A DNA stretch of 64,000 nt, from positions 1 through 64,000 of the forward strand of contig NZ_MSKS01000016.1 in NCBI RefSeq assembly GCF_001937445.1. Direction: 5' to 3'. The position numbers and the translations under genes are program-made. The stretch is from Actinomyces oris (GTDB lineage Bacteria > Actinomycetota > Actinomycetes > Actinomycetales > Actinomycetaceae). Of the stretch, positions 1 to 64,000 are shown one piece after another (positions within the stretch are counted from its first letter, which is position 1; each line of letters starts with the position of its first letter). The notes under the pieces are model-generated. The model was not told where the DNA came from, made no database searches, and worked only from the letters and a program-made list of their open reading frames with translations.

Positions 1-73
1 CAAACAACACACCCACCGAGAACTCATCACAAGACGTTCTGTCTTCTGCTTCGCTCCCGGAAGCGCCTGAGAA
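1..73 (-). other. Putative rrn leader segment
   Basis: This stretch has no credible reading frame and follows the strong leftward promoter at 74-102. Its minus-strand end, GTGTTGTTTG, fits the start of the antitermination and processing leader of actinobacterial rRNA operons. Positions 103-234 between this promoter and the tyrS terminator show nothing I can assign. Confidence 0.4.
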
Positions 74-102
74 ACTTTAGCGAGCCGGATTTTCTGAGTC
101 AA
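74..102 (-). promoter_or_regulatory. Probable rRNA operon promoter, firing leftward
   Basis: On the minus strand TTGACT (97-102) and TAAAGT (74-79) are separated by exactly 17 bases, a strong sigma-70 type promoter with no coding sequence downstream inside the window. The transcript would run to the left edge. The last bases, read on the minus strand, end in GTGTTGTTTG, which resembles the start of the boxA-like leader element seen before actinobacterial 16S genes. An rrn operon just outside the window is inferred, not seen. Confidence 0.6.
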
Positions 103-234
103 ACGAATGGGCGGTGACCCTCGTCTCTTATTCGGCTCTCTTCAGTTCTCAGTTCCCGGTCGGCCTGAGGAAATTCATCCTCCCCGTTTCGGGCCGGAGA
201 GAACATTACGCACCGACCACCAACCCGTCAAACT

Positions 235-277
235 GTTGAGCGGTGACGGTGCCCACAAGGCACCGTCACCGCTCAAC
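235..277 (-). terminator. tyrS terminator hairpin
   Basis: A perfect 19-bp inverted repeat (235-253 with 259-277) with a 5-base loop lies 30 bases past the tyrS stop codon on the minus strand. There is no clear U tract, as is common for actinobacterial terminators. It separates tyrS from the downstream rRNA-type promoter. Confidence 0.8.
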
Positions 278-306
278 AACCGTGTTCGTAAGGTGCAGCT
301 TCCCCC

Positions 307-1581
307 TTATGAGGAAGCCTGAACCGCGCGTCCGACGGCCAGGTTCCGCCGTCCCTTACGCACCAGGACCACTCCCCCGGCGAGCAGGTGCTCGGGACCG
401 ATGACCGCGGTCTCGTCGGCCACCTTGACGTTGTTGATGTAGGCCCCGCCCCCGGCAATGGTCTTGCGGGCGGCGTTGCGTCCTCGCTCCAGCCCCGTGC
501 CCACGAGCAGGTCCACGATCGTGGTCTGTCCGACTGTCACGTCACTGGAGGCGAGATCAGCCGTGGCCGCCAGGATCGTCGCCTCATCGATGTCGGCGAG
601 GTCGCCGCGGCCCCACAGTGCGGAGGTCGCCGCCTGCGCCTGGGCGGTCGCGTCGGCTCCGTGAACCCACGTGCAGACCTCATGCGCCAGAACCCGCTGC
701 GCCTCACGTGCCTTCGGGTTCTCGGCCGTGGCCGCCTCCAGGCGCTCGATCTCCTCACGCTCCAGGAAGGTGAAGACCTTGAGGAAGCGCACGACGTCGG
801 CGTCGTCGACCTGGAGCCAGAACTGGTAGAAGGCGTAGGGGCTGAGCATCTCGGGGTTGAGCCAGATCGCCCCGCCCTCGGACTTGCCGAACTTGGTGCC
901 GTCGGCCTTGGTGATGAGGGGGTTGGTCATGACGTGGACCGAGGCGCCCTCGACCTTGTGGATGAGGTCCATCCCGCCCACGAGGTTGCCCCACTGGTCG
1001 TTGCCGCCGATCTCCAGGGTGCAGCCGTAGCGTCGGTAGAGCTCGAGGTAGTCGTTGGCCTGGAGGATCTGGTAGCTGAACTCGGTGTAAGAGATGCCCT
1101 CCTCGCTGGCCAGGCGCCGGGCGACGATGTCCTTGGAGAGCATGGTGCCCATGCGGAAGTGCTTGCCCAGGTCCCGCAGGAAGTCGATGGCGCTCATCGC
1201 CTGGGTCCAGTCCAGGTTGTTGACGATCCGCGCCGGGTTGTCCCCGCTGAAGTCGAGAAGGTTCTCAAGCTGCTCCTGCAGGCTGGCTGCCCAGCCGGCA
1301 ACGACGTCCTTGGTGTTGAGGGTGCGCTCCCCCTTGGCGCACGGGTCGCCGATAAGCCCGGTCGCCCCACCCACCAGCGCCAGGGGGTGGTGCCCGGCGA
1401 GCTGAAGATGACGCATGACCTTGACGGCTACGAGGTGCCCGTGGTGAAGGCTCGGCGCAGTGGGGTCGAACCCGCAATAGAAGGTGACGGCCCCGTCGCT
1501 GAGCGCCGCTCGCAGCGCGTCAATGTCGGTGTGCTGGGCGATGAGCCCGCGCCACTGCAGTTCGTCCAGGATGTCCGTCAC
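307..1581 (-). CDS. tyrS: Tyrosyl-tRNA synthetase
   Basis: Cytosolic class I aminoacyl-tRNA synthetase that charges tRNA-Tyr. The 424-residue length is usual for bacterial TyrRS. The HIGH-type motif HHGHL is at residues 46-50, the tyrosine and tRNA pocket sequence YGCTLEIGGNDQWGN follows in the middle, and the KMSKS loop appears as KFGKS near residue 235. The C-terminal part is an S4-like RNA-binding domain ending in VRKGRRNLAVGRA. The start is GTG at 1579-1581, overlapping the stop of the upstream methyltransferase remnant by four bases (GTGA), so translation may be coupled. It is the last gene of a leftward SRPBCC-MarR-methyltransferase remnant-tyrS unit and is followed by a strong hairpin. 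Confidence 0.97.
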   Translation of the reverse strand: MTDILDELQWRGLIAQHTDIDALRAALSDGAVTFYCGFDPTAPSLHHGHLVAVKVMRHLQLAGHHPLALVGGATGLIGDPCAKGERTLNTKDVVAGWAASLQEQLENLLDFSGDNPARIVNNLDWTQAMSAIDFLRDLGKHFRMGTMLSKDIVARRLASEEGISYTEFSYQILQANDYLELYRRYGCTLEIGGNDQWGNLVGGMDLIHKVEGASVHVMTNPLITKADGTKFGKSEGGAIWLNPEMLSPYAFYQFWLQVDDADVVRFLKVFTFLEREEIERLEAATAENPKAREAQRVLAHEVCTWVHGADATAQAQAATSALWGRGDLADIDEATILAATADLASSDVTVGQTTIVDLLVGTGLERGRNAARKTIAGGGAYINNVKVADETAVIGPEHLLAGGVVLVRKGRRNLAVGRAVQASS

Positions 1582-1937
1582 TGTCCAGTCGCCTTCCGTG
1601 GGTTGTCGTGCTTACCGCACTCGTGTTCCCGGCGCGTCACGCTCGGGTCCGGCTGATACCTCCGGCACAGATAGTCTGCCATGCTCCGGCTCGGCCTCCA
1701 CGAAGAGACCAAGCCGACGACGATCTCGTCGGTTTCAAGTCCGACGGCGCAGCGGCACACCGTTGCCAGGCGCGCAAGCAGGAGCCCGTCACCGCATCCG
1801 ACATCGAGCGCTCTGCCGCCGCGCAACGCCGCGTCCCGCACGATGCGCCGGTGAAAAGCGACGTTGTGGCTCCAGTAGTCACCGGCCACTGCGGGAACCT
1901 GGCGGAGTAGCCGCCTGGGGCGGACCGGCTGAGTCAT
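1578..1937 (-). pseudogene. Truncated SAM-dependent methyltransferase remnant
   Basis: The 119-residue frame begins like a class I methyltransferase: DYWSHNVAFHRRIV followed by the SAM-binding motif I ALDVGCGDGLLLARLA (about residues 43-58). After about residue 70 the similarity stops and the rest (SSWRPSRSMADYLCRRY and onward) looks like out-of-frame sequence. Intact relatives are about 200-250 residues, so most of the catalytic domain is missing. Its stop overlaps the tyrS GTG start as GTGA, and its own start lies inside the 3' end of the MarR gene. It may persist only because it feeds ribosomes to tyrS. The call as a remnant rests on motif reading alone. Confidence 0.6.
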
Positions 1938-2439
1938 CCGAGATCGTGGGGCTCACAGTCCGGTCGATGGACGCATTGGTCTCCTCGTTGGGCTGCGGCG
2001 CTGATCCGCGCGCTACGACGCCGGCTTCGCGCAGCAGCGCCTCACGCAGGTGGGGCACGGCGGCGAAGTACGCCTCGTCGGCATCCTCCACCAGACGCGT
2101 TGCCCGGGCCCCGACATCTCTGCCTGCCGCCGTCATGGTCACGATCCGGGCACGGGCGTCCTTGGGATCCGGTTGCCGCGACACCAGACCGGCCCGCTCC
2201 AGCCGGCGCAGCACCTGACTGGCGGTCTTCACGTCCATTCCCGCCTGGCTCGCAACCATCACCTGACTGGCCCCGTCCCCGTGCTCCTCGAGCCACTGGG
2301 TGCAAGCCAGGAGAACGAACTGGGAGTGCGTCAGTCCAACTGGCTCCAGGGCGGCAGCAATGTCTCGCTGCCAGGCCAGCGCGGCCCTCCACATGAGGAA
2401 GCCGGGACTCGCCCCAGGACCCTGGAACCTTGTCTTCAC
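1879..2439 (-). CDS. MarR-family transcriptional regulator
   Basis: Winged-helix repressor of the MarR type. The DNA-binding core is visible as ASQVMVASQAGMDVKTASQVLRRLERAGLVSR (about residues 57-88) followed by the wing PDPKDARARIVTMTAAG. The core ends near residue 145; the remaining 40 residues are Pro/Ser-rich and overlap the methyltransferase remnant, so the original C terminus may have been altered when that gene decayed. The start is GTG at 2437-2439, sharing GTGA with the stop of the upstream SRPBCC gene, so the two are surely one operon. The ligand and target are unknown; the SRPBCC partner suggests a response to a small organic or lipid-like molecule. Confidence 0.85.
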   Translation of the reverse strand: MKTRFQGPGASPGFLMWRAALAWQRDIAAALEPVGLTHSQFVLLACTQWLEEHGDGASQVMVASQAGMDVKTASQVLRRLERAGLVSRQPDPKDARARIVTMTAAGRDVGARATRLVEDADEAYFAAVPHLREALLREAGVVARGSAPQPNEETNASIDRTVSPTISDDSAGPPQAATPPGSRSGR

Positions 2440-2861
2440 ATATCGACCCTAGCAGCCTCGACGAGCGAGTCGATGGCCTGCGGAAAGTCCTCGGCGATTC
2501 CTGGGCCGATCGTCGGGCCTACATCGTCGGCACCGGGGCCGTCGATGTCGAGGCGGGTAGTCACCACACTCTTCCCTTGCGTCTGCGCGGGCATGAAGGA
2601 GTGGGTGAAGGTCAGCTCCACTCCCCCGTAGGAGACCCGGTCTGCCTGGACATGAGGGGGTTCCCAGCGGATCACCGTGATCTCGATACTGTCCTGCCCC
2701 TCCGGTGTCATCGTGATCGAGGCGCCGGGCCCCACAGGCTCACGCGGCTCGTAGCGATCTCCCTGCGGGAGCTCGATCCGACCGGAGAGCACCTTGATCC
2801 AGGTCTCCCACAGGACCTCCGCCGGGAGATCCACTGTCCGTTGGCACTCAGTCGACCACAT
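2436..2861 (-). CDS. SRPBCC (START-like) domain protein
   Basis: 141 residues with the pattern of the SRPBCC ligand-binding fold: an N-terminal strand plus helix (RTVDLPAEVLWETWIKVL), a central set of strands ending in GGVELTFTHSFMP, and a long C-terminal helix (FPQAIDSLVEAARV). Proteins of this class bind hydrophobic ligands or act as cyclase/aromatase-like enzymes; the substrate cannot be read here. A good ribosome site (GGAGGAAGGAG) lies just before the ATG. First gene of the operon with MarR and tyrS. The function assigned is at fold level only. Confidence 0.75.
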   Translation of the reverse strand: MWSTECQRTVDLPAEVLWETWIKVLSGRIELPQGDRYEPREPVGPGASITMTPEGQDSIEITVIRWEPPHVQADRVSYGGVELTFTHSFMPAQTQGKSVVTTRLDIDGPGADDVGPTIGPGIAEDFPQAIDSLVEAARVDM

Positions 2862-2897
2862 GGCCGTCTCCTTCCTCCGCGCTCAGCGGTTCAGTGC

Positions 2898-2925
2898 TAC
2901 GAATAGTCTTCGCAACGATAATCTG
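2898..2925 (-). promoter_or_regulatory. Possible MarR operator and promoter
   Basis: Upstream of the SRPBCC gene the minus strand reads TTGCGAAGACTATTCGTAG, an imperfect inverted repeat (TTGCGAA against TTCGTAG) of the size bound by MarR dimers. It is a plausible autoregulatory site but weak on sequence alone. The rest of 2862-2995 holds no other signal I can name. Confidence 0.3.
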
Positions 2926-2995
2926 TGCACCCATTATTAGTGGATGGGAAGAGTGCTTGCAAGTGGGTGCCCGACGACGTGAGGCTCAGTGACGT

Positions 2996-3673
2996 TCAGT
3001 CCTGTGAGCGTCTCCTGGTGACGGCAGGCCGGTACGTCGAGACAGTGGGCTCTCCGTCCAGCCAGAAGCGCCACGGGAAGGCATCTCCGTCTCCCCCGGG
3101 GCCGGCCACCCCGGTTCGGGGCCCGCGGCGGATGCGCCCGGCATCCGGTGCCCGCTGCGGCTCCGGCAACGTCAGGCTGATGCGTGATCCCGGCCCGCCC
3201 AGCAGTGCGCCGTCGTCGGAGCGATCCAGTCCCAGTGCGGCGCACAGCCGCGCCGGGCCACGAGCCAGGTCGCGGTCAGTGCGGGCTGCGGGGCGACGCG
3301 CCCGAGCCTGCTCGATTCCCTCCACGACCTCTCCCCCGCGCAGCAGCACCGCGCGTGAGACTCCCTCAGGTCCGGTGACAATGTTGAGGCAGTGGTGCAT
3401 GCCGTAGGTGAAGTAGACATAGATGCGCCCGCCGGCCTCGAACATGGAGGCGTTGCGCGCCGTGCGCCCCCGGAAGGCGTGGGAGCCCGGGTCCTTCTCG
3501 CCGCGGTAGGCCTCCACCTCGGTCAAGCGGATCGCGACGCGCCCGTGCGAGTCGCTCACGGCGATGACGGCGCCCAGCAGCGCCGGAGCCACCTCCAGGC
3601 TGTCGCACCTGAGCAGCGAGGCGACCTCGGAGCTCAACTCGGTCACCGTCTCCCCCATGCCACCACCTGACAT
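2996..3673 (-). CDS. 3-methyladenine DNA glycosylase (MPG/AAG family)
   Basis: Monofunctional base-excision glycosylase that removes alkylated purines. The family signature is clear: RLTEVEAYRGEKDPGSHAFRG, where the Glu in TEVEAY is the catalytic residue, then RNASMFEAGGRIYVYFTYGMHHCLNIV, the DNA-intercalating and binding region. Length 225 is normal. ATG at 3671-3673; an in-frame ATG five codons later (3658) has a slightly better spaced purine tract. It lies 17 bases after argH on the same strand, so it is probably read through from argH. Confidence 0.93.
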   Translation of the reverse strand: MSGGGMGETVTELSSEVASLLRCDSLEVAPALLGAVIAVSDSHGRVAIRLTEVEAYRGEKDPGSHAFRGRTARNASMFEAGGRIYVYFTYGMHHCLNIVTGPEGVSRAVLLRGGEVVEGIEQARARRPAARTDRDLARGPARLCAALGLDRSDDGALLGGPGSRISLTLPEPQRAPDAGRIRRGPRTGVAGPGGDGDAFPWRFWLDGEPTVSTYRPAVTRRRSQD

Positions 3674-3690
3674 CGTCCTGCCGCCCCGAC

Positions 3691-5430
<1,740 letters not shown>

Positions 5431-5443
5431 TCATGATAAGCCA

Positions 5444-6316
5444 ATGCCCGCCGAACAAGACGCACTTTTCCCAGGCAAGCAGTTCATCTCTACCGTACTC
5501 GAGGCCCTCGAGACCAAGACCAGGATGACCGGGGCGATCGCCCACCGCTACCTCATGCGCGCCGCCATGGCCGGCATGATCGTGGCGGTCTTCTACATCG
5601 TCAACTACGCCATTGTCGGCGTCTTCGACGGCCTGCGCCTCGGGGACGCCTCGCTCGCGGGGGTCGGAAAGATGCTCGGGGCCCTGGCCTTCGGGCCCGC
5701 CCTCGTCTTCATCTACTACACGAAGTCCGAGCTGCTCACCAGCAACATGATGGTGGTGGTCATCGGCTACTACTACAAGCGCATCTCAGCGTGGAGAACC
5801 CTGAGGGTGCTGGCCATGTGCCTGGCAGGCAATTTCATGGGCGGTCTCGTCTTCGCCGTCATGTACCACTTCTCCACCCTCGTGGACGGAGCCACTGGCG
5901 AGCAAGCCGTGCACTCGGTGGAGGCCAAACTCCATTACCTGTCATCGGCCTCCGGGGTCGCTGACCTGTTCGTGCGGGCGATCCTGTGCAACTTCATGAT
6001 CAACCTGGCGATGCTCCTCATCTACAACGGCTTCATCCACGAGGACTGGTCCAAGATCTTCTCCATGATCATTGCCGTATTCGTCTTCGCCTTCCTCGGC
6101 TTCGAGCACTCGGTGGCCAACACCGTCCTGTTCACCGTCGTGGGGCTGACGCACGGGATCGATGTCCTGCCGGCGCTGGGGAACGTGGCCGTGGCGCTGC
6201 TGGGCAACTTCGTGGGCGGTGGGCTGCTGATCGGTGGCTACTACGCCTACGCCAACGACGACTCCCACTGGCTACGCCGCCAGCCCCACCACCACGAGGC
6301 ACAGGCGGCCGAGTAG
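5444..6316 (+). CDS. Formate/nitrite transporter (FNT) family channel
   Basis: A 290-residue integral membrane protein with six hydrophobic segments in the FNT pentameric-channel arrangement. Family marks include the duplicated helix-break regions KSELLTSNMMVVV and RAILCNFMINLAML and the GFEHSVANTVLF and GNFVGGGLLIGG sequences. Members carry formate, nitrite, lactate or hydrosulfide; the substrate is not readable. The C terminus is His-rich (HWLRRQPHHHEAQ). No Shine-Dalgarno sequence precedes ATG 5444, so the mRNA may be leaderless or the start may be a little downstream. It is the only plus-strand gene inside the arginine block and is divergent from argH. Confidence 0.88.
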   Translation: MPAEQDALFPGKQFISTVLEALETKTRMTGAIAHRYLMRAAMAGMIVAVFYIVNYAIVGVFDGLRLGDASLAGVGKMLGALAFGPALVFIYYTKSELLTSNMMVVVIGYYYKRISAWRTLRVLAMCLAGNFMGGLVFAVMYHFSTLVDGATGEQAVHSVEAKLHYLSSASGVADLFVRAILCNFMINLAMLLIYNGFIHEDWSKIFSMIIAVFVFAFLGFEHSVANTVLFTVVGLTHGIDVLPALGNVAVALLGNFVGGGLLIGGYYAYANDDSHWLRRQPHHHEAQAAE

Positions 6317-6357
6317 CCGAGTGCTTCGGAGGTGGCGGGGCCGGCGGCGCGGCTCGG

Positions 6358-7581
6358 TCAGAACCCTCGACCGTTGCCGGCGCGCACGTCGCGGGCGGCA
6401 GCGAGCTTGGACTGCATCCCGTAGATCTCGATGAATCCTCGTGAGGAGGACTGGTCGAAGGTGTCTCCGCTCTCGTAGGTGGCCAGGTTGAAGTCGTACA
6501 GGCTCGTCTCGGAGCGGCGCCCGTTGACTGTCGCCCGGCCGCCGTGCAGGACCATTCGAATGTCACCACTGACGTAGCGCTGCGTGTCCTCGATGAAGGC
6601 GTCCATGGAGCGCTTGAGCGGGGAGTACCACTGGGCCTCGTAGACGAGCTCGGCCCAGGTCTGCTCCATGCTCCGCTTGTAGCGGCGCTGCATGCGTTCC
6701 AGGGTGACGGCCTCGAGCGCCCGGTGGGCCTCGATCAGGGCCACGGCGCCGGGGGCCTCGTAGATCTCGCGGGACTTGATCCCCACGAGTCGGTCCTCGA
6801 CCATGTCGATACGTCCCACGCCCTGGGCGCCGGCTCTGCGGTTGAGCTCCTGAATGGCTTCCAAGGGGCTGACCTCGCGACCGTCGATGGCTACGGGAAC
6901 GCCCTCCTTGAACGTGAGGATCACCTCGTCGGGCAGGGGCGGGTAAGCGGGGTCATCGGTGTAGATGTAGACGTCCTTAGTGGGGGCGTTCCACAGGTCC
7001 TCGAGGAACCCGGTCTCGACGGCACGCCCCCAGACGTTCTGGTCGATGGAGAAGGGGTTGTGCTTGGTGGTCTCGATCGGCAGGTTGTGCTTCTCGGCGT
7101 AGTCGATGGCCACGTCACGGGTCAGTGCCAGATCGCGCACCGGGGAGATGCAGTCCATGTCAGGGGCCATGGAGGTGATGGAGACCTCGAAGCGGACCTG
7201 GTCGTTGCCCTTACCGGTGCAGCCGTGCGCCACGGTGTGCGCGCCGAACTCGCGGGCGGCCTTGACCAGGTGGCGAGCGATGACGGGGCGGGAGAGGGCC
7301 GAGACGAGCGGATAGGTCCCCTCATAGAGGGCGTTGGCCTTGAGAGCCGGCATGCAGTAGTCATTGGCGAACTCGTCTCGCGCGTCGGTGACGTAGGCCT
7401 CGACGGCGCCGCAGTCGAGGGCTCGCTGACGGATCACCTCAAGGTCCTCGCCGCCCTGACCGACGTCGACGGCGACAGCCACAACCTCTCGACCGGTGGC
7501 CTCGCCGATCCAGCCGATAGCGACGGATGTGTCCAGGCCTCCGGAGTAGGCCAGGACGACACGGTCCTTGTGGATGCTCAT
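6358..7581 (-). CDS. argG: Argininosuccinate synthase
   Basis: Joins citrulline and aspartate using ATP to give argininosuccinate. The N-terminal ATP pyrophosphatase loop is [15 protein letters not shown] (residues about 8-22), with later conserved [13 protein letters not shown] and [15 protein letters not shown]. The ATG at 7579-7581 gives 407 residues, the family norm; the frame extends upstream without similarity. It follows argR by 81 bases on the same strand. A short CGCCG/CGGCG hairpin lies in that gap, so partial termination or a separate promoter before argG is possible. Confidence 0.97.
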
Positions 7582-7662
7582 GGGATCACTCTTCTCTTCG
7601 TGATGGCGCCGACGAAGCGGCGTTGAGGTGACTGGGAATGTCAAGGGTGGTGGGGAGAAAGG

Positions 7663-8250
7663 TCAGGCTCGGGCCGAGGGATCGGCCAGAGCGAGCAGGT
7701 GCCTGGCCACATCGGCTGCAACCTGGGCGCCGCGGGTGATGACCAGGACGGTGTCGTCGCCGGCGATGCACCCCATGACGCCGGGCATCATGGCGTCGTC
7801 GACGGCCCCGGCGAGCAGCTGGGCGGCGCCGGCAGGAGTTCGCAGGACCACCTGGGGGCCGGCCCACTCGGCGGTGACGAGCAGCTCGGCGCACCAACGG
7901 GACAGGCGAGGGGTGGTGTGGGCACGCAGGGAGTCGTCGGTCTCCTCCGTCTCGGAGAGGGTTCCGGCATGGACCTGGCCGGGGGCACCGGCCTCAGGCA
8001 TGGCGTAGATGAGCTCTCCGCCCGGAGCGCGAATCTTCGTGGCCCGCAGCTCCACCAGATCCCGTGAGAGCGTGGCCTGGGTGGTACTGATGCCGCGCTG
8101 AGCCAAGGACTTGCGCAGCTGGGCCTGGGAGCGGATGCGTTCACGTGACAGGATCTGGACGATACTGGCGTGCCTGGCGGCCTTGGTCCCGGGAACCAGT
8201 GGGGCCGCTGCCGTCTGGTCACGTTGAGAGGCCTCGACTGCGGCACTCAT
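7663..8250 (-). CDS. argR: Arginine repressor
   Basis: Hexameric repressor that senses arginine and shuts off the arg genes. The N-terminal winged helix is visible in RSQAQLRKSLAQRGISTTQATLSRDLVELRATKI (about residues 40-73), and the arginine-binding domain carries GCIAGDDTVLVITRG, a variant of the usual GTIAGDDT motif. At 195 residues it is longer than the usual 150-170 because of an Ala-rich N-terminal leader. ATG 8248-8250 overlaps the argD stop by four bases, so the repressor is co-made with the pathway it controls. The probable operator is the palindrome at 12760-12775. Confidence 0.95.
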   Translation of the reverse strand: MSAAVEASQRDQTAAAPLVPGTKAARHASIVQILSRERIRSQAQLRKSLAQRGISTTQATLSRDLVELRATKIRAPGGELIYAMPEAGAPGQVHAGTLSETEETDDSLRAHTTPRLSRWCAELLVTAEWAGPQVVLRTPAGAAQLLAGAVDDAMMPGVMGCIAGDDTVLVITRGAQVAADVARHLLALADPSARA

Positions 8251-9521
8251 GAACCGGCATTCTCTGACAGGGCCCGAGCAAGGACCTTAGACAGTGTGGT
8301 GGTGAAGGCCCTGGCGTCGTCATCGGAGAGGATGAAGGGGGGAGCCAGGCGGATCGTGTCGGGGCGCGGCGCGTTGACGATGAAGCCGCGGGTCGCCAGG
8401 GCGGCGGCGAGCTCAGCAGCGGGCGGGAGCCCGTCTCCCATCCCGACACCGAGCAGCAGGCCCCGGCCGCGCACCTGGTCGACTCCGTCAACGGCCGCCA
8501 GCTCTCGGGACCAGGCCGAGCCGAGCCGCTGAACCCGGTTGAGCAAGGCCTGGCTGCGGATGGTCTCGATAACGGCGAGCGCTGCTGCGCAGGCCACGGG
8601 GTTGCCGCCGAAGGTGGTGCCGTGCTGGCCCGGCTCGAGGAGAGCCGCGGCCTTCCCGGTGGTGACCACCGCACCGATGGGGATGCCTCCGCCCAGTCCC
8701 TTGGCCAGGGTGACGACGTCGGGGACGACGCCCGGTGCCAGCAGGTGATGGGCCATCCAGGCGCCGGTGCGTCCCATTCCGGTCTGGACCTCGTCAATGA
8801 TGAGCAGCGCGCCGGCGGCCTCAGTCAGCTCGCGGGCCGCCTCCAGGTATCCGGCGGGAAGCTCACGCACCCCGGCCTCGCCCTGAATGGGTTCGACGAT
8901 GAGTGCCGCCACGTCCGGCCCCAGTGCGGTGCGCAGTGCCTCGACGTCTCCGGCGGGGATGAACTCGACCCCGCCGGGCAGGGGCTCGAAGGGCTCACGG
9001 TAGGCGGCCTTGTAGGTCAGGGCCAGGGCACCCATGGTCCTGCCGTGGAAGGCATTCTGGAGGGCCAGGACCCGGGGGCGCCGGCTACCGCCATGGCGGC
9101 GGGCGATCTTGAAGGCGGCCTCGTTGGCCTCGGTACCGGAGTTGGCCAGGAAGACGCGGGAGTCGTGAGCGGGGCAGTCGGGGAAGGTGAGCCGGACGAG
9201 TTCCTCGGCGAGACTGACCTGGGCGGGGGTGGTGAAGAAGTTCGAGACGTGCCCCAGCTCGGAGAGCTGCTCGGTGACGGCCTGAACGATCGCGGGATGC
9301 GCGTGCCCCAGGCAGTTGACGGCGATGCCCGCCAGCAGGTCGATGTACTCCTGGCCGTCGGCGTCCCAGACGTGGGCGCCCCGCCCCCGCACCAGGACCC
9401 GGCTGGGGGTGCCGAAGGTGTTCATGACGGCGTCGGTGTAGCGGGTCAGCCAACCGGCGTTGCCGGTGCCGGCCCCGTTCACCTCTGCGACGGGTGCCTG
9501 AGCGTGTGAGGAGGGGGTCAT
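8247..9521 (-). CDS. argD: Acetylornithine aminotransferase
   Basis: PLP-dependent class III aminotransferase that converts N-acetylglutamate semialdehyde to N-acetylornithine. The PLP-lysine motif is [16 protein letters not shown], preceded by [15 protein letters not shown] (the Asp that contacts the pyridine nitrogen). The substrate entry region [12 protein letters not shown] is conserved. 424 residues. ATG 9519-9521 overlaps the argB stop as ATGA. Its downstream neighbour is argR: in many actinobacteria argF lies between the two, and here it is absent. Confidence 0.96.
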
Positions 9522-10444
9522 AGGCTTTTGCCTCCGTTCAGCGGTGGGACCGGGGCGTCTCCGGGGTGAATGACGGTGCCGACGCCCTGGTCGGTGACGA
9601 TCTCGAGCAGCATGCTGTGGGCCTGACGTCCGTCAACGACGTGCGCCTGTGCGACTCCCCCGTAGACGGCCCTCAGGCAGGCCTCCATCTTGGGGATCAT
9701 CCCGGCCTCGAGCGTGGGCAGGAGCTCCTCCAGCGCGGCGGCGCTGATGAAGGGCACCAGCGTGCTGCGGTCGGGCCAGGCGGCATAGAGCCCCTCGACG
9801 TCGGTGAGCATGAGCAGGGTGCGGGCCTTGAGGGCCACGGCGATCGCGGCGGCGGCCGTGTCGGCGTTGACGTTGAGGACGGTCTCGGAGTCCGTCGTCA
9901 GCGGGGCGACCGAGGAGATGACCGGGATGCGGCCCTGGTCGAGCAGGTCGATGATGGGCTGCGGGCTGACGTCGACAACGTCACCGACTAGGCCGACGTC
10001 GACCTTGTTCCCGTCCACCGTGGCCAGGCGCTGCCGGGCTCGCAGGAGTCCGCCGTCCTCACCGCTGATGCCGACGGCGGCTGAGCCGTCGATGTTGAGC
10101 AGGGAGACGAGCTCTCTCTGCACGGAGCCGGTGAGGACCATGCGGACCACGTCCATGACCTCGGGGGTGGTGACGCGCAGGCCTCCGCGGAACTCCGAGG
10201 CGATGCCCAGCCGCTTGAGCATCGCGTTGATCTGGGGCCCGCCGCCGTGGACGACGACGGGGCGCACCCCGACCTGGTGGAGGAAGAGAATGTCCTGGGC
10301 GAAGGCGCGCTTGAGCTCATCGTTGACCATGGCGTTGCCGCCGTACTTGATGACCATGGTGGCGCCCTTGTAGGTGCGCAGCCACGGCACGGCCTCCAGC
10401 AGGACGGATGCCTTGGTCTGTGGGTCGAGAGGGGTCCGTTTCAT
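9518..10444 (-). CDS. argB: Acetylglutamate kinase
   Basis: Phosphorylates N-acetylglutamate, usually the arginine-feedback step. Amino-acid kinase fold marks: VIKYGGNAM near the N terminus, [14 protein letters not shown] for substrate binding, and [17 protein letters not shown] for ATP. ATG 10442-10444 overlaps the argJ stop as ATGA, so I prefer it to the upstream extension of the frame; this gives 308 residues. Confidence 0.96.
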
Positions 10445-11637
10445 GTCGTGTAGTCCGCGTTGATGGTGACGTATCCGTGAGTGAGGTCGTTGGTCCACAC
10501 GGTGGCCTCGGCCGGGCCCGCCGACAGGTCGATGTCGATGCGGGTCTCGCGTGGGCTCATGTCCACCGCGTCCCGGTTGGGCTGGGGGGCGCCGTGGCTG
10601 AAGATCGTGATGCCGTTGATGGCGACGTCGACCTCATCGGGGTTGAAGGGGCAGACGTCCTCGGGCACGGTCCCCAGCTGGGAGAGGATGCGCCCCCAGT
10701 TGGGATCGGCCCCGGCGACGGCGCACTTGAGGAGGTTGGAGGAGCTGACGGTGCGGGCCGCGGCCTCGGCGGCCTCCTCGCTGACGGCTCCGGAGACGGT
10801 GATGGCGATGTCGTGGGTGGCGCCCTCGGCGTCGGCCACGAGGCGCCGGCCGAGCCGGCTCATCACCTCGGTGAGCGCCTCGTCGAGCTCGGCCCGGGAG
10901 GGGGTGGTGCCGGAGGCTCCGGAGGCCAGCAGGAGGACCGTGTCATTGGTGGACATGCAGCCGTCGGAGTTGATCCGGTTGACGGTTCGCGTTGTGGCGA
11001 ACGCCAGGGCATCCTGCGCCTGCTGAGGGGTGAGAACGGCGTCAGTGGTGATGACGGCGAGCATGGTGGCCATCCCGGGGGCCAGCATCCCTACTCCCTT
11101 GATCATGCCGCCGATGGTCCAGCTCTGTGCCCCGGTACCGACCGTGAGGGTGTCCTCCTTGGAGACGGTGTCGGTGGTCATGATGGCGGTGGCGGCGTCG
11201 GTCCCGGCCTGGGGCGTGTCGGCCAGGGCGAGGGCGGCGACGTCGATGCCCTCCAGGAGGACGGGCATGTCGATGCGCTCCCCGATGACGCCGGTGGAGC
11301 AGACCAGGATCTGGCCCGGTTCGGCGCCCAGCAGACCCGCGGTGCGGGTGGCGGTGGCTTCGGTGTCGTGCATGCCCTGCGCTCCGGTGCAGGCGTTGGC
11401 GCTGCCGGAGTTGAGGACGACGGCGCGGGCGTGGCCCCGCTGCCCGCCTTCCTGACCGGCCAGGAGCCGGCGTGACCAGACCACGGGGGCGGCGACGACC
11501 CGGTTGGTGGTGAACACCCCGGCCGCGGTGTCCAGCGGCCCGTCATTGACGACGAGGGCGAGGTCAGGCTTGCCGGAGGCCTTGAGGCCGGCGCGCACGC
11601 CGGCGGCACGGAATCCCTGGGCTGCGGTTACGCTCAC
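10441..11637 (-). CDS. argJ: Glutamate N-acetyltransferase / amino-acid acetyltransferase (ArgJ)
   Basis: Bifunctional ornithine acetyltransferase that recycles the acetyl group from acetylornithine to glutamate. It is made as a precursor that cleaves itself before the catalytic Thr in the [13 protein letters not shown] motif (residues about 185-197), giving two subunits. 398 residues is normal. The GTG start at 11635-11637 overlaps the argC stop as GTGA. Its presence means the cyclic acetyl route is used; no argA- or argE-like gene is in the window. Confidence 0.95.
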
Positions 11638-12740
11638 GGTGCGACTCCTTGGGCGGTGATGGCGGTGGTCTCCTTCAGCCCGAGAGCAAGGTTGAGGGAC
11701 TGAAGGGCGGCACTGGCGGTGCCCTTACCGAGGTTGTCGATGGCGCACATGGCCACGACGGCGTCCGCGCCACGGTCGATAGCGACCTGAACGGTGGCGG
11801 TTCCGCTTCCCAGGACGGTGCCGGTGGTGGGCCAGGTCCCCTCGGGCAGCAGCTGGATGAGGCTCTCACCGGTGCCGGTGGCCCCGTAGGCGTCGTTCCA
11901 AGCCGCCCGCAGGACGGCTTCGGGTTCGGGGGCCTCGCGCAGGGCCGTAGTCATGGGTGCGGTGACGGTGGCGAGGATGCCGCGGCTCATGGGGACCAGG
12001 ACCGGGGTGAAGGACAGGTGCACGCAGCCCGCGGCGGCGCCGGCCACCTCCAGGTTCTGGAGGATCTCGGGAATGTGCCGATGGGTGCCTCCGACGGCGT
12101 AGGGCTGAGCCGACCCCAGCGCCTCGGCTGCGGTGAGGTGAGGCTTGAGGGTCTTGCCTGCGCCGGAGTAGCCGACGGCCAGCACCGCGGTGAGCCGGGA
12201 GGGATCGAGGAGTCCGGCGGCGATGCCGGGCTGGACCGCCAGGGTGACAGCGGTGACGTTGCAGCCGGGGACAGCGATGCGCCTGGTGGCTGCCAGCTCT
12301 TCACGCTGAGCGCGGGCGCGCGTCTCGCCGTGGTGCAGGAGCTCGGGCATGCCGTAGGTCCAGGCACCGGCGTAGTCCGATCCGTAGAAGGTCTCCCACG
12401 CCTGCTGGCTGGTCAGTCGGTGGTCCGCCCCGCAGTCGATGAGAAGCGGCGCGCCGCCGCTCGAGGTGAGCTCCTCCAGCGCCGCCGTGACGGCTCCTGA
12501 GGCTCCGTGCGGCAGGGCCAGGACGACGACGTCGTGCTCGGCGAGGATCTCCGCCTCAGTGGGTTGGACGATGCGATCCGCCAGGGACAGCAGGTGCGGA
12601 TGGTGGTCTCCGATCCGACTGCCCGCGGACGAGGCCGCGGTGAGTGCGCCGACCTCCACCTCCGGGTGGGCTGTGAGCAGGCGCAGAACCTCGCCGCCGG
12701 CATATCCGGTGGCTCCAGCAACAGCAACTGACCAAGTCAT
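11634..12740 (-). CDS. argC: N-acetyl-gamma-glutamyl-phosphate reductase
   Basis: NADPH-dependent reduction of acetylglutamyl phosphate to the semialdehyde. The dinucleotide-binding loop [18 protein letters not shown] follows the start, and the catalytic Cys lies in [17 protein letters not shown]. The ATG at 12738-12740 gives 368 residues; upstream frame extension runs through the operator and is rejected. First gene of the argC-J-B-D-R operon, whose genes are all joined by 4-base overlaps. The ARG-box-like palindrome lies 20-35 bases upstream. Confidence 0.96.
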
Positions 12741-12759
12741 GCAGCAACCATACATCCGC

Positions 12760-12775
12760 ATGCATAGAAATGCAT
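12760..12775 (-). promoter_or_regulatory. ARG box (predicted ArgR operator) before argC
   Basis: ATGCAT-AGAA-ATGCAT is a perfect palindrome in its arms, centred about 27 bases before the argC start. Size and TGCAT half-sites fit actinobacterial ArgR boxes. Just beside it lies ACATCCGCATGC, a 12-base string repeated before the ABC importer gene at 25795. Binding by the ArgR encoded four genes downstream is inferred. Confidence 0.7.
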
Positions 12776-12813
12776 TCATCGCCCGCTGCTGTGATTCATC
12801 TCCTCCCTCCGCC

Positions 12814-12841
12814 CTCAGGGTCGAAGACTCAGGGTCGAGGA
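12814..12841. repeat. 14-bp tandem duplication
   Basis: CTCAGGGTCGAAGA at 12814-12827 is followed directly by CTCAGGGTCGAGGA at 12828-12841, two copies that differ by one base. They abut the end of the flavodoxin gene, consistent with a small slippage duplication. No function is suggested. Confidence 0.6.
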
Positions 12842-13360
12842 CTAGGAGCGATCACGGCGGCCGGTGAGCGCGTCGTCATGGAGGGAGGTGGCGATGGCGT
12901 CGGCCCACTGGCGCACCTCGTCCCAGTCGCGGTAGTCGCCCTCACTCGCTCCCCCGAGCTTGGCGATGGAGCGCTCCCGCAGGCTGAGCCTGGAGGGGTC
13001 GAAGCGGCCCGCGAAGGTCATGTGATCCTTCGGGTCGATGGCCAGGAGCACCGGGCCGATGCGCATGGGGTCGGAGACCTTGCCCTTGGGCAGGCCGGAG
13101 AGCCCCACGGAGAAGGCCCACACGGGCTTGGCCCTGAGGACGTCATGGAAACGCTTGGTGAAGTCGACGGCCTCCGGCGTCCACTTGGTCATGTAGACCG
13201 CACTGCCCAGGATGAAGGCGTCATACTCCTCGACGCTGTCGACATCCTCGGGGCGCTTGGTCTCCACATCGATCTGGGCGGCCTGGAGCCGCTCGGCAAT
13301 CACCGCGGCCACCTCATCGGTGGACCCGTGCTTGGAGGAAGAGGTCAGCAGGATCTTCAT
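12842..13360 (-). CDS. Flavodoxin-domain protein
   Basis: 172 residues, with the FMN phosphate loop [15 protein letters not shown] at the N terminus and the isoalloxazine-side segment [18 protein letters not shown] near residue 60. It belongs to the flavodoxin group related to HemG (protoporphyrinogen oxidase); the partner or substrate is unknown and haem synthesis genes are not nearby. ATG 13358-13360 directly precedes the conserved KILLTSS strand; an upstream extension of 31 codons is not supported. It sits alone between pheT and argC. Confidence 0.85.
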
Positions 13361-13422
13361 GCCGCCTAGTATTACTGAGACCACACCCGCTGTCTGGGAT
13401 CCCCTACTCGACGAAAGCACTG

Positions 13423-13470
13423 AAAAAGCGCTGACGGCCATGATGTGCATCACATATGGCCGTCAGTGCT
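13423..13470 (-). terminator. pheT intrinsic terminator
   Basis: Arms 13427-13441 and 13456-13470 form a 15-bp stem with one G-T/A variation and a 14-base loop that can fold further (TGTG/CACA). On the minus strand the stem is followed by five Ts (13423-13427), a classic intrinsic terminator 17 bases past the pheT stop. Confidence 0.85.
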
Positions 13471-13486
13471 GGTAGATCTGCGTGGT

Positions 13487-16144
13487 TCAGCTGCGCAGCT
13501 CGGCCCCCAGAAGCTTGGCTGCCCGCTTGACCACGCGCTTGCGCACAGCGGCGGTCTCCTCGGCTGTCAGCGTGCGGTCGGGGGCCCGCAGCACCAGGGA
13601 GAAAGCCAACGACTTCTTGCCCTCGCCGAGCTGGGGGCCGCGGAAGACGTCGAAGAGGCGAACCTCCTCAGCCAGATCCCCTGCGGCCTGTCTGACCAGG
13701 GCCTCGACCTCGGCGGCGGTAGTGGTCTCGTCGACGACGAGGGCGATGTCCTCCTTGGCGGCCGGGAAGGTGGAGACGGCCTTGACCTGGAGCGCCCCGG
13801 CGCTGCGGGCGGCCTCCAGCAGCGGGTCGAGGTCGATCTCGACGGCGCAGGCACGCTCGGGAAGTCCGAGCGCGCGCACCACCCGCGGGTGGAGCTCTCC
13901 GGCATGGGCGACGAGCCTGCCGGGCTCGATCTCCTTGCCCCGACGTCGGCCGGGCAGGCGGATCTCCGCGGTGCGGCCGGGGTGCCAGGGAGCGTAGGGG
14001 TGCTCAGGGGCGCAGACCTCGACCTGCACCCCGAGCGCCGCGGCCACGGTGCGAACCACCTCGACGGCGTCGGCCCAGTCCCAGGGGCGGCCCGCCCCGA
14101 GAACCCCGGAGCGCTCGCGCTCACCGGTCATGACGGCACCGACGTGGGTGGGCTGAGCGGGGATGCCCGCCTCGAGGGCGGCCTCCTCGGACTGGCTGGG
14201 GCGCTCGGAGGTTCCGGGGATCGGGGCGGGAACGGTTCCGGCCGGGTGGGTGACGGAGCCGACCTCGAAGACGGCGACGTCAGTCAGGCCACGGGAGACG
14301 TTGCGCCGGGCGACGTCGACCAGGGAGTCGAGCACGCTGGTGCGCAGGTAGGGGGCGTCCTCAGCCAGGGGGTTGGCCAGGCGGACCCTCTGGCGGCGAG
14401 CGTCGTCGGCAGGGATCTCGAGCAGGTCGTGGACGTCCCCGATGAAGGGGTAGGACAGGACCTGGGTGAGTCCAGCGTCGGCCAGGGCGCGCACGATGTC
14501 ACGGCGGGCCCTCTGGTCGGCGCTCAGTCCCGTGCCGGCGGGGGCCGTGGGCACGATGACCGGGATGGCGTCGTATCCGTCGAGGCGGGCGATCTCCTCG
14601 GCCAGGTGGGCGGGGCCCACCAGGTCCGGGCGCCAAGTCGGCGGGGTGACGGTCAGCAGGATGGTGCCGTCGTCGGCGGAACCGCTGTGCTCCACGGTGC
14701 ATCCGATGGTGGTGAGCAGCTCGGTGACGCGCTCGGTTCCGTAGGCGACGCCGGTGAGGCGCTCGGCGGCGTCGGCGCGCATGGTGATGGGCTCGGGGGC
14801 CCGGGTGCGGTTGATGTCGGTGGCCACAGGCTCGGCGGTGCCGCCGCCGTACTCCACGAGCAGGTCAACGGCCCGCTGGGCGGCGATGGGCGCCAGCTCG
14901 GTGTCCACGCCGCGCTCGTTGCGTTTGGAGGACTCGGTGGGCAACTTGTGGCGTCGCGAGGAGCGGGCCACACTGACCGGGTCGAAGTGGGCGGCCTCGA
15001 TGAGGACGTCGCGGGTATCGGCATCGACTTCGCTCAGGGCCCCGCCGAAGACGCCGGCCAGAACCAGTGCCCGGGAGCCCTCGCCCTCCGGGGAGTCGGC
15101 GATGACCAGGTCCTCGGGGTCGAGGGTGCGGGTGACCTCGTCGAGGAAGGTGAGGCGCTCACTCTCTTGAGCACGGCGCACGACGATGGGGGCGGTGAGC
15201 TTTCCGGCGTCGAAGGCGTGCAGCGGCTGGCCCAGGTCGAGCATGACGTAGTTGGTGACGTCAACGGCCAGGGAGATGGGCCGCATGCCTGCGGCGGCCA
15301 GGCGGTCCTGCATCCAGGTGGGCGACGGGACACTCGGGTCGATGCCGCGCACGAGGCGGGCGACGTAGCGATCGCATCCGGGGCGCCCGTGGATGGGGCG
15401 GGGGTCCTCGGGGACGACGACGTCGAAGCCGCCCTCCCCGACGGGGGCCACGCCGTTGGGGTACAGCCCCGTGTTGGTGGCGTCGGCGGGGTCGGTGAAG
15501 CGGGCACCGGTGGAGTGGGAGTACTCGCGGGCCACGCCGCGCATGGAGAAGCAGTAGCCGCGGTCCGGGGTCACGTTGATCTCCAGGACCTCCTCCCCCA
15601 GGCCGAGGATGCCGATGGCGTCGGTCCCGGGTGCGGGCGGCTCCTCGCCCTCGTGGCCGTGCTCAGCCAGCCACTGCTGGAGCACGATGATGCCGGAGTG
15701 GTCCTCCCCGATACCCAGCTCGCGGGCCGAGCAGATCATGCCGTCGGAGACGTGCCCGTAGGTCTTACGCGCGGCGATGCGGAAGTCGCCGGGCAGGACG
15801 GCGCCGGGCAGGCAGACGACGACGTAGTCGCCGACGTCGAAGTTGTGGGCGCCGCAGACGATGCCGCGGCTGGGCAGGTCGGAGGGCTCCTTGCCGGTGC
15901 CGGGGGCGTCGTTGTGCTCGGGGCCGACGTCGACGCGGCAGTAGTTGATGACCTTGCCGTTGGACTGCTCCTTGGCCTCGCGGGTGAGGACCTTACCGAC
16001 GACGAGGGGGCCGGTGACGGCCGGGGGGACGATGCGCTCCTCCTCCAGGCCCACGCGCACGAGGTCGGCGGCGAGCTGCTCGGCGCTCAGGCCGGTGGGG
16101 ACGTCGACGTGCTCGCGCAGCCATTCGATGGGGACGTAGGGCAT
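13487..16144 (-). CDS. pheT: Phenylalanyl-tRNA synthetase beta subunit
   Basis: Large subunit of the (alpha-beta)2 PheRS; binds tRNA-Phe and edits Tyr-tRNA-Phe. The N-terminal EMAP-like tRNA-binding domain is visible in VVGKVLTREAKEQSNGKVINYCRVDVG (about residues 46-72), B3/B4 editing and B5 domains follow, and the C terminus is the ferredoxin-like anticodon-binding domain (VSTFPAAKEDIALVVDETT). ATG 16142-16144 gives 885 residues; one base separates it from the pheS stop. Confidence 0.97.
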   Translation of the reverse strand: MPYVPIEWLREHVDVPTGLSAEQLAADLVRVGLEEERIVPPAVTGPLVVGKVLTREAKEQSNGKVINYCRVDVGPEHNDAPGTGKEPSDLPSRGIVCGAHNFDVGDYVVVCLPGAVLPGDFRIAARKTYGHVSDGMICSARELGIGEDHSGIIVLQQWLAEHGHEGEEPPAPGTDAIGILGLGEEVLEINVTPDRGYCFSMRGVAREYSHSTGARFTDPADATNTGLYPNGVAPVGEGGFDVVVPEDPRPIHGRPGCDRYVARLVRGIDPSVPSPTWMQDRLAAAGMRPISLAVDVTNYVMLDLGQPLHAFDAGKLTAPIVVRRAQESERLTFLDEVTRTLDPEDLVIADSPEGEGSRALVLAGVFGGALSEVDADTRDVLIEAAHFDPVSVARSSRRHKLPTESSKRNERGVDTELAPIAAQRAVDLLVEYGGGTAEPVATDINRTRAPEPITMRADAAERLTGVAYGTERVTELLTTIGCTVEHSGSADDGTILLTVTPPTWRPDLVGPAHLAEEIARLDGYDAIPVIVPTAPAGTGLSADQRARRDIVRALADAGLTQVLSYPFIGDVHDLLEIPADDARRQRVRLANPLAEDAPYLRTSVLDSLVDVARRNVSRGLTDVAVFEVGSVTHPAGTVPAPIPGTSERPSQSEEAALEAGIPAQPTHVGAVMTGERERSGVLGAGRPWDWADAVEVVRTVAAALGVQVEVCAPEHPYAPWHPGRTAEIRLPGRRRGKEIEPGRLVAHAGELHPRVVRALGLPERACAVEIDLDPLLEAARSAGALQVKAVSTFPAAKEDIALVVDETTTAAEVEALVRQAAGDLAEEVRLFDVFRGPQLGEGKKSLAFSLVLRAPDRTLTAEETAAVRKRVVKRAAKLLGAELRS

Positions 16145-16145
16145 G

Positions 16146-17231
16146 TCAGTTTCCCTTTCCGGTGGTGCCGAACTGCTGGGAGAAGCGGATGTCGCCCTCG
16201 ACGATGTCATGCATGTCGGCGATTCCGTGGCGCAGCATGAGGGTGCGCTCCAGGCCCATGCCGAAGGCGAAGCCCGTGTAGACCTCGGGGTCGATGCCGC
16301 AGGCGGTGAGCACGTTGGGGTTGACCATGCCGCAGCCTCCCCATTCGATCCAGCCGGCGCCGCCCTTCTTCTGGGGGAACCACAAGTCCATCTCGGCGCT
16401 GGGCTCGGTGAAGGGGAAGAAGGAGGGGCGCAGGCGGGTGCGCGCCTCGGGGCCGAACATGGCCTTGGCGAAGTGGTCCAGGACGCCCTTGAGGTGCGCC
16501 ATCGTCAGGCCCTTGTCCACGGCCAGGCCCTCGACCTGGTGGAAGACGGGGGTGTGGGTGGCGTCGAGCTCGTCGGAGCGGAAGACCTTGCCGGGGCAGG
16601 CCACGTAGAGCGGGGGCTGCTGCTCGAGCATGACGCGGGCCTGGACCGGGGAGGTGTGGGTGCGCAGCACGAGGTTGGCGGCCTGCCCCTCGGCGGCCCC
16701 GACGCTGGCGCCGTCGATGTAGAAGGTGTCCTGCATCTGGCGGGCGGGGTGGTCGGCGTCGAAGTTGAGGGCGTCGAAGTCGAACCACTCGTGCTCGACC
16801 TCCGGCCCCTCGGCGATGGACCAGCCCATGGAGGTGAAGAAGTCGCAGACCTCGTCAATGAGGATGTCGAGGGGGTGACGGGCACCGGCCTGCGTGCGCG
16901 AGGTGGGGATGGTGACGTCGACCGCCTCGGTGCGCAGCATCTCTTCCTCGGCGGCGGCCTCGAGGGTCTCCTGCCTGGCGGTCAGAGCCTTGGCGATGTG
17001 CCCGCGAGCGCCGCCCAGGAGCTTGCCGGCGGTGGGCTTGTCCGCCTTGTCCAGGGTGCCGATGAGCCGGTTGGCCAGGGTCAGTGGTGAGGCGTCGCCG
17101 GTGTGGGCCAGGCGGGCCTCCTTGAGCTCGGCGAGGGTGCCGGCTGCGGCGAAGGCGGCCAGGGCCTCCTCGACGGCGGCGTTGATGCCGGCCTCGTCCA
17201 GGGGCGAGAGCGCGCCGGGAGCGTCAGTCAT
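16146..17231 (-). CDS. pheS: Phenylalanyl-tRNA synthetase alpha subunit
   Basis: Catalytic class II subunit. An N-terminal coiled coil (residues 1-90) precedes the core with motif 2 [20 protein letters not shown] and motif 3 [23 protein letters not shown] 17229-17231 gives 361 residues, the family norm; the upstream frame extension into the intergenic region shows no similarity. First gene of the pheST operon; its promoter must lie in 17232-17394. I see no T-box or peptide attenuator there. Confidence 0.97.
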
Positions 17232-17394
17232 ATGCGGTGCCTTCCACCAGGTGTCTCCGGGGTTGTCCGCCCTTAAGGGTAGTCCGCGCCGTCGCGTGGG
17301 TGTGAATCGTCCCGTCACCGGGGTGGCGCGGGGGTCACCCCCCGCTTGGTCATGCGCTGTCATGCGCTCCGGTCGGGTTGCTGCCACCTGGGAC

Positions 17395-17425
17395 TTGACG
17401 GTGACGTTACGTCACCTGCTGAGAT
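17395..17425 (+). promoter_or_regulatory. MerR-type promoter with operator in a 19-bp spacer
   Basis: TTGACG (17395-17400) and TGAGAT (17420-17425) are 19 bases apart, the long spacer typical of promoters switched by MerR proteins. The spacer region carries the palindrome GGTGACG-TTA-CGTCACC (17400-17416). The expected start of transcription, about seven bases after the -10, is the A of the merR ATG itself, so the mRNA would be leaderless. Confidence 0.7.
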
Positions 17426-17431
17426 GGATTC

Positions 17432-18295
17432 ATGCACGTCAAGGAGCTCGCCCGGATCGCCGGTACCACGCCGAGGGCGGTGCGCTACTACCACCACCTG
17501 GGTCTGCTGGAGATTCCGCCCACGGTGCGGGGGCGGCGCGAGTACGGCGTCGAGCACGTGGCCCGTCTGCTGCGTATCCGGTGGCTGGCCGACGGAGGAC
17601 TGTCGCTGACCCAGGTGGCGGAGATGCTCGCCTCGGACACGATCGGCACCGATCAGGACTCTCGTCGCGAGGCGGTGCTGCGCGATCTGCGGGCCACACG
17701 GGGCACGATCGAGGCTCAGCAGCGCAGCCTGGCCGAGCAGGCCTCCCGGGTCGATGAGCTCATTGCCCGGGTGGAGCGCGGTGAGGGCCTGTCCCCCGCT
17801 CCCAGCGCTCTGACTCGTTTCTACGACGACATCGAGGCCCGGATCGCTCGCCTGGGCGGCAGTGTGCAAGTGCTGGGGGCCGAGCGCCAGAAGATGGTGG
17901 TGCTCGCCTCGCTGGGCATGGTGCCCGACAGCGTGGTCCCCTTCATCGAGGCGCTGGATGACGATGATCGAGAGCTGTCCGCTCAGCAGATCATGGACTT
18001 CACCCGCCTGGCCACGCTGAGCGAGGTCGAGGGGCGCGTTGAGGCGCACCGGCTCGCGCACAACGGCTGGAGGCTGGCGTGCCGCCACAAGGAGCATGCC
18101 CTGGCCGTCCTGGCGGACCTTCCCTCGGGCGCTCTGGGGCGCGCCATGTGGCGACTGACCCATGTCCTGACCACGTCCAGCTATCCGTATCCGGCTCAGC
18201 AGGCCTTCGTGGCTGAGCTCATGGAGCTCATGCTCGCCGATCCGGACTTCGCCGCAACGATCCGCCGCTCGGCGGGAGAGGAGCCAGTGCTGTGA
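17432..18295 (+). CDS. MerR-family regulator of the adjacent ABC exporter
   Basis: A 287-residue MerR protein. The winged helix is at residues 1-70 (VKELARIAGTTPRAVRYYHHLGLLEIPPTVRGRREYG), then a dimerising coiled coil (residues about 75-115, RREAVLRDLRATRGTIEAQQRSLAEQ), then a long C-terminal effector domain of about 170 residues, as in TipAL/multidrug-sensing members. It probably binds the palindrome in its own promoter and activates the whole three-gene operon when it senses a drug. No Shine-Dalgarno sequence precedes the ATG, in line with a leaderless transcript. Its stop overlaps the GTG start of the ATPase gene. Confidence 0.9.
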   Translation: MHVKELARIAGTTPRAVRYYHHLGLLEIPPTVRGRREYGVEHVARLLRIRWLADGGLSLTQVAEMLASDTIGTDQDSRREAVLRDLRATRGTIEAQQRSLAEQASRVDELIARVERGEGLSPAPSALTRFYDDIEARIARLGGSVQVLGAERQKMVVLASLGMVPDSVVPFIEALDDDDRELSAQQIMDFTRLATLSEVEGRVEAHRLAHNGWRLACRHKEHALAVLADLPSGALGRAMWRLTHVLTTSSYPYPAQQAFVAELMELMLADPDFAATIRRSAGEEPVL

Positions 18296-19308
18296 ATGCC
18301 AAGAGAACCAAGGCGAAGAAGGCAGCACGTACGTCAGCAGTAACGTCGCATGCGGAGGTGGCCCAGCCCGCCACCGCCTCTCCTCCCACCGCGGTCCGTG
18401 ATCTGGGAGCCGGCTGCGAGCCGCCGGTGCGCGTGCACGGTCTGGTCAAGCGCTTCGGGCGCTTCAGGGCGCTTGACGGCCTGGATCTGACGGTGGAGGC
18501 GGGCAGCGTCCACGGTTTCCTCGGCCCCAATGGGGCGGGGAAATCCACCACGATCCGTGTCCTGCTGGGGCTCTACCGGCCCGACGGCGGCAGCGTGAGC
18601 GTGCTGGGCCGCGAGCCGTGGAAGCAGGCCGCGCTCATCAACCGGCAGGTCTCCTATGTTCCCGGTGACGTGGCGCTGTGGCCGGCCCTGACCGGCGGGC
18701 AGGTGCTCGACGCCCTGGCCGGGCTGCGCGGCTCGCGCGATGCCAAGCGGGAGGCCGAGCTCATGGAGCGCTTCGACCTGGATCCCAGCAAACGGGTGAG
18801 AACCTACTCCAAGGGGAATCGGCAGAAGGTGGCACTCGTGGCGGCCCTGGCCGCACCGACGAGCCTACTGGTGCTCGATGAGCCCACCAGTGGCCTGGAT
18901 CCGCTCATGGAGCGGGTCTTCACCGAGGAGGTCGCCAGAGCCTGCGGCGAGGGCCGTACGGTTCTGCTCTCCAGCCACATCCTGGCCGAGGTCCAGCGCC
19001 TGTGCAGTGCGGTGACGATCATCAAGAACGGCCGGGTCGTCGAGCACGGTGACCTGGGGACCCTGCGGCGGTTGTCGCGCACCCGCATCGAGCTGGGTGC
19101 TGCGGCCGACGAGCTCGGGACCGTCTCGCAGGCGTTGGAAGCCCTGGGGCTCGACGTCGTCGAGGACGATGGCCGCCTGACCCTTGAGGTGCCGGCGGAG
19201 CAGGTGCCGACGGTGCTGAGCCTCGCGGGCGAGCACCGGATCCAGGACGTCACCTGCGAGCCGACCAGTCTGGAGGATCTCTTCCTGCGTCACTACGAGG
19301 AGGCCTGA
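18292..19308 (+). CDS. ABC exporter ATP-binding protein
   Basis: 338 residues. Walker A GPNGAGKSTT (near residue 80), signature YSKGNRQKVALVAAL, Walker B LLVLDEPTSGLD and the switch His in LLSSHILAEV are all present, so the ATPase should be active. The 40-residue basic, Ala-rich N-terminal leader is unusual for the family. The GTG start at 18292 overlaps the merR stop as GTGA. Belongs to the ABC-2/DrrA-like drug exporter group and works with the permease that follows. Confidence 0.94.
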   Translation: MNAKRTKAKKAARTSAVTSHAEVAQPATASPPTAVRDLGAGCEPPVRVHGLVKRFGRFRALDGLDLTVEAGSVHGFLGPNGAGKSTTIRVLLGLYRPDGGSVSVLGREPWKQAALINRQVSYVPGDVALWPALTGGQVLDALAGLRGSRDAKREAELMERFDLDPSKRVRTYSKGNRQKVALVAALAAPTSLLVLDEPTSGLDPLMERVFTEEVARACGEGRTVLLSSHILAEVQRLCSAVTIIKNGRVVEHGDLGTLRRLSRTRIELGAAADELGTVSQALEALGLDVVEDDGRLTLEVPAEQVPTVLSLAGEHRIQDVTCEPTSLEDLFLRHYEEA

Positions 19309-20978
19309 TGAACGCCGCATCGAGCACAGCAGCAGGCAAGACAGCACCGGCCAGCGGCTCCGGCGCAACCGGCGCCCTGGCCGGCTGGGACACCTACCTG
19401 AGGGTTCTGCTTCGACGATTCCGGTTTCAGATCTCGGCCTGGCTGGTGCCTCTGTGGCTGTTAGCCGGTGTCACCGCACCCAGCTACGGGCGCTTCTACC
19501 CCTCCTTGGAGACCCGGACGGTGCTCATCGAGCAGATGCGCAAGTCTCCGGGAACGCGTCTTCTTTACGGCTACGTCCCCTGGCCCGGCCGGCTCGGTCA
19601 GCTCCTGCAGTGGCAGACAGGAACCTTCCTGCTCGTGTGCACCGCGCTCATGGCGATTATGCTGACGTGTCGGGTCCTGCGGGCTGATGAGGACGAGGGT
19701 CTCGTCGAGGTTCTGCGTGCGACGGGCGCGGGCAGGTCGGTTCCTTTTCTCGTGCCGGTGGCCCTGGTGTGGGTGGTGGTCGGCACCCTGTCTGCGGGGG
19801 TCGGAAGCATTCTGACCTGGCAGACCAGGAGCATCGAGGAGCTGACGGTCTTAGGGGCCTGGACACTGGCCGGGACGGTCTGCGTGACCGGCTGGACGTT
19901 CTCAGCTATCGCGGCGGTGGCCTGCCAGCTGGGTCATCAGGCGGGCCAGGCCAGGGGCCTGTCCATGGTGATGCTCGCACTCGCCTTCGTGCTGCGGGTG
20001 AGCGCCGACCAGATCTCGGACGGCACCGGCTCGGACTGGCTCAGGTGGCTGACTCCCCTGGGCTGGCGCGACCTCGTGCGCCCGTACACCGATGACCGGT
20101 TCACGGTGCTCGCAGCGTGCAGTGCCGTGGCCATCGCTGTGGCGCTCGGCGCCGTGGTACTCGCCGCGCGCCGTGAGTACCTGGGCGGCTACCTGCCCGA
20201 CCGCAGCTCGTCTCGGCGCCGGTGGCGGGTGCGGGGTCATGTGGATCTGCTCGGGCGCCTGTCGTGGCACGATCTCGTCGGTTGGGCCCTGGCCTCGACA
20301 GGTCTGGCGCTCCTGTATGGATCCGTCTCTGGCAGCATCAAGGATCTGCTGGCGCCCGGTTCTCCGACGGCGTCCTATGTCGGCAAGATGGCCGTGGGGT
20401 CCCCGGTGGAGCAGTTCGTGTCCCTCATGACGGTGGTGACAGTGCTGCTCGTGGCTGTTGCGGCGGTGCGACGGATGAACTGGCTGGCGGGCCTGGAGCG
20501 CGCGGGACTGGTGGAGGTCGAGCTCGCCGCCGGGGTCAGTCGTGGCCGTGTACTCCTCTGCCAGGTTCTGTGCGCGCTCATCGAGGCGGTCGTCCTGCTG
20601 CTGGTCTCGGCGACGGTCCTTGCGGCCACGACGGCGACTCAGCTCACCGATGACCACGCCGTGGCGCGTTCCTTCGTGTTCACGGTGAGCCAGCTGCCCG
20701 GCATGGTGGCGGCCATCGGGATCGCAGCGGCCCTGGTGGGCCTGGCGCCGAGACTGACCGGACTGTCCTGGGTGGTCGTCACCTGGAGCGCTTTCGCCCA
20801 GTTCTTCGGTGGACTCGTCGAGCTCAAGGACTGGGCCAAGGACCTCAGCGTGCTCGGGCATCATCTCGACGTCGTCGGAACCCCCGACTGGGAGCCTCTG
20901 GCCGTCCAAGCCGTGGTTGGTCTCATCGGCATCATGATCGGCCTGGTCGCCTACACCCGCCGCGACCTGCCTGCCTGA
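19308..20978 (+). CDS. ABC-2 type exporter permease
   Basis: A 556-residue membrane protein with about twelve hydrophobic segments in two similar halves (each starting with a helix such as FRFQISAWLVPLWLLAGV and LLGRLSWHDLVGWALASTGL). It matches the long permeases annotated as exporters of polyketide antibiotics. The ATG shares one base with the ATPase stop (TGATG). With the ATPase it would pump a hydrophobic toxin or drug out of the cell; the substrate is unknown. Confidence 0.9.
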   Translation: MNAASSTAAGKTAPASGSGATGALAGWDTYLRVLLRRFRFQISAWLVPLWLLAGVTAPSYGRFYPSLETRTVLIEQMRKSPGTRLLYGYVPWPGRLGQLLQWQTGTFLLVCTALMAIMLTCRVLRADEDEGLVEVLRATGAGRSVPFLVPVALVWVVVGTLSAGVGSILTWQTRSIEELTVLGAWTLAGTVCVTGWTFSAIAAVACQLGHQAGQARGLSMVMLALAFVLRVSADQISDGTGSDWLRWLTPLGWRDLVRPYTDDRFTVLAACSAVAIAVALGAVVLAARREYLGGYLPDRSSSRRRWRVRGHVDLLGRLSWHDLVGWALASTGLALLYGSVSGSIKDLLAPGSPTASYVGKMAVGSPVEQFVSLMTVVTVLLVAVAAVRRMNWLAGLERAGLVEVELAAGVSRGRVLLCQVLCALIEAVVLLLVSATVLAATTATQLTDDHAVARSFVFTVSQLPGMVAAIGIAAALVGLAPRLTGLSWVVVTWSAFAQFFGGLVELKDWAKDLSVLGHHLDVVGTPDWEPLAVQAVVGLIGIMIGLVAYTRRDLPA

Positions 20979-21020
20979 CGACGAGACCGCCCTCTCTCAC
21001 CTCGTCGTCTCGCTTTGCTC

Positions 21021-21370
21021 TCAGAGCAGACATACCGCGCTGACCAGGTGGACGAGGGCAACGGCAAGAGGGAACACACCATCCCCGGAACACGGTGCAC
21101 GACACCGATCAGCGCGTCTCCAAGCTGGGCGGCCGCCGCTGCGACCAGGACGAGCAAGGTCAGCGGCCGAGCAGGAGCCAACCAGACGACGGCAGCGACT
21201 AGCACTCCGAGCGGGACGCTCCGGGCCGCGTACATAGCCGGATAGAAACGCTCCCCGGACTCGCCGTCCCAGGAAGGGTCGAGCGTCTGCGGGCGGATCA
21301 CCGCAACGACACCGAAGCCTGCTGACATGATTCCCAGCGCCGAGTTCAGCAGCGCGAGCCACCACGGCAT
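21021..21370 (-). pseudogene. Small four-helix membrane protein, frameshifted
   Basis: From ATG 21368-21370 the frame reads a membrane protein like the DUF4267 group (LALLNSALGIMSAGFGVVAV, SVPLGVLVAAVVWLA, LVAAAAAQLGDALIGVVHRVPG). At a run of four Gs (21083-21086, minus strand) the frame departs. Adding one G restores DGVFPLAVALVHLVSAVCLL and a stop at 21021, a natural final helix. As it stands the frame instead reads a basic tail ([17 protein letters not shown]) that runs into the end of the exporter gene. A sequencing error at the G run would give the same picture. Confidence 0.6.
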
Positions 21371-21426
21371 GAGGACCACCCCCTATCGTTCACATCTGAA
21401 TCATTCCGTACTGTACCGTGTCTCTC

Positions 21427-21903
21427 ATGACCGGAGAAGATGGCCACGCAATCCTGTCCTCAACATGCTTCCAGCTCGGCGTCGCAGGCAGCCAGATCAC
21501 CCAGTCCTTCTCGAGACGCATCGAGCACGTCGGCCTGTCCCACAAACAAGTGGGACTGCTCGCCGTTGTCGACGCCGGAGTGGCGACCTCCCAACGGGAG
21601 ATCGCCACACGACTTCATGTCGCCCCAAGCCTGGTGGTCACACTGGTCGACCAACTCGCCAGTACCGGCGCCGTGCGCAGGACGCGTAGTCGGAGCGACC
21701 GTCGAGTGCAGACCATCGAGATCACCGACGAAGGGCGCAGGCTACTGAAGGCTGCCATCGACGTCGCCAGCAGACTCGACGCCGACCTGCGCACGGCCCT
21801 CTCCCCTGACGATCAACAGGCCTTGGACAGGCTCCTGCCTTTACTCCTTCGCACCGCTGTGACAACAAGTACGGAGTGCGTCGCTACAGTTGCTACGGGA
21901 TGA
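21427..21903 (+). CDS. MarR-family transcriptional regulator
   Basis: 158 residues from ATG 21427 (a GTG at 21418 is possible). Winged-helix core: VATSQREIATRLHVAPSLVVTLVDQLASTGAVRR with wing SRSDRRVQTIEITDEG. Divergent from the small membrane gene; the gap holds GTACTGTAC, a short palindrome that may be its operator. Its 3' end overlaps the antitoxin gene that follows. The controlled gene is likely the divergent membrane gene or itself. Confidence 0.87.
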   Translation: MTGEDGHAILSSTCFQLGVAGSQITQSFSRRIEHVGLSHKQVGLLAVVDAGVATSQREIATRLHVAPSLVVTLVDQLASTGAVRRTRSRSDRRVQTIEITDEGRRLLKAAIDVASRLDADLRTALSPDDQQALDRLLPLLLRTAVTTSTECVATVATG

Positions 21904-21908
21904 TGTAT

Positions 21909-22163
21909 ATGCATACGATCACACACCGGGAACTGCGCAACAACAGCGCCGCGATCCTCCACCAAGTTCAGGCCGGTCAAACGTTTGAGATCACCAACAA
22001 TGGTGAACCCGTTGCGATACTCTCACCTATTTCCCGGGACCGGCTCCCCATCCTCAGGCAGCAAGGAGCGGTCCGTCAAGCGACGCATGTCGACTTCAGG
22101 GCACTGAAACGCACCGCAGACATGAGTTCCCAAGCCGTATTGGACGATCTTCATGGGGAATGA
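21909..22163 (+). CDS. Phd/YefM-type antitoxin
   Basis: 84 residues: HTITHRELRNNSAAILHQVQAGQTFEITNNGEPVAIL is the DNA-binding and dimer fold of Phd/YefM antitoxins; the C-terminal part (DFRALKRTADMSSQAVLDDLHGE) would be the toxin-binding tail. Three ATGs (21900, 21903, 21909) are possible; 21900 would overlap the MarR stop as ATGA. A promoter-like pair TGACAA (21860-21865) and TACAGT (21885-21890) with 19-base spacing lies inside the MarR gene. The toxin downstream is broken, so this antitoxin is an orphan. Confidence 0.88.
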   Translation: MHTITHRELRNNSAAILHQVQAGQTFEITNNGEPVAILSPISRDRLPILRQQGAVRQATHVDFRALKRTADMSSQAVLDDLHGE

Positions 22164-22256
22164 TGAGCGGTCTACTACCTCGATACCTCCGCGGCCTTGA
22201 AGCTCCTCATTGAGGAGAAGGAGGCTTATTCACAGCATCCGTCAAAGGCGCTGTGA
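22163..22256 (+). pseudogene. VapC-like PIN toxin remnant
   Basis: Read from 22170 the sequence gives VYYLDTSAALKLLIEEKEA, the exact N-terminal pattern of VapC toxins, with the first PIN-domain catalytic Asp. The ATG at 22163 is out of frame with it: two bases seem to have been lost after ATGAGC (ATGAGCGCGGTC would restore MSAVYYLDTS). After about 19 residues similarity ends in the inverted repeat at 22221-22265, and a stop follows. About 110 residues of toxin are missing. Confidence 0.7.
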
Positions 22257-22265
22257 ATAAGCCTC
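22221..22265 (-). terminator. 16-bp perfect inverted repeat, likely terminator of the importer operon
   Basis: Arms 22221-22236 and 22250-22265 are perfect 16-bp inverted repeats with a 13-base loop, 16 bases past the stop of the minus-strand permease gene. There is no U tract on either strand. The repeat also marks the point where the toxin remnant ends. Confidence 0.6.
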
Positions 22266-22281
22266 AATAGGTCGCCCTCCC

Positions 22282-23157
22282 TCAGCGAGTACGCGCCTCG
22301 ATGTACCGGGCCAGTGCCCCCAGGGACCAGTTCACAATGATGTAGAGCGCGGCAATGATGACGTAGGTTTGGAAGAAGACAGACAGATGGGCGTCGATCT
22401 TCGCCTGGCCGATCATGGTGGAACCGCGATACATGAGCTCGGGGTAGGCGAGCACGTACGCCAGCGTCGTCCCCTTGATGATGGTCACCATCTGCGTGAT
22501 GAGGGTTGGGAGCATGAGGCGCAGGGCCTGTGGCGCCAGGATGAGGCGCATGGTGAGCGATGGACTCATCCCCAGTGCCCAAGCGGCCTCCGTCTGGCCA
22601 CGGTCCAGCGCCCGGACACCGGAGCGGAAGACCTCTGCCGTCGTCGCCGAGGTGCACATGACGATGGGCAGTGCCAGCTTCCAGAAGTCTGAGATCGTGG
22701 CGAAGCGGGGAACCACCAGGAGGAAGAAGTAGACGAGCAGCAGCATCGGCACCGCCCGCATGGCATCGATCCACAGGCCGACCAGCCACCTGATGGGGCG
22801 GTTGTCCAGCAGGCGGAGCCAGCCCAAGGCGATTCCCAGGGGGAAGGTGAGCACCGCGGCAACACCCCCCAGGGTCAACGTGGTGCCGGCCGCCTCCAGG
22901 AGCTGGCTGACCACCGACTGCCCCAGGAAGTAGCGCCACTTGGGATAGTCGAGCTGTCCCGCGAGGTCCAGCCGGTAGAGGACCGCGGCCGCCAGCGCCG
23001 CGATTCCAATGACGGCGACGACTGATCCGATGGCGATCAGGATGCGCCCCCGCGGCCCGGGCTCATCGAAGAGCAGTGCCGCATCCGCCGCCCCGGAGCC
23101 CTGGCCCCGCTGACGGCGTGGACGGGGCTCGGTCATCGGCATGATGTCTGAGCTCAT
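22282..23157 (-). CDS. Amino-acid ABC importer permease (GluD-like)
   Basis: 291 residues with five or six hydrophobic segments and the HEAT permease EAA loop (TAEVFRSGVRALDRGQTEAAWALGMS), which docks on the ATPase. A 35-residue basic cytoplasmic leader precedes the first helix, as in the GluD subunit of corynebacterial glutamate uptake. ATG overlaps the stop of the partner permease by four bases. Last gene of the four-gene importer operon. Confidence 0.9.
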   Translation of the reverse strand: MSSDIMPMTEPRPRRQRGQGSGAADAALLFDEPGPRGRILIAIGSVVAVIGIAALAAAVLYRLDLAGQLDYPKWRYFLGQSVVSQLLEAAGTTLTLGGVAAVLTFPLGIALGWLRLLDNRPIRWLVGLWIDAMRAVPMLLLVYFFLLVVPRFATISDFWKLALPIVMCTSATTAEVFRSGVRALDRGQTEAAWALGMSPSLTMRLILAPQALRLMLPTLITQMVTIIKGTTLAYVLAYPELMYRGSTMIGQAKIDAHLSVFFQTYVIIAALYIIVNWSLGALARYIEARTR

Positions 23158-23810
23158 GCTCGTCCCCTCCCCATGAACTCGAGGCGCCTTTCAAGGAGCC
23201 CGCCGAATCTCGTGGCGGCAAAGGCGATGGCCAGGTAGGTAAGACCGGAGGTGAGGAAGGTGATGACTCCCGCGGCTCGTTCCTGGTTGATTCTCTGCGT
23301 CACGGCCGTCAGCTCGACGACGCCGATAGCCGCGGCAAGCGAGGAGCCGATGAGGCAGGCGATGAAGATGTTGACCAGTGGCTGGATCGTGCGGGCCAGC
23401 GCCTGGGGCAGGACGATGCCGCGAATGATGAGCCCGAAGGGCATGCCCAGTGCACGGGCGGCTTCGATCTGTCCCTTGGGCACCGAGTTGATCCCGCTGC
23501 GGACCGTCTCACACACGAATCCCGATGAGGAGAAGACCAGCGCCACGATCACCGACCAAAACAGTGGGATGGTGATACCGACATGAGGCAGCGCCAGCCC
23601 AACAAGCACCATGAGGCACAGATTGGGGATATTGCAGGCCACTGTCACCCACGCCGCACCCAGCGCACGCAGCGGGGGGATGGGACCGACCCGAAAGATG
23701 GCCATGAGCGACCCCAGGAGCAGCCCACCCAGGTAGGACAGGACGGAGATCACCAGCGTGACCAGCAGCCCCCAACCGATAGCAGGGAGATTGTCGGTAA
23801 TGGCACTCAC
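23154..23810 (-). CDS. Amino-acid ABC importer permease (GluC-like)
   Basis: 218 residues, five hydrophobic segments, EAA loop VCETVRSGINSVPKGQIEAARALGMPFG. Members of this His/Glu/Gln/Arg permease family work as heterodimers, here with the adjacent 291-residue permease. 129 bases separate it from the binding-protein gene; no strong hairpin was seen there. Confidence 0.9.
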   Translation of the reverse strand: MSAITDNLPAIGWGLLVTLVISVLSYLGGLLLGSLMAIFRVGPIPPLRALGAAWVTVACNIPNLCLMVLVGLALPHVGITIPLFWSVIVALVFSSSGFVCETVRSGINSVPKGQIEAARALGMPFGLIIRGIVLPQALARTIQPLVNIFIACLIGSSLAAAIGVVELTAVTQRINQERAAGVITFLTSGLTYLAIAFAATRFGGLLERRLEFMGRGRA

Positions 23811-23939
23811 AGTCGCCTCCTTGAACGATGCGGGTCGTCACCATGACGGGAATGCTGTCGGCTGCCGCGCCGTCGGCCCTGCGGCGGGTCCGCTCGGTCG
23901 GGCCGAGGACGCAGCGAGCCTGACAGGCAGTGAGGTCGT

Positions 23940-24920
23940 TCAGGAGCTCTGCGCGGTCGCGTCGCCGCCGGCCGAGGACCCGGGTACCGAGCCGAGGGCC
24001 GGGGGCTGAGGGGCGGTGCCACCGAGGGACTTGCCGATCGTCGCCTCCCAGATCCTCTTCCAGGTGCCGTCATTCTCGATCGTCTTGAGGAAGGTGTTGA
24101 CGAAGGCCTGTGCCCCGAAGTCCTTGGGAAGTCCGATGCCGTAGGGGTCTTCGGCGAAGGTATCACCGACGATCTTGACCTTGTCATTGGACAGGACCTC
24201 GCTCTTGAGCAGGGACTGGTCCACGACATAGGCCTTGACCTGTCCGCTCTCGACGGCGGCAACGCACTTGGCCTGGGTGTCGAAGGGCTTGGCGGTGGCC
24301 TTGGGGGCGTACTTCTTCAGGGCGGCGGCCGACGAGGAGTTGGACTGGACCGCGACGTCCCCGGTGAGGGTGTCGACACCGGTGATGTCCTTGTTATCGG
24401 CCTTGACCAGGATGGCCTGGCTGGAAGCGTAGTAGGGGCCTGCGAAGTCGATCTTCTTGGCCCGCTCGGGGGTGATCGTGTAGGTGGCGATGACGGCCTT
24501 GACCGTGCCGTTGGTCAGGACGGTCTCGCGCGTCTCGGACGTGACCTGCTGGACCTCGAGGAGGGAGCGAGCATCATCACCGCCGATGATGTAGCGGGCC
24601 AGCGCCTGGGCGATGGCCGCGTCGAAGCCGGAGATCTTCTTCGTCTTGGTGTCCTCCCAGGAGAAGACCTCCGAGGTCTTGGTCCCACCGGTGACGAGCT
24701 TGCTCGCCTGCTTCACGGAGGCGGCCCAGGGGGAGGCGGCCACGACGTCGGCGGCGGCCACCGGACCGGAGTTGATGGCCTTGTCGTAGTCGGCATCGGA
24801 GGCCGTCGACGAGGCGATGGCCTTACCGTCGGCGCCCGTGTCAGCGCAGGCGGCCAGGACGCCTACCAAGGAGAGAGCGCCGGTCGTGGCCAGCAGTCCG
24901 CGGCGGGAGAGGGTGGTCAT
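23940..24920 (-). CDS. Amino-acid ABC importer binding lipoprotein (GluB-like)
   Basis: 326-residue extracellular solute-binding protein, family 3. The signal SRRGLLATTGALSLVGVLAAC combines a twin-arginine motif with a lipobox ending at Cys 25, so it is probably a Tat-exported lipoprotein. Binding-fold segments include ISGFDAAIAQALARYI and VKAVIATYTITPERAKKIDFAGPYY. The ligand, by family and operon order, is glutamate or arginine. It is between the ATPase and permease genes, as in gluABCD. Confidence 0.92.
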   Translation of the reverse strand: MTTLSRRGLLATTGALSLVGVLAACADTGADGKAIASSTASDADYDKAINSGPVAAADVVAASPWAASVKQASKLVTGGTKTSEVFSWEDTKTKKISGFDAAIAQALARYIIGGDDARSLLEVQQVTSETRETVLTNGTVKAVIATYTITPERAKKIDFAGPYYASSQAILVKADNKDITGVDTLTGDVAVQSNSSSAAALKKYAPKATAKPFDTQAKCVAAVESGQVKAYVVDQSLLKSEVLSNDKVKIVGDTFAEDPYGIGLPKDFGAQAFVNTFLKTIENDGTWKRIWEATIGKSLGGTAPQPPALGSVPGSSAGGDATAQSS

Positions 24921-25009
24921 GGTGTTCCTTTCGTTCGGACGGGGAGGGGCCGTCCCAGGCGCTGGGCCTGCGGTGGTCGCCGCACTCGGGAGAGGATGCG
25001 GTTCAGGGC

Positions 25010-25795
25010 TCAGTGGCTGAGCACCTTAGAGAGGAAGTCGCGGGCACGCTCGGTGCGCGGGGAGGAGAAGAACTCGGCAGGCCGGCCGGACTCAACGATC
25101 TGGCCGCCGTCCATGAAGACGACCCGGTCGGCGACCGAGCGGGCGAAGCCCATCTCGTGGGTGACGACGAGCATGGTCATGCCCGAGGCCGCCAGGTCCT
25201 TGATGACGTCGAGGACCTCGTTGATCATCTCCGGGTCCAAGGCGCTGGTGGGCTCATCGAAGAGCATGAGCTTGGGGTCCATGGCCAGCGCGCGGGCGAT
25301 GGCGACGCGCTGCTGCTGGCCTCCGGAGAGCTGGGAGGGACGCTTGTCGGCCTGGTCCTCCAGACCGACTCGGGCCAGCAGCTCACGGGCCCGTTCCTCG
25401 GCGCGGTCTCGGGGGATGCCGCGCACCTTGATAGGCGCCAGGGTGATGTTGTCCAGCACCGTGCGGTGCGGGAAGAGGTTGAAGGACTGGAAGACCATCC
25501 CCACCTCGGCGCGCAGCTGGGCCAGGGCCCGGCCCTCCTGGGGCAGCGGGATTCCGTCGATCTCGATCCGCCCTTCCTGGATCGGCTCGAGGCGGTTGAC
25601 GGTGCGGCACAGGGTCGACTTGCCCGATCCGGAGGCGCCGATGACCGCTACGACCTCGCCACGGTGGATGTCGAGGGAGACGTCGTCGAGAGCCTTGAAA
25701 CGGCCGTAATACTTGGTGACGTGGCTGATCCGCACCAGGACGTCATCGTTCTGGTCTGCGGCGGTCTGGTCAGGAGAGGGTGCGGATGCGGTCAC
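25010..25795 (-). CDS. Amino-acid ABC importer ATPase (GluA-like)
   Basis: 261 residues. Walker [10 protein letters not shown], signature [15 protein letters not shown], Walker [13 protein letters not shown] and switch His VVTHEMGFA are complete; the sequence is typical of polar amino-acid importer ATPases. First gene of the operon A-B-C-D. The start is GTG at 25793-25795. Its upstream region holds an ARG-box-like sequence related to that before argC. Confidence 0.94.
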
Positions 25796-25856
25796 GAGTA
25801 CCTCGTCTCAACATGGGTGTGGGAGCGTCATCTGTCTCATCGACAGCAACAGCAAC

Positions 25857-25878
25857 ACATCCGCATGCGCACTGCATT
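25857..25878 (-). promoter_or_regulatory. ARG-box-like site before the amino-acid importer
   Basis: The 12-base string ACATCCGCATGC (25857-25868) is identical to 12752-12763 in the argC operator region, and TGCATTC follows after four bases here and seven at argC. ATGC-GCAC-TGCAT is an imperfect palindrome of the ARG-box kind. ArgR control of this importer is inferred. Confidence 0.45.
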
Positions 25879-26033
25879 CCTCCTTGGCTCGTGTCAGCCT
25901 ACACATTTAAGAGAGTTCCAACCTCTCGCCAGGAAGGGTAGCACCGTCTCCAACCGGAGCGTCAACCGTCTCAGAGCGTCTCGGATCCTGGGACGATGCT
26001 CACACGCCATGCAGAGCACCTAACCGTGTATGC

Positions 26034-26047
26034 CGACCATGCGGTCG
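26034..26047 (+). promoter_or_regulatory. Possible TetR self-operator
   Basis: CGACC-ATGC-GGTCG is a perfect short palindrome 13 bases before the TetR gene. It overlaps the start of a -10-like TAGTCT (26047-26052 region), whose expected start point is close to the ATG at 26061, again pointing to a leaderless mRNA. The remainder of 25879-26033 shows nothing I can name. Confidence 0.4.
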
Positions 26048-26060
26048 TAGTCTCATCTGC

Positions 26061-26711
26061 ATGAGTCCAGCGAATACCACCGATCCGCGCCGCCGCCTCC
26101 AGCCCGAGCAGCGTCGGGAGGAGCTGGTGAGAGTCGGCGTCGAGCTGTTCGCGGAAGGAACACTGGACCGCACTCACGTCAACGAGATCATCAAGCGGGC
26201 CGGCGTCTCACGCACGCTCTTCTACCACTACTTCCCCTCCAAGATCGCCTTCGCCCGAGCCATCGTGGAGTACGAGATCCTTCACCTTCACGGCCTGGTC
26301 GAGCAGCAGACGGCACTGACCCTGGAAGGGGCGATCTCCACCTTCGCGGGCTACGTGAGGTCCAGGCCAGACAGCCTTCGAGCGCTTCACACCGGAGGCC
26401 TTGACCAGGACCCTGAGATCGCGGCCGCGCTGGCCACCAGCTTCGAGCGTTACGAACGCCTCGTCCTCATGCTCATGGGCATCGCCGAGCCCGACGAGCG
26501 CGCCATGTTCGCCGCCGAGGTGTGGATCAGCACGATGATCACCCTGTGCCTGGCCTGGCTTGATCACCCCGAGATCAGTCAGGAGACCATCACGAACATG
26601 TCCGCCCAGACGCTGCGAAGCCTGGTGTCTCAGACTCGGCAGGGCGCCGAGCACACCTCCAAGCCGGCCGCGACACCGGCCACCGCCCAAGAACCAGTGA
26701 GCGACCGCTGA
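26061..26711 (+). CDS. TetR-family transcriptional regulator
   Basis: 216 residues. The N-terminal helix-turn-helix is clear: RREELVRVGVELFAEGTLDRTHVNEIIKRAGVSRTLFYHYFPSKIAFARA (residues about 18-67). The C-terminal ligand domain has no recognisable specificity. It is divergent from the importer operon and precedes a glycosyltransferase gene whose promoter region contains two palindromes, so either neighbour may be its target. Confidence 0.9.
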   Translation: MSPANTTDPRRRLQPEQRREELVRVGVELFAEGTLDRTHVNEIIKRAGVSRTLFYHYFPSKIAFARAIVEYEILHLHGLVEQQTALTLEGAISTFAGYVRSRPDSLRALHTGGLDQDPEIAAALATSFERYERLVLMLMGIAEPDERAMFAAEVWISTMITLCLAWLDHPEISQETITNMSAQTLRSLVSQTRQGAEHTSKPAATPATAQEPVSDR

Positions 26712-26803
26712 GGGGGTGGGCGTCGAGCCGCACTGAGACTCAGCGCTCCCCTGGGGCCGCTCACACCCTTTTTTCCAGCATTTTGAACCTGTCGTAAAAA
26801 AGG

Positions 26804-26823
26804 CGTTCGCATAGGCGCGAACG
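26804..26823 (+). promoter_or_regulatory. Palindrome CGTTCGC-N6-GCGAACG
   Basis: Perfect 7-bp arms with a 6-base spacer lie about 100 bases before the glycosyltransferase gene, just after a run of six As. It could be an operator or a short RNA hairpin. Confidence 0.4.
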
Positions 26824-26841
26824 TGCTAACCTCTCCCCCGG

Positions 26842-26858
26842 TTGTACAAGACGTACAA
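26842..26858 (+). promoter_or_regulatory. Palindromic operator TTGTAC-N5-GTACAA
   Basis: A perfect inverted repeat of 6-bp arms with a 5-base spacer, 62 bases before the glycosyltransferase start. The form fits a TetR operator, and a TetR gene is immediately upstream. Binding is inferred. Confidence 0.5.
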
Positions 26859-26920
26859 TAGAACGACGATGAGGGCTCCCCGCACTGTGGCACCCCTCGC
26901 TCTCAGAAGGAGAGCCGATC

Positions 26921-28201
26921 ATGCCTCAAGGCACCACTGGAGATGTGGTGGCTGTACGCCGCAGGACGTCGCGTGTCCTCTTCGCTCCGGAGACATTCAA
27001 CTTCGCCGAGGTGACCCGGGCGATCGAGGTGGCCCGCCGGATGCCTTCGCACGTTGAGTGCGTCTTTGCCTGCTTCTCGCGACGCAACACCGAGTACATC
27101 AGGGCCGCGGGCTTCAAGTTCCGTCTGCTGACCCCCCACCTCAGTGAGGAGGAGGGACGGCTGGCTCTGAACTTCGACCAGGGCCGCAGCCTGCATCACC
27201 CGTTCACGGCGAAGATGCTGGCCCAGCGGGTGACAAGTGAGCGCGTGCTGCTGCGCTCCCTACGTCCGGACGCCGTTGTCATCGGAGTAACTCCCAGCCA
27301 GTTTATTTCTGCACGGGCGGAGTGCGTGCCGCTGGTTTTCGTACGGCCCTTCGCCTACTCCCTGGCGCACCTGGAGGCGGCGCGCACCACCGGGGCTACC
27401 GGCTTCCTGCCCCGCACCTGCCTGGAGGAGTGCCTGGCCGACAACATGGCCGCCCATGCGCTCCATGCGCTCGGGACTCGGGTCCCCTTGCCTCGTTCCT
27501 TCCATTCTGTGGCCAGGGCCAACGGTGTCTCACTGCCCCAGGGGATGCTCGCCGGGCTCACTGCCGATCTCAATCTCATCACCACTGCCCCGCATCTGCT
27601 GCCTGGGTGGCTGAGGATGCCGCAGGGGCACCGGGTGGTGGGGCCGGTCTACGCCCGCCTGCCCGGGGAGCTCCCCGAGTTCCTGACCGACCTGGCCGCC
27701 GGGCCCCAGCCCCTGGTGTACTTCACCATGGGCTCATCGGGGAACCGTGACCTCGTCCTTGCCGTGCTGGCAGGCCTGGGCCGGGCGGACTGCCAGGTGC
27801 TGGCTCCGGTGCGCACCCACCTTCACGAGGAGGACCTGGAGACTCTTCCGCGCAATGTTCACGTCACTGACTGGCTCCCGGCCCACGAGCTGGGCGGCGC
27901 CGTCGACCTGGCCATCACTCACGGCGGGGAGGGAACGGTGCAGACCAGCTGCGCCCAGGGGTGGCCCTTCATCGGGATTCCGTTGCAGCTCGAGCAGCGA
28001 TTCAACGTGCAGCGTTGTGTGGCCTTCGGCTCGGCCAGGCTCGTGTCGCGTAGGGAGGCCCGCAGGACCGACTGGGCGGAGCTGGTGCGCCAGGCCCTGG
28101 CCGACGACGGCATGCGTTCGCGCGCCCGGCGAATGGCCACGCTCATGGAGGGACTGGACGGACCGGGCCGGGCTGCCGAAGCGATCTGCGAGCTGCTGTG
28201 A
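26921..28201 (+). CDS. GT1-family (MGT-like) glycosyltransferase
   Basis: 426 residues, two Rossmann halves (GT-B fold). The C-terminal nucleotide-sugar site is visible in NVHVTDWLPAHELGGAVDLAITHGGEGTVQTSCAQGWPFIGIPLQLEQ, the pattern of macrolide and UDP-glucuronosyl-type transferases. Acceptor unknown; related enzymes glycosylate lipids, natural products or antibiotics. A good ribosome site (AAGGAG) sits 7-8 bases before ATG 26921. It converges on the rRNA methylase gene with a single base between them. Confidence 0.87.
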   Translation: MPQGTTGDVVAVRRRTSRVLFAPETFNFAEVTRAIEVARRMPSHVECVFACFSRRNTEYIRAAGFKFRLLTPHLSEEEGRLALNFDQGRSLHHPFTAKMLAQRVTSERVLLRSLRPDAVVIGVTPSQFISARAECVPLVFVRPFAYSLAHLEAARTTGATGFLPRTCLEECLADNMAAHALHALGTRVPLPRSFHSVARANGVSLPQGMLAGLTADLNLITTAPHLLPGWLRMPQGHRVVGPVYARLPGELPEFLTDLAAGPQPLVYFTMGSSGNRDLVLAVLAGLGRADCQVLAPVRTHLHEEDLETLPRNVHVTDWLPAHELGGAVDLAITHGGEGTVQTSCAQGWPFIGIPLQLEQRFNVQRCVAFGSARLVSRREARRTDWAELVRQALADDGMRSRARRMATLMEGLDGPGRAAEAICELL

Positions 28202-28202
28202 G

Positions 28203-29135
28203 TCAGCTGCGGCTAGAGTTCTGTCCCTGTGCCCGGGCGCTGGCGTAGAGGCAGACGGCTGCGGCCGCGGCGACGTTGAGGGACTCCGCCTTGCCGTAGA
28301 TGGGGATGGAGACGACGGCGTCGGCTCGGCTCAGTGCCTCTGAGGGCAGTCCGTGGGCCTCGTTGCCGAGCAGCCAGGCACTGGGCGCCTCCAGGAGGGA
28401 CTCGGCCTCGAAGAGGTCGAAGTCCCCGCGTCCGTCGGCGGCGAGGACGGTGAGTCCGGCGTTGTGGAGGGCGGTGACGGCGTCGTCGAGGGCGACGCCG
28501 GTGACCACGGGCAGGTGGAAGAGGCTTCCGGCGGTGGAGCGCACGACCTTCGGTGCGGTGGGGTCCACGCTGCCGCGCACGAGGACGACGGCGTCGGCGC
28601 CGGCGGCGTCGGCGGCCCGGATGATGGTGCCGGCGTTTCCGGGGTCCTGGGCCTGGGTGAGGACGACGACGAGCCTGGCCCCTTCCAGGGCGGCGGTCAG
28701 CGCCTCGGAGCCGGTGGCCTCCTCGGTGGCCACGACGGCGAGGAGGCCCTGGGCGTCGGGGCTCATGGCGTCCATGACCTGCTGGGTGGTGACGTGCACG
28801 TAGAGCCCGGCTGCCACGGCCTCGTCCCAGATCTCGTTGTGGCGCTCGAGGGCCGCCTCGGTGAGGTAGACGTCGAGCACGCGGCCGGGGGCGTGCCGGA
28901 CGGCCTCGCGCACGCCCTGGGGGCCTTCAACGAGGAAGCGATGGTGCTTGGTCCGCGCGTTGCGGCGAGACAGGCCCGCCACCCGGGAGATGCGGGCCGA
29001 TGCCGGATTGCTCAGCACCTCGCGGCCGGCGGCCGGGCCCTGGCTGACGGTGCGCCGCCGCGGCCCGCGGGCCTGAGGACGCTCGGCGGAGTCGTCGAGG
29101 AACTCATCGGGGACGGCAGAGTCGGTAGGGGTCAT
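28203..29135 (-). CDS. SpoU/TrmH-family RNA 2'-O-methyltransferase
   Basis: 310 residues. The SPOUT knot motifs are present: RIVxAADAAGADAVVLV-type SAM region, WLLGNEAHGL, and VSIPIYGKAESLNVAAAAAVCLY. An N-terminal substrate-binding domain (SRRNARTKHHRFLVEGPQGVREA) is typical of 23S rRNA ribose methylases related to TsnR. Located next to rplT, as in many actinobacteria. The first 45 residues are a poorly conserved leader. Confidence 0.92.
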   Translation of the reverse strand: MTPTDSAVPDEFLDDSAERPQARGPRRRTVSQGPAAGREVLSNPASARISRVAGLSRRNARTKHHRFLVEGPQGVREAVRHAPGRVLDVYLTEAALERHNEIWDEAVAAGLYVHVTTQQVMDAMSPDAQGLLAVVATEEATGSEALTAALEGARLVVVLTQAQDPGNAGTIIRAADAAGADAVVLVRGSVDPTAPKVVRSTAGSLFHLPVVTGVALDDAVTALHNAGLTVLAADGRGDFDLFEAESLLEAPSAWLLGNEAHGLPSEALSRADAVVSIPIYGKAESLNVAAAAAVCLYASARAQGQNSSRS

Positions 29136-29162
29136 GCCGTCAGCCTACGCGAGCGGCCGCTC

Positions 29163-29217
29163 AAAACACCGAATCCTCGCCACAAACCGGCTCTGGGGCT
29201 GTGACGAGGACTCGGTG
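29163..29217 (-). terminator. rplT terminator
   Basis: Arms 29167-29184 and 29200-29217 form an 18-bp stem with two mismatches and a 15-base loop; on the minus strand it is followed by TTTT (29163-29166). It lies 42 bases past the rplT stop and closes the infC-rpmI-rplT operon. Confidence 0.85.
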
Positions 29218-29258
29218 ATGATGTGTCAGTGGGGCTGATGCCCTGCTGCACTGGTGAT

Positions 29259-29639
29259 TCAGGCCTTGGGGGCGTTGACGTCCTCGGGGAGGGCCTTGCG
29301 GGCCACCTCGACAAGGGCCTTGAAGCCCTCGGGCTCGTTGACGGCCAGCTCGGCGAGCATGCGGCGGTCGATCTCCACGCCGGCCAGGCCAAGACCCTGG
29401 ATGAAGCGGTTGTAGGTCAGGCCCTCGGCGCGGGCGGCAGCGTTGATGCGCTGGATCCACAGGCGACGGAAGTCGCCCTTGCGGGCGCGACGGTCGCGGA
29501 ACGCGTAGACGCCGGAGTGGGTGACCTGCTCCTTGGCCTTGCGGTAGAGGCGCGAGCGCTGGCCGCGGTAGCCCGAGGCCTTCTCGAGAACAGAACGACG
29601 CTTCTTCTGGGCGTTAACAGCCCGCTTCACACGTGCCAT
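29259..29639 (-). CDS. rplT: 50S ribosomal protein L20
   Basis: 126 residues, highly basic, starting [38 protein letters not shown], the invariant L20 N terminus that binds 23S rRNA early in 50S assembly. Third gene of infC-rpmI-rplT; L20 often represses its own operon in other bacteria. Confidence 0.98.
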
Positions 29640-29666
29640 GGTGAGACTCCTTGGTGGGTTGGGCGG

Positions 29667-29861
29667 TCAGCGACCGAGCAGCTTCTTGACCTGGCGGACG
29701 TCGGCCGGGGCGACCGGCTGGTCCTGGGACAGCTTGCGCTTGCGGCGGGAGGACTTGACCTCCAGCAGGTGGCGCTTGTTGGCCTGCTCGCGCATGAGCT
29801 TGCCGCTGCCGGTGACCCGGAAGCGCTTCTTGGCACCGGAGTGCGTCTTGTTCTTCGGCAT
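29667..29861 (-). CDS. rpmI: 50S ribosomal protein L35
   Basis: 64 residues: [20 protein letters not shown] is the standard L35 start, followed by a basic tail ([28 protein letters not shown]). 27 bases before rplT and 124 bases after infC. Confidence 0.98.
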
Positions 29862-29985
29862 GGGTAATTTCCTCTTCTCGGTCCCTGGCAGACCAGTGGT
29901 CGCCGGGACTGCGGACCCCGCTCACGGTGGCGAGGGGGGTGGGTCGGTGGTGTCAGGTGAGTGTCGAGTGCGCCCTCGGGTGCAC

Positions 29986-30627
29986 TCAGGCGTTCTCGCC
30001 GGCAGGCTTCCCGTCCGAGGCCTTGACGCCCTTGGGTGCTCGGCCCGCGTGCTTCTCGGCACGACGGGCGGCGCGGGCCTCCTCGCGGCGGCGGCGCTGG
30101 TCGGACTTGACCTCGGCCTTCTTACGGACCGGGGCCAGGACCATGACCATGTTGCGGCCGTCCTGACGGGGGTGGGACTCGATGGTGCCCAGCTCGGCCA
30201 TCTCCTCGGCCAGGCCCTGCAGGAGCCTGATCCCGAGCTCGGGCCGGGACTGCTCGCGGCCGCGGAAGCGGACGATGCACTTGACCTTGTCCCCGCCCTT
30301 GAGGAATCGCTCGACGTGGCCGCGCTTGGTGGCGTAGTCGTGCTCATCGATCTTGGGGCGGAACTGGATCTCCTTGAGCTGGGTGTTTGCCTGGTTGCGT
30401 CGCGCGTCGCGCGCCTTCATGGCCGACTCGTACTTGAACTTGCCGTAGTCCATGAGCTTGCACACCGGTGGGCGGGCGTCGGGTGCCACCTCGACCAGGT
30501 CGAGGTCGGCCTCCTCAGCCAGACGCAGGGCGTCCTCCACGCGGACAACGCCGACCTGCTCGCCGCTGGGGCCGACGAGACGCACTTCGGGAACGCGGAT
30601 CCGTTCGTTGATACGGGGCTCGCTGAT
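29986..30627 (-). CDS. infC: Translation initiation factor IF-3 with an ATC start codon
   Basis: IF-3 keeps 30S subunits free and checks start codon pairing. The conserved sequence begins [20 protein letters not shown], encoded from 30627. An in-frame TGA stop lies four codons upstream (30637-30639) and no ATG, GTG or TTG lies between, so translation must begin at ATC (30625-30627) or lose the conserved 14-residue N terminus by using GTG at 30585. A GAGGA ribosome site sits six bases before the ATC. Rare start codons on infC are known to allow autoregulation, because IF-3 itself rejects them. 213 residues; the C-terminal 40 residues are a basic Ala/Lys/Arg tail beyond the usual domain end. 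Confidence 0.93.
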
Positions 30628-30672
30628 GTCGGTTCCTCACTCTGAGTCACGGATGGTTGCGGAACGAGGAAA

Positions 30673-30704
30673 GGCCCCCGTTCCTGCCGCGCAGGTCGGA
30701 GGCC
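30673..30704 (-). promoter_or_regulatory. Hairpin in the infC leader, possible attenuator
   Basis: On the minus strand GGCCTCCG pairs with CGGGGGCC (one G-U), enclosing an inner CTGC/GCAG stem, and the structure is followed by TTT. It lies 46 bases before the infC start. It could be an attenuator in the leader of the ribosomal operon. Confidence 0.5.
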
Positions 30705-30851
30705 TCGTGATGAGCGCGTTCTCCGCACGGCCGTGGCCGAGCAGGGACCGCGAAGGGCTTGTCACCCTCGCATGAACCCGATTCCCGAAAGGAACCCAGG
30801 TGGGATCGCTCCGCTTGCGCACCGGGGCGAACCCCGGGTGGTCAGTGAGAA

Positions 30852-30857
30852 ATGCTA
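30852..30857 (-). promoter_or_regulatory. Possible infC promoter -10
   Basis: Minus-strand TGG-TAGCAT forms an extended -10. It would give a leader of about 215 bases before infC, holding the hairpin at 30673-30704. No good -35 was found. The rest of 30628-30948 has no gene that I can support. Confidence 0.35.
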
Positions 30858-30948
30858 CCAGGACAAGGGCTCGCTCTCCCACTGCATCCTCGCCATATTG
30901 ACGTGAGTCCTCCCACGTATGAGGCGGATTCTGAGGCGAGGCAGGCCG

Positions 30949-32559
30949 TCAGGAGGCCCAGCGGTTCGTGCGGACTCCCCACACGACGGCGATAATGCCG
31001 GCGGCGGCCTGGATCCCGAGCAGCGTCGTCGTCGGCGCCGCGATACCACTGGCGACGAGCGCCGTGGTCAGTGCTCCTACGACGGCGGCGTCGGGCCCTT
31101 GAGTCAGCATCTGCACCAGTCCCGGCGGTAGGGAGCCCACGGGCGAGGTGACGAGTCCGGCGGCGAAGTCGGGCATGTCCCGATACCCGGAGCGCAGTGC
31201 CGCCCCGGCCCAGGCCCAGCCGCTCACCATGGCCAGGGCCACCACGATGACGAGCCCCTTCCAGGCAGCCGCAGCCCCGAGGACCGCTATGGCCGGGACC
31301 AGGCTCAGCAAGGACCACGTGCTCATGAGGACGGCCGGCACGAGCAGGTGGCCTGCGCGCACCACCCGGGGCGCCACCGGCCAGGAGGCGTCAGGACCGC
31401 CGTCGAACCAGGCCTGACGTGCCGGCTCGGCAACAGCCAGCGTCGCGATCCAGCCTCCGATGAGATAGCCGACGGCGCGCAGAGGGTCACCGACGGCTCC
31501 GGACAGGAGCGGCAGCACCGCGATGGCCAGCCCGACCCCCATCTGAAGCAGGCGCCGGCGCTGGCGGCGCAGCAGGAGCCAGTCCACCTGAGCCACTCCT
31601 ACCAGCGCCCCAAGGGGGCGGGGCAGCCGGCTCCCGATCCGCGCCGCCCACAGCGGTGAAGGTTTCACGGGCCGGGCGGGTTCCGGGGAGAGCAACCGCC
31701 CCAGGGCCCTGGTATCCAGCGACAGCAGTGAGACGTGCGCGCCGAAGGACCGCGCGACAACGGCCAGGAGTGCGGCATCATGCACCTGCCCCAGGCTGCC
31801 TCTGGCTCGTCTCCATTCCATGACGGCCAGGGCGGCCAGCACCCCGGCCAGGAGGGCGACCGCCGTGTTCCCGAGCGGGGAGCGCGGGAAGGGAAGCGCC
31901 ACACCGGCCAGGCATGCTGCGGCCCCCGTCAGGACGAGACGACGGCGCAGCGGCTCGACACCGCGGTTAAGGATCTGGGCCTTGATGAGCTCAGTGAGCA
32001 CCAGGCAGGTCCCGGCCGACATCAGGGCCGGCCACGCCGTGGCGGCGAGCCAGCCGCCTCCAGCCGCCAGCGCTGGGAGCACGCCCACCGTGGCTCCCGC
32101 AGTGGCCGCGATGAGGTACTCGACGCGGGCCACCGGCACCAGGAGACTGCCCCGGTACCCGGGCATGGGCAGCCACCAGGCAGCCTCGTGGGGACGCAGG
32201 AACAGTGGGCCGAGCCGGCCGAGTGAACCGACGCCGACCGCCGCCAGCAGCACAAGCAGCGCCAGGAACCCCCACCCGGGATCGAGGCCCACCGTGGCGA
32301 AGTCGCCGAGCACGTCGGTCCCGGCCGCCGAGGCGGGCCGATCCACGACCAGCCGACGCAGATATGGGGCCAGGATCGCCACGGCGATGATGAGCGTCAG
32401 GAGCGCGGAGTAAACGTCCCCCACGAGCGCCCAGACACCGCGGCGGTGCCGTCGGGTACGGCGCCTCACCCAGCTGCGCAGCGCGGCCCCGTCGGGAAAC
32501 GCCGTCTTGTTCGGGGGCGTGGACAGGGGCTGCTCCTCCCGCGCCCCCAGCGGCGTCAC
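30949..32559 (-). CDS. Multi-helix membrane protein (DUF6297-like), exporter partner
   Basis: 536 residues with about a dozen hydrophobic segments and short loops; the first 45 residues are cytoplasmic and basic (RSWVRRRTRRHRRG). It resembles the actinobacterial DUF6297 proteins that lie next to an ABC ATPase and act as likely ABC-2 permeases. A conserved-looking loop FLRPHEAAWWLPMPGYRGSLLVP precedes the first helix pair. ATG overlaps the ATPase stop by four bases. Substrate unknown. Confidence 0.72.
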   Translation of the reverse strand: MTPLGAREEQPLSTPPNKTAFPDGAALRSWVRRRTRRHRRGVWALVGDVYSALLTLIIAVAILAPYLRRLVVDRPASAAGTDVLGDFATVGLDPGWGFLALLVLLAAVGVGSLGRLGPLFLRPHEAAWWLPMPGYRGSLLVPVARVEYLIAATAGATVGVLPALAAGGGWLAATAWPALMSAGTCLVLTELIKAQILNRGVEPLRRRLVLTGAAACLAGVALPFPRSPLGNTAVALLAGVLAALAVMEWRRARGSLGQVHDAALLAVVARSFGAHVSLLSLDTRALGRLLSPEPARPVKPSPLWAARIGSRLPRPLGALVGVAQVDWLLLRRQRRRLLQMGVGLAIAVLPLLSGAVGDPLRAVGYLIGGWIATLAVAEPARQAWFDGGPDASWPVAPRVVRAGHLLVPAVLMSTWSLLSLVPAIAVLGAAAAWKGLVIVVALAMVSGWAWAGAALRSGYRDMPDFAAGLVTSPVGSLPPGLVQMLTQGPDAAVVGALTTALVASGIAAPTTTLLGIQAAAGIIAVVWGVRTNRWAS

Positions 32560-33344
32560 CTCAGCCCCTCCTCAATGGCACGCACGCCGTCATCCACGCT
32601 GAGCATCCGGGTGTCGCGTCCGACGAGGAGCACGTCAGTGGCCGCTTCCTCAACGATCTCCGGGTCGTGGGAGACCATGAGCACTCCCCCACCGGCCTCA
32701 CGCTCCTCGACGAGCATGTCGGCCAGGAGCAGGCGGGTCACCCGGTCCAGGCGCTGCTCGGGCTCGTCGAGGACCAGCAGCCTGCGGGGCCGGACCAGGA
32801 CCGATGCCAGTGCCAGTCGGCGCCGTTGTCCCGAGGAGAGCTCCTCTGGCAGGTGCCCCGCGAGCCGTCGCAGCTCCAGGTCCTCCAGCAGGTCACTGAC
32901 CCGTTCGTCGGCCTCGACGACGCCGTGCCCGAAGCAGACCATCCGCAGGTGCTCGGCGACGGTCAGGGTGGGGAAGAAGGACTCCTGCCCCAGATCCGTG
33001 GCGAGGGCGGCACGCTGGGCGCCTGAGCGGGGATCCGGGACGTGTCCGAGTACGTGAACCTGCCCCGCCAGCGGGCGCAGAAGCCCGCAGCAGGTGCGCA
33101 GGATCGTCGACTTGCCGGCCCCGTTGACCCCGACCAGCGCCAGCACCTGGCCGGGAAGCAGGTCGAAGGTCGCCGGGGCGCAGACCGGCTGGTCACCGTA
33201 TCCGACACTGAGGTCGCGGGCGCTCACCAGCGGCTCACGGCTTGCCGCCGGGGGCTGGGTGCCTCCGGTGAAATCATGTCCGTTTCCAGGTGGCAGCCCA
33301 GGGTCCGGCCCAGATGGGGCTGAGGTGGTCGACATCGCGCTCAT
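32556..33344 (-). CDS. ABC transporter ATP-binding protein
   Basis: 262 residues. Walker A VNGAGKST, signature ELSSGQRRRLALASVLV, Walker B LLVLDEPEQRLD and switch His MVSHDPEIVEE are complete. The Glu after Walker B is kept but the D-loop differs from the usual SALD/SGLD (PEQRLD). Forms a two-gene exporter with the membrane protein that follows. Confidence 0.9.
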   Translation of the reverse strand: MSAMSTTSAPSGPDPGLPPGNGHDFTGGTQPPAASREPLVSARDLSVGYGDQPVCAPATFDLLPGQVLALVGVNGAGKSTILRTCCGLLRPLAGQVHVLGHVPDPRSGAQRAALATDLGQESFFPTLTVAEHLRMVCFGHGVVEADERVSDLLEDLELRRLAGHLPEELSSGQRRRLALASVLVRPRRLLVLDEPEQRLDRVTRLLLADMLVEEREAGGGVLMVSHDPEIVEEAATDVLLVGRDTRMLSVDDGVRAIEEGLR

Positions 33345-33410
33345 CAGTACTATTCCAGCACACTAATTTTCGGTGGCCTGGTCGAATCGGATGCCTTACG
33401 CTCCGCAGTC

Positions 33411-33728
33411 ATGGATTGGAACAGCGTGAGGACGCCGGACCCGAATGGCGCGTCAGACGGCGATTGCGCCGTCTCCCGTGAGGCAGGGACCGATTGGAGC
33501 ACCACGAGGGACCCGGGCCCCGGCCGGGTGACGGTCTCGACCCGGGATCTCGCCCAGATCCGTGCGATCGCTGAGGCCTGTGCCCGGATCGCCCAGAATG
33601 ACGGACGATCCCAGGACGGCCAGGCTCTGCGCGACGTCGTTGCCCGCTTCGACCAGGTGGCCGGGCCGTTGGAGGACCACTACGGACAGGTCGGGCAGTG
33701 GGAGGCCCTGATCCTGGGCCGCTCCTGA
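33411..33728 (+). CDS. Small hypothetical protein
   Basis: 105 residues, fills the gap between two minus-strand genes. The C-terminal half (STRDLAQIRAIAEACARIAQNDGRSQDGQALRDVVARFDQVAGPLEDHY) looks like a real helical protein; the first 35 residues look disordered. No ribosome site; a -10-like TACGCT at 33396-33401 would give a nearly leaderless mRNA. I recognise no family. Confidence 0.45.
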   Translation: MDWNSVRTPDPNGASDGDCAVSREAGTDWSTTRDPGPGRVTVSTRDLAQIRAIAEACARIAQNDGRSQDGQALRDVVARFDQVAGPLEDHYGQVGQWEALILGRS

Positions 33729-33750
33729 GATCGGCTCCCAACCGCCCCGA

Positions 33751-34653
33751 TTAGGCGGGAAGCGGGCACAGCTCCACGGTGTCGATGAGGTCGCCCCATG
33801 CCGGGTTGACCATGACGTGCTGGCAGCCCTCCAGGCTCCGGGCCACGGCGGCGCGACCGCCTGCGGCGTCGATGCGGATGAAGACCCGCAGCTCGGCTCC
33901 CTCACCGGGTCCGAAGGCCACGCCGGTGACGCCGTCGACCTCCTGGAGCTGGGCGCGCACCTCGGCCTGAACCGGCTCGTTGCGCCATGAGGGCACCCAT
34001 GCCTCTCCCCCGGCCAGGGCCACGACGGCGGGGCGCGGCAGTCGCAGCTCCCGGCTTCCGGGGTCGAGCACCCACAGCTGGTCGGTGGACAGGCAGGCGA
34101 CCTGGGCGGCTCGCTGGGGCGAGACGGGCACGGGGCGCACGTCACTGCGCCACCGGTTCATGGCCTCGACGCTGGTGAACACCGGCAGGGCGATGTGCCC
34201 GTCGGGCAGGCTCACCGCCAGGGTCGCTGCGTCCTGGCAGGCGTCGGCGGTGTGCACCTCATGGGCCGGAACCTGCGGTGCACCATCGCCCGACGGGCCC
34301 TGGGGCAGGGTCACGGACTGCACCTGGCTGCCCCCCAGGCGTCCGGGAAGGGCGTGAGCGGCCACGGGAACGATCAGCCGGCCACCGACGAGGGCCGCCC
34401 ACAGCTCATCGAGGTACTGATGACGCGGCAGGTCCACGGCCTCCAGCGCCATGCGCACCTGCGGACTGATCGAGCCGTCGTCGTCGGCGAAGGGGGCCGG
34501 CGCAGCCAGAAAACGCTCCAGCTTGGCCCGCGCGGCCATGGCGGCAGCCACCTGGGAGACCTGCGGAGGCTCGGTCACCGAGTCACCGACCGGCCCGGGG
34601 ACTGGTCCAGGAACTGCCTGCTGGTTCTGCGCTGACTGGCTCACGGCCCTCAC
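33751..34653 (-). CDS. SseB-like domain protein
   Basis: 300 residues from GTG 34651-34653 (a GTG three codons later is also possible). Two SseB-type segments can be seen: LERFLAAPAPFADDD...YLDELWAALVGGRLIVPV (residues about 40-95) and GHIALPVFTSVEAMNRWRSDVRPVPVSPQRAA (about 150-180). The name comes from an enterobacterial family; its role in actinobacteria is not known. It lies downstream of hisA on the same strand, as is common in this class. Confidence 0.8.
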   Translation of the reverse strand: MRAVSQSAQNQQAVPGPVPGPVGDSVTEPPQVSQVAAAMAARAKLERFLAAPAPFADDDGSISPQVRMALEAVDLPRHQYLDELWAALVGGRLIVPVAAHALPGRLGGSQVQSVTLPQGPSGDGAPQVPAHEVHTADACQDAATLAVSLPDGHIALPVFTSVEAMNRWRSDVRPVPVSPQRAAQVACLSTDQLWVLDPGSRELRLPRPAVVALAGGEAWVPSWRNEPVQAEVRAQLQEVDGVTGVAFGPGEGAELRVFIRIDAAGGRAAVARSLEGCQHVMVNPAWGDLIDTVELCPLPA

Positions 34654-34739
34654 GGTAGCGCCTTTGACATCCCACTGTCCCTGACGTCGATGACCATGCC
34701 TGCGATGCGGGAAACCGGGGCGCCAAGGGCCCGGAGTGG

Positions 34740-35492
34740 TCAGGAACGAGCCTGCGAGGGCTCGCACCTCTCCTCGTCACCGGCCACGGCCAGGGCATCC
34801 TGAAGGGTGAAGTTGCCGTTGTAGAGCGCCTTGCCGACAATCGCGCCCTCCAGTCCCAGCGGCACTAGACGGCGCAGCGCGACCAGGTCGTCGAGATGTG
34901 CGATACCGCCGGAGGCGACCACCGGCGCCGCGGTGCGCTGGCAGACGTCGGTGAGTAGGGCGGTGTTGGGGCCGCTCAGCGTGCCGTCCCGGGTGACGTC
35001 AGTGACGACGTAGCGCGCGCATCCTGCGGCATTGAGCCGCTCGAGGGTCTCCCACAGGTCTCCGCCCTCCTTGGTCCAGCCGCGGGCCGCTAAGGTGGAG
35101 CCGCGCACGTCGAGGCCGACGGCGATCTTCTCCCCGTGCTCGGCGATGACCCGTTCGGTCCACTCGGGGTTCTCCAGAGCCGCCGTCCCCAGGTTGACCC
35201 GGGCGGCTCCGGCGGACAGGGCACGGGCCAGTGAGGCGTCATCACGGATGCCTCCGGAGAGCTCCACCTTGATGCCGACCTCGCCGACGATGCGCGCGAG
35301 CAGCTCATGGTTGGAGCCGCGCCCGAAGGCGGCGTCGAGGTCCACCAGGTGGATCCACTCGGCCCCGGCGCGCACCCAGTCCCGGGCGGCGTCGACGGGG
35401 CTGCCGTAGTCCGTCTCTGAGCCGACCTCTCCCTGAAGGAGGCGGACGGCCTTGCCATCGGCGACGTCGACGGCGGGAAGTAGAGTGAGCAT
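34740..35492 (-). CDS. hisA: Phosphoribosyl isomerase HisA/PriA
   Basis: A 250-residue TIM barrel that isomerises ProFAR in histidine synthesis. Catalytic Asp residues lie in [15 protein letters not shown] and [16 protein letters not shown], with phosphate loops LSGGIRDD and [12 protein letters not shown]. In actinobacteria the protein often also serves tryptophan synthesis (PriA); no trpF is in the window, so dual function is possible. ATG 35490-35492, 42 bases after hisH. Confidence 0.95.
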
Positions 35493-35534
35493 GCGTGTCT
35501 CCTGCAGAGGGGTCGTGGGGTGGCTCGAGTGAGG

Positions 35535-36173
35535 TCAGAGGGTCGTCAACCAGTTGCGCAGCAGCTGAGCCCCTGCGTCACCGGACTTCTCGGGGTGGAA
35601 CTGCGTGGCGCACAGGGAGCCGTTCTCGACGGCGGCGATGAAGTCGTGGCCGTGAGTGGCCCAGGTAACCTGCGGCAGGCGGGTGGGGCCGGGGCCGAGC
35701 AGCTCGGCAGGGTCCTGGGTGGCCGCATAGGAGTGGACGAAGTAGAAGCGCTCGTCGGCAACGCCGTCGAACAGGACGGAGCCCGCGGGAGGACGGACCA
35801 GGCTCCACCCCATGTGCGGAACGACGTCGGCTCTCAGGCGGGACACGGTGCCGGGCCACTGTGCCAGCCCCTCCTCAGCGGTCCCGTGCTCGTCGGAGCG
35901 CTCGAACATGACCTGCATGCCCACGCAGATTCCCAGGACCGGCCGTCCCCCGGCCAGGCGCCGCTCGATGAGGCGAGGTGCGTCGACCGCCCGCAGCTGC
36001 TCCATGACCGCACCGAAGGCACCCACCCCGGGGACCACGAGCCCGTCGGCCTCGGTGACCTCGTGCGGGTCGCTGGTGAGGGTCACCTGCGCGCCGACGC
36101 GTTCCAGAGCGCGCACCGCTGAGCGGACATTGCCGGATCCGTAGGACAGGACGGTGACACGGGGCGCTCGCAT
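35535..36173 (-). CDS. hisH: Imidazole glycerol phosphate synthase, glutaminase subunit
   Basis: Class I glutamine amidotransferase giving ammonia to HisF. Nucleophile Cys in [11 protein letters not shown]; His-Glu pair in [13 protein letters not shown]. Starts [18 protein letters not shown] at ATG 36171-36173, 212 residues. hisF is not in the window. The kinase gene diverges from it upstream. Confidence 0.95.
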
Positions 36174-36427
36174 GTGACACACCCTACCGTCCCTGCAGAT
36201 CATTCTGAGTATCCTCCACACTCTGAAACGCCCTGTGACGTGCGCAGAACCGGAACCGGCAGCGCTGGCTCAACAGCCTCGGCGCAGCGGTCCGGATGAC
36301 GCGTCGAGCTGGTCGCGGCCTCGCGCGGGTATGGCGCGAAGGCGCGGGCGCAATGCGTGATCTGAATCCGGGTCGTCGGCCTCCTTTCACGATTCCCCCC
36401 AAAATGGGCGAGTATTCGTCTGTGAGC

Positions 36428-38176
36428 ATGCAGTTCCCCTCCGGCCAGGCCCCGCCTCCGCCTTGGCCGGCATCCCCTCCTCCACCGCTTTCGCAGGCCT
36501 CCTCGGACCACTCCCCCGCAGCGGCGGGGACAGGTTCCAGCGGGTCGCGCAGCGCTGCGCCGTTCTCCATTCCCGGAGTGCGGATCACCTCGGTGCTGGG
36601 GCGTGGCGGCTTCGCCACGGTCTATGCCGGCGTGCAGGACTCCCTGGAGCGTCCGGTCGCCGTCAAAGTGGACTCCCGCCCCTTGGATGATCCCCGCAAT
36701 GAGCGGCGGTTCATGCGTGAGGTGCAGGCGGCCTCGAGGATCTCGGGGCATCCTCACGTGGTCTCCCTGGTGGACACGGGCAAGCTGCCCGATCTGCGCC
36801 CCTACCTGGTCATGGAGCTGTGTGCGGGCGGCAGCCTCTACGACCTCGTCTCGCGCGGCCCGACCCCCGCCTCTGACGCTGTGGCCCTGGTGGAGGCCGC
36901 GGCCTCGGCCCTGGGGGCCGCCCATGCGGCCGGCGTCATGCACCGGGACGTCAAGCCCGCCAACATCCTTCTGGACTCCTACGGCTCTCCCCGGCTGTCG
37001 GACTTCGGTATCGCCGCTGTCCAGCGCGAGGGTCAGGACCCCACCGTGACCCTGGAGTGTCTCACCCCCGACTTCGCCGCGCCCGAGGCCTTCATGCTGG
37101 CCAGCCCCGGCCCCGAGGGGGACGTGTGGTCCATGGGTGCGGTGCTCTTCGCCCTGCTGACGGGCCGGGGTCCCCGACGTGGCCCCGACGGCGTGCAGCG
37201 CAGCCTGCCGGAGATCGTCCGGTCCCTCGACGACCCCCTGGACCTCACTGACCCGAACGTTCCTGAGGTCCTGCTGCCGCTCCTGGGCAAGGCGATGGCT
37301 CCGGATCCCAAGCACCGCTACCGCAACGGCACTGAGCTCACGGGGGCCCTGGGGCAGATCCGTGAGTATCTGGGGACGGGAAACCTGGCCGTCGGCGGAC
37401 CGGTGACCTCATTGCGGCTGGTTGAGGCCGGACTGGCGCCGCCTCCGCGCAGCGAAGAGGCGGGCTCACCCGACTCCTACGCTCCCAGCAGTGCATCACA
37501 GCGGGCGGCATCGGACTCCGTCTTCCCGGTCCGCCCCGCCGGCTCCTCGGGGTCCGCCGCCTCAGCCCCCTCGATCGTCTCAGGCGGGCCGGAGCGCTCT
37601 GAGAAGGCTCTGCTGAACGCCCCGGTGTCAGCTCAGCGGAGTCAGTCTCTGAGACTCTCCGGCCGAGAACGTCGACGGATCACTCTGCGCTCCGCGGCGA
37701 TCGGCGCGATTGTCGGCCTGGTCGTCGGTCTGGGCGCAGGGTGGGTGGCGGGCGCCCGTCTGGCTCCCGCCGCCAGTGCCACCAGAGCATCAGGAGCCGC
37801 GTCCCAGCCCTCGTCGTCGGGTCAGGACAACGCCTCGACCCCACCGCACCCGGTGGGTACCTGCCTGGCGGGCACCACTTCGATCTCGGGCCAGACCACG
37901 GCCAGGAAAGTCAGCTGCAACGAGCCCCACTCCTGGGAGGTCTATCAGGTGGGGACCCTGGCGGAGAGCACCTCGGGCTCCAGTGATGACGACCTGGCGG
38001 CCGATCCCAACGTGCAGGCCACCTGTACCGCGCAGGCCGCCCAGCAGTACGGGGCCGCCGATCCGAGCACATCGGTGCTGGGCCCGGGGGAGGCCGGTTG
38101 GAACGCCGGGAAGCGGGGCTTCTCCTGCATCGCCTCCGACAAGGGCGGGCAGCGGACGAGCTCCTACGCCGGCTAG
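36428..38176 (+). CDS. Membrane Ser/Thr protein kinase with extracellular septum-formation-type domain
   Basis: 582 residues from ATG 36428 (GTG 36422 or ATG 36404 are alternatives; no clear ribosome site). After a 45-residue Pro/Ser-rich leader comes a Hanks-type kinase: glycine loop LGRGGFATVYAG, VAVKVD lysine, catalytic HRDVKPANILL, DFG, and APE. A disordered linker leads to one membrane helix (IGAIVGLVVGLGAGWVAGARL, about residue 425), then an outside domain of about 110 residues with paired cysteines (GTCLAGT, KVSCNEPHSWEVYQVG, QATCTA, GFSCIA), the pattern of the septum-formation domain. It is not a PASTA kinase. It sits in the his cluster on the opposite strand. Confidence 0.9.
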   Translation: MQFPSGQAPPPPWPASPPPPLSQASSDHSPAAAGTGSSGSRSAAPFSIPGVRITSVLGRGGFATVYAGVQDSLERPVAVKVDSRPLDDPRNERRFMREVQAASRISGHPHVVSLVDTGKLPDLRPYLVMELCAGGSLYDLVSRGPTPASDAVALVEAAASALGAAHAAGVMHRDVKPANILLDSYGSPRLSDFGIAAVQREGQDPTVTLECLTPDFAAPEAFMLASPGPEGDVWSMGAVLFALLTGRGPRRGPDGVQRSLPEIVRSLDDPLDLTDPNVPEVLLPLLGKAMAPDPKHRYRNGTELTGALGQIREYLGTGNLAVGGPVTSLRLVEAGLAPPPRSEEAGSPDSYAPSSASQRAASDSVFPVRPAGSSGSAASAPSIVSGGPERSEKALLNAPVSAQRSQSLRLSGRERRRITLRSAAIGAIVGLVVGLGAGWVAGARLAPAASATRASGAASQPSSSGQDNASTPPHPVGTCLAGTTSISGQTTARKVSCNEPHSWEVYQVGTLAESTSGSSDDDLAADPNVQATCTAQAAQQYGAADPSTSVLGPGEAGWNAGKRGFSCIASDKGGQRTSSYAG

Positions 38177-38222
38177 GAGTCGCTGCCCGCCGGCCAGCAG
38201 CGGGCGGCGCGCGCCGGTGAGG

Positions 38223-39140
38223 TCACTGCGGGGGACGGCGCAGGCCGCGTCCGAACCAGCGCATCGCCCGGGGCGCCTGGATCTCGGAGGACTTCACCGC
38301 TCCGGGGACGTCGTCGGCGTTGATGACTCCCAGGAGGATGTCCTCGACAACCTGGTCCATGGAGGACAGCAGGAGCCCCGCCGACGCCTCCTCGCCGGGC
38401 TGACCGTTGGTGAAGTGGCGGGCGGTGATCGTCCCGGACAGGCCGGACTCGATACCGACGTCGGTGGCCAGGTCAGCGGTCATGAGGACCGCCCCGGCCC
38501 GTGACAGGCGGGAGAGCTGGGCGGCCAGCTCCGCGGCCTCTGCGGGCTCGGAGTCGGAGCCGCCGAGCAGCTCGGCCACGTCCCAGTCCGAGTGGGCGGA
38601 GACGAACTGCTTGACCGCGAAGGCCCCGCTGGAGGAGGGCACCACGGTGCAGTCGAGGTCCAGCAGGGAGCACATTCCGGCCAAGCCGTCGGCCCGGTTC
38701 AGCGGCGTCATGACGACGGCGACCTTGACCGCCCGGGGAGCCTGGTCCTCGGACTGACCGGGCACGTAGGAGCTCAGGGAGTCGGCCGCGGCGGCGATCT
38801 GCGCCTCCTGGGCATCGGTGAGCCGGGACGGGCCCTCGGTGTCCTCCGCTCCGCCCTGTCTCCCGTTCAGGGGATGGTAGGTGTTGTGGGGGACGTCGCC
38901 GGGCCTGACGTCTGCTGGTCCGCTCTGCCCCGCGGAGCCGGCCGATACGGAGTCATCCCCCGCCAGGGTCCGCAGGCCCGGTTCGCTGTCGGCCTCCTGC
39001 ACAGCCCCCAGGTCTTCGGCCGAGAGGTCGTCGGGGATCTCCACGTCGCCCATGAGGGCGGCGAACTCGGCATCCAGGTCGCGCTGGTGGTCCTGGTGGT
39101 CGTTGTGGCTCTCGTCGGGCCGGGGGGTCTGGTCCATCAC
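38223..39140 (-). CDS. Hypothetical protein linked to hisB
   Basis: 305 residues, not recognised. The first 115 residues are acidic and disordered. Residues 130-270 look like an alpha/beta fold ([43 protein letters not shown] and [29 protein letters not shown]). It starts four bases inside the end of hisB, so it is co-translated with the his genes. No membrane helix or metal motif. Confidence 0.75.
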
Positions 39141-39736
39141 AGGCTTCCCTTCGTGGATGGGATGGTCTCGACGCGGGGGTCGTCCTCCACGGCGGCGCGC
39201 AGGGCGCGCGCCAGCGCCTTGAACTCGGCCTCGGCGATGTGGTGGGGATCGCGCCCGGACAGGACCCGCACGTGCAGACAGATGCCGGCGTGGTAGGCGA
39301 TGGCCTCCAGCACGTGACGCACCATGGAACCGGTGAAGTGGCCGCCGATGAGGTGATGGACGAAGGCCTCGGTCTCCCCCTCGTGCACCAGGTAGGGACG
39401 CCCGGAGATGTCGACGACGGCATGAGCCAGGGCCTCGTCCAGAGGGACGCTGGCCTCACCGAAGCGGCGGATACCGCGCTTGTCCCCCAGCGCCACGCGC
39501 AGGGCCTCACCGATGCAGATGGCGGTGTCCTCCACGGTGTGGTGCACGTCGATCTCGGTGTCACCGGTGGCGCGCACTGTCAGATCGATGAGCGAGTGGC
39601 GCCCCAGAGCGGTGAGCATGTGGTCGTAGAAGGGGACGGTGGTGGAGATGTCGGTCTGGCCCGTGCCATCGAGGTTGATCTCGACGACGACGCTTGACTC
39701 ACTCGTGGCTCGCTCAATACGCGCGGTACGGCTCAT
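39137..39736 (-). CDS. hisB: Imidazoleglycerol-phosphate dehydratase
   Basis: 199 residues, single-function IGPD. Metal-binding His clusters are in [17 protein letters not shown] and [19 protein letters not shown]. It follows hisC by 111 bases and overlaps the hypothetical gene by four. Confidence 0.96.
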
Positions 39737-39847
39737 AGGTGCTTCCTCAGCATCGGGTGTCGTGCTTTTTCAGCACAGTGGTTCATAGGTGACTCAATCG
39801 ATAGCAACCCTACCGGTCCTAGGCGCTGATCGCTGCCGGCATCCTTG

Positions 39848-40990
39848 TCATCCGCCGATGGCTGCGGTCAGGGCGGTGCGCAGGCGGGCCATCTCGTCAG
39901 GCGTGCCGATACTGGCCCGCAGGAAGCCCTCGGGACCGACGACGCGGATGAGGACCCCGGCGTCGAGCAGGGCCTGCCAGACAGCCTCGCGGTCGGGGAA
40001 CGGGCCGAACAGGACGAAGTTGGCGTCTGATTCGTGCGCGACCAGTCCCTGGGCTCGCAGCCACTCAACGAAGGCATCGCGCTCATCGCGCAGGGAGGCC
40101 ACCTGAGCCATGAGCTCGTCGCGGTGGGACAGGGCGGCCAGGGCCGCCGCCTGGGTGACGGCGGAGAGGTGATACGGCAGGCGCACGACGCGCAGGGCGT
40201 CTACCAGGGCGCGGTCGGCGGCCAGGTAGCCCAGGCGCAGGCCGGCGGCACCGAAGGCTTTGGACATGGTGCGGGTGACGGCCAGGTGCGGGTGGGCCGG
40301 CCCCACCAGCTCCAGGGCGCTGGGCACGCCTGGACGGCGGAACTCGGCGTAGGCCTCGTCGATGACGACGACGCAGTCGCTGGACCGGGCGGGCGAGCCG
40401 ATCTCGGCTCCGAGTATGGGACCGTGGCCGCGGGCCGCCTCCAGGATTCGCTTGATGTCCTCCAGCGGCAGGGCGGTTCCGGTCGGGTTGTTGGGGCTGG
40501 CCAGGACGACGACGGCCGGCCGAAGCTCGTTGATCGCGCTCACCGCGGCGTCGACGTCGAGGGTGAAGTCCTTGCGGCGCGGTCGCGTCGCGTAGTCGGT
40601 TAAGGTGTCGCGGGCGTACTCGGGGTACATCGAGTAGGTGGGGGTGAAGGTCAGGCAGGTGCGCCCAGGACCTCCGAAGGCCTGGAGCACATGGAGCATG
40701 ACCTCGTTGGAGCCGTTGGCCGCCCAGATCTGCTCAGGGGTCAGATGCGCACCGGACTCGGCCGCGAGATAGTCCGCGAGCGCGGCCCGCAGCCGGGGAA
40801 AGTCCCGCTCCGGGTAGCGGTTGAGCCCCTGGGCGGCCTGAGCCACGGCGGTGGCGATCGACTCGATGACCGCGGCCGAGGGCGGGTAGGGGTTCTCGTT
40901 GACGTTCAGCCGCACGGGGACGTCGATCTCGGGGGCCCCGTAGGGGGTCTCGCCCTCTAGGTCCGGTCTCAGGGGCAGGTTCGCGTTCAC
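39848..40990 (-). CDS. hisC: Histidinol-phosphate aminotransferase
   Basis: 380-residue PLP enzyme, aspartate aminotransferase fold. LASPNNPTGTALPL and VVIDEAYAEF bind substrate and PLP; the Schiff-base Lys is in TRTMSKAFGAAGLRLGYL. ATG 40988-40990 is only 68 bases from the transposon boundary at 41059, so the promoter of hisC must be short or supplied from the element: in a normal operon hisD would be directly upstream. Confidence 0.95.
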   Translation of the reverse strand: MNANLPLRPDLEGETPYGAPEIDVPVRLNVNENPYPPSAAVIESIATAVAQAAQGLNRYPERDFPRLRAALADYLAAESGAHLTPEQIWAANGSNEVMLHVLQAFGGPGRTCLTFTPTYSMYPEYARDTLTDYATRPRRKDFTLDVDAAVSAINELRPAVVVLASPNNPTGTALPLEDIKRILEAARGHGPILGAEIGSPARSSDCVVVIDEAYAEFRRPGVPSALELVGPAHPHLAVTRTMSKAFGAAGLRLGYLAADRALVDALRVVRLPYHLSAVTQAAALAALSHRDELMAQVASLRDERDAFVEWLRAQGLVAHESDANFVLFGPFPDREAVWQALLDAGVLIRVVGPEGFLRASIGTPDEMARLRTALTAAIGG

Positions 40991-41225
40991 GCCTGGAGTC
41001 TACGGCTCAGTCCGCTCCAGCGGTTGGGCCACCCGTCCGGCGGTGCGCACGGCACCGATGTGCTGTCTCATGACTTCTGAGACAGATGAGCGTCATGACT
41101 TCTGAGACACCGGTTGGGCGGCTTGCCGGGGGACCGTGCTACGCACCACGCCTGACCAGCTCAGCCCGGCCTCCGGGCTCACCCTTGGGTGAGCGCCTCG
41201 CGTTCGTAGGGTAGGTCGCGCGTTC

Positions 41226-41240
41226 GTACCCTGAACCCCC
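41226..41240. repeat. Target-site duplication, left copy
   Basis: GTACCCTGAACCCCC directly left of the intact IS; identical to 42709-42723. Confidence 0.9.
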
Positions 41241-41250
41241 TGTGCTGTCT

Positions 41251-41350
41251 CCTCACTTCTGAGACATTTGGGTGTCATGACTTCTGAGACGTTTGGGTGT
41301 CATGACTTCTGAGACGTTTGAGTGTCATGACTTGTGAGATGTTCGGTGGT
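41251..41350. repeat. Four 25-bp tandem repeats at the transposase 3' end of the IS
   Basis: Copies at 41251-41275, 41276-41300, 41301-41325 and 41326-41350 share the core CATGACTTCTGAGACGTTTG, with the outer ones diverged. The transposase stop lies at the end of the third copy. They resemble the terminal repeat and may be repeated transposase binding sites. Not a CRISPR: there are no spacers. Confidence 0.7.
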
Positions 41351-42632
41351 GTCGGGGTGGTAGCGGGATGAGTCTGTAGGGCGGTTTCTTGGTGTCGATG
41401 GTGGAGCGGTTGCCTTGCTGCCTCTGGGTGGGTTGGGGCCAGGGCAGGGACACGAAGCGGCGTCCGTCGGGGTCGTAGAGGTCCAGGCGCGTGGGGTACT
41501 CGATCAGGGTGACCTCGGTGCCGCGCATGGCCTTGCCCAGTGACAGGGCACGATCCTTGTAGGACACGCACCCGTTGGACATCACGGTGCGTCGGGCGCG
41601 GTCCACGGCACTGTCCGAGCCGGCCGGGTCGGTGGGGTCGGGCAGGCTGATGGGGCCGCCGCCGGCTGGGAGGCGATCCAGGTCGATGGGGGCCGGGCTG
41701 GCTAGGGCCCTGGGGGCCTGGGTCCATACCCTCAGCGGGGTCAGTGCGACGCCGTGGCCCTGGTGCTGACGCTCGGTGTTGTAGTAGCTGGTGAAGCGGT
41801 CCAGCTCGGTGTTGAGCTCCTCAAGGGTGCTGGCCGGGTGAGCGCGCAGCCAGGCGGCGGCCGGCTGGTGGGAGCGCTCGACCTTGCCCTGGGTCTGGGG
41901 GTGGCCCACCCGCCCGCTGATGGGACGTACCCCCAGGGAGGCCAGCCATTTCTCGGTAGCACCCGGACCAGTGGTGCGGCTGGTGTTGAACGCCAGCGCG
42001 TTGTCAGACAGGATCGCCGCCGGGCGCCCCCAGGTGGTGAAGGCCTCCTCAAGGACCATGCGGGTGCCTGCCACGCTCTCACCGCCCCAGCAGGCCCGCA
42101 GGGCGGTGATGACCCGTGAGCAGTCGTCAACGACCTGGTAGACGGTCACCACACGGTCCTCCAGGCGCCACTGGAAGCCGTCGATCTGCCACAGCTCGTT
42201 GGCCGCGCTGCGAGTGAAGCGCTTGTAGGAGGTCCTGGGCCGCTTGCGCGGGGCGGGGACCACCAGGCCGGCTCTGCGCAGGCTGCGGGCGATCGTCGCG
42301 CGCGAGGGAGCCGGGACACTGGCGCCCTGGCTCATCACCCACCACACCGAGACCGGCCCCGCCTCCCGGCCGGCAGCCAGCAGGTCGGCTCGCACCTGGG
42401 CGATGCGCTCATCAGTGCCCTGGTCCCACACCCGCGCCGGGTGGTGCGGAGCCCGTGAACGCGGCGTCAGCGCGGCAGCCAGTCCCTCGTGCTCAGCGCG
42501 TCGGCGTATCCGGTAGAACGATGCCCGCGAGATACCCACCTGAGCGCAGAACTCCTCCACACTCATCCCACTGGTCCTGGAGTCGAAGCCTATGACCTGC
42601 TCACGCCCAGACGGCGAAATCGAGTTACCCAT
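41325..42632 (-). CDS. IS481-family transposase
   Basis: 435 residues from ATG 42630-42632 (an upstream TTG is possible). An N-terminal helix-turn-helix (SVEEFCAQVGISRASFYRIRRR) is followed by an integrase core with the DDE triad: D in WQIDGFQW, D in AILSDNALAF, E in GKVERSHQ. The C-terminal part beyond residue 330 is a strand-rich tail as in other IS481 enzymes. No frameshift; likely active. Confidence 0.93.
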   Translation of the reverse strand: MGNSISPSGREQVIGFDSRTSGMSVEEFCAQVGISRASFYRIRRRAEHEGLAAALTPRSRAPHHPARVWDQGTDERIAQVRADLLAAGREAGPVSVWWVMSQGASVPAPSRATIARSLRRAGLVVPAPRKRPRTSYKRFTRSAANELWQIDGFQWRLEDRVVTVYQVVDDCSRVITALRACWGGESVAGTRMVLEEAFTTWGRPAAILSDNALAFNTSRTTGPGATEKWLASLGVRPISGRVGHPQTQGKVERSHQPAAAWLRAHPASTLEELNTELDRFTSYYNTERQHQGHGVALTPLRVWTQAPRALASPAPIDLDRLPAGGGPISLPDPTDPAGSDSAVDRARRTVMSNGCVSYKDRALSLGKAMRGTEVTLIEYPTRLDLYDPDGRRFVSLPWPQPTQRQQGNRSTIDTKKPPYRLIPLPPRHHRTSHKS

Positions 42633-42708
42633 ACCCCCAGGCAACCCACCCAACCAGTGTCTCAGATGTCATGACATCCGAAACTCTCAGAAGTCATGAG
42701 ACAACACA

Positions 42709-42723
42709 GTACCCTGAACCCCC
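42709..42723. repeat. Target-site duplication, right copy
   Basis: GTACCCTGAACCCCC directly right of the intact IS; identical to 41226-41240. Confidence 0.9.
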
Positions 42724-42919
42724 GAACGCGAGGCATAAGGTACGAACGCGACGCCGGCCTACGCGGCCACCCTCGTCTCTAGGACCACTGCCTGCCCAGG
42801 GACCCTGCCCGAGCGAGTGCCTCAGAAGCCACGACACTCACATGTCTCAGAAATGAGGGGACAGCATAGTGCTCTCGGCACTGAGGGCGGCGGTCGCAGC
42901 GTCCTGCTTGGGGGCGTTG

Positions 42920-44845
42920 TCAGTGCGGCTCGCTGGTGAGCATGATCTCCTGAAAGTCGAGGCGGTTCAGGGCGTGTTCCAGGGAGTCGGCCGAGTAGAG
43001 GCCCTCGTCGCCGGCGTCGAGAAGGGCTTCGCGCTGGGCTCGGATTATGTCCAGGGCTCGTTCTCGCATGGGGGCGAGGTCGTCGTGGCGCCAGGTGGGG
43101 TCGGCCCAGGCCTTGGCGACGACTGCTGGAGAGACGACGACGTCGTCGCCCTGCCTGCGTACGAGGCCGTGCTGCTCAGTGGTGGGGCTGAGGCTCTCGT
43201 TGTTCTCGGGGTCGGGGGCAGTCGGTGAGACCTTGTCCAGCCCGGGAGTGCTCGTCGTCGTTTGAGCGCCCGAGGCGCCGGGGCCTGCGGCACCGGTGGG
43301 TGCGGTGTGCTGGGAGGCGCCGCGAGTACCGACGGAGGCGACGTCGCGGGCGGCGTTGACCAGCAGCGAGATGACGGCGGCCTTCTCCTCCTCGTCGGCG
43401 GGGCCGGCCATGGCGGGTCTGACGACGCGGACCAGTGCGGGCAGCGAAAGTCCTTGGATCGTCAGTGATCCGGCGGCCACGAGCATGGCCACCAGGAGAA
43501 GGAAGGAGTAGTGAGGCGCTGTGATCGGCAGGGTCTGGGCGGCGGCCAGGGTGATGGCGCCGCGCATTCCCGCCCAGACGATGACGGCGCCCTCGCGTGT
43601 GCCCAGGGGCTCGGCTGCGAAGTAGTCCAGGTCGGCGCCTCGGCGTCTGACCCGGCTGGAGAGGCTGTGTGCGCGCCGGGCGATGCTCTCGTGGTTGGTC
43701 GCCTGGCGGAGCTTGCGCTGGACCTGCGCGAAGGGGCGCCGGTCCCAGGGAACCGGGGGCATCTCGGCCTCTCCACGCACGATGGCCGAGCAGCGATTCT
43801 GGAACTGGTGGATGGCCTCCGCGTTCTCCTGCCAGTGGATCGCCCAGCGCGCGGTCCGGTGGCTGAGGAGCTTGAGCATGGGTGTCACCACGAGCGCCCG
43901 GATGACGACGGTCAGCGCCCCAGCAACGACAGCGACCGCGATGGCCCGGACAACACCGAGAGTTGAGGCGCCGACCTTCTCCACGATGCCGAAGAACTCC
44001 AGCCCCATGACCAGGAAGATGAGTCCTTCCAGGGTGAGCTCGACGGTGTGCCAGTTGGTCCGTGAGGCTACACGGTGGGCGGGTGGCAGCATCCGGGGGC
44101 CGCGGTGGCCGGTGATGAGCCCGGCGACAACGGCTGCCACGAGGCCCGAGCCGTGCATGTGCTCGGCCGGGATCGCCGCGAGGAAGGGCACGGTGAAGGA
44201 CACGACCGTGTCCACGGTGGGGTCGGTGATGTGGGAGCGCACCCGCAGACTCGCCTCGCCGACGAGCCAGCCCACTCCCAGGGCCACGAGGACCGCCAGG
44301 GCGAAGCCGCCCAGCACGCCTCCGACACTGACGCCGCCGGATGTTGCCGCGGAGACGGCGGAGGACAGGACCACCAGTGCGGTGGCGTCGTTGAGCAGTC
44401 CTTCCCCTTCCAGGACGGTGATGATGCGTTGGGAGACTCCCAGCCGGCGGGCGATGGAGATGGCCACGGCGTCGGTGGGGCTGAGGATCGCTCCCATGGC
44501 GATGGCCCAGGCCAGAGAGAGCCCCGGGACCAGGAGGGTGAGGACCGCGCCGATCACCGCGGCGGACAGGGGCACCAGCAGGATGGCCAGCACCGCCACC
44601 GGGACGAGCTCGCGGCGGAAGTTGATGGTGGAGATGCTCACCGCCGTGGAGAACAGCAGCGGCGGAAGGACTCCTTCCAGGACCACCTGGGGGTCCAGCT
44701 CAATCGCCGGGATGAAGGGCAGGAAGCCCACCGCTGTCCCACCCGCCAGGAGGATCAGCGCCGGGGCGACCCCGATGCGGTCGCTGAGCTGAGAGGCCGC
44801 CGCAATGGCCAGAATGCCCAGCACGGCGATGATGAGGAGGTCCAT
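42920..44845 (-). CDS. Na+/H+ antiporter, CPA1/NhaP type
   Basis: 641 residues. About twelve membrane helices occupy residues 1-470; the ion-binding motif is GAILSPTDAVAI with EGEGLLNDATALVVLSS. A 150-residue cytoplasmic insertion (HWQENAEAIHQFQNRCSAIV to RRGADLDYF) lies between helices and a long hydrophilic tail follows the last helix, as in many actinobacterial members. Its stop is just right of the transposon boundary at 42884. Confidence 0.93.
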   Translation of the reverse strand: MDLLIIAVLGILAIAAASQLSDRIGVAPALILLAGGTAVGFLPFIPAIELDPQVVLEGVLPPLLFSTAVSISTINFRRELVPVAVLAILLVPLSAAVIGAVLTLLVPGLSLAWAIAMGAILSPTDAVAISIARRLGVSQRIITVLEGEGLLNDATALVVLSSAVSAATSGGVSVGGVLGGFALAVLVALGVGWLVGEASLRVRSHITDPTVDTVVSFTVPFLAAIPAEHMHGSGLVAAVVAGLITGHRGPRMLPPAHRVASRTNWHTVELTLEGLIFLVMGLEFFGIVEKVGASTLGVVRAIAVAVVAGALTVVIRALVVTPMLKLLSHRTARWAIHWQENAEAIHQFQNRCSAIVRGEAEMPPVPWDRRPFAQVQRKLRQATNHESIARRAHSLSSRVRRRGADLDYFAAEPLGTREGAVIVWAGMRGAITLAAAQTLPITAPHYSFLLLVAMLVAAGSLTIQGLSLPALVRVVRPAMAGPADEEEKAAVISLLVNAARDVASVGTRGASQHTAPTGAAGPGASGAQTTTSTPGLDKVSPTAPDPENNESLSPTTEQHGLVRRQGDDVVVSPAVVAKAWADPTWRHDDLAPMRERALDIIRAQREALLDAGDEGLYSADSLEHALNRLDFQEIMLTSEPH

Positions 44846-44887
44846 GGGCCAAGGGTATCCAAGTGCATCGGCGATGACGCTGGGGCT

Positions 44888-45817
44888 TCAGCAGTCGTGG
44901 TCGGTGAAGCCGGGGAAGTCCATACCTACCCCAGGGGTGCGCCGTGCACGACCGGCTCTGAACCTACGGTCCCCACGCTCGGGAAAGTCCTCTCCAAGAA
45001 GAGCGTCGCCGCCTTGACGGGGACGTCCCCCGCGGCGCGGCCCACCGTGGCCCGCCCGCCTACGTCGCCTGCCACAGTCCGCTGATGGGTCGACGTCATC
45101 GACCTCCGGGCCGAAGCCGGGGCCGAAGGGGCTGAAGGGGCCGAAACCGTGCTCGCGCATGCGCATCATGGCCTCGAAGCGCTCCTCGCCCATGCGACGA
45201 CGGGCGCCGGCGAAGCGCGGCCCGCGCTCACCGTCCTCATCCGGCCCGAGCTGAGTCTCCAGGGAGTCGATGATCTTGTCGAGAAGCCGAGCCAAGGTTG
45301 AGACCTCCTCATCGGTCAGAGACTCGAGGTAGTCGGCTCTGGGCCCGCTCAGTGGCGTACTGCGACCGGCCTCGGTGAGGTGGACGACCATGACCCGACG
45401 ATCCTCCTGACTGGGCCTGCGTTCGATGAGGCCATCGGCCTGGAGCTTCTTGAGAAGCTCGTTGAGGGACTGCTGGCGGATATCGAGGAGGAAGGCCAGG
45501 TCTCGGGTGGGGATCGGGCTCTGCATGCGCAGGGCGGCCAGAACCCGGCCGCGGCCGCGCGTGATGTCGGCGAAGGGGCCGTCGCGATGCGCCGTCATGC
45601 GGCTGCGGCGCATGAGGTGCTGCAAGCGCCGGAATCGTTCGTGAAGGGAGGCCCGCTGCGGGTGCTGCGACCAGGCTGCACCGTCAGCGTCCTTGGAAAC
45701 ATGGGGGTGGGAGCTGTTCGTCATATCGGTCTCCGTCTCAGCGCCTTGATAGGCGACGTGTTGAGTGTCGTGTGAGGTGGTGCTCGGCTCGGTGTTCCTG
45801 ATGCTCTTGGGATTCAT
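44888..45817 (-). CDS. MarR-family regulator with Gly/Arg-rich tail
   Basis: 309 residues from ATG 45815-45817, which has a strong ribosome site (AGGAGA). The winged helix is at residues about 80-150: PTRDLAFLLDIRQQSLNELLKKLQADGLIERRPSQEDRRVMVVHLTEAG. Beyond residue 190 comes an unusual tail: a GFGPFSPFGPGFGPE stretch, then an Arg/Gly-rich block (RRRRRAGHGGPRRGGRPRQGG). Usual MarR proteins end near residue 150, so the tail may be an extra nucleic-acid-binding or membrane-near segment, or a frameshift product. Operators lie at 45919-45998. Confidence 0.85.
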   Translation of the reverse strand: MNPKSIRNTEPSTTSHDTQHVAYQGAETETDMTNSSHPHVSKDADGAAWSQHPQRASLHERFRRLQHLMRRSRMTAHRDGPFADITRGRGRVLAALRMQSPIPTRDLAFLLDIRQQSLNELLKKLQADGLIERRPSQEDRRVMVVHLTEAGRSTPLSGPRADYLESLTDEEVSTLARLLDKIIDSLETQLGPDEDGERGPRFAGARRRMGEERFEAMMRMREHGFGPFSPFGPGFGPEVDDVDPSADCGRRRRRAGHGGPRRGGRPRQGGDALLGEDFPERGDRRFRAGRARRTPGVGMDFPGFTDHDC

Positions 45818-45918
45818 GAGCTTCTCCTGACTCGTGAAGGCACCCGTGCGGATCTGCTGGCGTTCCCGTCGACACCGGTTCGCGCGGCCGTCGCGGACAG
45901 TGCGGCACCACACTTCAG

Positions 45919-45963
45919 AAGGTGCCTGTTGTATCTTGACGACATCAAAACTACAGGCACCTT
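45919..45963 (-). promoter_or_regulatory. Operator pair of 11-bp inverted arms in the marR/recQ gap
   Basis: AAGGTGCCTGT (45919-45929) and ACAGGCACCTT (45953-45963) are perfect inverted arms. Between them lies TTGACGACATCAA (45935-45947), itself nearly palindromic. A minus-strand promoter TTGACC-16-TGTAGT overlaps the right arm, so the bound regulator would block its own gene. Confidence 0.65.
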
Positions 45964-45986
45964 CCGATTTTGGTCAAGGAGTTATG

Positions 45987-45998
45987 ACAGGTACCTGT
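45987..45998. promoter_or_regulatory. Perfect 12-bp palindrome ACAGGTACCTGT
   Basis: Same half-site (ACAGGYACCT) as the operator pair 24 bases away. It lies upstream of the minus-strand -35. The rest of 45818-46145, a 328-base gap, contains only a -10-like TAGCGT (46134-46139) suited to a leaderless recQ mRNA. Confidence 0.6.
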
Positions 45999-46145
45999 AT
46001 GCTGTGAGTCACTTTTCAACCGGTGTCTGGCCGCACCGGTCCCGGAACCTGTGTCGACAGCCGCAGCCGCGCAGACACGTCGATGGACGTCAGTGGAATC
46101 CGGTAGTCGGCAGTGGAAGTCAGCGGCCGGCGTTAGCGTTGCAGC

Positions 46146-48452
46146 ATGTCTCAGACGACCATGACATCGGGATCCCCAGGGATGGGCAGCCCTGTTCGCG
46201 AGCGCGCCGAGGCCGTCCTGCGCGAGCTCGTTGGTCGCAGCGACGCGCACCTGCGTGAGGACCAGTGGCGGGCGATCGAGGCGCTTGTCATCGCACGCCG
46301 CCGCGCGCTGGTGGTCCAGCGCACCGGGTGGGGCAAGTCGGCGGTGTACTTCGTGGCGACGGTCCTGCTGCGAGAGGGCTGGGGAGCCTGGCGTCCGGGC
46401 GTCCCGCCGCCCTCCCCCGGTGCGCGCTCCGGCACCGGGGCCAGCGTCATCATCTCGCCGCTGCTGGCCCTCATGCGTGACCAGGTCACTGCCGCAGGCC
46501 GCGCCGGGATCCGGGCCGTGACCATGAATTCGGCCAACGTCACCCAGTGGGATGAGATTCAGGCCCAGGTGGCCGCCGGTGAGGTCGATGTCCTGCTGGT
46601 CTCCCCGGAGCGTCTCAACAACCCGGTCTTCCGCGATGAGGTGCTCCCCCATCTGGCTGCGAGCGCCGCGCTGGTGGTCATTGACGAGGCCCACTGCATC
46701 TCGGACTGGGGCCATGACTTTCGCCCCGACTACCGGCGCATCGGCACCCTGCTGGCCGGCCTGCCGCCGCGCACCCCGGTTCTGGCGACGACGGCGACCG
46801 CGAACCACCGGGTCAGCGCCGACGTCGCTGAACAGCTGGGGGCGTCCCTGGAGGAAGGCGGGGCAGGCGGCGAGCAGGTCCTGGTGCTGCGGGGGTCCCT
46901 GGAGCGCGACTCTCTCCACCTGGGGGTCAGGATGCTGCCGGATGCCGCCTCCCGCCTGGCCTGGCTGGCCGCCTACATCCGCCGCACTCCCGGCAGCGGC
47001 ATCGTCTACTGCCTGACGGTCTCGGCGGCGCAGGAGGTCGCCGAGTACCTGCGTGCGGCAGGTGCGGAGGTGGCCGCCTACACGGGGCAGACCGACGCCA
47101 CCGAGCGCGAGCGCCTGGAGGAGGACCTCAAGGCCAACCGGGTCAGGGCGCTGGTGGCCACCTCCGCTCTGGGGATGGGCTTCGACAAGCCGGACCTGGC
47201 CTTCGTGGTGCACGTGGGGGCTCCGTCCTCACCGGTGAGCTACTACCAGCAGGTGGGCCGCGCCGGTCGTGGTGTGCAGCGGGCTGAGGTGGTCCTGCTG
47301 CCCGGCCCGGAGGACCGGGCCATCTGGGAGTGGTTCGGCTCGCAAGGCTTCCCGCCCGAGGAGCAGGTTCGCGTGGTCCTGGACGCCCTGGAGGAGCGCA
47401 GGGCCGGGGGCGGTGGGGCGGCGTCCACAGCGGTGCTGGAGACGGTGACCTCGTTGCGACGCAGCCGGCTGGAGTCCACGCTCAAGGTCCTTGACGTTGA
47501 CGGCGCCGTGCGCCGGGTTCGTGGCGGTTGGGAGTCCACTGGCCGGCCCTGGTGCTACGACGCCGAGCGTTATGCGCGAGTCGAGGCCGCGCGCCGGGCC
47601 GAGCAGGAGGCGATGCTCACCTATGAGCGTCTCGGGGCCGTTCCTGCCCCCGGGCAGGGCTCGTCCCCCTGCCGGATGGCCTTCTTAAGGTCGGTGCTCG
47701 ATGACCCCCAGCTTGAGCCGGGATGGCGCTGCGGAACCTGCGACCTGTGCGGGGGCCTGGACCTGCCTGACGCCCCCGACCAGGAGCAGGTCGGTGCCGC
47801 CCGAGCGGCGCTGGGGCGCGCAGGGGTCGAGCTGCGGGCACGCCGCCAGTGGCCCACCGGGATGGACCGACTGGGCCTGAGCCATCTCAAGGGCCGCATC
47901 GGAGCCGACCGTCAGGCTGCGACCGGGCTGGCGGTGGGCAGGCTGGATGGGTTGGGGACCTCGGTGGCGCTGCGCGAGCTGGTGTCCTCCGCCGCCGACG
48001 GCGAGGTCCCGGTGGTGATCAGGCCTCAGGTGCTTGAGGCGGTGGACCGGCTCGCTGAGATCATCCGCAATGAGCAGGACGCCGCCGAGGTGAGCCGTCC
48101 GAGCCGGCCACCGGCCGTCGTCGTCGTGGACTCCCGCACCCGCCCCAGCATGGTCCGCCAGCTGGGGCACGCCGTGGCCACACGGCTGGGCGCACAGGCC
48201 CTGGGCGTCGTGGGTCTGGCCGGTCAGGATCCGCCGCAGCACGATGTGGGCTCTGCATTTCGCCTGGCACAGGTGGCCCGAAGCCTGACGCTCCAGGAGT
48301 GGGCGACTCAGGCCCTTGACGAGCTGCGCGAGCGCGTCGTGGTCCTCGTGGACGACTGGAGCGACTCAGGCTGGACGCTCACGCTATCGGCCTTCCTCCT
48401 GCGTGAGGCGGGGGCGGCGGCGGTCCACCCCTTCGTCCTGGCGCAGAGGTAG
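46146..48452 (+). CDS. RecQ-family DNA helicase with C-terminal PRTase-like domain
   Basis: 768 residues. Helicase motif I is QRTGWGKSAVYF, a variant of the RecQ TGxGKS loop; motif II VVIDEAHCISDWGHDFRPDY is pure RecQ; motifs V-VI include MGFDKPDLAFVVHVG and YYQQVGRAGRG. A C-rich zinc-binding segment (WRCGTCDLCGG) follows. The last 110 residues differ: PAVVVVDSRTRPSMVRQLGHAVA and VVVLVDDWSDSGWTLTLSAFLLREAGA have the PRPP-loop pattern of phosphoribosyltransferases in place of an HRDC domain. No ribosome site; probably leaderless. Confidence 0.92.
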   Translation: MSQTTMTSGSPGMGSPVRERAEAVLRELVGRSDAHLREDQWRAIEALVIARRRALVVQRTGWGKSAVYFVATVLLREGWGAWRPGVPPPSPGARSGTGASVIISPLLALMRDQVTAAGRAGIRAVTMNSANVTQWDEIQAQVAAGEVDVLLVSPERLNNPVFRDEVLPHLAASAALVVIDEAHCISDWGHDFRPDYRRIGTLLAGLPPRTPVLATTATANHRVSADVAEQLGASLEEGGAGGEQVLVLRGSLERDSLHLGVRMLPDAASRLAWLAAYIRRTPGSGIVYCLTVSAAQEVAEYLRAAGAEVAAYTGQTDATERERLEEDLKANRVRALVATSALGMGFDKPDLAFVVHVGAPSSPVSYYQQVGRAGRGVQRAEVVLLPGPEDRAIWEWFGSQGFPPEEQVRVVLDALEERRAGGGGAASTAVLETVTSLRRSRLESTLKVLDVDGAVRRVRGGWESTGRPWCYDAERYARVEAARRAEQEAMLTYERLGAVPAPGQGSSPCRMAFLRSVLDDPQLEPGWRCGTCDLCGGLDLPDAPDQEQVGAARAALGRAGVELRARRQWPTGMDRLGLSHLKGRIGADRQAATGLAVGRLDGLGTSVALRELVSSAADGEVPVVIRPQVLEAVDRLAEIIRNEQDAAEVSRPSRPPAVVVVDSRTRPSMVRQLGHAVATRLGAQALGVVGLAGQDPPQHDVGSAFRLAQVARSLTLQEWATQALDELRERVVVLVDDWSDSGWTLTLSAFLLREAGAAAVHPFVLAQR

Positions 48453-48495
48453 GGGCCGGTGGGCGATGCCTGAACAGGCATCGCCCACCGGCCCC
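48452..48495. terminator. Strong bidirectional hairpin between recQ and the polysaccharide operon
   Basis: A perfect 21-bp inverted repeat with a 2-base loop starts at the last base of the recQ stop codon and ends 22 bases before the convergent lipoprotein gene. No U tract on either side. It can end transcription in both directions. Confidence 0.8.
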
Positions 48496-48517
48496 GAAGT
48501 CCTAGAAGCCCAGTGCC

Positions 48518-50011
48518 CTAGAAACCAGTGGAGACGGCGGCCAGTGCCGGAGCCACCTGGCCCCCAGGGGTTCCGACCTGGTCCTCGAGGTAGTACCACC
48601 AGAAGGGGGCTCCCCAGGCATCGGATCGCCCCAGTGCCGCGCCGGTGACATGCTCGGCGACGGCGGTGCGGGCCACCGCGGGGTCGGAGGCCGAGCCGAA
48701 CCACCAGGGGCCGGTGTTGAGGTCCTCGCCCCCGTACCCGAGCTCGGTCACGGCAAGCCGGGAGGAGGCGAAGGCGGCCTCCAGGGTGCTCAGGATCCGG
48801 TCAGCTGCTGTACCCAGCGGATGGAGCTGGGGGTAGACCGACAGTCCCACGACGTCAACCAGCTCCCTGATCGATGCGGGGATCTCCTTGGCGGCATAGC
48901 TGAACAGGGAGTACGCCGGGTCCGCCTGCCCGAGCTGGTAGTACAGGGTCAGCACCGTCGTGGCGCTGGTGCGCTCACGCACAGCCTTAGCCGCTCGCTG
49001 GGCCTTGGCCACCGGCCCGGCGCCCAACCAGTCCCCTCCGATCTCGTTACCGACCTCCCAGGCGTCGACGTTGGGAAGCGCCTTGATGAGGGTGTCGACC
49101 CGAGTGTCCCAGGCGGAGTCGGTCAGGGAGACCATGTCGTGGGAGTCGCAGATCTGGGCCAGGGCCTGACCGCCCTGCGCGTGCAGGGCCTCCACCGTGC
49201 TGCGCCAGCCGGCCATCTCCTCGGCGTCATTGGGGTCACCGATCACGAGACGGGCCGACACCTTCCGCTTGCCGCCTCCGGGGCCGCTGGGGGCCAGCGC
49301 GGCGGCAACCTCCGCGGACGTGGGCACCCGAGTGAAGGTCACTCCGATGACGGCGTCCTGCGGCGCCTGAGCGGCCAGCGCCCGGTCCAGGGAGAGCTGG
49401 GCCCCTGCGGCCGACTCCAGGGCGGAGTTCGCCAGGCGGCCCCGCTCCGTCCAGGACTGGGCCTTGGAACAGGCGTCCAGGGACTGCTGGGCGGAGGCGC
49501 GCAGCTTTCCCGCCTCGTCAGCACCCTTGAAGCCCTTCGCGGTGGCCTGCTGGAGGCGCTCGGGCTGCCTCTCGTGGAGGGTTCGGGCCGCCAGCTCCAG
49601 GAGATCATGCTCGCCAGAGGCCGGCAGATCCGCCATGAGTGCCGAGTACCCGTGGCTGGTCGGCCACGACATGGTCAGAGTGCACTCGCGTCCGGTGGGC
49701 ACATCGATGCCGACGGCACCGCCCTCGTCCTGGTAGAGCGGGCCGACGGCGATGACCTCCAGGGTCTTGGCATCCAGCAGCGCGTCGTCATAGCCGACCT
49801 CGCCCTTGCCGTTGGACTGAATGCGTCGCAGCGCCTCGAGGTTGAGGGCGTTGCCCTGAGCATCACTGATGTGAAGGCTCAGGTGGGTGGTGGCCCCGTC
49901 CCCCACGGCCGGCGGGATCACGTTCGCGTGCCCGCAGGAGGACACTGACGCTCCCAGAATGCCAGTACCCAGGAGCGCCAGTATCCCTCTGCGGTTGGTC
50001 TCGAATGTCAT
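48518..50011 (-). CDS. Glycosidase-like TIM-barrel lipoprotein
   Basis: 497 residues. Signal NRRGILALLGTGILGASVSSCG has a twin-Arg and a lipobox Cys at about residue 26, so it is a lipoprotein on the outside. The C-terminal half reads like a clan A glycoside hydrolase: VDAWEVGNEIGGDWLG (candidate acid/base Glu after Asn), VVGLSVYPQLHP, and SSRLAVTELGYGGED (candidate nucleophile Glu). The N-terminal 200 residues are a separate all-beta plus helical region. I cannot name a GH family. It closes the polysaccharide operon, 94 bases after the DUF2334 gene, and could trim or release the polymer. Confidence 0.65.
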   Translation of the reverse strand: MTFETNRRGILALLGTGILGASVSSCGHANVIPPAVGDGATTHLSLHISDAQGNALNLEALRRIQSNGKGEVGYDDALLDAKTLEVIAVGPLYQDEGGAVGIDVPTGRECTLTMSWPTSHGYSALMADLPASGEHDLLELAARTLHERQPERLQQATAKGFKGADEAGKLRASAQQSLDACSKAQSWTERGRLANSALESAAGAQLSLDRALAAQAPQDAVIGVTFTRVPTSAEVAAALAPSGPGGGKRKVSARLVIGDPNDAEEMAGWRSTVEALHAQGGQALAQICDSHDMVSLTDSAWDTRVDTLIKALPNVDAWEVGNEIGGDWLGAGPVAKAQRAAKAVRERTSATTVLTLYYQLGQADPAYSLFSYAAKEIPASIRELVDVVGLSVYPQLHPLGTAADRILSTLEAAFASSRLAVTELGYGGEDLNTGPWWFGSASDPAVARTAVAEHVTGAALGRSDAWGAPFWWYYLEDQVGTPGGQVAPALAAVSTGF

Positions 50012-50105
50012 GGAAGCAGTATTCCAGTCTTGTGAGAGACATTTCGACCGAACGGTCTCATGTCCGTGATTCCGAGACCGCTGAATCTCACAGTCGGCGT
50101 CGTGG

Positions 50106-52061
50106 TCATCTCAGCTCCGAGGCCGGCACGAAGGTGTACCCCTCGGCCTTGATGCCGGCGACGATCTTCTTCAGCTCGGCCAGCGGGTAGTAGGGGTGGA
50201 AGAAGAAGCTGGCGGTGGCGTGAGTGTTGACCAGGTTGAGCTTGGCGGCGTCGATGATCTCCTGAGCCAGGCGCGGCGGGTGCTGGTTGATCTCGTTGGG
50301 CTCGAAGTTGCCCAGGTTCTCGGGCAGGACGTGGGCCCCGTAGGGGTCGTTGACCGCGTAGGGGAAGAACTGCCCGTAGTAGTCGAACGGACCGGCCTGG
50401 GTGTTGGTCAGGGTGCCGGCGTAGAGGAGCTCGCGCTCGTAGCGCACCGGGTAGTGCTCGCCGATTCCGTAGTAGGCCTCACGGGTGGCCGAGTAGTGCG
50501 GGGTCTCGAAGATCTCCGGAGTCGGCAGGTCGACCTCCCCGAAGATCTGGCGTCCCTGATCCACGCGCTCGGAGGCCCATTCCTGGGAGGTACCGGGCAG
50601 GGCGCCCCCGATCTGGACGAAGGACTTGTCCTGGCAGTCGATGGCCGGGGCCTTGGTGTCGTTGGTGGCCGAGCACCACGAGCGGATGAACTCGAAGTCG
50701 TCGGCGGAGACGGCGTTGTAGGGGTTGTCCAGGGTCCCGAACTGGTGAGTGGTGCCGTGCTGAACGATCGTTCCGCCCTTGTTCACCGCGTCCTGGATGA
50801 CGGCCACCAGCTCCGGGGCGTCCTCAAGAGTGAGCTCCTTGGGCTCCCCGTCGTTCTCAGTGCCCTTGGGGTCGATGTACTTGGGCACCACGGCCATCTG
50901 GAAGGGCACGTTCTGGCTGTAGAAATAGTCGACGATCGCCTGCAGCTCCTCGGGGTCGCTGTCCGGGGTCACGTCCTCCAGGCGCACAGCGGCCTGACGG
51001 AACTGCTGGGCACCGGGCTGGAGGAAGTCCAGGAGGATGTCGGCGGCTGCGATGTAGCGGTCCTGCTCACCCAGGTAGGTCAGAGGGATCTCACCGATGA
51101 AGGTCATTCCCGAGGAGCTGACCGCCCAGGGGAAGGAGCTGGTGCCGGACTGGGCGACGGAGGCGCAGGCGGTGGCCGCTCCGCCGGGCTTGGAGCACTC
51201 GGCGCGCCCGAGGACCTTGACGTCCTTCTCGCGGGTGATGTGTGGGGCGATGATGCCACCGGTGTTGAGCTCGTTGCGCTTCAGGGAGGCGCCGTTGTAG
51301 CTGATCTTGGTGACCCGGTCAGTGGAGTCGATGTAGGAGGTGGCGGCGTCCCAGCCGTAGCGCTGGGTGAAGGCGGCGCGGTCGGCGTCGGTCTTGGCCA
51401 GCTGCCAGATGTTGAAGCCGGACCACATGACCGGGATGTTGCCGGTCAGGGTGTCGTCGATGAAGGCCCGCGGCAGGGGCTCGTCGTAGGTGGAGCCGAT
51501 GTAGACCACGTTAGTGAAGCGACCGGCCAGGCCGGCGACGTAGTCCTTGACCGGGAGGGTCGTCACGGTCCCGGAGTGGCTGGCCAGGGTGCCCATGCTC
51601 AGGGCGTAGTACTCCCCCAGCTTGGCGTAGTCACCGGTGGTGTCGAACAGAACCAGGGTCGATGCCGGCCCCGCCTCCTGGTTGGAGAAGGTCACCGCGC
51701 CGGCAGGAACCTCGGGCGCGTTCTGCTTCAGGTCACGGATCTTGACCTGTCCCGCGGCGGGCGCGGGCTTGTTGAGGTCCACGTCTGCCTGCTTGTCGCC
51801 CTTGAGGGGGAGCTCCTTCTTGGCCGCAGCGGCCGGCTCGGGCGGAGCCGGAAGCGGTTTCTTGGCCGGGTCGGCGTCGTTGGCCTGGGCCCCGCCGGCG
51901 GGCTTGGCCGCGGCGGCCTGGACCGCCACGGGAGGCTGCGCGCCAGCGGTGGGGGCGGCCTGAGCAGGGCCCACCGCGGCGATGGAGCTGCCCAGGCACA
52001 CCGCGATGGCGGCCAGTGCGCAGCGGCGTCGTCGTGCAGACACAAGGGTCGGGAGGATCAT
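50106..52061 (-). CDS. Secreted DUF2334 deacetylase-like protein
   Basis: 651 residues, ATG 52059-52061. Sec signal (ALAAIAVCLGSSIAAVGPAQA) then an 80-residue Ala/Pro/Lys-rich linker, then a beta domain, and from residue about 360 a DUF2334 domain, a relative of polysaccharide deacetylases (CE4). Putative catalytic set: Asp in RLEDVTPDSD, metal His pair in QHGTTHQF (435 and 439), ETPHY (about 519-523) and FFFHPYYP (about 622). All expected residues are present, so it is probably active on an N-acetyl sugar polymer outside the cell. ATGA overlap with the epimerase gene. Confidence 0.8.
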   Translation of the reverse strand: MILPTLVSARRRRCALAAIAVCLGSSIAAVGPAQAAPTAGAQPPVAVQAAAAKPAGGAQANDADPAKKPLPAPPEPAAAAKKELPLKGDKQADVDLNKPAPAAGQVKIRDLKQNAPEVPAGAVTFSNQEAGPASTLVLFDTTGDYAKLGEYYALSMGTLASHSGTVTTLPVKDYVAGLAGRFTNVVYIGSTYDEPLPRAFIDDTLTGNIPVMWSGFNIWQLAKTDADRAAFTQRYGWDAATSYIDSTDRVTKISYNGASLKRNELNTGGIIAPHITREKDVKVLGRAECSKPGGAATACASVAQSGTSSFPWAVSSSGMTFIGEIPLTYLGEQDRYIAAADILLDFLQPGAQQFRQAAVRLEDVTPDSDPEELQAIVDYFYSQNVPFQMAVVPKYIDPKGTENDGEPKELTLEDAPELVAVIQDAVNKGGTIVQHGTTHQFGTLDNPYNAVSADDFEFIRSWCSATNDTKAPAIDCQDKSFVQIGGALPGTSQEWASERVDQGRQIFGEVDLPTPEIFETPHYSATREAYYGIGEHYPVRYERELLYAGTLTNTQAGPFDYYGQFFPYAVNDPYGAHVLPENLGNFEPNEINQHPPRLAQEIIDAAKLNLVNTHATASFFFHPYYPLAELKKIVAGIKAEGYTFVPASELR

Positions 52062-53260
52062 GAACGCTCCTTCGATGAGGTGGGAACAGGTTCGAACTCG
52101 GGAAGGGGGACACCGCGGCCGAACAGGGCTGCGGTGGCGGCCAGGATGCGCTTGCACGCGTGTCCGTCACCGTAGGGGTTGGCGGCCTGGGCCATGGCTG
52201 TGTAGGCCGTCTCGTCGGTCAGCAGGGTGGAGACCCTCTCAACGATGCGCTCCTCGTCGGTTCCGACCAGCTCGGCGACCCCGAAGGCGACGGCCTCGGG
52301 ACGCTCGGTGTTGTCCCGCATGACCAGGACGGGCTTGGACAGCGCGGGGGCCTCCTCCTGGACGCCGCCGGAGTCGGTCAGCACGACGTCGCAGCGGTCG
52401 ATGAGTGCGCAGAAGGCGCCGTACTCCAGTGGGTCGCACCAGATGACGTTGGCATGGCCCTCGATCTGAGGCAGGAGGTCCTCGCGAACCTTGGGGTTGC
52501 GGTGGACCGGCAGCACGAAGAGCACCTCGGGATGCCTGTCGGCCAGGCGCGCGACGGCGCGGCCGATGGCCCGCATCGGCTCGCCCCAGGACTCACGGCG
52601 GTGGGCGGTGACGAGCACGACTCGCCGGGAGGCGTCCTTCAGTGCTGCGGCCAGCTCCTCATCCGGTGGCGGGACCCGGCGGTCGACGGCGACCAGGAGC
52701 GCGTCGATGACCGTGTTGCCGGTGACGCTGACGGTCTGCGGGTCGGTGTTCTCGCGCAGCAGGTTGTCCCGGCTGGTGGTGGTGGGGCACAGGTGCAACG
52801 TGGTCACCTGGCTGATGAGCCGCCGGTTGGCCTCCTCGGGGAAGGGTGAGGAGATGTCCCCGGTGCGCAGGCCGGCCTCGACGTGGAGGACCGGCACCTC
52901 GTGGTAGAAGGCCGACAGCGCGGCGGCGAAGGCGGAGGTGGTGTCCCCCTGGACGATGACGGCGTCGGGCCGGTGGGCCTCGATCGCCCGCCCCACCCCT
53001 TGCAGACAGCGGTTGGTGATCTGGGTGAGGGTCTGCCCCGGCGAGTGGATGTCGAGGTCGTCGTCGGGCACGATTCCGAAGAACTCGTGCACCTGGTCGA
53101 GCATCTCACGGTGCTGCCCGGTAACGACGACGATCGGATTGAAACGCTCGTCGTCGCGCATGGCGGCCACCAGGGGGGCGAGCTTGATCGCCTCTGGGCG
53201 GGTGCCGTAGACGAGCATGACTCTCAGGGGGCCACCCGTTTGCGTGGAGTCGGTTGTCAT
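52058..53260 (-). CDS. wecB: UDP-N-acetylglucosamine 2-epimerase (non-hydrolysing)
   Basis: 400 residues from ATG 53258-53260, preceded by AGGAGAA. Makes UDP-ManNAc from UDP-GlcNAc. Motifs: MLVYGTRPEAIKLAPLV, VVTGQHREMLDQV, HVEAGLRTGD, VTAHRRESWGEP, VVLTDSGGVQEEAPALSKP. The operon setting says it supplies ManNAc for the surface polymer made by the GT2 synthase. Confidence 0.93.
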   Translation of the reverse strand: MTTDSTQTGGPLRVMLVYGTRPEAIKLAPLVAAMRDDERFNPIVVVTGQHREMLDQVHEFFGIVPDDDLDIHSPGQTLTQITNRCLQGVGRAIEAHRPDAVIVQGDTTSAFAAALSAFYHEVPVLHVEAGLRTGDISSPFPEEANRRLISQVTTLHLCPTTTSRDNLLRENTDPQTVSVTGNTVIDALLVAVDRRVPPPDEELAAALKDASRRVVLVTAHRRESWGEPMRAIGRAVARLADRHPEVLFVLPVHRNPKVREDLLPQIEGHANVIWCDPLEYGAFCALIDRCDVVLTDSGGVQEEAPALSKPVLVMRDNTERPEAVAFGVAELVGTDEERIVERVSTLLTDETAYTAMAQAANPYGDGHACKRILAATAALFGRGVPLPEFEPVPTSSKERS

Positions 53261-53344
53261 GGGGTTCTCCTGGTCGTGTGTCGGGAGTGGGACGAGGTGG
53301 GCCTCAGCGGTGGTTGAGTCCGGCGCTGTCGTCAAGGGCAGGCC

Positions 53345-54064
53345 TTACTTGTCCTCGGTGATCGGGGTGAAGGTGACGTCGGAGTCCTCGCAGTAGGCCG
53401 CCACGGTGCCGGAGCGGTAGGGGGACTGCTTGTCGGTGACGGTTCCGAGCTCCTGCCCGTCCACGATGATGGTGAAGGTGACTTCCGACGACTTGGTCGT
53501 GTCAATGGTGACGGTGACGTCGTGGCTCTCCCCGGGCGGGTAGACGGGTGTGTTGCCCGATGACAGGAATCGCTGGTATCCCGGGTAGGCGGTGTCCTGT
53601 TTGGAGACCTCCCAGCCGTTGGGCTTGAGGGCCAGAGCGTAGAAGTGGTTGTTGTCGGTGTAGTTCCACAGGAGCCAGGCGACCTCCCAGGCATTGGGCT
53701 CGCCGTCCTCTCGCAGCTGCTTGACGGTGGTCATCGTGGTGTGGATGGTCTGGACGCCTCCCGCCTCGATCTCGACCGTGGTGGAGGTGGCCAGACCGGC
53801 GTGGGTCGTGTCATGGGAGTTGGCCGACGTCGGCTTGAGGCGCAGCAGGCCCTCGGAGCACGAGGCCTCGCCATAACCATCGAAGATGATCTCCCACTGG
53901 GAGCAGTCCGGCGTCTCAGTCCCTGTCTCTCGGGCGTGGCAGTACACGGTGACTCCTAGAACCAGTGCCAGGACGCAGACCGTCAAGAGGGCGCGACGCA
54001 GGATCCTGCCGCGACGAGAACCGTCGACGGCTCCTGCATGCTGAGGCGCGTTGGCAACTGTCAT
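53345..54064 (-). CDS. Membrane-anchored LamG/DUF1080-like protein
   Basis: 239 residues: short basic N terminus, one membrane helix (ALLTVCVLALVLGVTVYC, about residues 25-42), then an extracellular beta-rich domain. WLLWNYTDNNHFYALALKPNGWEVSKQDT is the pattern of the concanavalin-like sugar-binding fold. Likely binds the polymer or holds the export complex; catalysis is not evident. ATGA overlap with the GT2 gene. Confidence 0.7.
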   Translation of the reverse strand: MTVANAPQHAGAVDGSRRGRILRRALLTVCVLALVLGVTVYCHARETGTETPDCSQWEIIFDGYGEASCSEGLLRLKPTSANSHDTTHAGLATSTTVEIEAGGVQTIHTTMTTVKQLREDGEPNAWEVAWLLWNYTDNNHFYALALKPNGWEVSKQDTAYPGYQRFLSSGNTPVYPPGESHDVTVTIDTTKSSEVTFTIIVDGQELGTVTDKQSPYRSGTVAAYCEDSDVTFTPITEDK

Positions 54065-55623
54065 CTCATCTCCTCATTGGTCAGGCGACTGGCTGTAGGA
54101 CGGGGACGCCGCACGATCACAGCAGTGGGGTTCAGCAAGGGGCGGGCCGGGACAGCCGGCACAGCACTGCCCGGACCTGCGCCCTGAGGGGCCGCCAGGG
54201 GCTCCACCCTCACCGGCTCGCTGGGCGGCCGCTGCTTGCTCGGTAGCGGCGAGCCCACGGCTGCTGCTCCATGGGAGCCGGCCACCGACCCGCTGGGCGC
54301 GCCCTGCGCTCCTTGAGCCGGTTCAGCCTCCCGCGCGGTCTTGGCCCACCCGGTGCGTCCGGTCAGCTCCCGGGCGACTGCTCGCCAGCCGTAGAGGCTG
54401 GGAAGGAGTCCATAGAGGACGAACAGGTGCGCGTAGCCCACGGACTTGAGCAGGTTCAGACCCTCGCTGCGCTCGATGCGCCAGTAGATCCAGGCGTAGA
54501 TGAGCGCCGGGCCGAAGGCAATGACATAGGCCCCCACGAGCCATGCCCATGACTGCTCCCACCTCAGGACCGCGGCCACACCGGCGGTCACCATGGTGAT
54601 GAGGAAGGACAGGGTCAGCAGGGAGCCAGTCAGGAGCAGGTAGGGCGTAAGTACCTGCCAGAGCGTGTCGGCCCGCCCCAGGCCGCGCTGTTCGCGGGCC
54701 ACGGAGCGCAGCAGGTGCAGTGCCTGGAGGTTTCCCTGGAACCAGCGGGTGCGCTGACGCATGAGACGGCGCATGCTGGTCACGCCCTGCTGGTGAACGG
54801 AGGCCGCGGGCCAGAACTCGTTGGTCCAGCTGGTGGCGTTGAGCCGGATCCCCAGGTCGAAGTCCTCGGTCAGCGACCGGGTCCAGGGCCGGGGTCCCAG
54901 GGCGTCGAGCGCGCTGAGGCGGACGAACTGGGCGTTGCCGCCCATGCCGACACTGCGGACTCGGCGCCGGCCTCGCTGGAAGACCTCGGTGAAGATCACG
55001 AACTCCATGTCCTGCATGCGGGCGAGCAGGGAGCCGAAGCGGTTGTTGATGCGCACCCCCATCTGAACGGCGCCGACCTCCTGCGGGGCGAAGGCCTTGC
55101 GCACCTCCCCGATGGCGTGGGGGTCGAGCCTGCCGTCGGCGTCCATGACTCCCACGACGACTCGCGAGGACGACACCGTGGTGCATCGGGAGCGCACGAT
55201 CGATAGTGCGTCGTTAAGAGCCTCCCCCTTACCCAGGCGGGCGTGGGGAGGACGACGGCGAACCACCTCGACACGCTCGTCGCCGGCCTGGGCGGCCACC
55301 TGGGCGGTGTCGTCGTCGGAGCCGTCGTCGATGACCATGATGCGCAGGCCCGGGTCCGGGATTGAGGTGAGCCGTCTGACACTGGCACCGATGACCTCCG
55401 CCTCGTTGAGGCAGGGCATGAGGATGACGATGAGCAGCGGGGCATCGGGGTGCGAGGGCCCGCCGTGCCGTGGGGCACCGCGCGAGGCGATGAGCATGAA
55501 GAAGGTGTAGGCGAGAGCGACTGCGATCATCCCCAGGGCACCCCACCAACCGATGCGGTCGAGGATTCCCAGGGGGCTTGAGGAATCGAAGCTCATAGAC
55601 GGAAACGGGGCCTGGGTCCTCAT
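54061..55623 (-). CDS. GT2 processive glycosyltransferase (polysaccharide synthase)
   Basis: 520 residues from ATG 55621-55623. One N-terminal helix, a cytoplasmic GT-A domain, then four or five C-terminal helices, as in PgaC, hyaluronan and cellulose synthases. Catalytic residues: MVIDDGSDDDT (UDP), VGVMDADGRLDP (metal DxD), LTEDFDLGIRL (base) and MRQRTRWFQGN (the Q/RxxRW acceptor motif). The enzyme would build and extrude a beta-linked homopolymer; with an adjacent WecB, a ManNAc- or GlcNAc-type polymer is likely. A 90-residue Pro/Ala tail follows the last helix. Confidence 0.9.
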   Translation of the reverse strand: MRTQAPFPSMSFDSSSPLGILDRIGWWGALGMIAVALAYTFFMLIASRGAPRHGGPSHPDAPLLIVILMPCLNEAEVIGASVRRLTSIPDPGLRIMVIDDGSDDDTAQVAAQAGDERVEVVRRRPPHARLGKGEALNDALSIVRSRCTTVSSSRVVVGVMDADGRLDPHAIGEVRKAFAPQEVGAVQMGVRINNRFGSLLARMQDMEFVIFTEVFQRGRRRVRSVGMGGNAQFVRLSALDALGPRPWTRSLTEDFDLGIRLNATSWTNEFWPAASVHQQGVTSMRRLMRQRTRWFQGNLQALHLLRSVAREQRGLGRADTLWQVLTPYLLLTGSLLTLSFLITMVTAGVAAVLRWEQSWAWLVGAYVIAFGPALIYAWIYWRIERSEGLNLLKSVGYAHLFVLYGLLPSLYGWRAVARELTGRTGWAKTAREAEPAQGAQGAPSGSVAGSHGAAAVGSPLPSKQRPPSEPVRVEPLAAPQGAGPGSAVPAVPARPLLNPTAVIVRRPRPTASRLTNEEMR

Positions 55624-56018
55624 CACGCTCGCAGACTCATCAGGCCGCTGCGCTGCTGAACGTGGCGTCCGGCGGTGCGCCGGGGGCGCGGGAGCAGGGC
55701 GCGGGCCGCGCCATAGAGATTGGTCAGCAGGAAGAAGGCCAGGATGGCGACGAACACCAGCCCGGCGCAGTCGATGAGGAAACGAGCGACGAGAGCGGGA
55801 GGGGAACCTGCCGGGGCGACATACCACACGACGAACAGTCCGGTTCCGGCGGCGAATGGGGAGTAGTGCATGAGGCCATCCATCTGGATCCAAGGGGTAG
55901 GGCCGATACCGACTGTCATCACCGCATTCGCGAGCAGTTCCAGCCGGTACCAACGCCTCGGTGCGACGCGCCCGGGGATGACGGGATGTGGGAACTCAGC
56001 CCGTCGGGCACGGCGCAC
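55623..56018 (-). CDS. Small membrane protein, first gene of the polysaccharide operon
   Basis: 131 residues from GTG 56016-56018; ATG at 55917-55919 would give about 98 residues. Two hydrophobic segments (GTGLFVVWYVAPAG and LVARFLIDCAGLVFVAILAFFLL) followed by a basic end. Not recognised. Its stop shares one base with the GT2 start (TGATG). It may be a synthase partner. Confidence 0.6.
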   Translation of the reverse strand: MRRARRAEFPHPVIPGRVAPRRWYRLELLANAVMTVGIGPTPWIQMDGLMHYSPFAAGTGLFVVWYVAPAGSPPALVARFLIDCAGLVFVAILAFFLLTNLYGAARALLPRPRRTAGRHVQQRSGLMSLRA

Positions 56019-56033
56019 CGTGCGTCACCACCA

Positions 56034-56061
56034 AATATAACAATAGAGTAACGCTTTGCAA
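56034..56061 (-). promoter_or_regulatory. Promoter of the polysaccharide operon
   Basis: Minus strand TTGCAA (56056-56061) and TATATT (56034-56039) with a 16-base spacer, in a markedly AT-rich island. The start point near 56027 lies just before the GTG at 56018, so the leader is very short. Confidence 0.6.
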
Positions 56062-56119
56062 CACTGTGCCATTCGACCATGCAATAAGCGTCCTCTTGGA
56101 GATGGCTCACAAGGACTGA

Positions 56120-56141
56120 AAGTGGCGGGATTCCGCCACTT
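56120..56141 (-). terminator. Hairpin past hisD
   Basis: AAGTGGCGG-GATT-CCGCCACTT, a perfect 9-bp stem, lies 84 bases beyond the hisD stop and before the polysaccharide promoter. It probably ends hisD transcription and insulates the two units. Confidence 0.6.
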
Positions 56142-56224
56142 GAATCGTCAATGAATCCAGATCTGCATCGTCCCCACCCGTCTGACGCATCAGGAGATGG
56201 TCACGAGTAGATCACAGTTCGATC

Positions 56225-57592
56225 TCACAATGCGTGTTCAGCAGCCTTTTTCACTGTCTGGCGGGCACGGGCCGCCTCACCGTGGGCGGGCAGATCCTCA
56301 CAGCTCGCCAGGACCTCCAGTGCCGGTGTCATGGCCTCCAGGGCGCTCGCACTGTACTCGATGAGCTGCACCGGTTTGAGGAAGGCCATCACGTTCAGTC
56401 CGGCAGCGAACCGGGCAGTCCCACCGGTGGGAAGGACGTGGTTGGAGCCGGCCAGGTAGTCGCCCAGGGGCACAGGGCTGTAGGGTCCGATGAAGATGGC
56501 GCCGGCGTTGCGGATCCGGCGCGCGACCTGAGGGGCATCGAAGGTGTGGATCTCCAGGTGCTCGGCTGCGTAGGCGTCGGCGACCTCGATGGCCTGCGCG
56601 AGGTCGCGCACCAGGACGGTTCCCGACTGCGGTCCCCTCAGGGCGGTCGATGCCCGCTCCCGGTGCCGGGTCTCGCTGAGTCTGCGCTCGAGTGCCGCAT
56701 CGACTGCGTCGGCCAGCTCCGGGGAGTCGGTGATGAGGACACTGCCGGCATTGGGATCGTGCTCCGCCTGGGAGAGCAGGTCGGCGGCCACGTACTCGGG
56801 GTCGGCCCCGGCGTCTGCCAGGACGGCGATCTCGGTAGGACCCGCCTCAGCGTCGATGCCAACCCTTCCCATGACGGCTCGCTTGGCGGCCGCCACGTAG
56901 ATGTTGCCGGGACCGGTGATGACGTCCACACCCCGGCACAGGACCTCTCCCCCGGCATCCGCGCGGTCGGTGTCGTCCTGGGCGTCGGCACCGTAGGCGA
57001 GCATCGCGATGGCCTGGGCGCCGCCGACGGCGTAGACCTCGGTGATCCCCAGCAGCGCGCACGCCGCCAGGATCGTGGGGTGGGGCAGACCGGCGAACTC
57101 GGCCTGAGGCGGGCTGGCCAGGGCGATCTGCTCGACGCCGGCGACCTGGGCGGCCACCGCGTTCATCACCACGCTGGAGGGGTAGACCGCCAGCCCTCCG
57201 GGAACGTAGAGCCCGACCCTTTCAACGGGGATCCAGCGCTGGGTGACGGTGCCGCCGGGGACCACCTCCGTGGTGCGCTCGGCGGGCACCTGGGCGGTGT
57301 GCCCGGCCCGGTTGTGGGCGATGGACAGCTCGAGGGCCTCGCGCACCGCGGGGTCCAGGCCGTCGAGCGCCTGGGTGATGGCAGCAGCGGGCACACGCAG
57401 GTGAACGGGTCGCACGCCGTCGAAGCGCTCGGCGGCGTCACGCAGTGCGGCCGCTCCCCGGGATCGGACGTCCTCGATGAGTGGAGCCACTGCGGCCTGG
57501 GCGGCGGTGACGTCAAGGGTGGCCCGGGGCAGGGTCTGTGCCAGCTGGCGTGCGGAGAGTCGGGTGCTGCGCAGATCGGTGCGGGTGAGCAT
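56225..57592 (-). CDS. hisD: Histidinol dehydrogenase
   Basis: 455 residues from ATG 57590-57592. Zn/NAD enzyme for the last two histidine steps. Marks: [63 protein letters not shown] and [14 protein letters not shown] with the zinc ligands. Orphaned from hisC by about 15 kb. Confidence 0.96.
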
Positions 57593-57619
57593 GCCCGTAA
57601 GCCTACAGGTCATGCACAA

Positions 57620-57655
57620 GGCGGCCCGGGAGAGCACGTTGTCTCCCGGGCCGCC
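57620..57655 (-). terminator. metE terminator hairpin
   Basis: A perfect 14-bp GC-rich inverted repeat (57620-57633 with 57642-57655) with an 8-base loop, 17 bases past the metE stop and directly before hisD. No U tract. Confidence 0.8.
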
Positions 57656-57672
57656 TCACACTTGCGGTTGAG

Positions 57673-60066
57673 TCAGAGACTCATCTCGCGCACGGCGCGG
57701 GCGGCGCCGACCATGCTGGTCAGGCTCGCCTCGGTCTCGGCGTAGGCACGGGTCTTGAGACCGCAGTCGGGGTTGACCCAGACCTTCTCGGTGCCCAGGG
57801 CCGCGACGGCCCGCTGGAGCAGCTCGGTGCACTCGGCCTGGCTGGGCACGCGCGGGGAGTGGATGTCCCACACACCCGGGCCGAGCTGTCGCTCGAAGCC
57901 GTGCTCGGCCACCGCGGGCAGGATGTCCATGCGCGAGCGGGAGGCCTCGATGGAGGTCACGTCGGCGTCGAGGTGGTCGACCGCGTCGATGACGACGTCG
58001 AACTCCGAGTAGCACAGGTGGGTATGGATCTGGGTGGCGGGAGCCGCCCCTCCGGTGGCCAGACGGAAGGAGCCGACCGACCACTCCAGGTAGGCGGGGC
58101 GGTCGGCGCGCCGCAGCGGCAGGGTTTCGCGGATGGCGGGCTCGTCGACCTGGATGACGCCGATGCCGGCGGCCTCAAGGTCCGCCACCTCCGCGCGTAG
58201 GGCCAGGCCCAGCTGGTCGGCGACCTGGGCGCGCGGGATGTCGTCGCGCACGAAGGACCAGGCCATGATGGTCACCGGGCCGGTGAGCATGCCCTTGAGG
58301 GGCTTGTCGGTCAGGGACTGGGCGTAGGCCGACCAGGCGACCGTCATGGGCTCGGGACGGGCGACATCGCCCCACAGGATGGAGGGGCGGGTGCAGCGCG
58401 AGCCGTAGGACTGGACCCAGCCGTGCTCCGTGGTCACGAAGCCGTCGAGCAGCTCGGCGAAGTACTGGACCATGTCGTTGCGCTCGGCCTCGCCGTGGAC
58501 CAGGACGTCCAGACCGAGGCGTTCCTGAAGGGCGACGACGTTGGCGATCTCGGCGCGCATGGCGGCGTCGTAGGCGGCGTCGTCGATCTCCCCCTTGCGC
58601 CAGGCGGCCCGGGCCTTACGGATCTCGGCGGTCTGGGGGAAGGAGCCGATGGTGGTGGTGGGAAGTTCGGGAAGGCCGAGGCGCTCGTCCTGGGCCGCCT
58701 TGCGCTCGGTGTAGGGGGCGCGGGTGCGGTCGGCGTCCGTGACGGCCTCGACGGCGGCGCGGACCTCGTCGCGGTGCACGCCCGGGTGGGCGGCGCGCTG
58801 CTTGCGCAGGTCGGCGTCCTGGGCCAGCTCTGCGGCAATGGCGTCACGGCCCTGCTCCAGGCCCTTGGCCAGGGTGATGACCTCACCGACCTTCTGGTCG
58901 GCGAAGGCGAGCCAGGAGCGGATCTCCGCATCGATGGCGGTCTCGCGCTCGACGTCGTGCGGCACGTGCTGCAAGGAGGTGGAGGTCGCCACGGTGATGG
59001 GGGTGCCCTCGGGAAGGCGCTGGCGCAGCTGCTCGAGCACGTCCATTGCCCGGTTCAGGTCGGTGCGCCAGATGTTGCGTCCTGAGACGACACCGGCGAC
59101 GACGGCCTTGCCCTCCAGGGCGGCCAGGTCGCCGGCCTCGGGCAGGGCGCCCGCCACGAGGTCGAGGCCCACGGCCTCGATCGGGGCCTGACCGAGCACG
59201 GGCAGCGCGTCGCCCAGGGAGCCGTAGGTTCCGGCCACGAGGATCTGGGGGCGCTCCACGATGGCGCCCAGCCAGGTGTAGGCGTCGCGCACGGCGTCAA
59301 GGACTCGCTGGCGCTCCACGTTCCAGGAGTCGGAGACCAGGGCGGGCTCGTCGAGCTGGACCCAGGTGGCACCGGCCTGGTGCAGGTCCATGAGGAGGTG
59401 GCCGTAGGCGTGCAGGACGTCGCTGAGACGGTCCAGGGGGTGGAAGCCCTCAGCCGCCTCGTCGGAGGGCTTGGCCATGAGCAGGTAGCTCACCGGTCCT
59501 ACGACGACGGGGCGCACCTCGGTCCCAGCGGCCTTGGCCTCGCGGACCTGGTCGGCGATGGCGGTGTCGACGTAGCCGATGGGGGTGGAGGCGTCGATCT
59601 CGGGGACCAGGTAGTGGTAGTTGGAGTCCAGCCACTTGGTCATCTCCATGGCCGGGCGGGCTCCTTCACCGCGGGCCAGGGTGAAGTAGCCCTCGATGTC
59701 AAGGGCGCCGTCGGCGTCCAGCAGGTCGCGGAAGCGGGCGGGCGCGGCCCCCAGGGTGGCGGTCACCTGAAGAACCTGGTCGTAGAGGGTGAAGTCCGCC
59801 GGTACCGAGGCGGGCTGAGTCAGCCCCAGGTCCCTCAGGCGCGAGCGGGTCGCCCCGCGCAGCTCGGCGGCGGCGTGCCTGAGCTCATCGACACTCAGGT
59901 TCCCTTTCCAGAAGGACTCCACGGCGCGTTTGAGCTCACGGTCCCTTCCGATGCGGGGGTATCCCAGGATGGTGGCCCCCGGCAGGGGGGTGGAGGGGAC
60001 CTGTGACTCGGTCACGGCGATCTCAGCCGGTGAGGCGGGGGCGACCGACTCAGGGGTGGCGCTCAT
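57673..60066 (-). CDS. metE: Cobalamin-independent methionine synthase
   Basis: 797 residues, two beta-barrel halves. Transfers methyl from methyl-tetrahydrofolate polyglutamate to homocysteine. Zinc ligands are in QIHTHLCYSEF and WVNPDCGLKTR; the folate side has LGYPRIGRDRELKRAVESFWKG near the N terminus. ATG overlaps the metF stop by four bases, so it shares the riboswitch before metF. Confidence 0.97.
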   Translation of the reverse strand: MSATPESVAPASPAEIAVTESQVPSTPLPGATILGYPRIGRDRELKRAVESFWKGNLSVDELRHAAAELRGATRSRLRDLGLTQPASVPADFTLYDQVLQVTATLGAAPARFRDLLDADGALDIEGYFTLARGEGARPAMEMTKWLDSNYHYLVPEIDASTPIGYVDTAIADQVREAKAAGTEVRPVVVGPVSYLLMAKPSDEAAEGFHPLDRLSDVLHAYGHLLMDLHQAGATWVQLDEPALVSDSWNVERQRVLDAVRDAYTWLGAIVERPQILVAGTYGSLGDALPVLGQAPIEAVGLDLVAGALPEAGDLAALEGKAVVAGVVSGRNIWRTDLNRAMDVLEQLRQRLPEGTPITVATSTSLQHVPHDVERETAIDAEIRSWLAFADQKVGEVITLAKGLEQGRDAIAAELAQDADLRKQRAAHPGVHRDEVRAAVEAVTDADRTRAPYTERKAAQDERLGLPELPTTTIGSFPQTAEIRKARAAWRKGEIDDAAYDAAMRAEIANVVALQERLGLDVLVHGEAERNDMVQYFAELLDGFVTTEHGWVQSYGSRCTRPSILWGDVARPEPMTVAWSAYAQSLTDKPLKGMLTGPVTIMAWSFVRDDIPRAQVADQLGLALRAEVADLEAAGIGVIQVDEPAIRETLPLRRADRPAYLEWSVGSFRLATGGAAPATQIHTHLCYSEFDVVIDAVDHLDADVTSIEASRSRMDILPAVAEHGFERQLGPGVWDIHSPRVPSQAECTELLQRAVAALGTEKVWVNPDCGLKTRAYAETEASLTSMVGAARAVREMSL

Positions 60067-61274
60067 GCATTCTCCTTGGTGATGGTGGTGTGGGGCTGGA
60101 CGGGGTGGAGGGAAGACAGTGCTGCACCGGGAGAGCCGCGGCGCAGGAAGGAGGGGCCTCGGCCGGGTGTGGCCTGAAGGTATCCGCGGTCGACGGCATC
60201 GCGCACCTCCCGGTCGGGCGCGGCTCCGGCCAGGATGCCCCCCAGACGCAGGTGGCTGATGACGTCGAGGGCCGGGCGAGTGCGGTTAAAGGTGTACAGG
60301 TGCAGTCCGGGGGCCCCGGCGCGCAGCAGCGCGGTGGCCAGGTCGAGCGTCGCGCCGATGCCGCGTTCCACGAGGGTGGCGCCGCTGGCCGATCCCAGTG
60401 TGGAACGCAGGCCGGCGGGCACGCGCACCCCGGTGAGCGCCTCAAGGCGGGTGAGCCGACGCAGGTCGGTCAGCGGGATCACCCCGGGAAGAATCGGGAT
60501 GCTCACTCCCGCGTAGGAGGCGGCGTTGGTCAGCGCCACGTAGTCGGCCGCGTCGTAGAACACCTGGGTGATCGCCATGTCAGCCCCGGCGGCCTGCTTG
60601 GCGGCCAGGACCTCGATGGCCTCGATGTGATCGCTGGTGGCCGGGTAGGCGGCCACGGCGATCGTGACGTGGCGTCTGCCGTCACCGAAGAAGTCGGCCT
60701 CGACCTCCCGGATGACCCGGACGAGGTCGTCGGCGTGGCGCAGCTCCCCGGCGACGTCGTCGGCCCGGGTACCGGCCGGCGGGTCACCGCGCAGAGCGAG
60801 GAAGCGCCGCACTCCCATCCGAAGGAAGCGGGTGACGATGTCGACGGCCTCCTGCTTGCGGTAACCGATGCAGGTCAGGTGCGCCATGAGGGGGATGGTG
60901 CTGGACTCCAGCACGTGGGCGAGCACGCACTCGGAGGGGTTGGTCTGCTCCTGGACCGCGCGCACGCGGGGCACAGCCTCGCACCGGCCCGCCTCCGACT
61001 CATGCGCGCTCCCCTCATGCCCGCCACTGCTGATCCCGTCAGCGGGATCGGTGACGAAGGTCGGTCGGTAGGTCACCGAGACGAAGTCGGGCCCGGTGGC
61101 CAGGAGCCTGTCAATGCGGCCCCAGGTGGCCGAGGCGGCCTTACCCGGTCGAGGGGGGAACAGCTCCAGGCTGACGGTGGGCAGTCGCCGGGTGGTTCCG
61201 GTCTCGGCGCTGCTCAGGCCCCCTGCGCGGCCACCTGCCGCGGCGGTGGGCCCGGTGGGCTCGTTGTCGTGCAC
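60063..61274 (-). CDS. metF: Methylenetetrahydrofolate reductase, divergent
   Basis: 403 residues from GTG 61272-61274, with GGAG five bases upstream. Supplies methyl-tetrahydrofolate to MetE. Conserved: SLELFPPR with the catalytic Glu, MAHLTCIGY, LALRGDPP with the flavin Asp, DMAITQVFYDA. Odd: after DFVSVTY the usual GA(G/N)GS loop is missing and about 30 extra residues (ISSGGHEGSAHESEAGR and on) are inserted. The first 30 residues are a Gly/Ala leader. Confidence 0.9.
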   Translation of the reverse strand: MHDNEPTGPTAAAGGRAGGLSSAETGTTRRLPTVSLELFPPRPGKAASATWGRIDRLLATGPDFVSVTYRPTFVTDPADGISSGGHEGSAHESEAGRCEAVPRVRAVQEQTNPSECVLAHVLESSTIPLMAHLTCIGYRKQEAVDIVTRFLRMGVRRFLALRGDPPAGTRADDVAGELRHADDLVRVIREVEADFFGDGRRHVTIAVAAYPATSDHIEAIEVLAAKQAAGADMAITQVFYDAADYVALTNAASYAGVSIPILPGVIPLTDLRRLTRLEALTGVRVPAGLRSTLGSASGATLVERGIGATLDLATALLRAGAPGLHLYTFNRTRPALDVISHLRLGGILAGAAPDREVRDAVDRGYLQATPGRGPSFLRRGSPGAALSSLHPVQPHTTITKENA

Positions 61275-61277
61275 ATC

Positions 61278-61363
61278 GTCTCCATCGGTCCTGGCTGAAG
61301 CACCCGCGTACCGGGTTGCTGCGGCGTCATGGAACCAGGTCTCTCGGCCGCTCTGGATGGTTG
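61278..61363 (-). promoter_or_regulatory. S-box (SAM-I) riboswitch over the metF ribosome site
   Basis: Minus strand reads in order AGAG-GG-GAGAGAC, CTGG, TGACGCC, GCAACC (61314-61319), a hairpin, GGTGC (61300-61304), CCAG and GATGGAG. These match the core of the S-box in order and spacing. Closing helix P1 pairs CCATC (61356-61360) with GATGG (61282-61286), which overlaps the metF Shine-Dalgarno GGAG (61280-61283). SAM binding should close P1 and block metF translation. Confidence 0.8.
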
Positions 61364-61427
61364 AGCGTATCAAACCACGACGGTTCTACGACCTCGTCGT
61401 CGTCCCATATAGCGAGAACTGCTCCGC

Positions 61428-61829
61428 TCAGCCGTTGGCCTGGTTCTCATCCCAGGCCGCCCAGCAGGCGAGGCGCTGCGGCGGGGCCCAGCTCGCGTCC
61501 CTGGTGCCAACCTCTCCCGTGGCCGCTGAGACCACCAGGGAGGCCAGGCTCGGTTCGCCGCGAGCAGCGCAGTCGTGACCGATCATGGAGAGCAACGGCC
61601 CCATATGACGCGGCAGCACGCCCCGTCCGATCGAGTCGCTGAGCTCGCCGTAGGTGATGACCTCACGGTGCTGAGCGACCTCTATCAGAACGGAGCGTGC
61701 TGCGTTGGTGGCCTCAGCCAGCCTCGGGGTGAGTCGGCGCATCCTGTCCCCCACTGGGAAGTAGGCACCGACGGTGATGGCGAGCGACTCAGTCACGGTG
61801 TAATGATCCGGGTTGTCCGGGCTCGTCAC
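61428..61829 (-). CDS. Small protein with an MGMT/ATL-like DNA-binding segment
   Basis: 133 residues. VITYGELSDSIGRGVLPRHMGPLLSMIGHDCAARGEPSLASLVV resembles the wHTH part of alkyltransferase-like proteins (YGELA...IG...P), but there is no PCHR active-site Cys. N-terminal residues 1-50 are helical. Unknown function; a DNA-related role is only a guess. It is a lone gene upstream of metF. Confidence 0.65.
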   Translation of the reverse strand: MTSPDNPDHYTVTESLAITVGAYFPVGDRMRRLTPRLAEATNAARSVLIEVAQHREVITYGELSDSIGRGVLPRHMGPLLSMIGHDCAARGEPSLASLVVSAATGEVGTRDASWAPPQRLACWAAWDENQANG

Positions 61830-61871
61830 AAGCTCGTCCTCGCTGCGCCTCCACCCCGAGGCCGGAACTGG

Positions 61872-64000
61872 TCAGTCGGCCATGCGACGGCGCACCAGGA
61901 TGAAACCGCCGCCCAGGGCGATGGCGGCCACTGCCAGGACGATGCCGGTCATGCTGGCACCGGTGAGAGGAAGACGGCCATCGCCAGTAGCCGCAGCAGC
62001 CGCAGCGGCCTGGCCCTGACCGCCCTGAGCGTTGCTGCCGCCGGGCTTGGCGATGCTGGAGTTCTTCTGGCCGGCCCCCGCCTTGGAGTCAGAGGGACTG
62101 GCGCCCTGTGTGTTCTTGCCGCTGGCGTCAGAGGCCCCGTCGGCAACGGTGGAGCCGTTGTTGTCGGCCTTGCCGCCCTTGTTGGTGTTGCCGCCCTTGC
62201 CGCCGTTGTTGGCGTTGCCACCGTTGTTGGCAGCCTTGTCGCCGTTGTTAGCGGCCTTACCGCCGTTGTTGGCGTTGTCAGCGGGGGCGTCCCCGGCACC
62301 GGGGACGGCTCCGCCACCCCAGGCGACGTTGACGAGCGCACCGCGGTCCACGGCAACGTTGGCGTTGACGCCGAGGGTCTTGGCGATGTCCTCGGGCAGG
62401 GCGTGGCCGTTACCGGAGGCGGGGCTTCCCTCCTTGAGGTGGAAGTCCGAGGTCTTGTCCATCGGGTTGGCCGACTCCTTGACGAAGAACGGGTTGTTCT
62501 CCGGGGAGCCGTGCAGGTCCAGACCGTTGGACTCCTTACCCGCGGCCTTGACGCTCGAGCTGGCCGTGAAGTCGGCGAGCTTCTCGGCGTTGACCGACTG
62601 GTTCATACGGTCGGCGCCCCAGTTCCACAGGACCGTGGTCGACAGGGTCTGGGGGTTCTCCTGGCGGTAGTAGACGTCGTAGTCGATGCTGGAGACCATC
62701 TCATTGGCGTAGACCGCGCCGGAACCGTCCTGGTTGGCCCCACCCAGGACCTGGACCATGGCCGAGTAGCGCCACGGGTCCCCGGGCATGGGGGTGGTCT
62801 GCTCGGAGGAGAAGATGTTGTTCATCACCTGGGTGTTGGTGGTGTCCCAGCTCAGTCCGTGCTCGGCGCTCCACTTCTGCACCTGGGTGCACACGCCCTG
62901 GGCGTTACGGGCGTTGCAGCCGTCGGAACGGGTGTCCTCCTGGATCCACAGGCTGGTGAGCGCGTGGGAGACGGTGTTGTTCCACACGCGGGTGTCGTTG
63001 GACCCGGAGACGTGGATGCCGATACCGGCCCCGGCCACGATGTTGGAGGCGATGAGGTTGTTGGAGGAGACCTCGTTGAAGATCGCCACCGGGACGTTGA
63101 CGAAGTAGTTGCCGACGATCTCGGAGTCCATCACGCCCTCGTCGAACCAGACACCTGCGGCACGGTTCTGGTCATAGGCAGCGGGGTCGGAGATGTCCGT
63201 GCCGGTGGCCGAGTAGTCCACGGTGTTGTTGGCGAAGCGGATGTTCTTGGCGTGGGTGATCTTGGTGTCGGCCAGGGTGCAGTAGGCGCCGCAGTCCTTC
63301 GTGATGAAGCCGGAGGTGTTGTTGTTCCTCCACAGGTTGTTCTCCACCTTGGCTCCGCTGGAGTCATTGATGCCGAAGGCGTTGGAGCCGTTGTTCTCGA
63401 ACAGGTTGTTCGACACGACCGCGTTGGTCGAGTCGATGACCTGCAGCGCACCGGCGGTCGAGGAGTAGCGGAAGGTGGAGTTCTCGATGCGAGGAGCGCC
63501 GTGAGCGACCACAACCGTTCCACCACCGGAGATGGTGCCGATCTCAGGGTCGTTGTAGTCCCAGCGCTGCACCGCGGAGTACTTCTCCACCGTCAGTCCC
63601 GACAGGGTGATGTTGTCGGTGTTGAAGGACAGGGCGCGGGAGTGCTGGACCACCTCGACCTGGTGCTGGTTGGGGTCGACGCCGATGACGTAGGAGGTGC
63701 CGCGGTGCGGCTTGACGTTGTAGCCGGCCTGGTTGTTGTTCGGGTTCTTCAGAGTGACCGGGTCGGGGTCATCGACGAAGAAGGTGGACTCGGTGACCTC
63801 GGCGCGGCTGAGCACCTGGGTCAGGGGCTTGCCATCGACGAACACCTGCTCGGGGTGTGCGGCGATCCCCTCCTTGGCGGGGTCGGCGTTGATGGTGCAG
63901 ACCGTGCAGAAGCGGACCATGTCCTTGCCCGTGGACCACTTCCCGTCGCCGCCGGCGTTCCAGCTCGTGGGGACCTCCGCACCGGTGAGGACCGGCTTGG
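61872..64000 (-). CDS. LPxTG-anchored right-handed beta-helix surface protein, 5' end missing
   Basis: The frame runs off the right edge with no stop, so at least 708 residues. Repeated short strands with Asn ladders (VVSNNLFENNGSNAFGI, VENNLWRNNNTSGFI, NNLIASNIVAGAGIGIHV) are a parallel beta-helix of the pectate-lyase fold, a sugar-binding or sugar-cutting scaffold. A 110-residue low-complexity ANNGGK-type repeat follows, then LPLTG, a membrane helix and RRRMAD, a complete sortase signal. It should be covalently attached to peptidoglycan. Catalytic residues cannot be judged without the missing part. Confidence 0.9.
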   Translation of the reverse strand, partial: KPVLTGAEVPTSWNAGGDGKWSTGKDMVRFCTVCTINADPAKEGIAAHPEQVFVDGKPLTQVLSRAEVTESTFFVDDPDPVTLKNPNNNQAGYNVKPHRGTSYVIGVDPNQHQVEVVQHSRALSFNTDNITLSGLTVEKYSAVQRWDYNDPEIGTISGGGTVVVAHGAPRIENSTFRYSSTAGALQVIDSTNAVVSNNLFENNGSNAFGINDSSGAKVENNLWRNNNTSGFITKDCGAYCTLADTKITHAKNIRFANNTVDYSATGTDISDPAAYDQNRAAGVWFDEGVMDSEIVGNYFVNVPVAIFNEVSSNNLIASNIVAGAGIGIHVSGSNDTRVWNNTVSHALTSLWIQEDTRSDGCNARNAQGVCTQVQKWSAEHGLSWDTTNTQVMNNIFSSEQTTPMPGDPWRYSAMVQVLGGANQDGSGAVYANEMVSSIDYDVYYRQENPQTLSTTVLWNWGADRMNQSVNAEKLADFTASSSVKAAGKESNGLDLHGSPENNPFFVKESANPMDKTSDFHLKEGSPASGNGHALPEDIAKTLGVNANVAVDRGALVNVAWGGGAVPGAGDAPADNANNGGKAANNGDKAANNGGNANNGGKGGNTNKGGKADNNGSTVADGASDASGKNTQGASPSDSKAGAGQKNSSIAKPGGSNAQGGQGQAAAAAAATGDGRLPLTGASMTGIVLAVAAIALGGGFILVRRRMAD

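Follow-up and report, generated by a model that had tools for sequence, protein, structure and literature searches.

A compact operon of six genes, named A to F here, in a stretch of 64,000 nucleotides from Actinomyces oris (the window) raises the question of what its products make together. The reading that we consider probable is that they make one secreted, partly de-N-acetylated ManNAc polysaccharide, which is exported, deacetylated and trimmed. That such a polymer exists, that it is built from ManNAc, how it is exported, what A and C do and on what E and F act are all inferred from the analyses set out below. Actinomyces oris, A. naeslundii and A. johnsonii are among the carriers; these Actinomyces inhabit dental plaque, where surface glycans govern adhesion.

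All six genes lie on the minus strand and span positions 48518-56018. Gene A overlaps B by 1 nt, overlaps of 4 nt join B to C and D to E, and gaps of 84 nt and 94 nt, the latter the longest in the operon, separate C from D and E from F. A promoter-like site (56034-56061, minus strand), in which TTGCAA and TATATT are spaced by 16 nt and a TG stands ahead of the -10 element, lies about 16 bases 5' of the GTG start of gene A. In a scan of 48300-56300, this was the single sigma-70-like match (mean of 0.3 in shuffled sequences), and no terminator-like site was found in the operon scan, with 2.2 expected. The gene coordinates and the single promoter-like site agree with the first-pass annotation, which had described six leftward genes served by one promoter. 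Its proposal of an insertion into the his locus is accurate for one side, as hisD adjoins the operon; recQ borders the other side, and the gene at 39848-40990, which we take from its sequence to be hisC-like, is found some 7.5 kb farther on, outside the operon. A chance arrangement of the operon is excluded, because its genes are conserved across other genomes. The Pfam scan covered eight proteins of the window; signal peptides, the lipobox and membrane helices were assigned by visual inspection of the sequences.

Proposed precursor supply and polymerisation

The product of gene D (52058-53260, minus strand) is WecB, the non-hydrolysing UDP-GlcNAc 2-epimerase that makes UDP-ManNAc, with a score of 463 bits against TIGR00236 (cut-off 210) and a further match to PF02350. 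It would convert UDP-GlcNAc into UDP-ManNAc in the cytoplasm, and its gene is linked to the synthase gene B, as a WecB supply of the Nfr/NGR type would have it.

Gene B (54061-55623, minus strand) encodes a GT2 protein, as identified by the family scan, with membrane helices and the motifs D161/D163, TED (252-254) and QRTRW (290-294). The first-pass annotation had named the first two motifs correctly and read the third as RxxRW; QRTRW is the canonical QxxRW. DxD, TED and QxxRW are kept in all 21 aligned rows (alignment A3, the window plus 20 of the 31 fetched loci with B). In the wider family, QxxRW is present in 31 of 31 B-type rows, and VED replaces TED in ten of these, seven from Micromonosporaceae and three from Pseudonocardiaceae. 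C was not found in nine of the ten VED-type loci, L189 being the exception, and none of the ten held F or a GH113-type gene at the cut-offs used. In a GT2 tree that took in 30 named loci with B, the B rows form one clade (support 96/98) and the NfrB rows a separate one (100/100); the two lipid-linked GT2s included, ArnC and YfdH, fall outside the B clade, which, together with the retained processive motif set, agrees for these two enzymes with the earlier expectation that B would not group with non-processive glycosyltransferases. The deep place of B among PgaC, BcsA and NfrB is not fixed by this tree, owing to the long branches of the reference sequences. The best NCBIfam models for B, both below cut-off, are the XrtP-associated GT2 (281.9 bits, cut-off 520) and the PNAG synthase PgaC/IcaA (TIGR03937, 89.7 bits, cut-off 422). 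The NfrB model does not appear among the 18 NCBIfam matches of B, the match of a Frankia B row to an NfrB-group model was weak, at 23 bits against a cut-off of 431, and the MshE-type c-di-GMP domain NF053729 found no match in B. By its sequence, B is thus classed as a processive-type GT2 and not as an NfrB orthologue.

With regard to the membrane partners, gene A (55623-56018, minus strand) encodes a small membrane protein of 131 aa that, like F, had no family match in the Pfam/NCBIfam-type scans. It is poorly conserved, being found in 15 of the 31 fetched loci with B and scoring at least 20 bits in 19 of the 80 named loci (the best 80 of 186 E relatives), 17 of them from Actinomycetaceae. Gene C (53345-54064, minus strand) encodes a membrane-anchored, probably jelly-roll protein, with family matches only below threshold, Laminin_G_3 included; its homologue in L165 passes PF06439 (30.1 bits, cut-off 26.8), a PDB sequence search gave no convincing relative, and alignment A4 brought together the window and 20 of 32 fetched loci. 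For C, a membrane-anchored protein of jelly-roll-like character is indicated, and the suggestion that it holds the polymer on the surface goes beyond this; C is a possible partner subunit of the synthase. B would polymerise UDP-ManNAc and move the chain across the membrane, probably with A and C.

The candidate deacetylase and glycosidase

Gene E (50106-52061, minus strand) encodes a secreted two-domain protein of the DUF2334 family (PF10096, 162.8 bits, cut-off 26), so that E, like D as WecB, lies above the cut-off of the family to which it had been assigned. E362, D363, H435, H439 (HxxxH), R543 and H622 are invariant in all 43 sequences of alignment A5, which joins the window to 42 of the 80 named loci and spans Actinomycetota, Nitrosomonas and Myxococcota; a narrower alignment, A1, comprised the window and 21 of the 31 fetched loci with E. 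The acidic base-metal pair, the HxxxH motif and the acid histidine of CE4-like, CE18 and NDST de-N-acetylases are all present in E, and the roles of its residues are assigned provisionally, by analogy with Agd3 and NDST1 as these are described in part of the literature. An AlphaFold2 model of E (pLDDT 85.8) matches CE4-type deacetylases, with a Z score of 18.9 to ArnD in VIA-align. NDST1 is the top Foldseek match of the model (E 7.7e-11 over 589 columns), a similarity that is weak globally (TM 0.34/0.29, rmsd 10), and it is absent from the 50 VIA-align rows. Agd3 is among the 50 fold rows of neither search, which proves nothing. Searching PDB sequences with E profiles likewise yielded no relative that convinced, and the four PDB hits of the E profile include neither Agd3 nor NDST1. 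The catalytic set and the modelled fold point to a polysaccharide deacetylase, which, acting outside the cell with a metal on D363, H435 and H439, would strip acetyl groups and leave a positively charged, adhesive, mannosamine-containing chain.

The product of gene F (48518-50011, minus strand) appears to be a lipoprotein and is a predicted glycosidase of clan GH-A. Its AlphaFold2 model (pLDDT 86.6) and fold matches indicate the (beta/alpha)8 fold of this clan, with the catalytic glutamates after strands 4 and 7. E319, N322-E323 (acid/base) and E423 (nucleophile) are invariant residues, and E323 and E423 are unchanged in 30 of 30 rows of alignment A2 (29 of 41 fetched loci plus the window; two split-frame genes were left out). 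The fold matches include GH53 (Z 23.2), a galactanase being the best of them, and a GH164 beta-mannosidase (Z 21.9); a PDB search with the F profile picked up GH53 as a weak hit (E 1.8e-4). Furthermore, the F profile matches GH113 proteins, and both catalytic glutamates align with those of a GH113-type profile. Membership of F in GH113 or GH53 was considered and rejected, as neither family model matched; no Pfam family matched F up to E 0.5, or the copy in L202 up to 0.01. A comparison of the GH113-type profile with that of DUF4434 gave no match, and we therefore make no claim that F, GH113 and YbcH belong to a single family. The model thus suggests that F is a clan GH-A glycosidase, which would cut the chain to clear it, to control its length or to set it free. 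At the level of fold and active site, the models are in line with the deacetylase and glycosidase functions first suggested for E and F.

Linkage in other genomes and competing readings

The genes co-occur in other genomes, as the first-pass annotation had anticipated. Across 49 genomes surveyed in the genus, the ones with B are also the ones with D (30 genomes), and 29 of them have E; F is present in 38, namely all 30 with B and D and eight others. The orders B-C-D and E-F are kept in the 29 fetched operon-bearing loci of the genus, with hisD separating D from E in G040 and G041, and D from F in G027, where B-C-D-F are present and E is absent; in G051, B-C-D-E are not adjoined by F. Outside these loci, the E-F order is also kept in L150 and L202, and in L159 the two genes are neighbours on opposite strands. 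E relatives were also found in Streptomyces, Actinoplanes and Frankia, and of 396 genomes sampled evenly across the phylum, only 10 had one, including the genome of the window. Among the best 80 of 186 E relatives, picked by similarity to the E of the window, WecB lies within about 10 kb in 74 loci and a B-type GT2 (at least 250 bits, about 10 kb) in 70; six others hold an NfrB-type GT2, 37-40% identical to E. coli NfrB, two of which were also scanned with NCBIfam. DUF2334 is therefore linked to WecB and a processive-type synthase in several phyla. GH113-related genes adjoin E in 12 Streptomyces/Actinomadura-group loci of the same 80 and WecB in three Myxococcota loci, the Pfam GH113 match having been checked on one locus per group (L167 and L184). 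Three E relatives occur in plasmid records, from Streptomyces, Comamonadaceae and Burkholderia; the Streptomyces plasmid holds WecB and a GT2 beside E, and the stretch fetched around the Burkholderia relative contained diguanylate cyclases and no match to Nfr proteins or WecB. Neither E nor F was matched in phage records at the limits applied, and a phage link was therefore dropped.

The distribution of F bears on an independent role for this gene, namely that it is a hydrolase for foreign or host glycans that resides beside hisD, with B-E adjoining it by locus only. We regard this as improbable, even though F occurs without B-E in eight of the 38 F-bearing genomes, with hisD adjoining in seven of the eight, and the longest gap of the operon is the one ahead of F. 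Given these lone copies, the substrate of F need not be the polymer of the operon. The hydrolase-only state arose several times: this label changes five times on the F tree (least forced by well-supported branches, five) and four times on the HisD tree (least forced, three), counts that do not separate losses from gains. L105 was placed in neither group for both trees; of the eight hydrolase-only genomes, six are represented in the HisD tree, from which L124 and L125 were lost, and the F tree was built without L120-L122, where F is absent or only distant. The dN/dS of F was 0.13-0.36 in six operon pairs and 0.16 and 1.19 in two hydrolase-only pairs, the latter value at a very low dS of 0.034, and continued selection on lone F is thus not established. 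F is also split into frames in two operon-bearing genomes, G011 and G045. What speaks against independence is the E-F order, kept in the operon-bearing loci of the genus with E and in L150 and L202, and the replacement of F by another clan GH-A family, of GH113 type, beside E in the 12 Streptomyces/Actinomadura-group loci.

The chain could also have another or a mixed composition, B using UDP-GlcNAc or some other donor for a PNAG-like polymer or copolymer in which ManNAc is minor and on which E and F act. The sub-cut-off models that B matches best would suit this reading, as would the fold similarity of E to deacetylases that their entries describe as acting on chitin, peptidoglycan and xylan, and the many substrates of clan GH-A, with a galactanase as the best fold match of F. 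However, B remains far under the PNAG synthase cut-off, WecB is near E in nearly all of the best 80 loci, and 15 loci have a relative of the beta-mannanase family GH113 alongside E or WecB, so that we consider a different composition unlikely. A wall glycopolymer, with WecB feeding ManNAc to a linkage unit of the teichoic acid type or a wall polysaccharide and B as a non-processive wall glycosyltransferase, seems very improbable. UDP-ManNAc does serve wall-polymer linkage units, and the genome of the window has no WecB match at E 1e-20 other than that of the operon; yet 25 of the 30 operon-bearing genomes of the genus hold a second WecB-like gene elsewhere, 33-38% identical, which would suit wall synthesis, B keeps the processive motifs in all 21 aligned rows and does not join ArnC and YfdH, and no TagA- or LCP-type family was found among the eight window proteins scanned. 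The secreted, partly deacetylated ManNAc polysaccharide thus remains the probable product.

Relation to the Nfr pathway and other known systems

The combination of synthase, deacetylase and glycosidase follows the logic of PNAG (Pga/Ica) and of Gram-positive Pel. The operon differs from the former in the low score of B against PgaC/IcaA and in its precursor enzyme, a 2-epimerase, and the window proteins scanned matched no Pel family. The Listeria Pss polymer, as described in part of PMC11439720, is likewise Gram-positive and biofilm-related, with a beta-1,4-ManNAc backbone and its own hydrolase, PssZ; it is set apart by that description, which gives it galactose side branches and in which the stem 'deacetyl' does not occur. 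Agd3 (CE18), from what is given in portions of PMC7229062 and PMC10864358, shares with E the later base-side arginine, and Agd3 and NDST1 differ from it in having Asp where E has Glu before the metal Asp. Bacterial relatives of Agd3 are described there with GH114 and Pel-like genes, and the text passages concerned do not mention WecB.

The earlier impression that no comparable system had been described was overstated. In the sections of PMC8669469 and PMC8669472 that bear on it, the phage N4 receptor is NGR, an E. coli glycan of the Nfr pathway; the proposal there is that NfrB polymerises ManNAc into this glycan, with WecB as the source of the UDP-ManNAc. By analogy, and as far as those sections go, the Nfr/NGR pathway is a close functional parallel: both have a processive GT2, WecB-made UDP-ManNAc and an accessory protein. 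Moreover, DUF2334 occurs with WecB, NfrB, an NfrA-type gene and DUF4434 (the YbcH family) in Nitrosomonas and on a Comamonadaceae plasmid, and with NfrB- and NfrA-like genes in Myxococcota, DUF4434 being present in some, not all, of these loci; the presence of DUF2334 inside Nfr-type loci of other phyla ties the operon to the Nfr/NGR pathway. A more speculative proposal, which we hold as possible and not as likely, is that WecB, a processive GT2 and an NDST/Agd3-like DUF2334 deacetylase together define a class of cationic mannosamine-polymer systems that crosses phyla and has so far gone unrecognised, that two separate GT2 clades, B and NfrB, supply its synthase, that its hydrolase is exchanged for different ones of clan GH-A or GH-like type, and that Actinomyces lineages losing the synthesis genes kept the hydrolase, consuming or breaking the polymer of their neighbours.

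The differences from the E. coli system lie in the synthase, as B forms a clade separate from NfrB and had no c-di-GMP domain matched, and in the added DUF2334, C and clan GH-A proteins; the annotation of the E. coli K-12 nfr region contains no DUF2334 gene. NfrA_C did not match among the eight window proteins scanned, the host being Gram-positive. A link to c-di-GMP was looked for in the window's genome and not found: GGDEF had no match there, with the control found in 8 of 14 genomes. The proposed pathway would therefore work as Nfr/NGR does, minus the outer-membrane pore and with no sign of c-di-GMP control. If this is correct, polysaccharide de-N-acetylation would be offered as a function for DUF2334 proteins of the E type (in the literature searched, a single paper uses the term DUF2334), and E and F would be two dedicated enzymes usable as tools to identify both polymers. 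The operon is best read not as a member of the Nfr family, but as a Gram-positive counterpart of the NGR pathway that has its own deacetylase.

Layout of the operon between hisD and recQ

Six closely packed genes on the minus strand are flanked by hisD and recQ. Gene A (55623-56018) encodes a small membrane protein of 131 aa, and is followed by gene B for a GT2 synthase (54061-55623, 520 aa), gene C (53345-54064, 239 aa), gene D for WecB (52058-53260, 400 aa), gene E for a DUF2334 protein (50106-52061, 651 aa) and gene F for a lipoprotein-like product (48518-50011, 497 aa). Family scans identify B, D and E clearly, while C gave only matches below the cut-off and neither A nor F matched any family, F reaching none in Pfam. 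Since a homologue of C in Frankia exceeds the PF06439 cut-off, a jelly-roll fold of C appears likely. The overlaps amount to 1 base between A and B and 4 bases each for B/C and D/E, with gaps of 84 bases between C and D and 94 between E and F. A single sigma-70-like site turned up in 8 kb, against 0.3 expected, at 56061-56034 directly ahead of A; the same scan of the operon region gave no terminator-like site.

With regard to the surroundings, a DDE-type transposase-like ORF (41325-42653, minus strand), read from the sequence only, lies between a hisC-like gene and the operon. At 61872-63920 (minus strand), a 682-aa ORF has, by eye, repeats resembling a beta-helix and, at its C-terminus, an LPLTG-type sorting signal, and is probably a wall-anchored surface protein.

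Distribution of the operon and of its reduced forms

The genes F, E, B and D were searched in 99 relatives, 49 of which, counting the window genome, belong to its genus. Thirty of these 49 genomes have both B and an operon-type D; E is present in 29 of the 30, being missing in G027, and F in all 30 and in eight more, which leaves 11 without any of the four. The first-pass annotation had read the six genes as a synthase-dependent surface polysaccharide operon, and their co-occurrence in other genomes is borne out, as B and D share the same 30 genomes and E 29 of them. Two genomes from other genera, G051 and G074, likewise have B, D and E, and the fragmented genome G090 has E and F and, sharing their contig, C. 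The fetched loci keep the A-B-C-D-E-F order, A being present in 15 of the 31 B-bearing loci and, at a 20-bit cut-off, in 19 of 80 loci from named genomes (the best 80 of 186 relatives of E), which makes it a lineage-specific extra. The window genome stands near A. oris, its E being 95% identical to that of strain CCUG 34288.

All 29 operon-bearing genus loci have hisD within the fetched stretch, mostly at one end. In three genomes hisD interrupts the operon after D, ahead of E in G041 and G040 (L106 and L107) and ahead of F in G027 (L105). G051 (L121, L122), from a related genus, has B-C-D-E without an adjoining F, and two distant F-like genes elsewhere, 28-32% identical, keep both catalytic glutamates. 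In L135 and L101 (G001 / Actinomyces sp. oral taxon 170), the B gene falls into two frames close to its low-complexity C-terminal tail; in the operon carriers G045 and G011 (L114, L116), it is F that is split between two frames. The cause may be sequencing error or decay, which F would then undergo in operon carriers as well.

Eight genus genomes have F without B-E (L123-L130), and in seven of them F adjoins hisD. On the F tree this state needs five changes, and the well-supported branches alone already force as many; the HisD tree, which covers six of the eight genomes, needs four changes, of which three are forced. As F is still found beside hisD and close relatives carry the operon (G047 sits beside G013 in the HisD tree), repeated loss of B-E with retention of F is the simplest reading, gains being possible as well. 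The dN/dS of F in two pairs of such genomes was 0.16 and 1.19, values that do not settle the selection on F.

Beyond the genus, searching named genomes with the E alignment yielded 186 relatives that were confirmed; the analysis covered the best 80 of them, selected by their similarity to the E of the window. At the bit cut-offs applied, 74 of these 80 loci have D near E, 70 have B, 41 have C and 19 have F. The relatives' genomes contain 0-4 WecB-like matches in 1.5-5.3 Mb, from which the chance of WecB lying 10 kb or less from any one gene is estimated at roughly 1-2%. Of the ten loci without B, six have another GT2 that is 37-40% identical to E. coli NfrB, in three (L150, L192, L201) the contig ends about 2.2 kb or less from E, and one (L209) has only a weak and distant match to B. 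In an even draw across the phylum, 10 of 396 genomes, including that of the window, have a relative of E, and the system is thus patchy.

Predicted activities of the synthase, deacetylase and hydrolase

The DxD, TED and QxxRW motifs of B are invariant across 21 aligned rows. In a tree of 45 rows, all 31 of the B type fall into a single clade (96/98) and seven NfrB rows into another (100/100). QxxRW is kept in all 31 B-type rows, and VED replaces TED in ten, from Micromonosporaceae and Pseudonocardiaceae. The lipid-linked, non-processive enzymes ArnC and YfdH fall outside both clades, with the deep order unsure as the references sit on long branches; a grouping of the GT2 with these two enzymes, which would have spoken against the first-pass reading, was not seen. 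The best NCBIfam model for B is the XrtP-associated GT2 (281.9 bits, below the cut-off of 520), and the PgaC/IcaA model reaches 89.7 bits (cut-off 422). No c-di-GMP motif was matched in B. Given the separate clade, the profile scores and the lack of this motif, B is NfrB-like in its putative working, yet it is not NfrB. No GGDEF domain was matched in the whole window genome, which may be devoid of c-di-GMP synthesis.

The first-pass annotation had also called for structure prediction of the active sites of E and F, and the models now give both a predicted fold. The model of E (pLDDT 85.8) matches CE4-type deacetylases from about residue 350 on, with ArnD at Z 18.9 (224 aligned, rmsd 2.9). The residues R360, E362, D363, H435, H439, P521-H522, R543 and H622 do not vary across 43 sequences, namely that of the window and those of 42 of the 80 loci, which span Actinomycetota, Nitrosomonas and Myxococcota. 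An analogy with Agd3 and NDST1 would make E362 the base, D363, H435 and H439 the metal ligands, H622 the acid and R543 the base-side arginine. Human NDST1, aligned over 589 columns, is the top Foldseek match, ahead of the next by almost four orders of magnitude; as the overall superposition is poor and NDST1 is not among the VIA-align matches listed, a two-domain kinship stays a lead from the model.

In the model of F (pLDDT 86.6), an N-terminal region precedes a clan GH-A barrel that begins near residue 212, with fold matches to GH53 (Z 23.2) and a GH164 beta-mannosidase (Z 21.9), and GH113 mannanases among the top Foldseek matches. Both E323, which follows N322, and E423 are kept without exception in 30 aligned rows, made up of the window and 29 of the 41 F-bearing loci (among them the eight hydrolase-only genomes and the two distant G051 copies), and they align with the glutamates of a GH113-type profile at a moderate probability of 66%. 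The position that F has beside E in Actinomyces is filled by a GH113-type protein in 12 Streptomyces/Actinomadura-group loci (Pfam test on L167). A mannanase-type hydrolase beside an epimerase making UDP-ManNAc would fit, rather than prove, a beta-ManNAc or mannosamine chain.

Gene content, linkage, active-site residues and predicted folds are established here, and the polymer itself is putative. B, together with A and C, would polymerise and export a chain derived from UDP-ManNAc, which E would partly deacetylate and F would trim.

Relation to Nfr and PNAG-type systems

The exopolysaccharide that phage N4 requires in E. coli is served by wecB together with the nfrBA-ybcH operon, of which ybcH is dispensable, and is proposed to be a ManNAc polymer (PMC8669469, PMC8669472). 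Some Nfr loci have an acetyltransferase cluster, and Gram-positive NfrB homologues are reported as rare (PMC8669469). The stem 'deacetyl' is absent from the text of PMC8669469 and appears once in PMC8669472, about phage tailspikes.

DUF2334 genes are also found beside Nfr genes. Nitrosomonas presents the order DUF2334, WecB, NfrB-type GT2, NfrA-type TPR protein and DUF4434 (the YbcH family), assigned by profile for NfrB and NfrA_C in L208 and for DUF4434 in L172, and by tblastn for the other copies. Nitrosomonas communis (L208:9740-13452) carries DUF2334 in two tandem copies, which share 82% identity over their main part, ahead of wecB and nfrB. In three Myxococcota loci (L184, L186 and L204; family profiles for L184 only), DUF2334 is followed by an NfrB-type GT2 and an NfrA-type protein, and nearby WecB adjoins a GH113-like gene. 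An FGE-sulfatase-domain protein lies next to the DUF2334 and NfrB genes at L184:7771-9636 (Myxococcales). A further locus, L200, has DUF2334, NfrB and, by tblastn, NfrA similarity, and no WecB was found within its fetched stretch. A Comamonadaceae plasmid is annotated in the order wecB, glycosyl transferase, hypothetical, DUF2334, TPR protein and DUF4434, its GT2 being 39% identical to E. coli NfrB.

No earlier description of the operon was found in the open-licence literature, including searches with Actinomyces, and in the text available there the term DUF2334 occurred only in a 2013 paper. The operon works like the Nfr/NGR pathway, which makes the N4 glycan receptor, yet lacks features that define it; it shares the logic of PNAG-type systems, yet lacks features that define those too. 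It is assigned to the synthase-dependent exopolysaccharide systems, as an apparently new variant.
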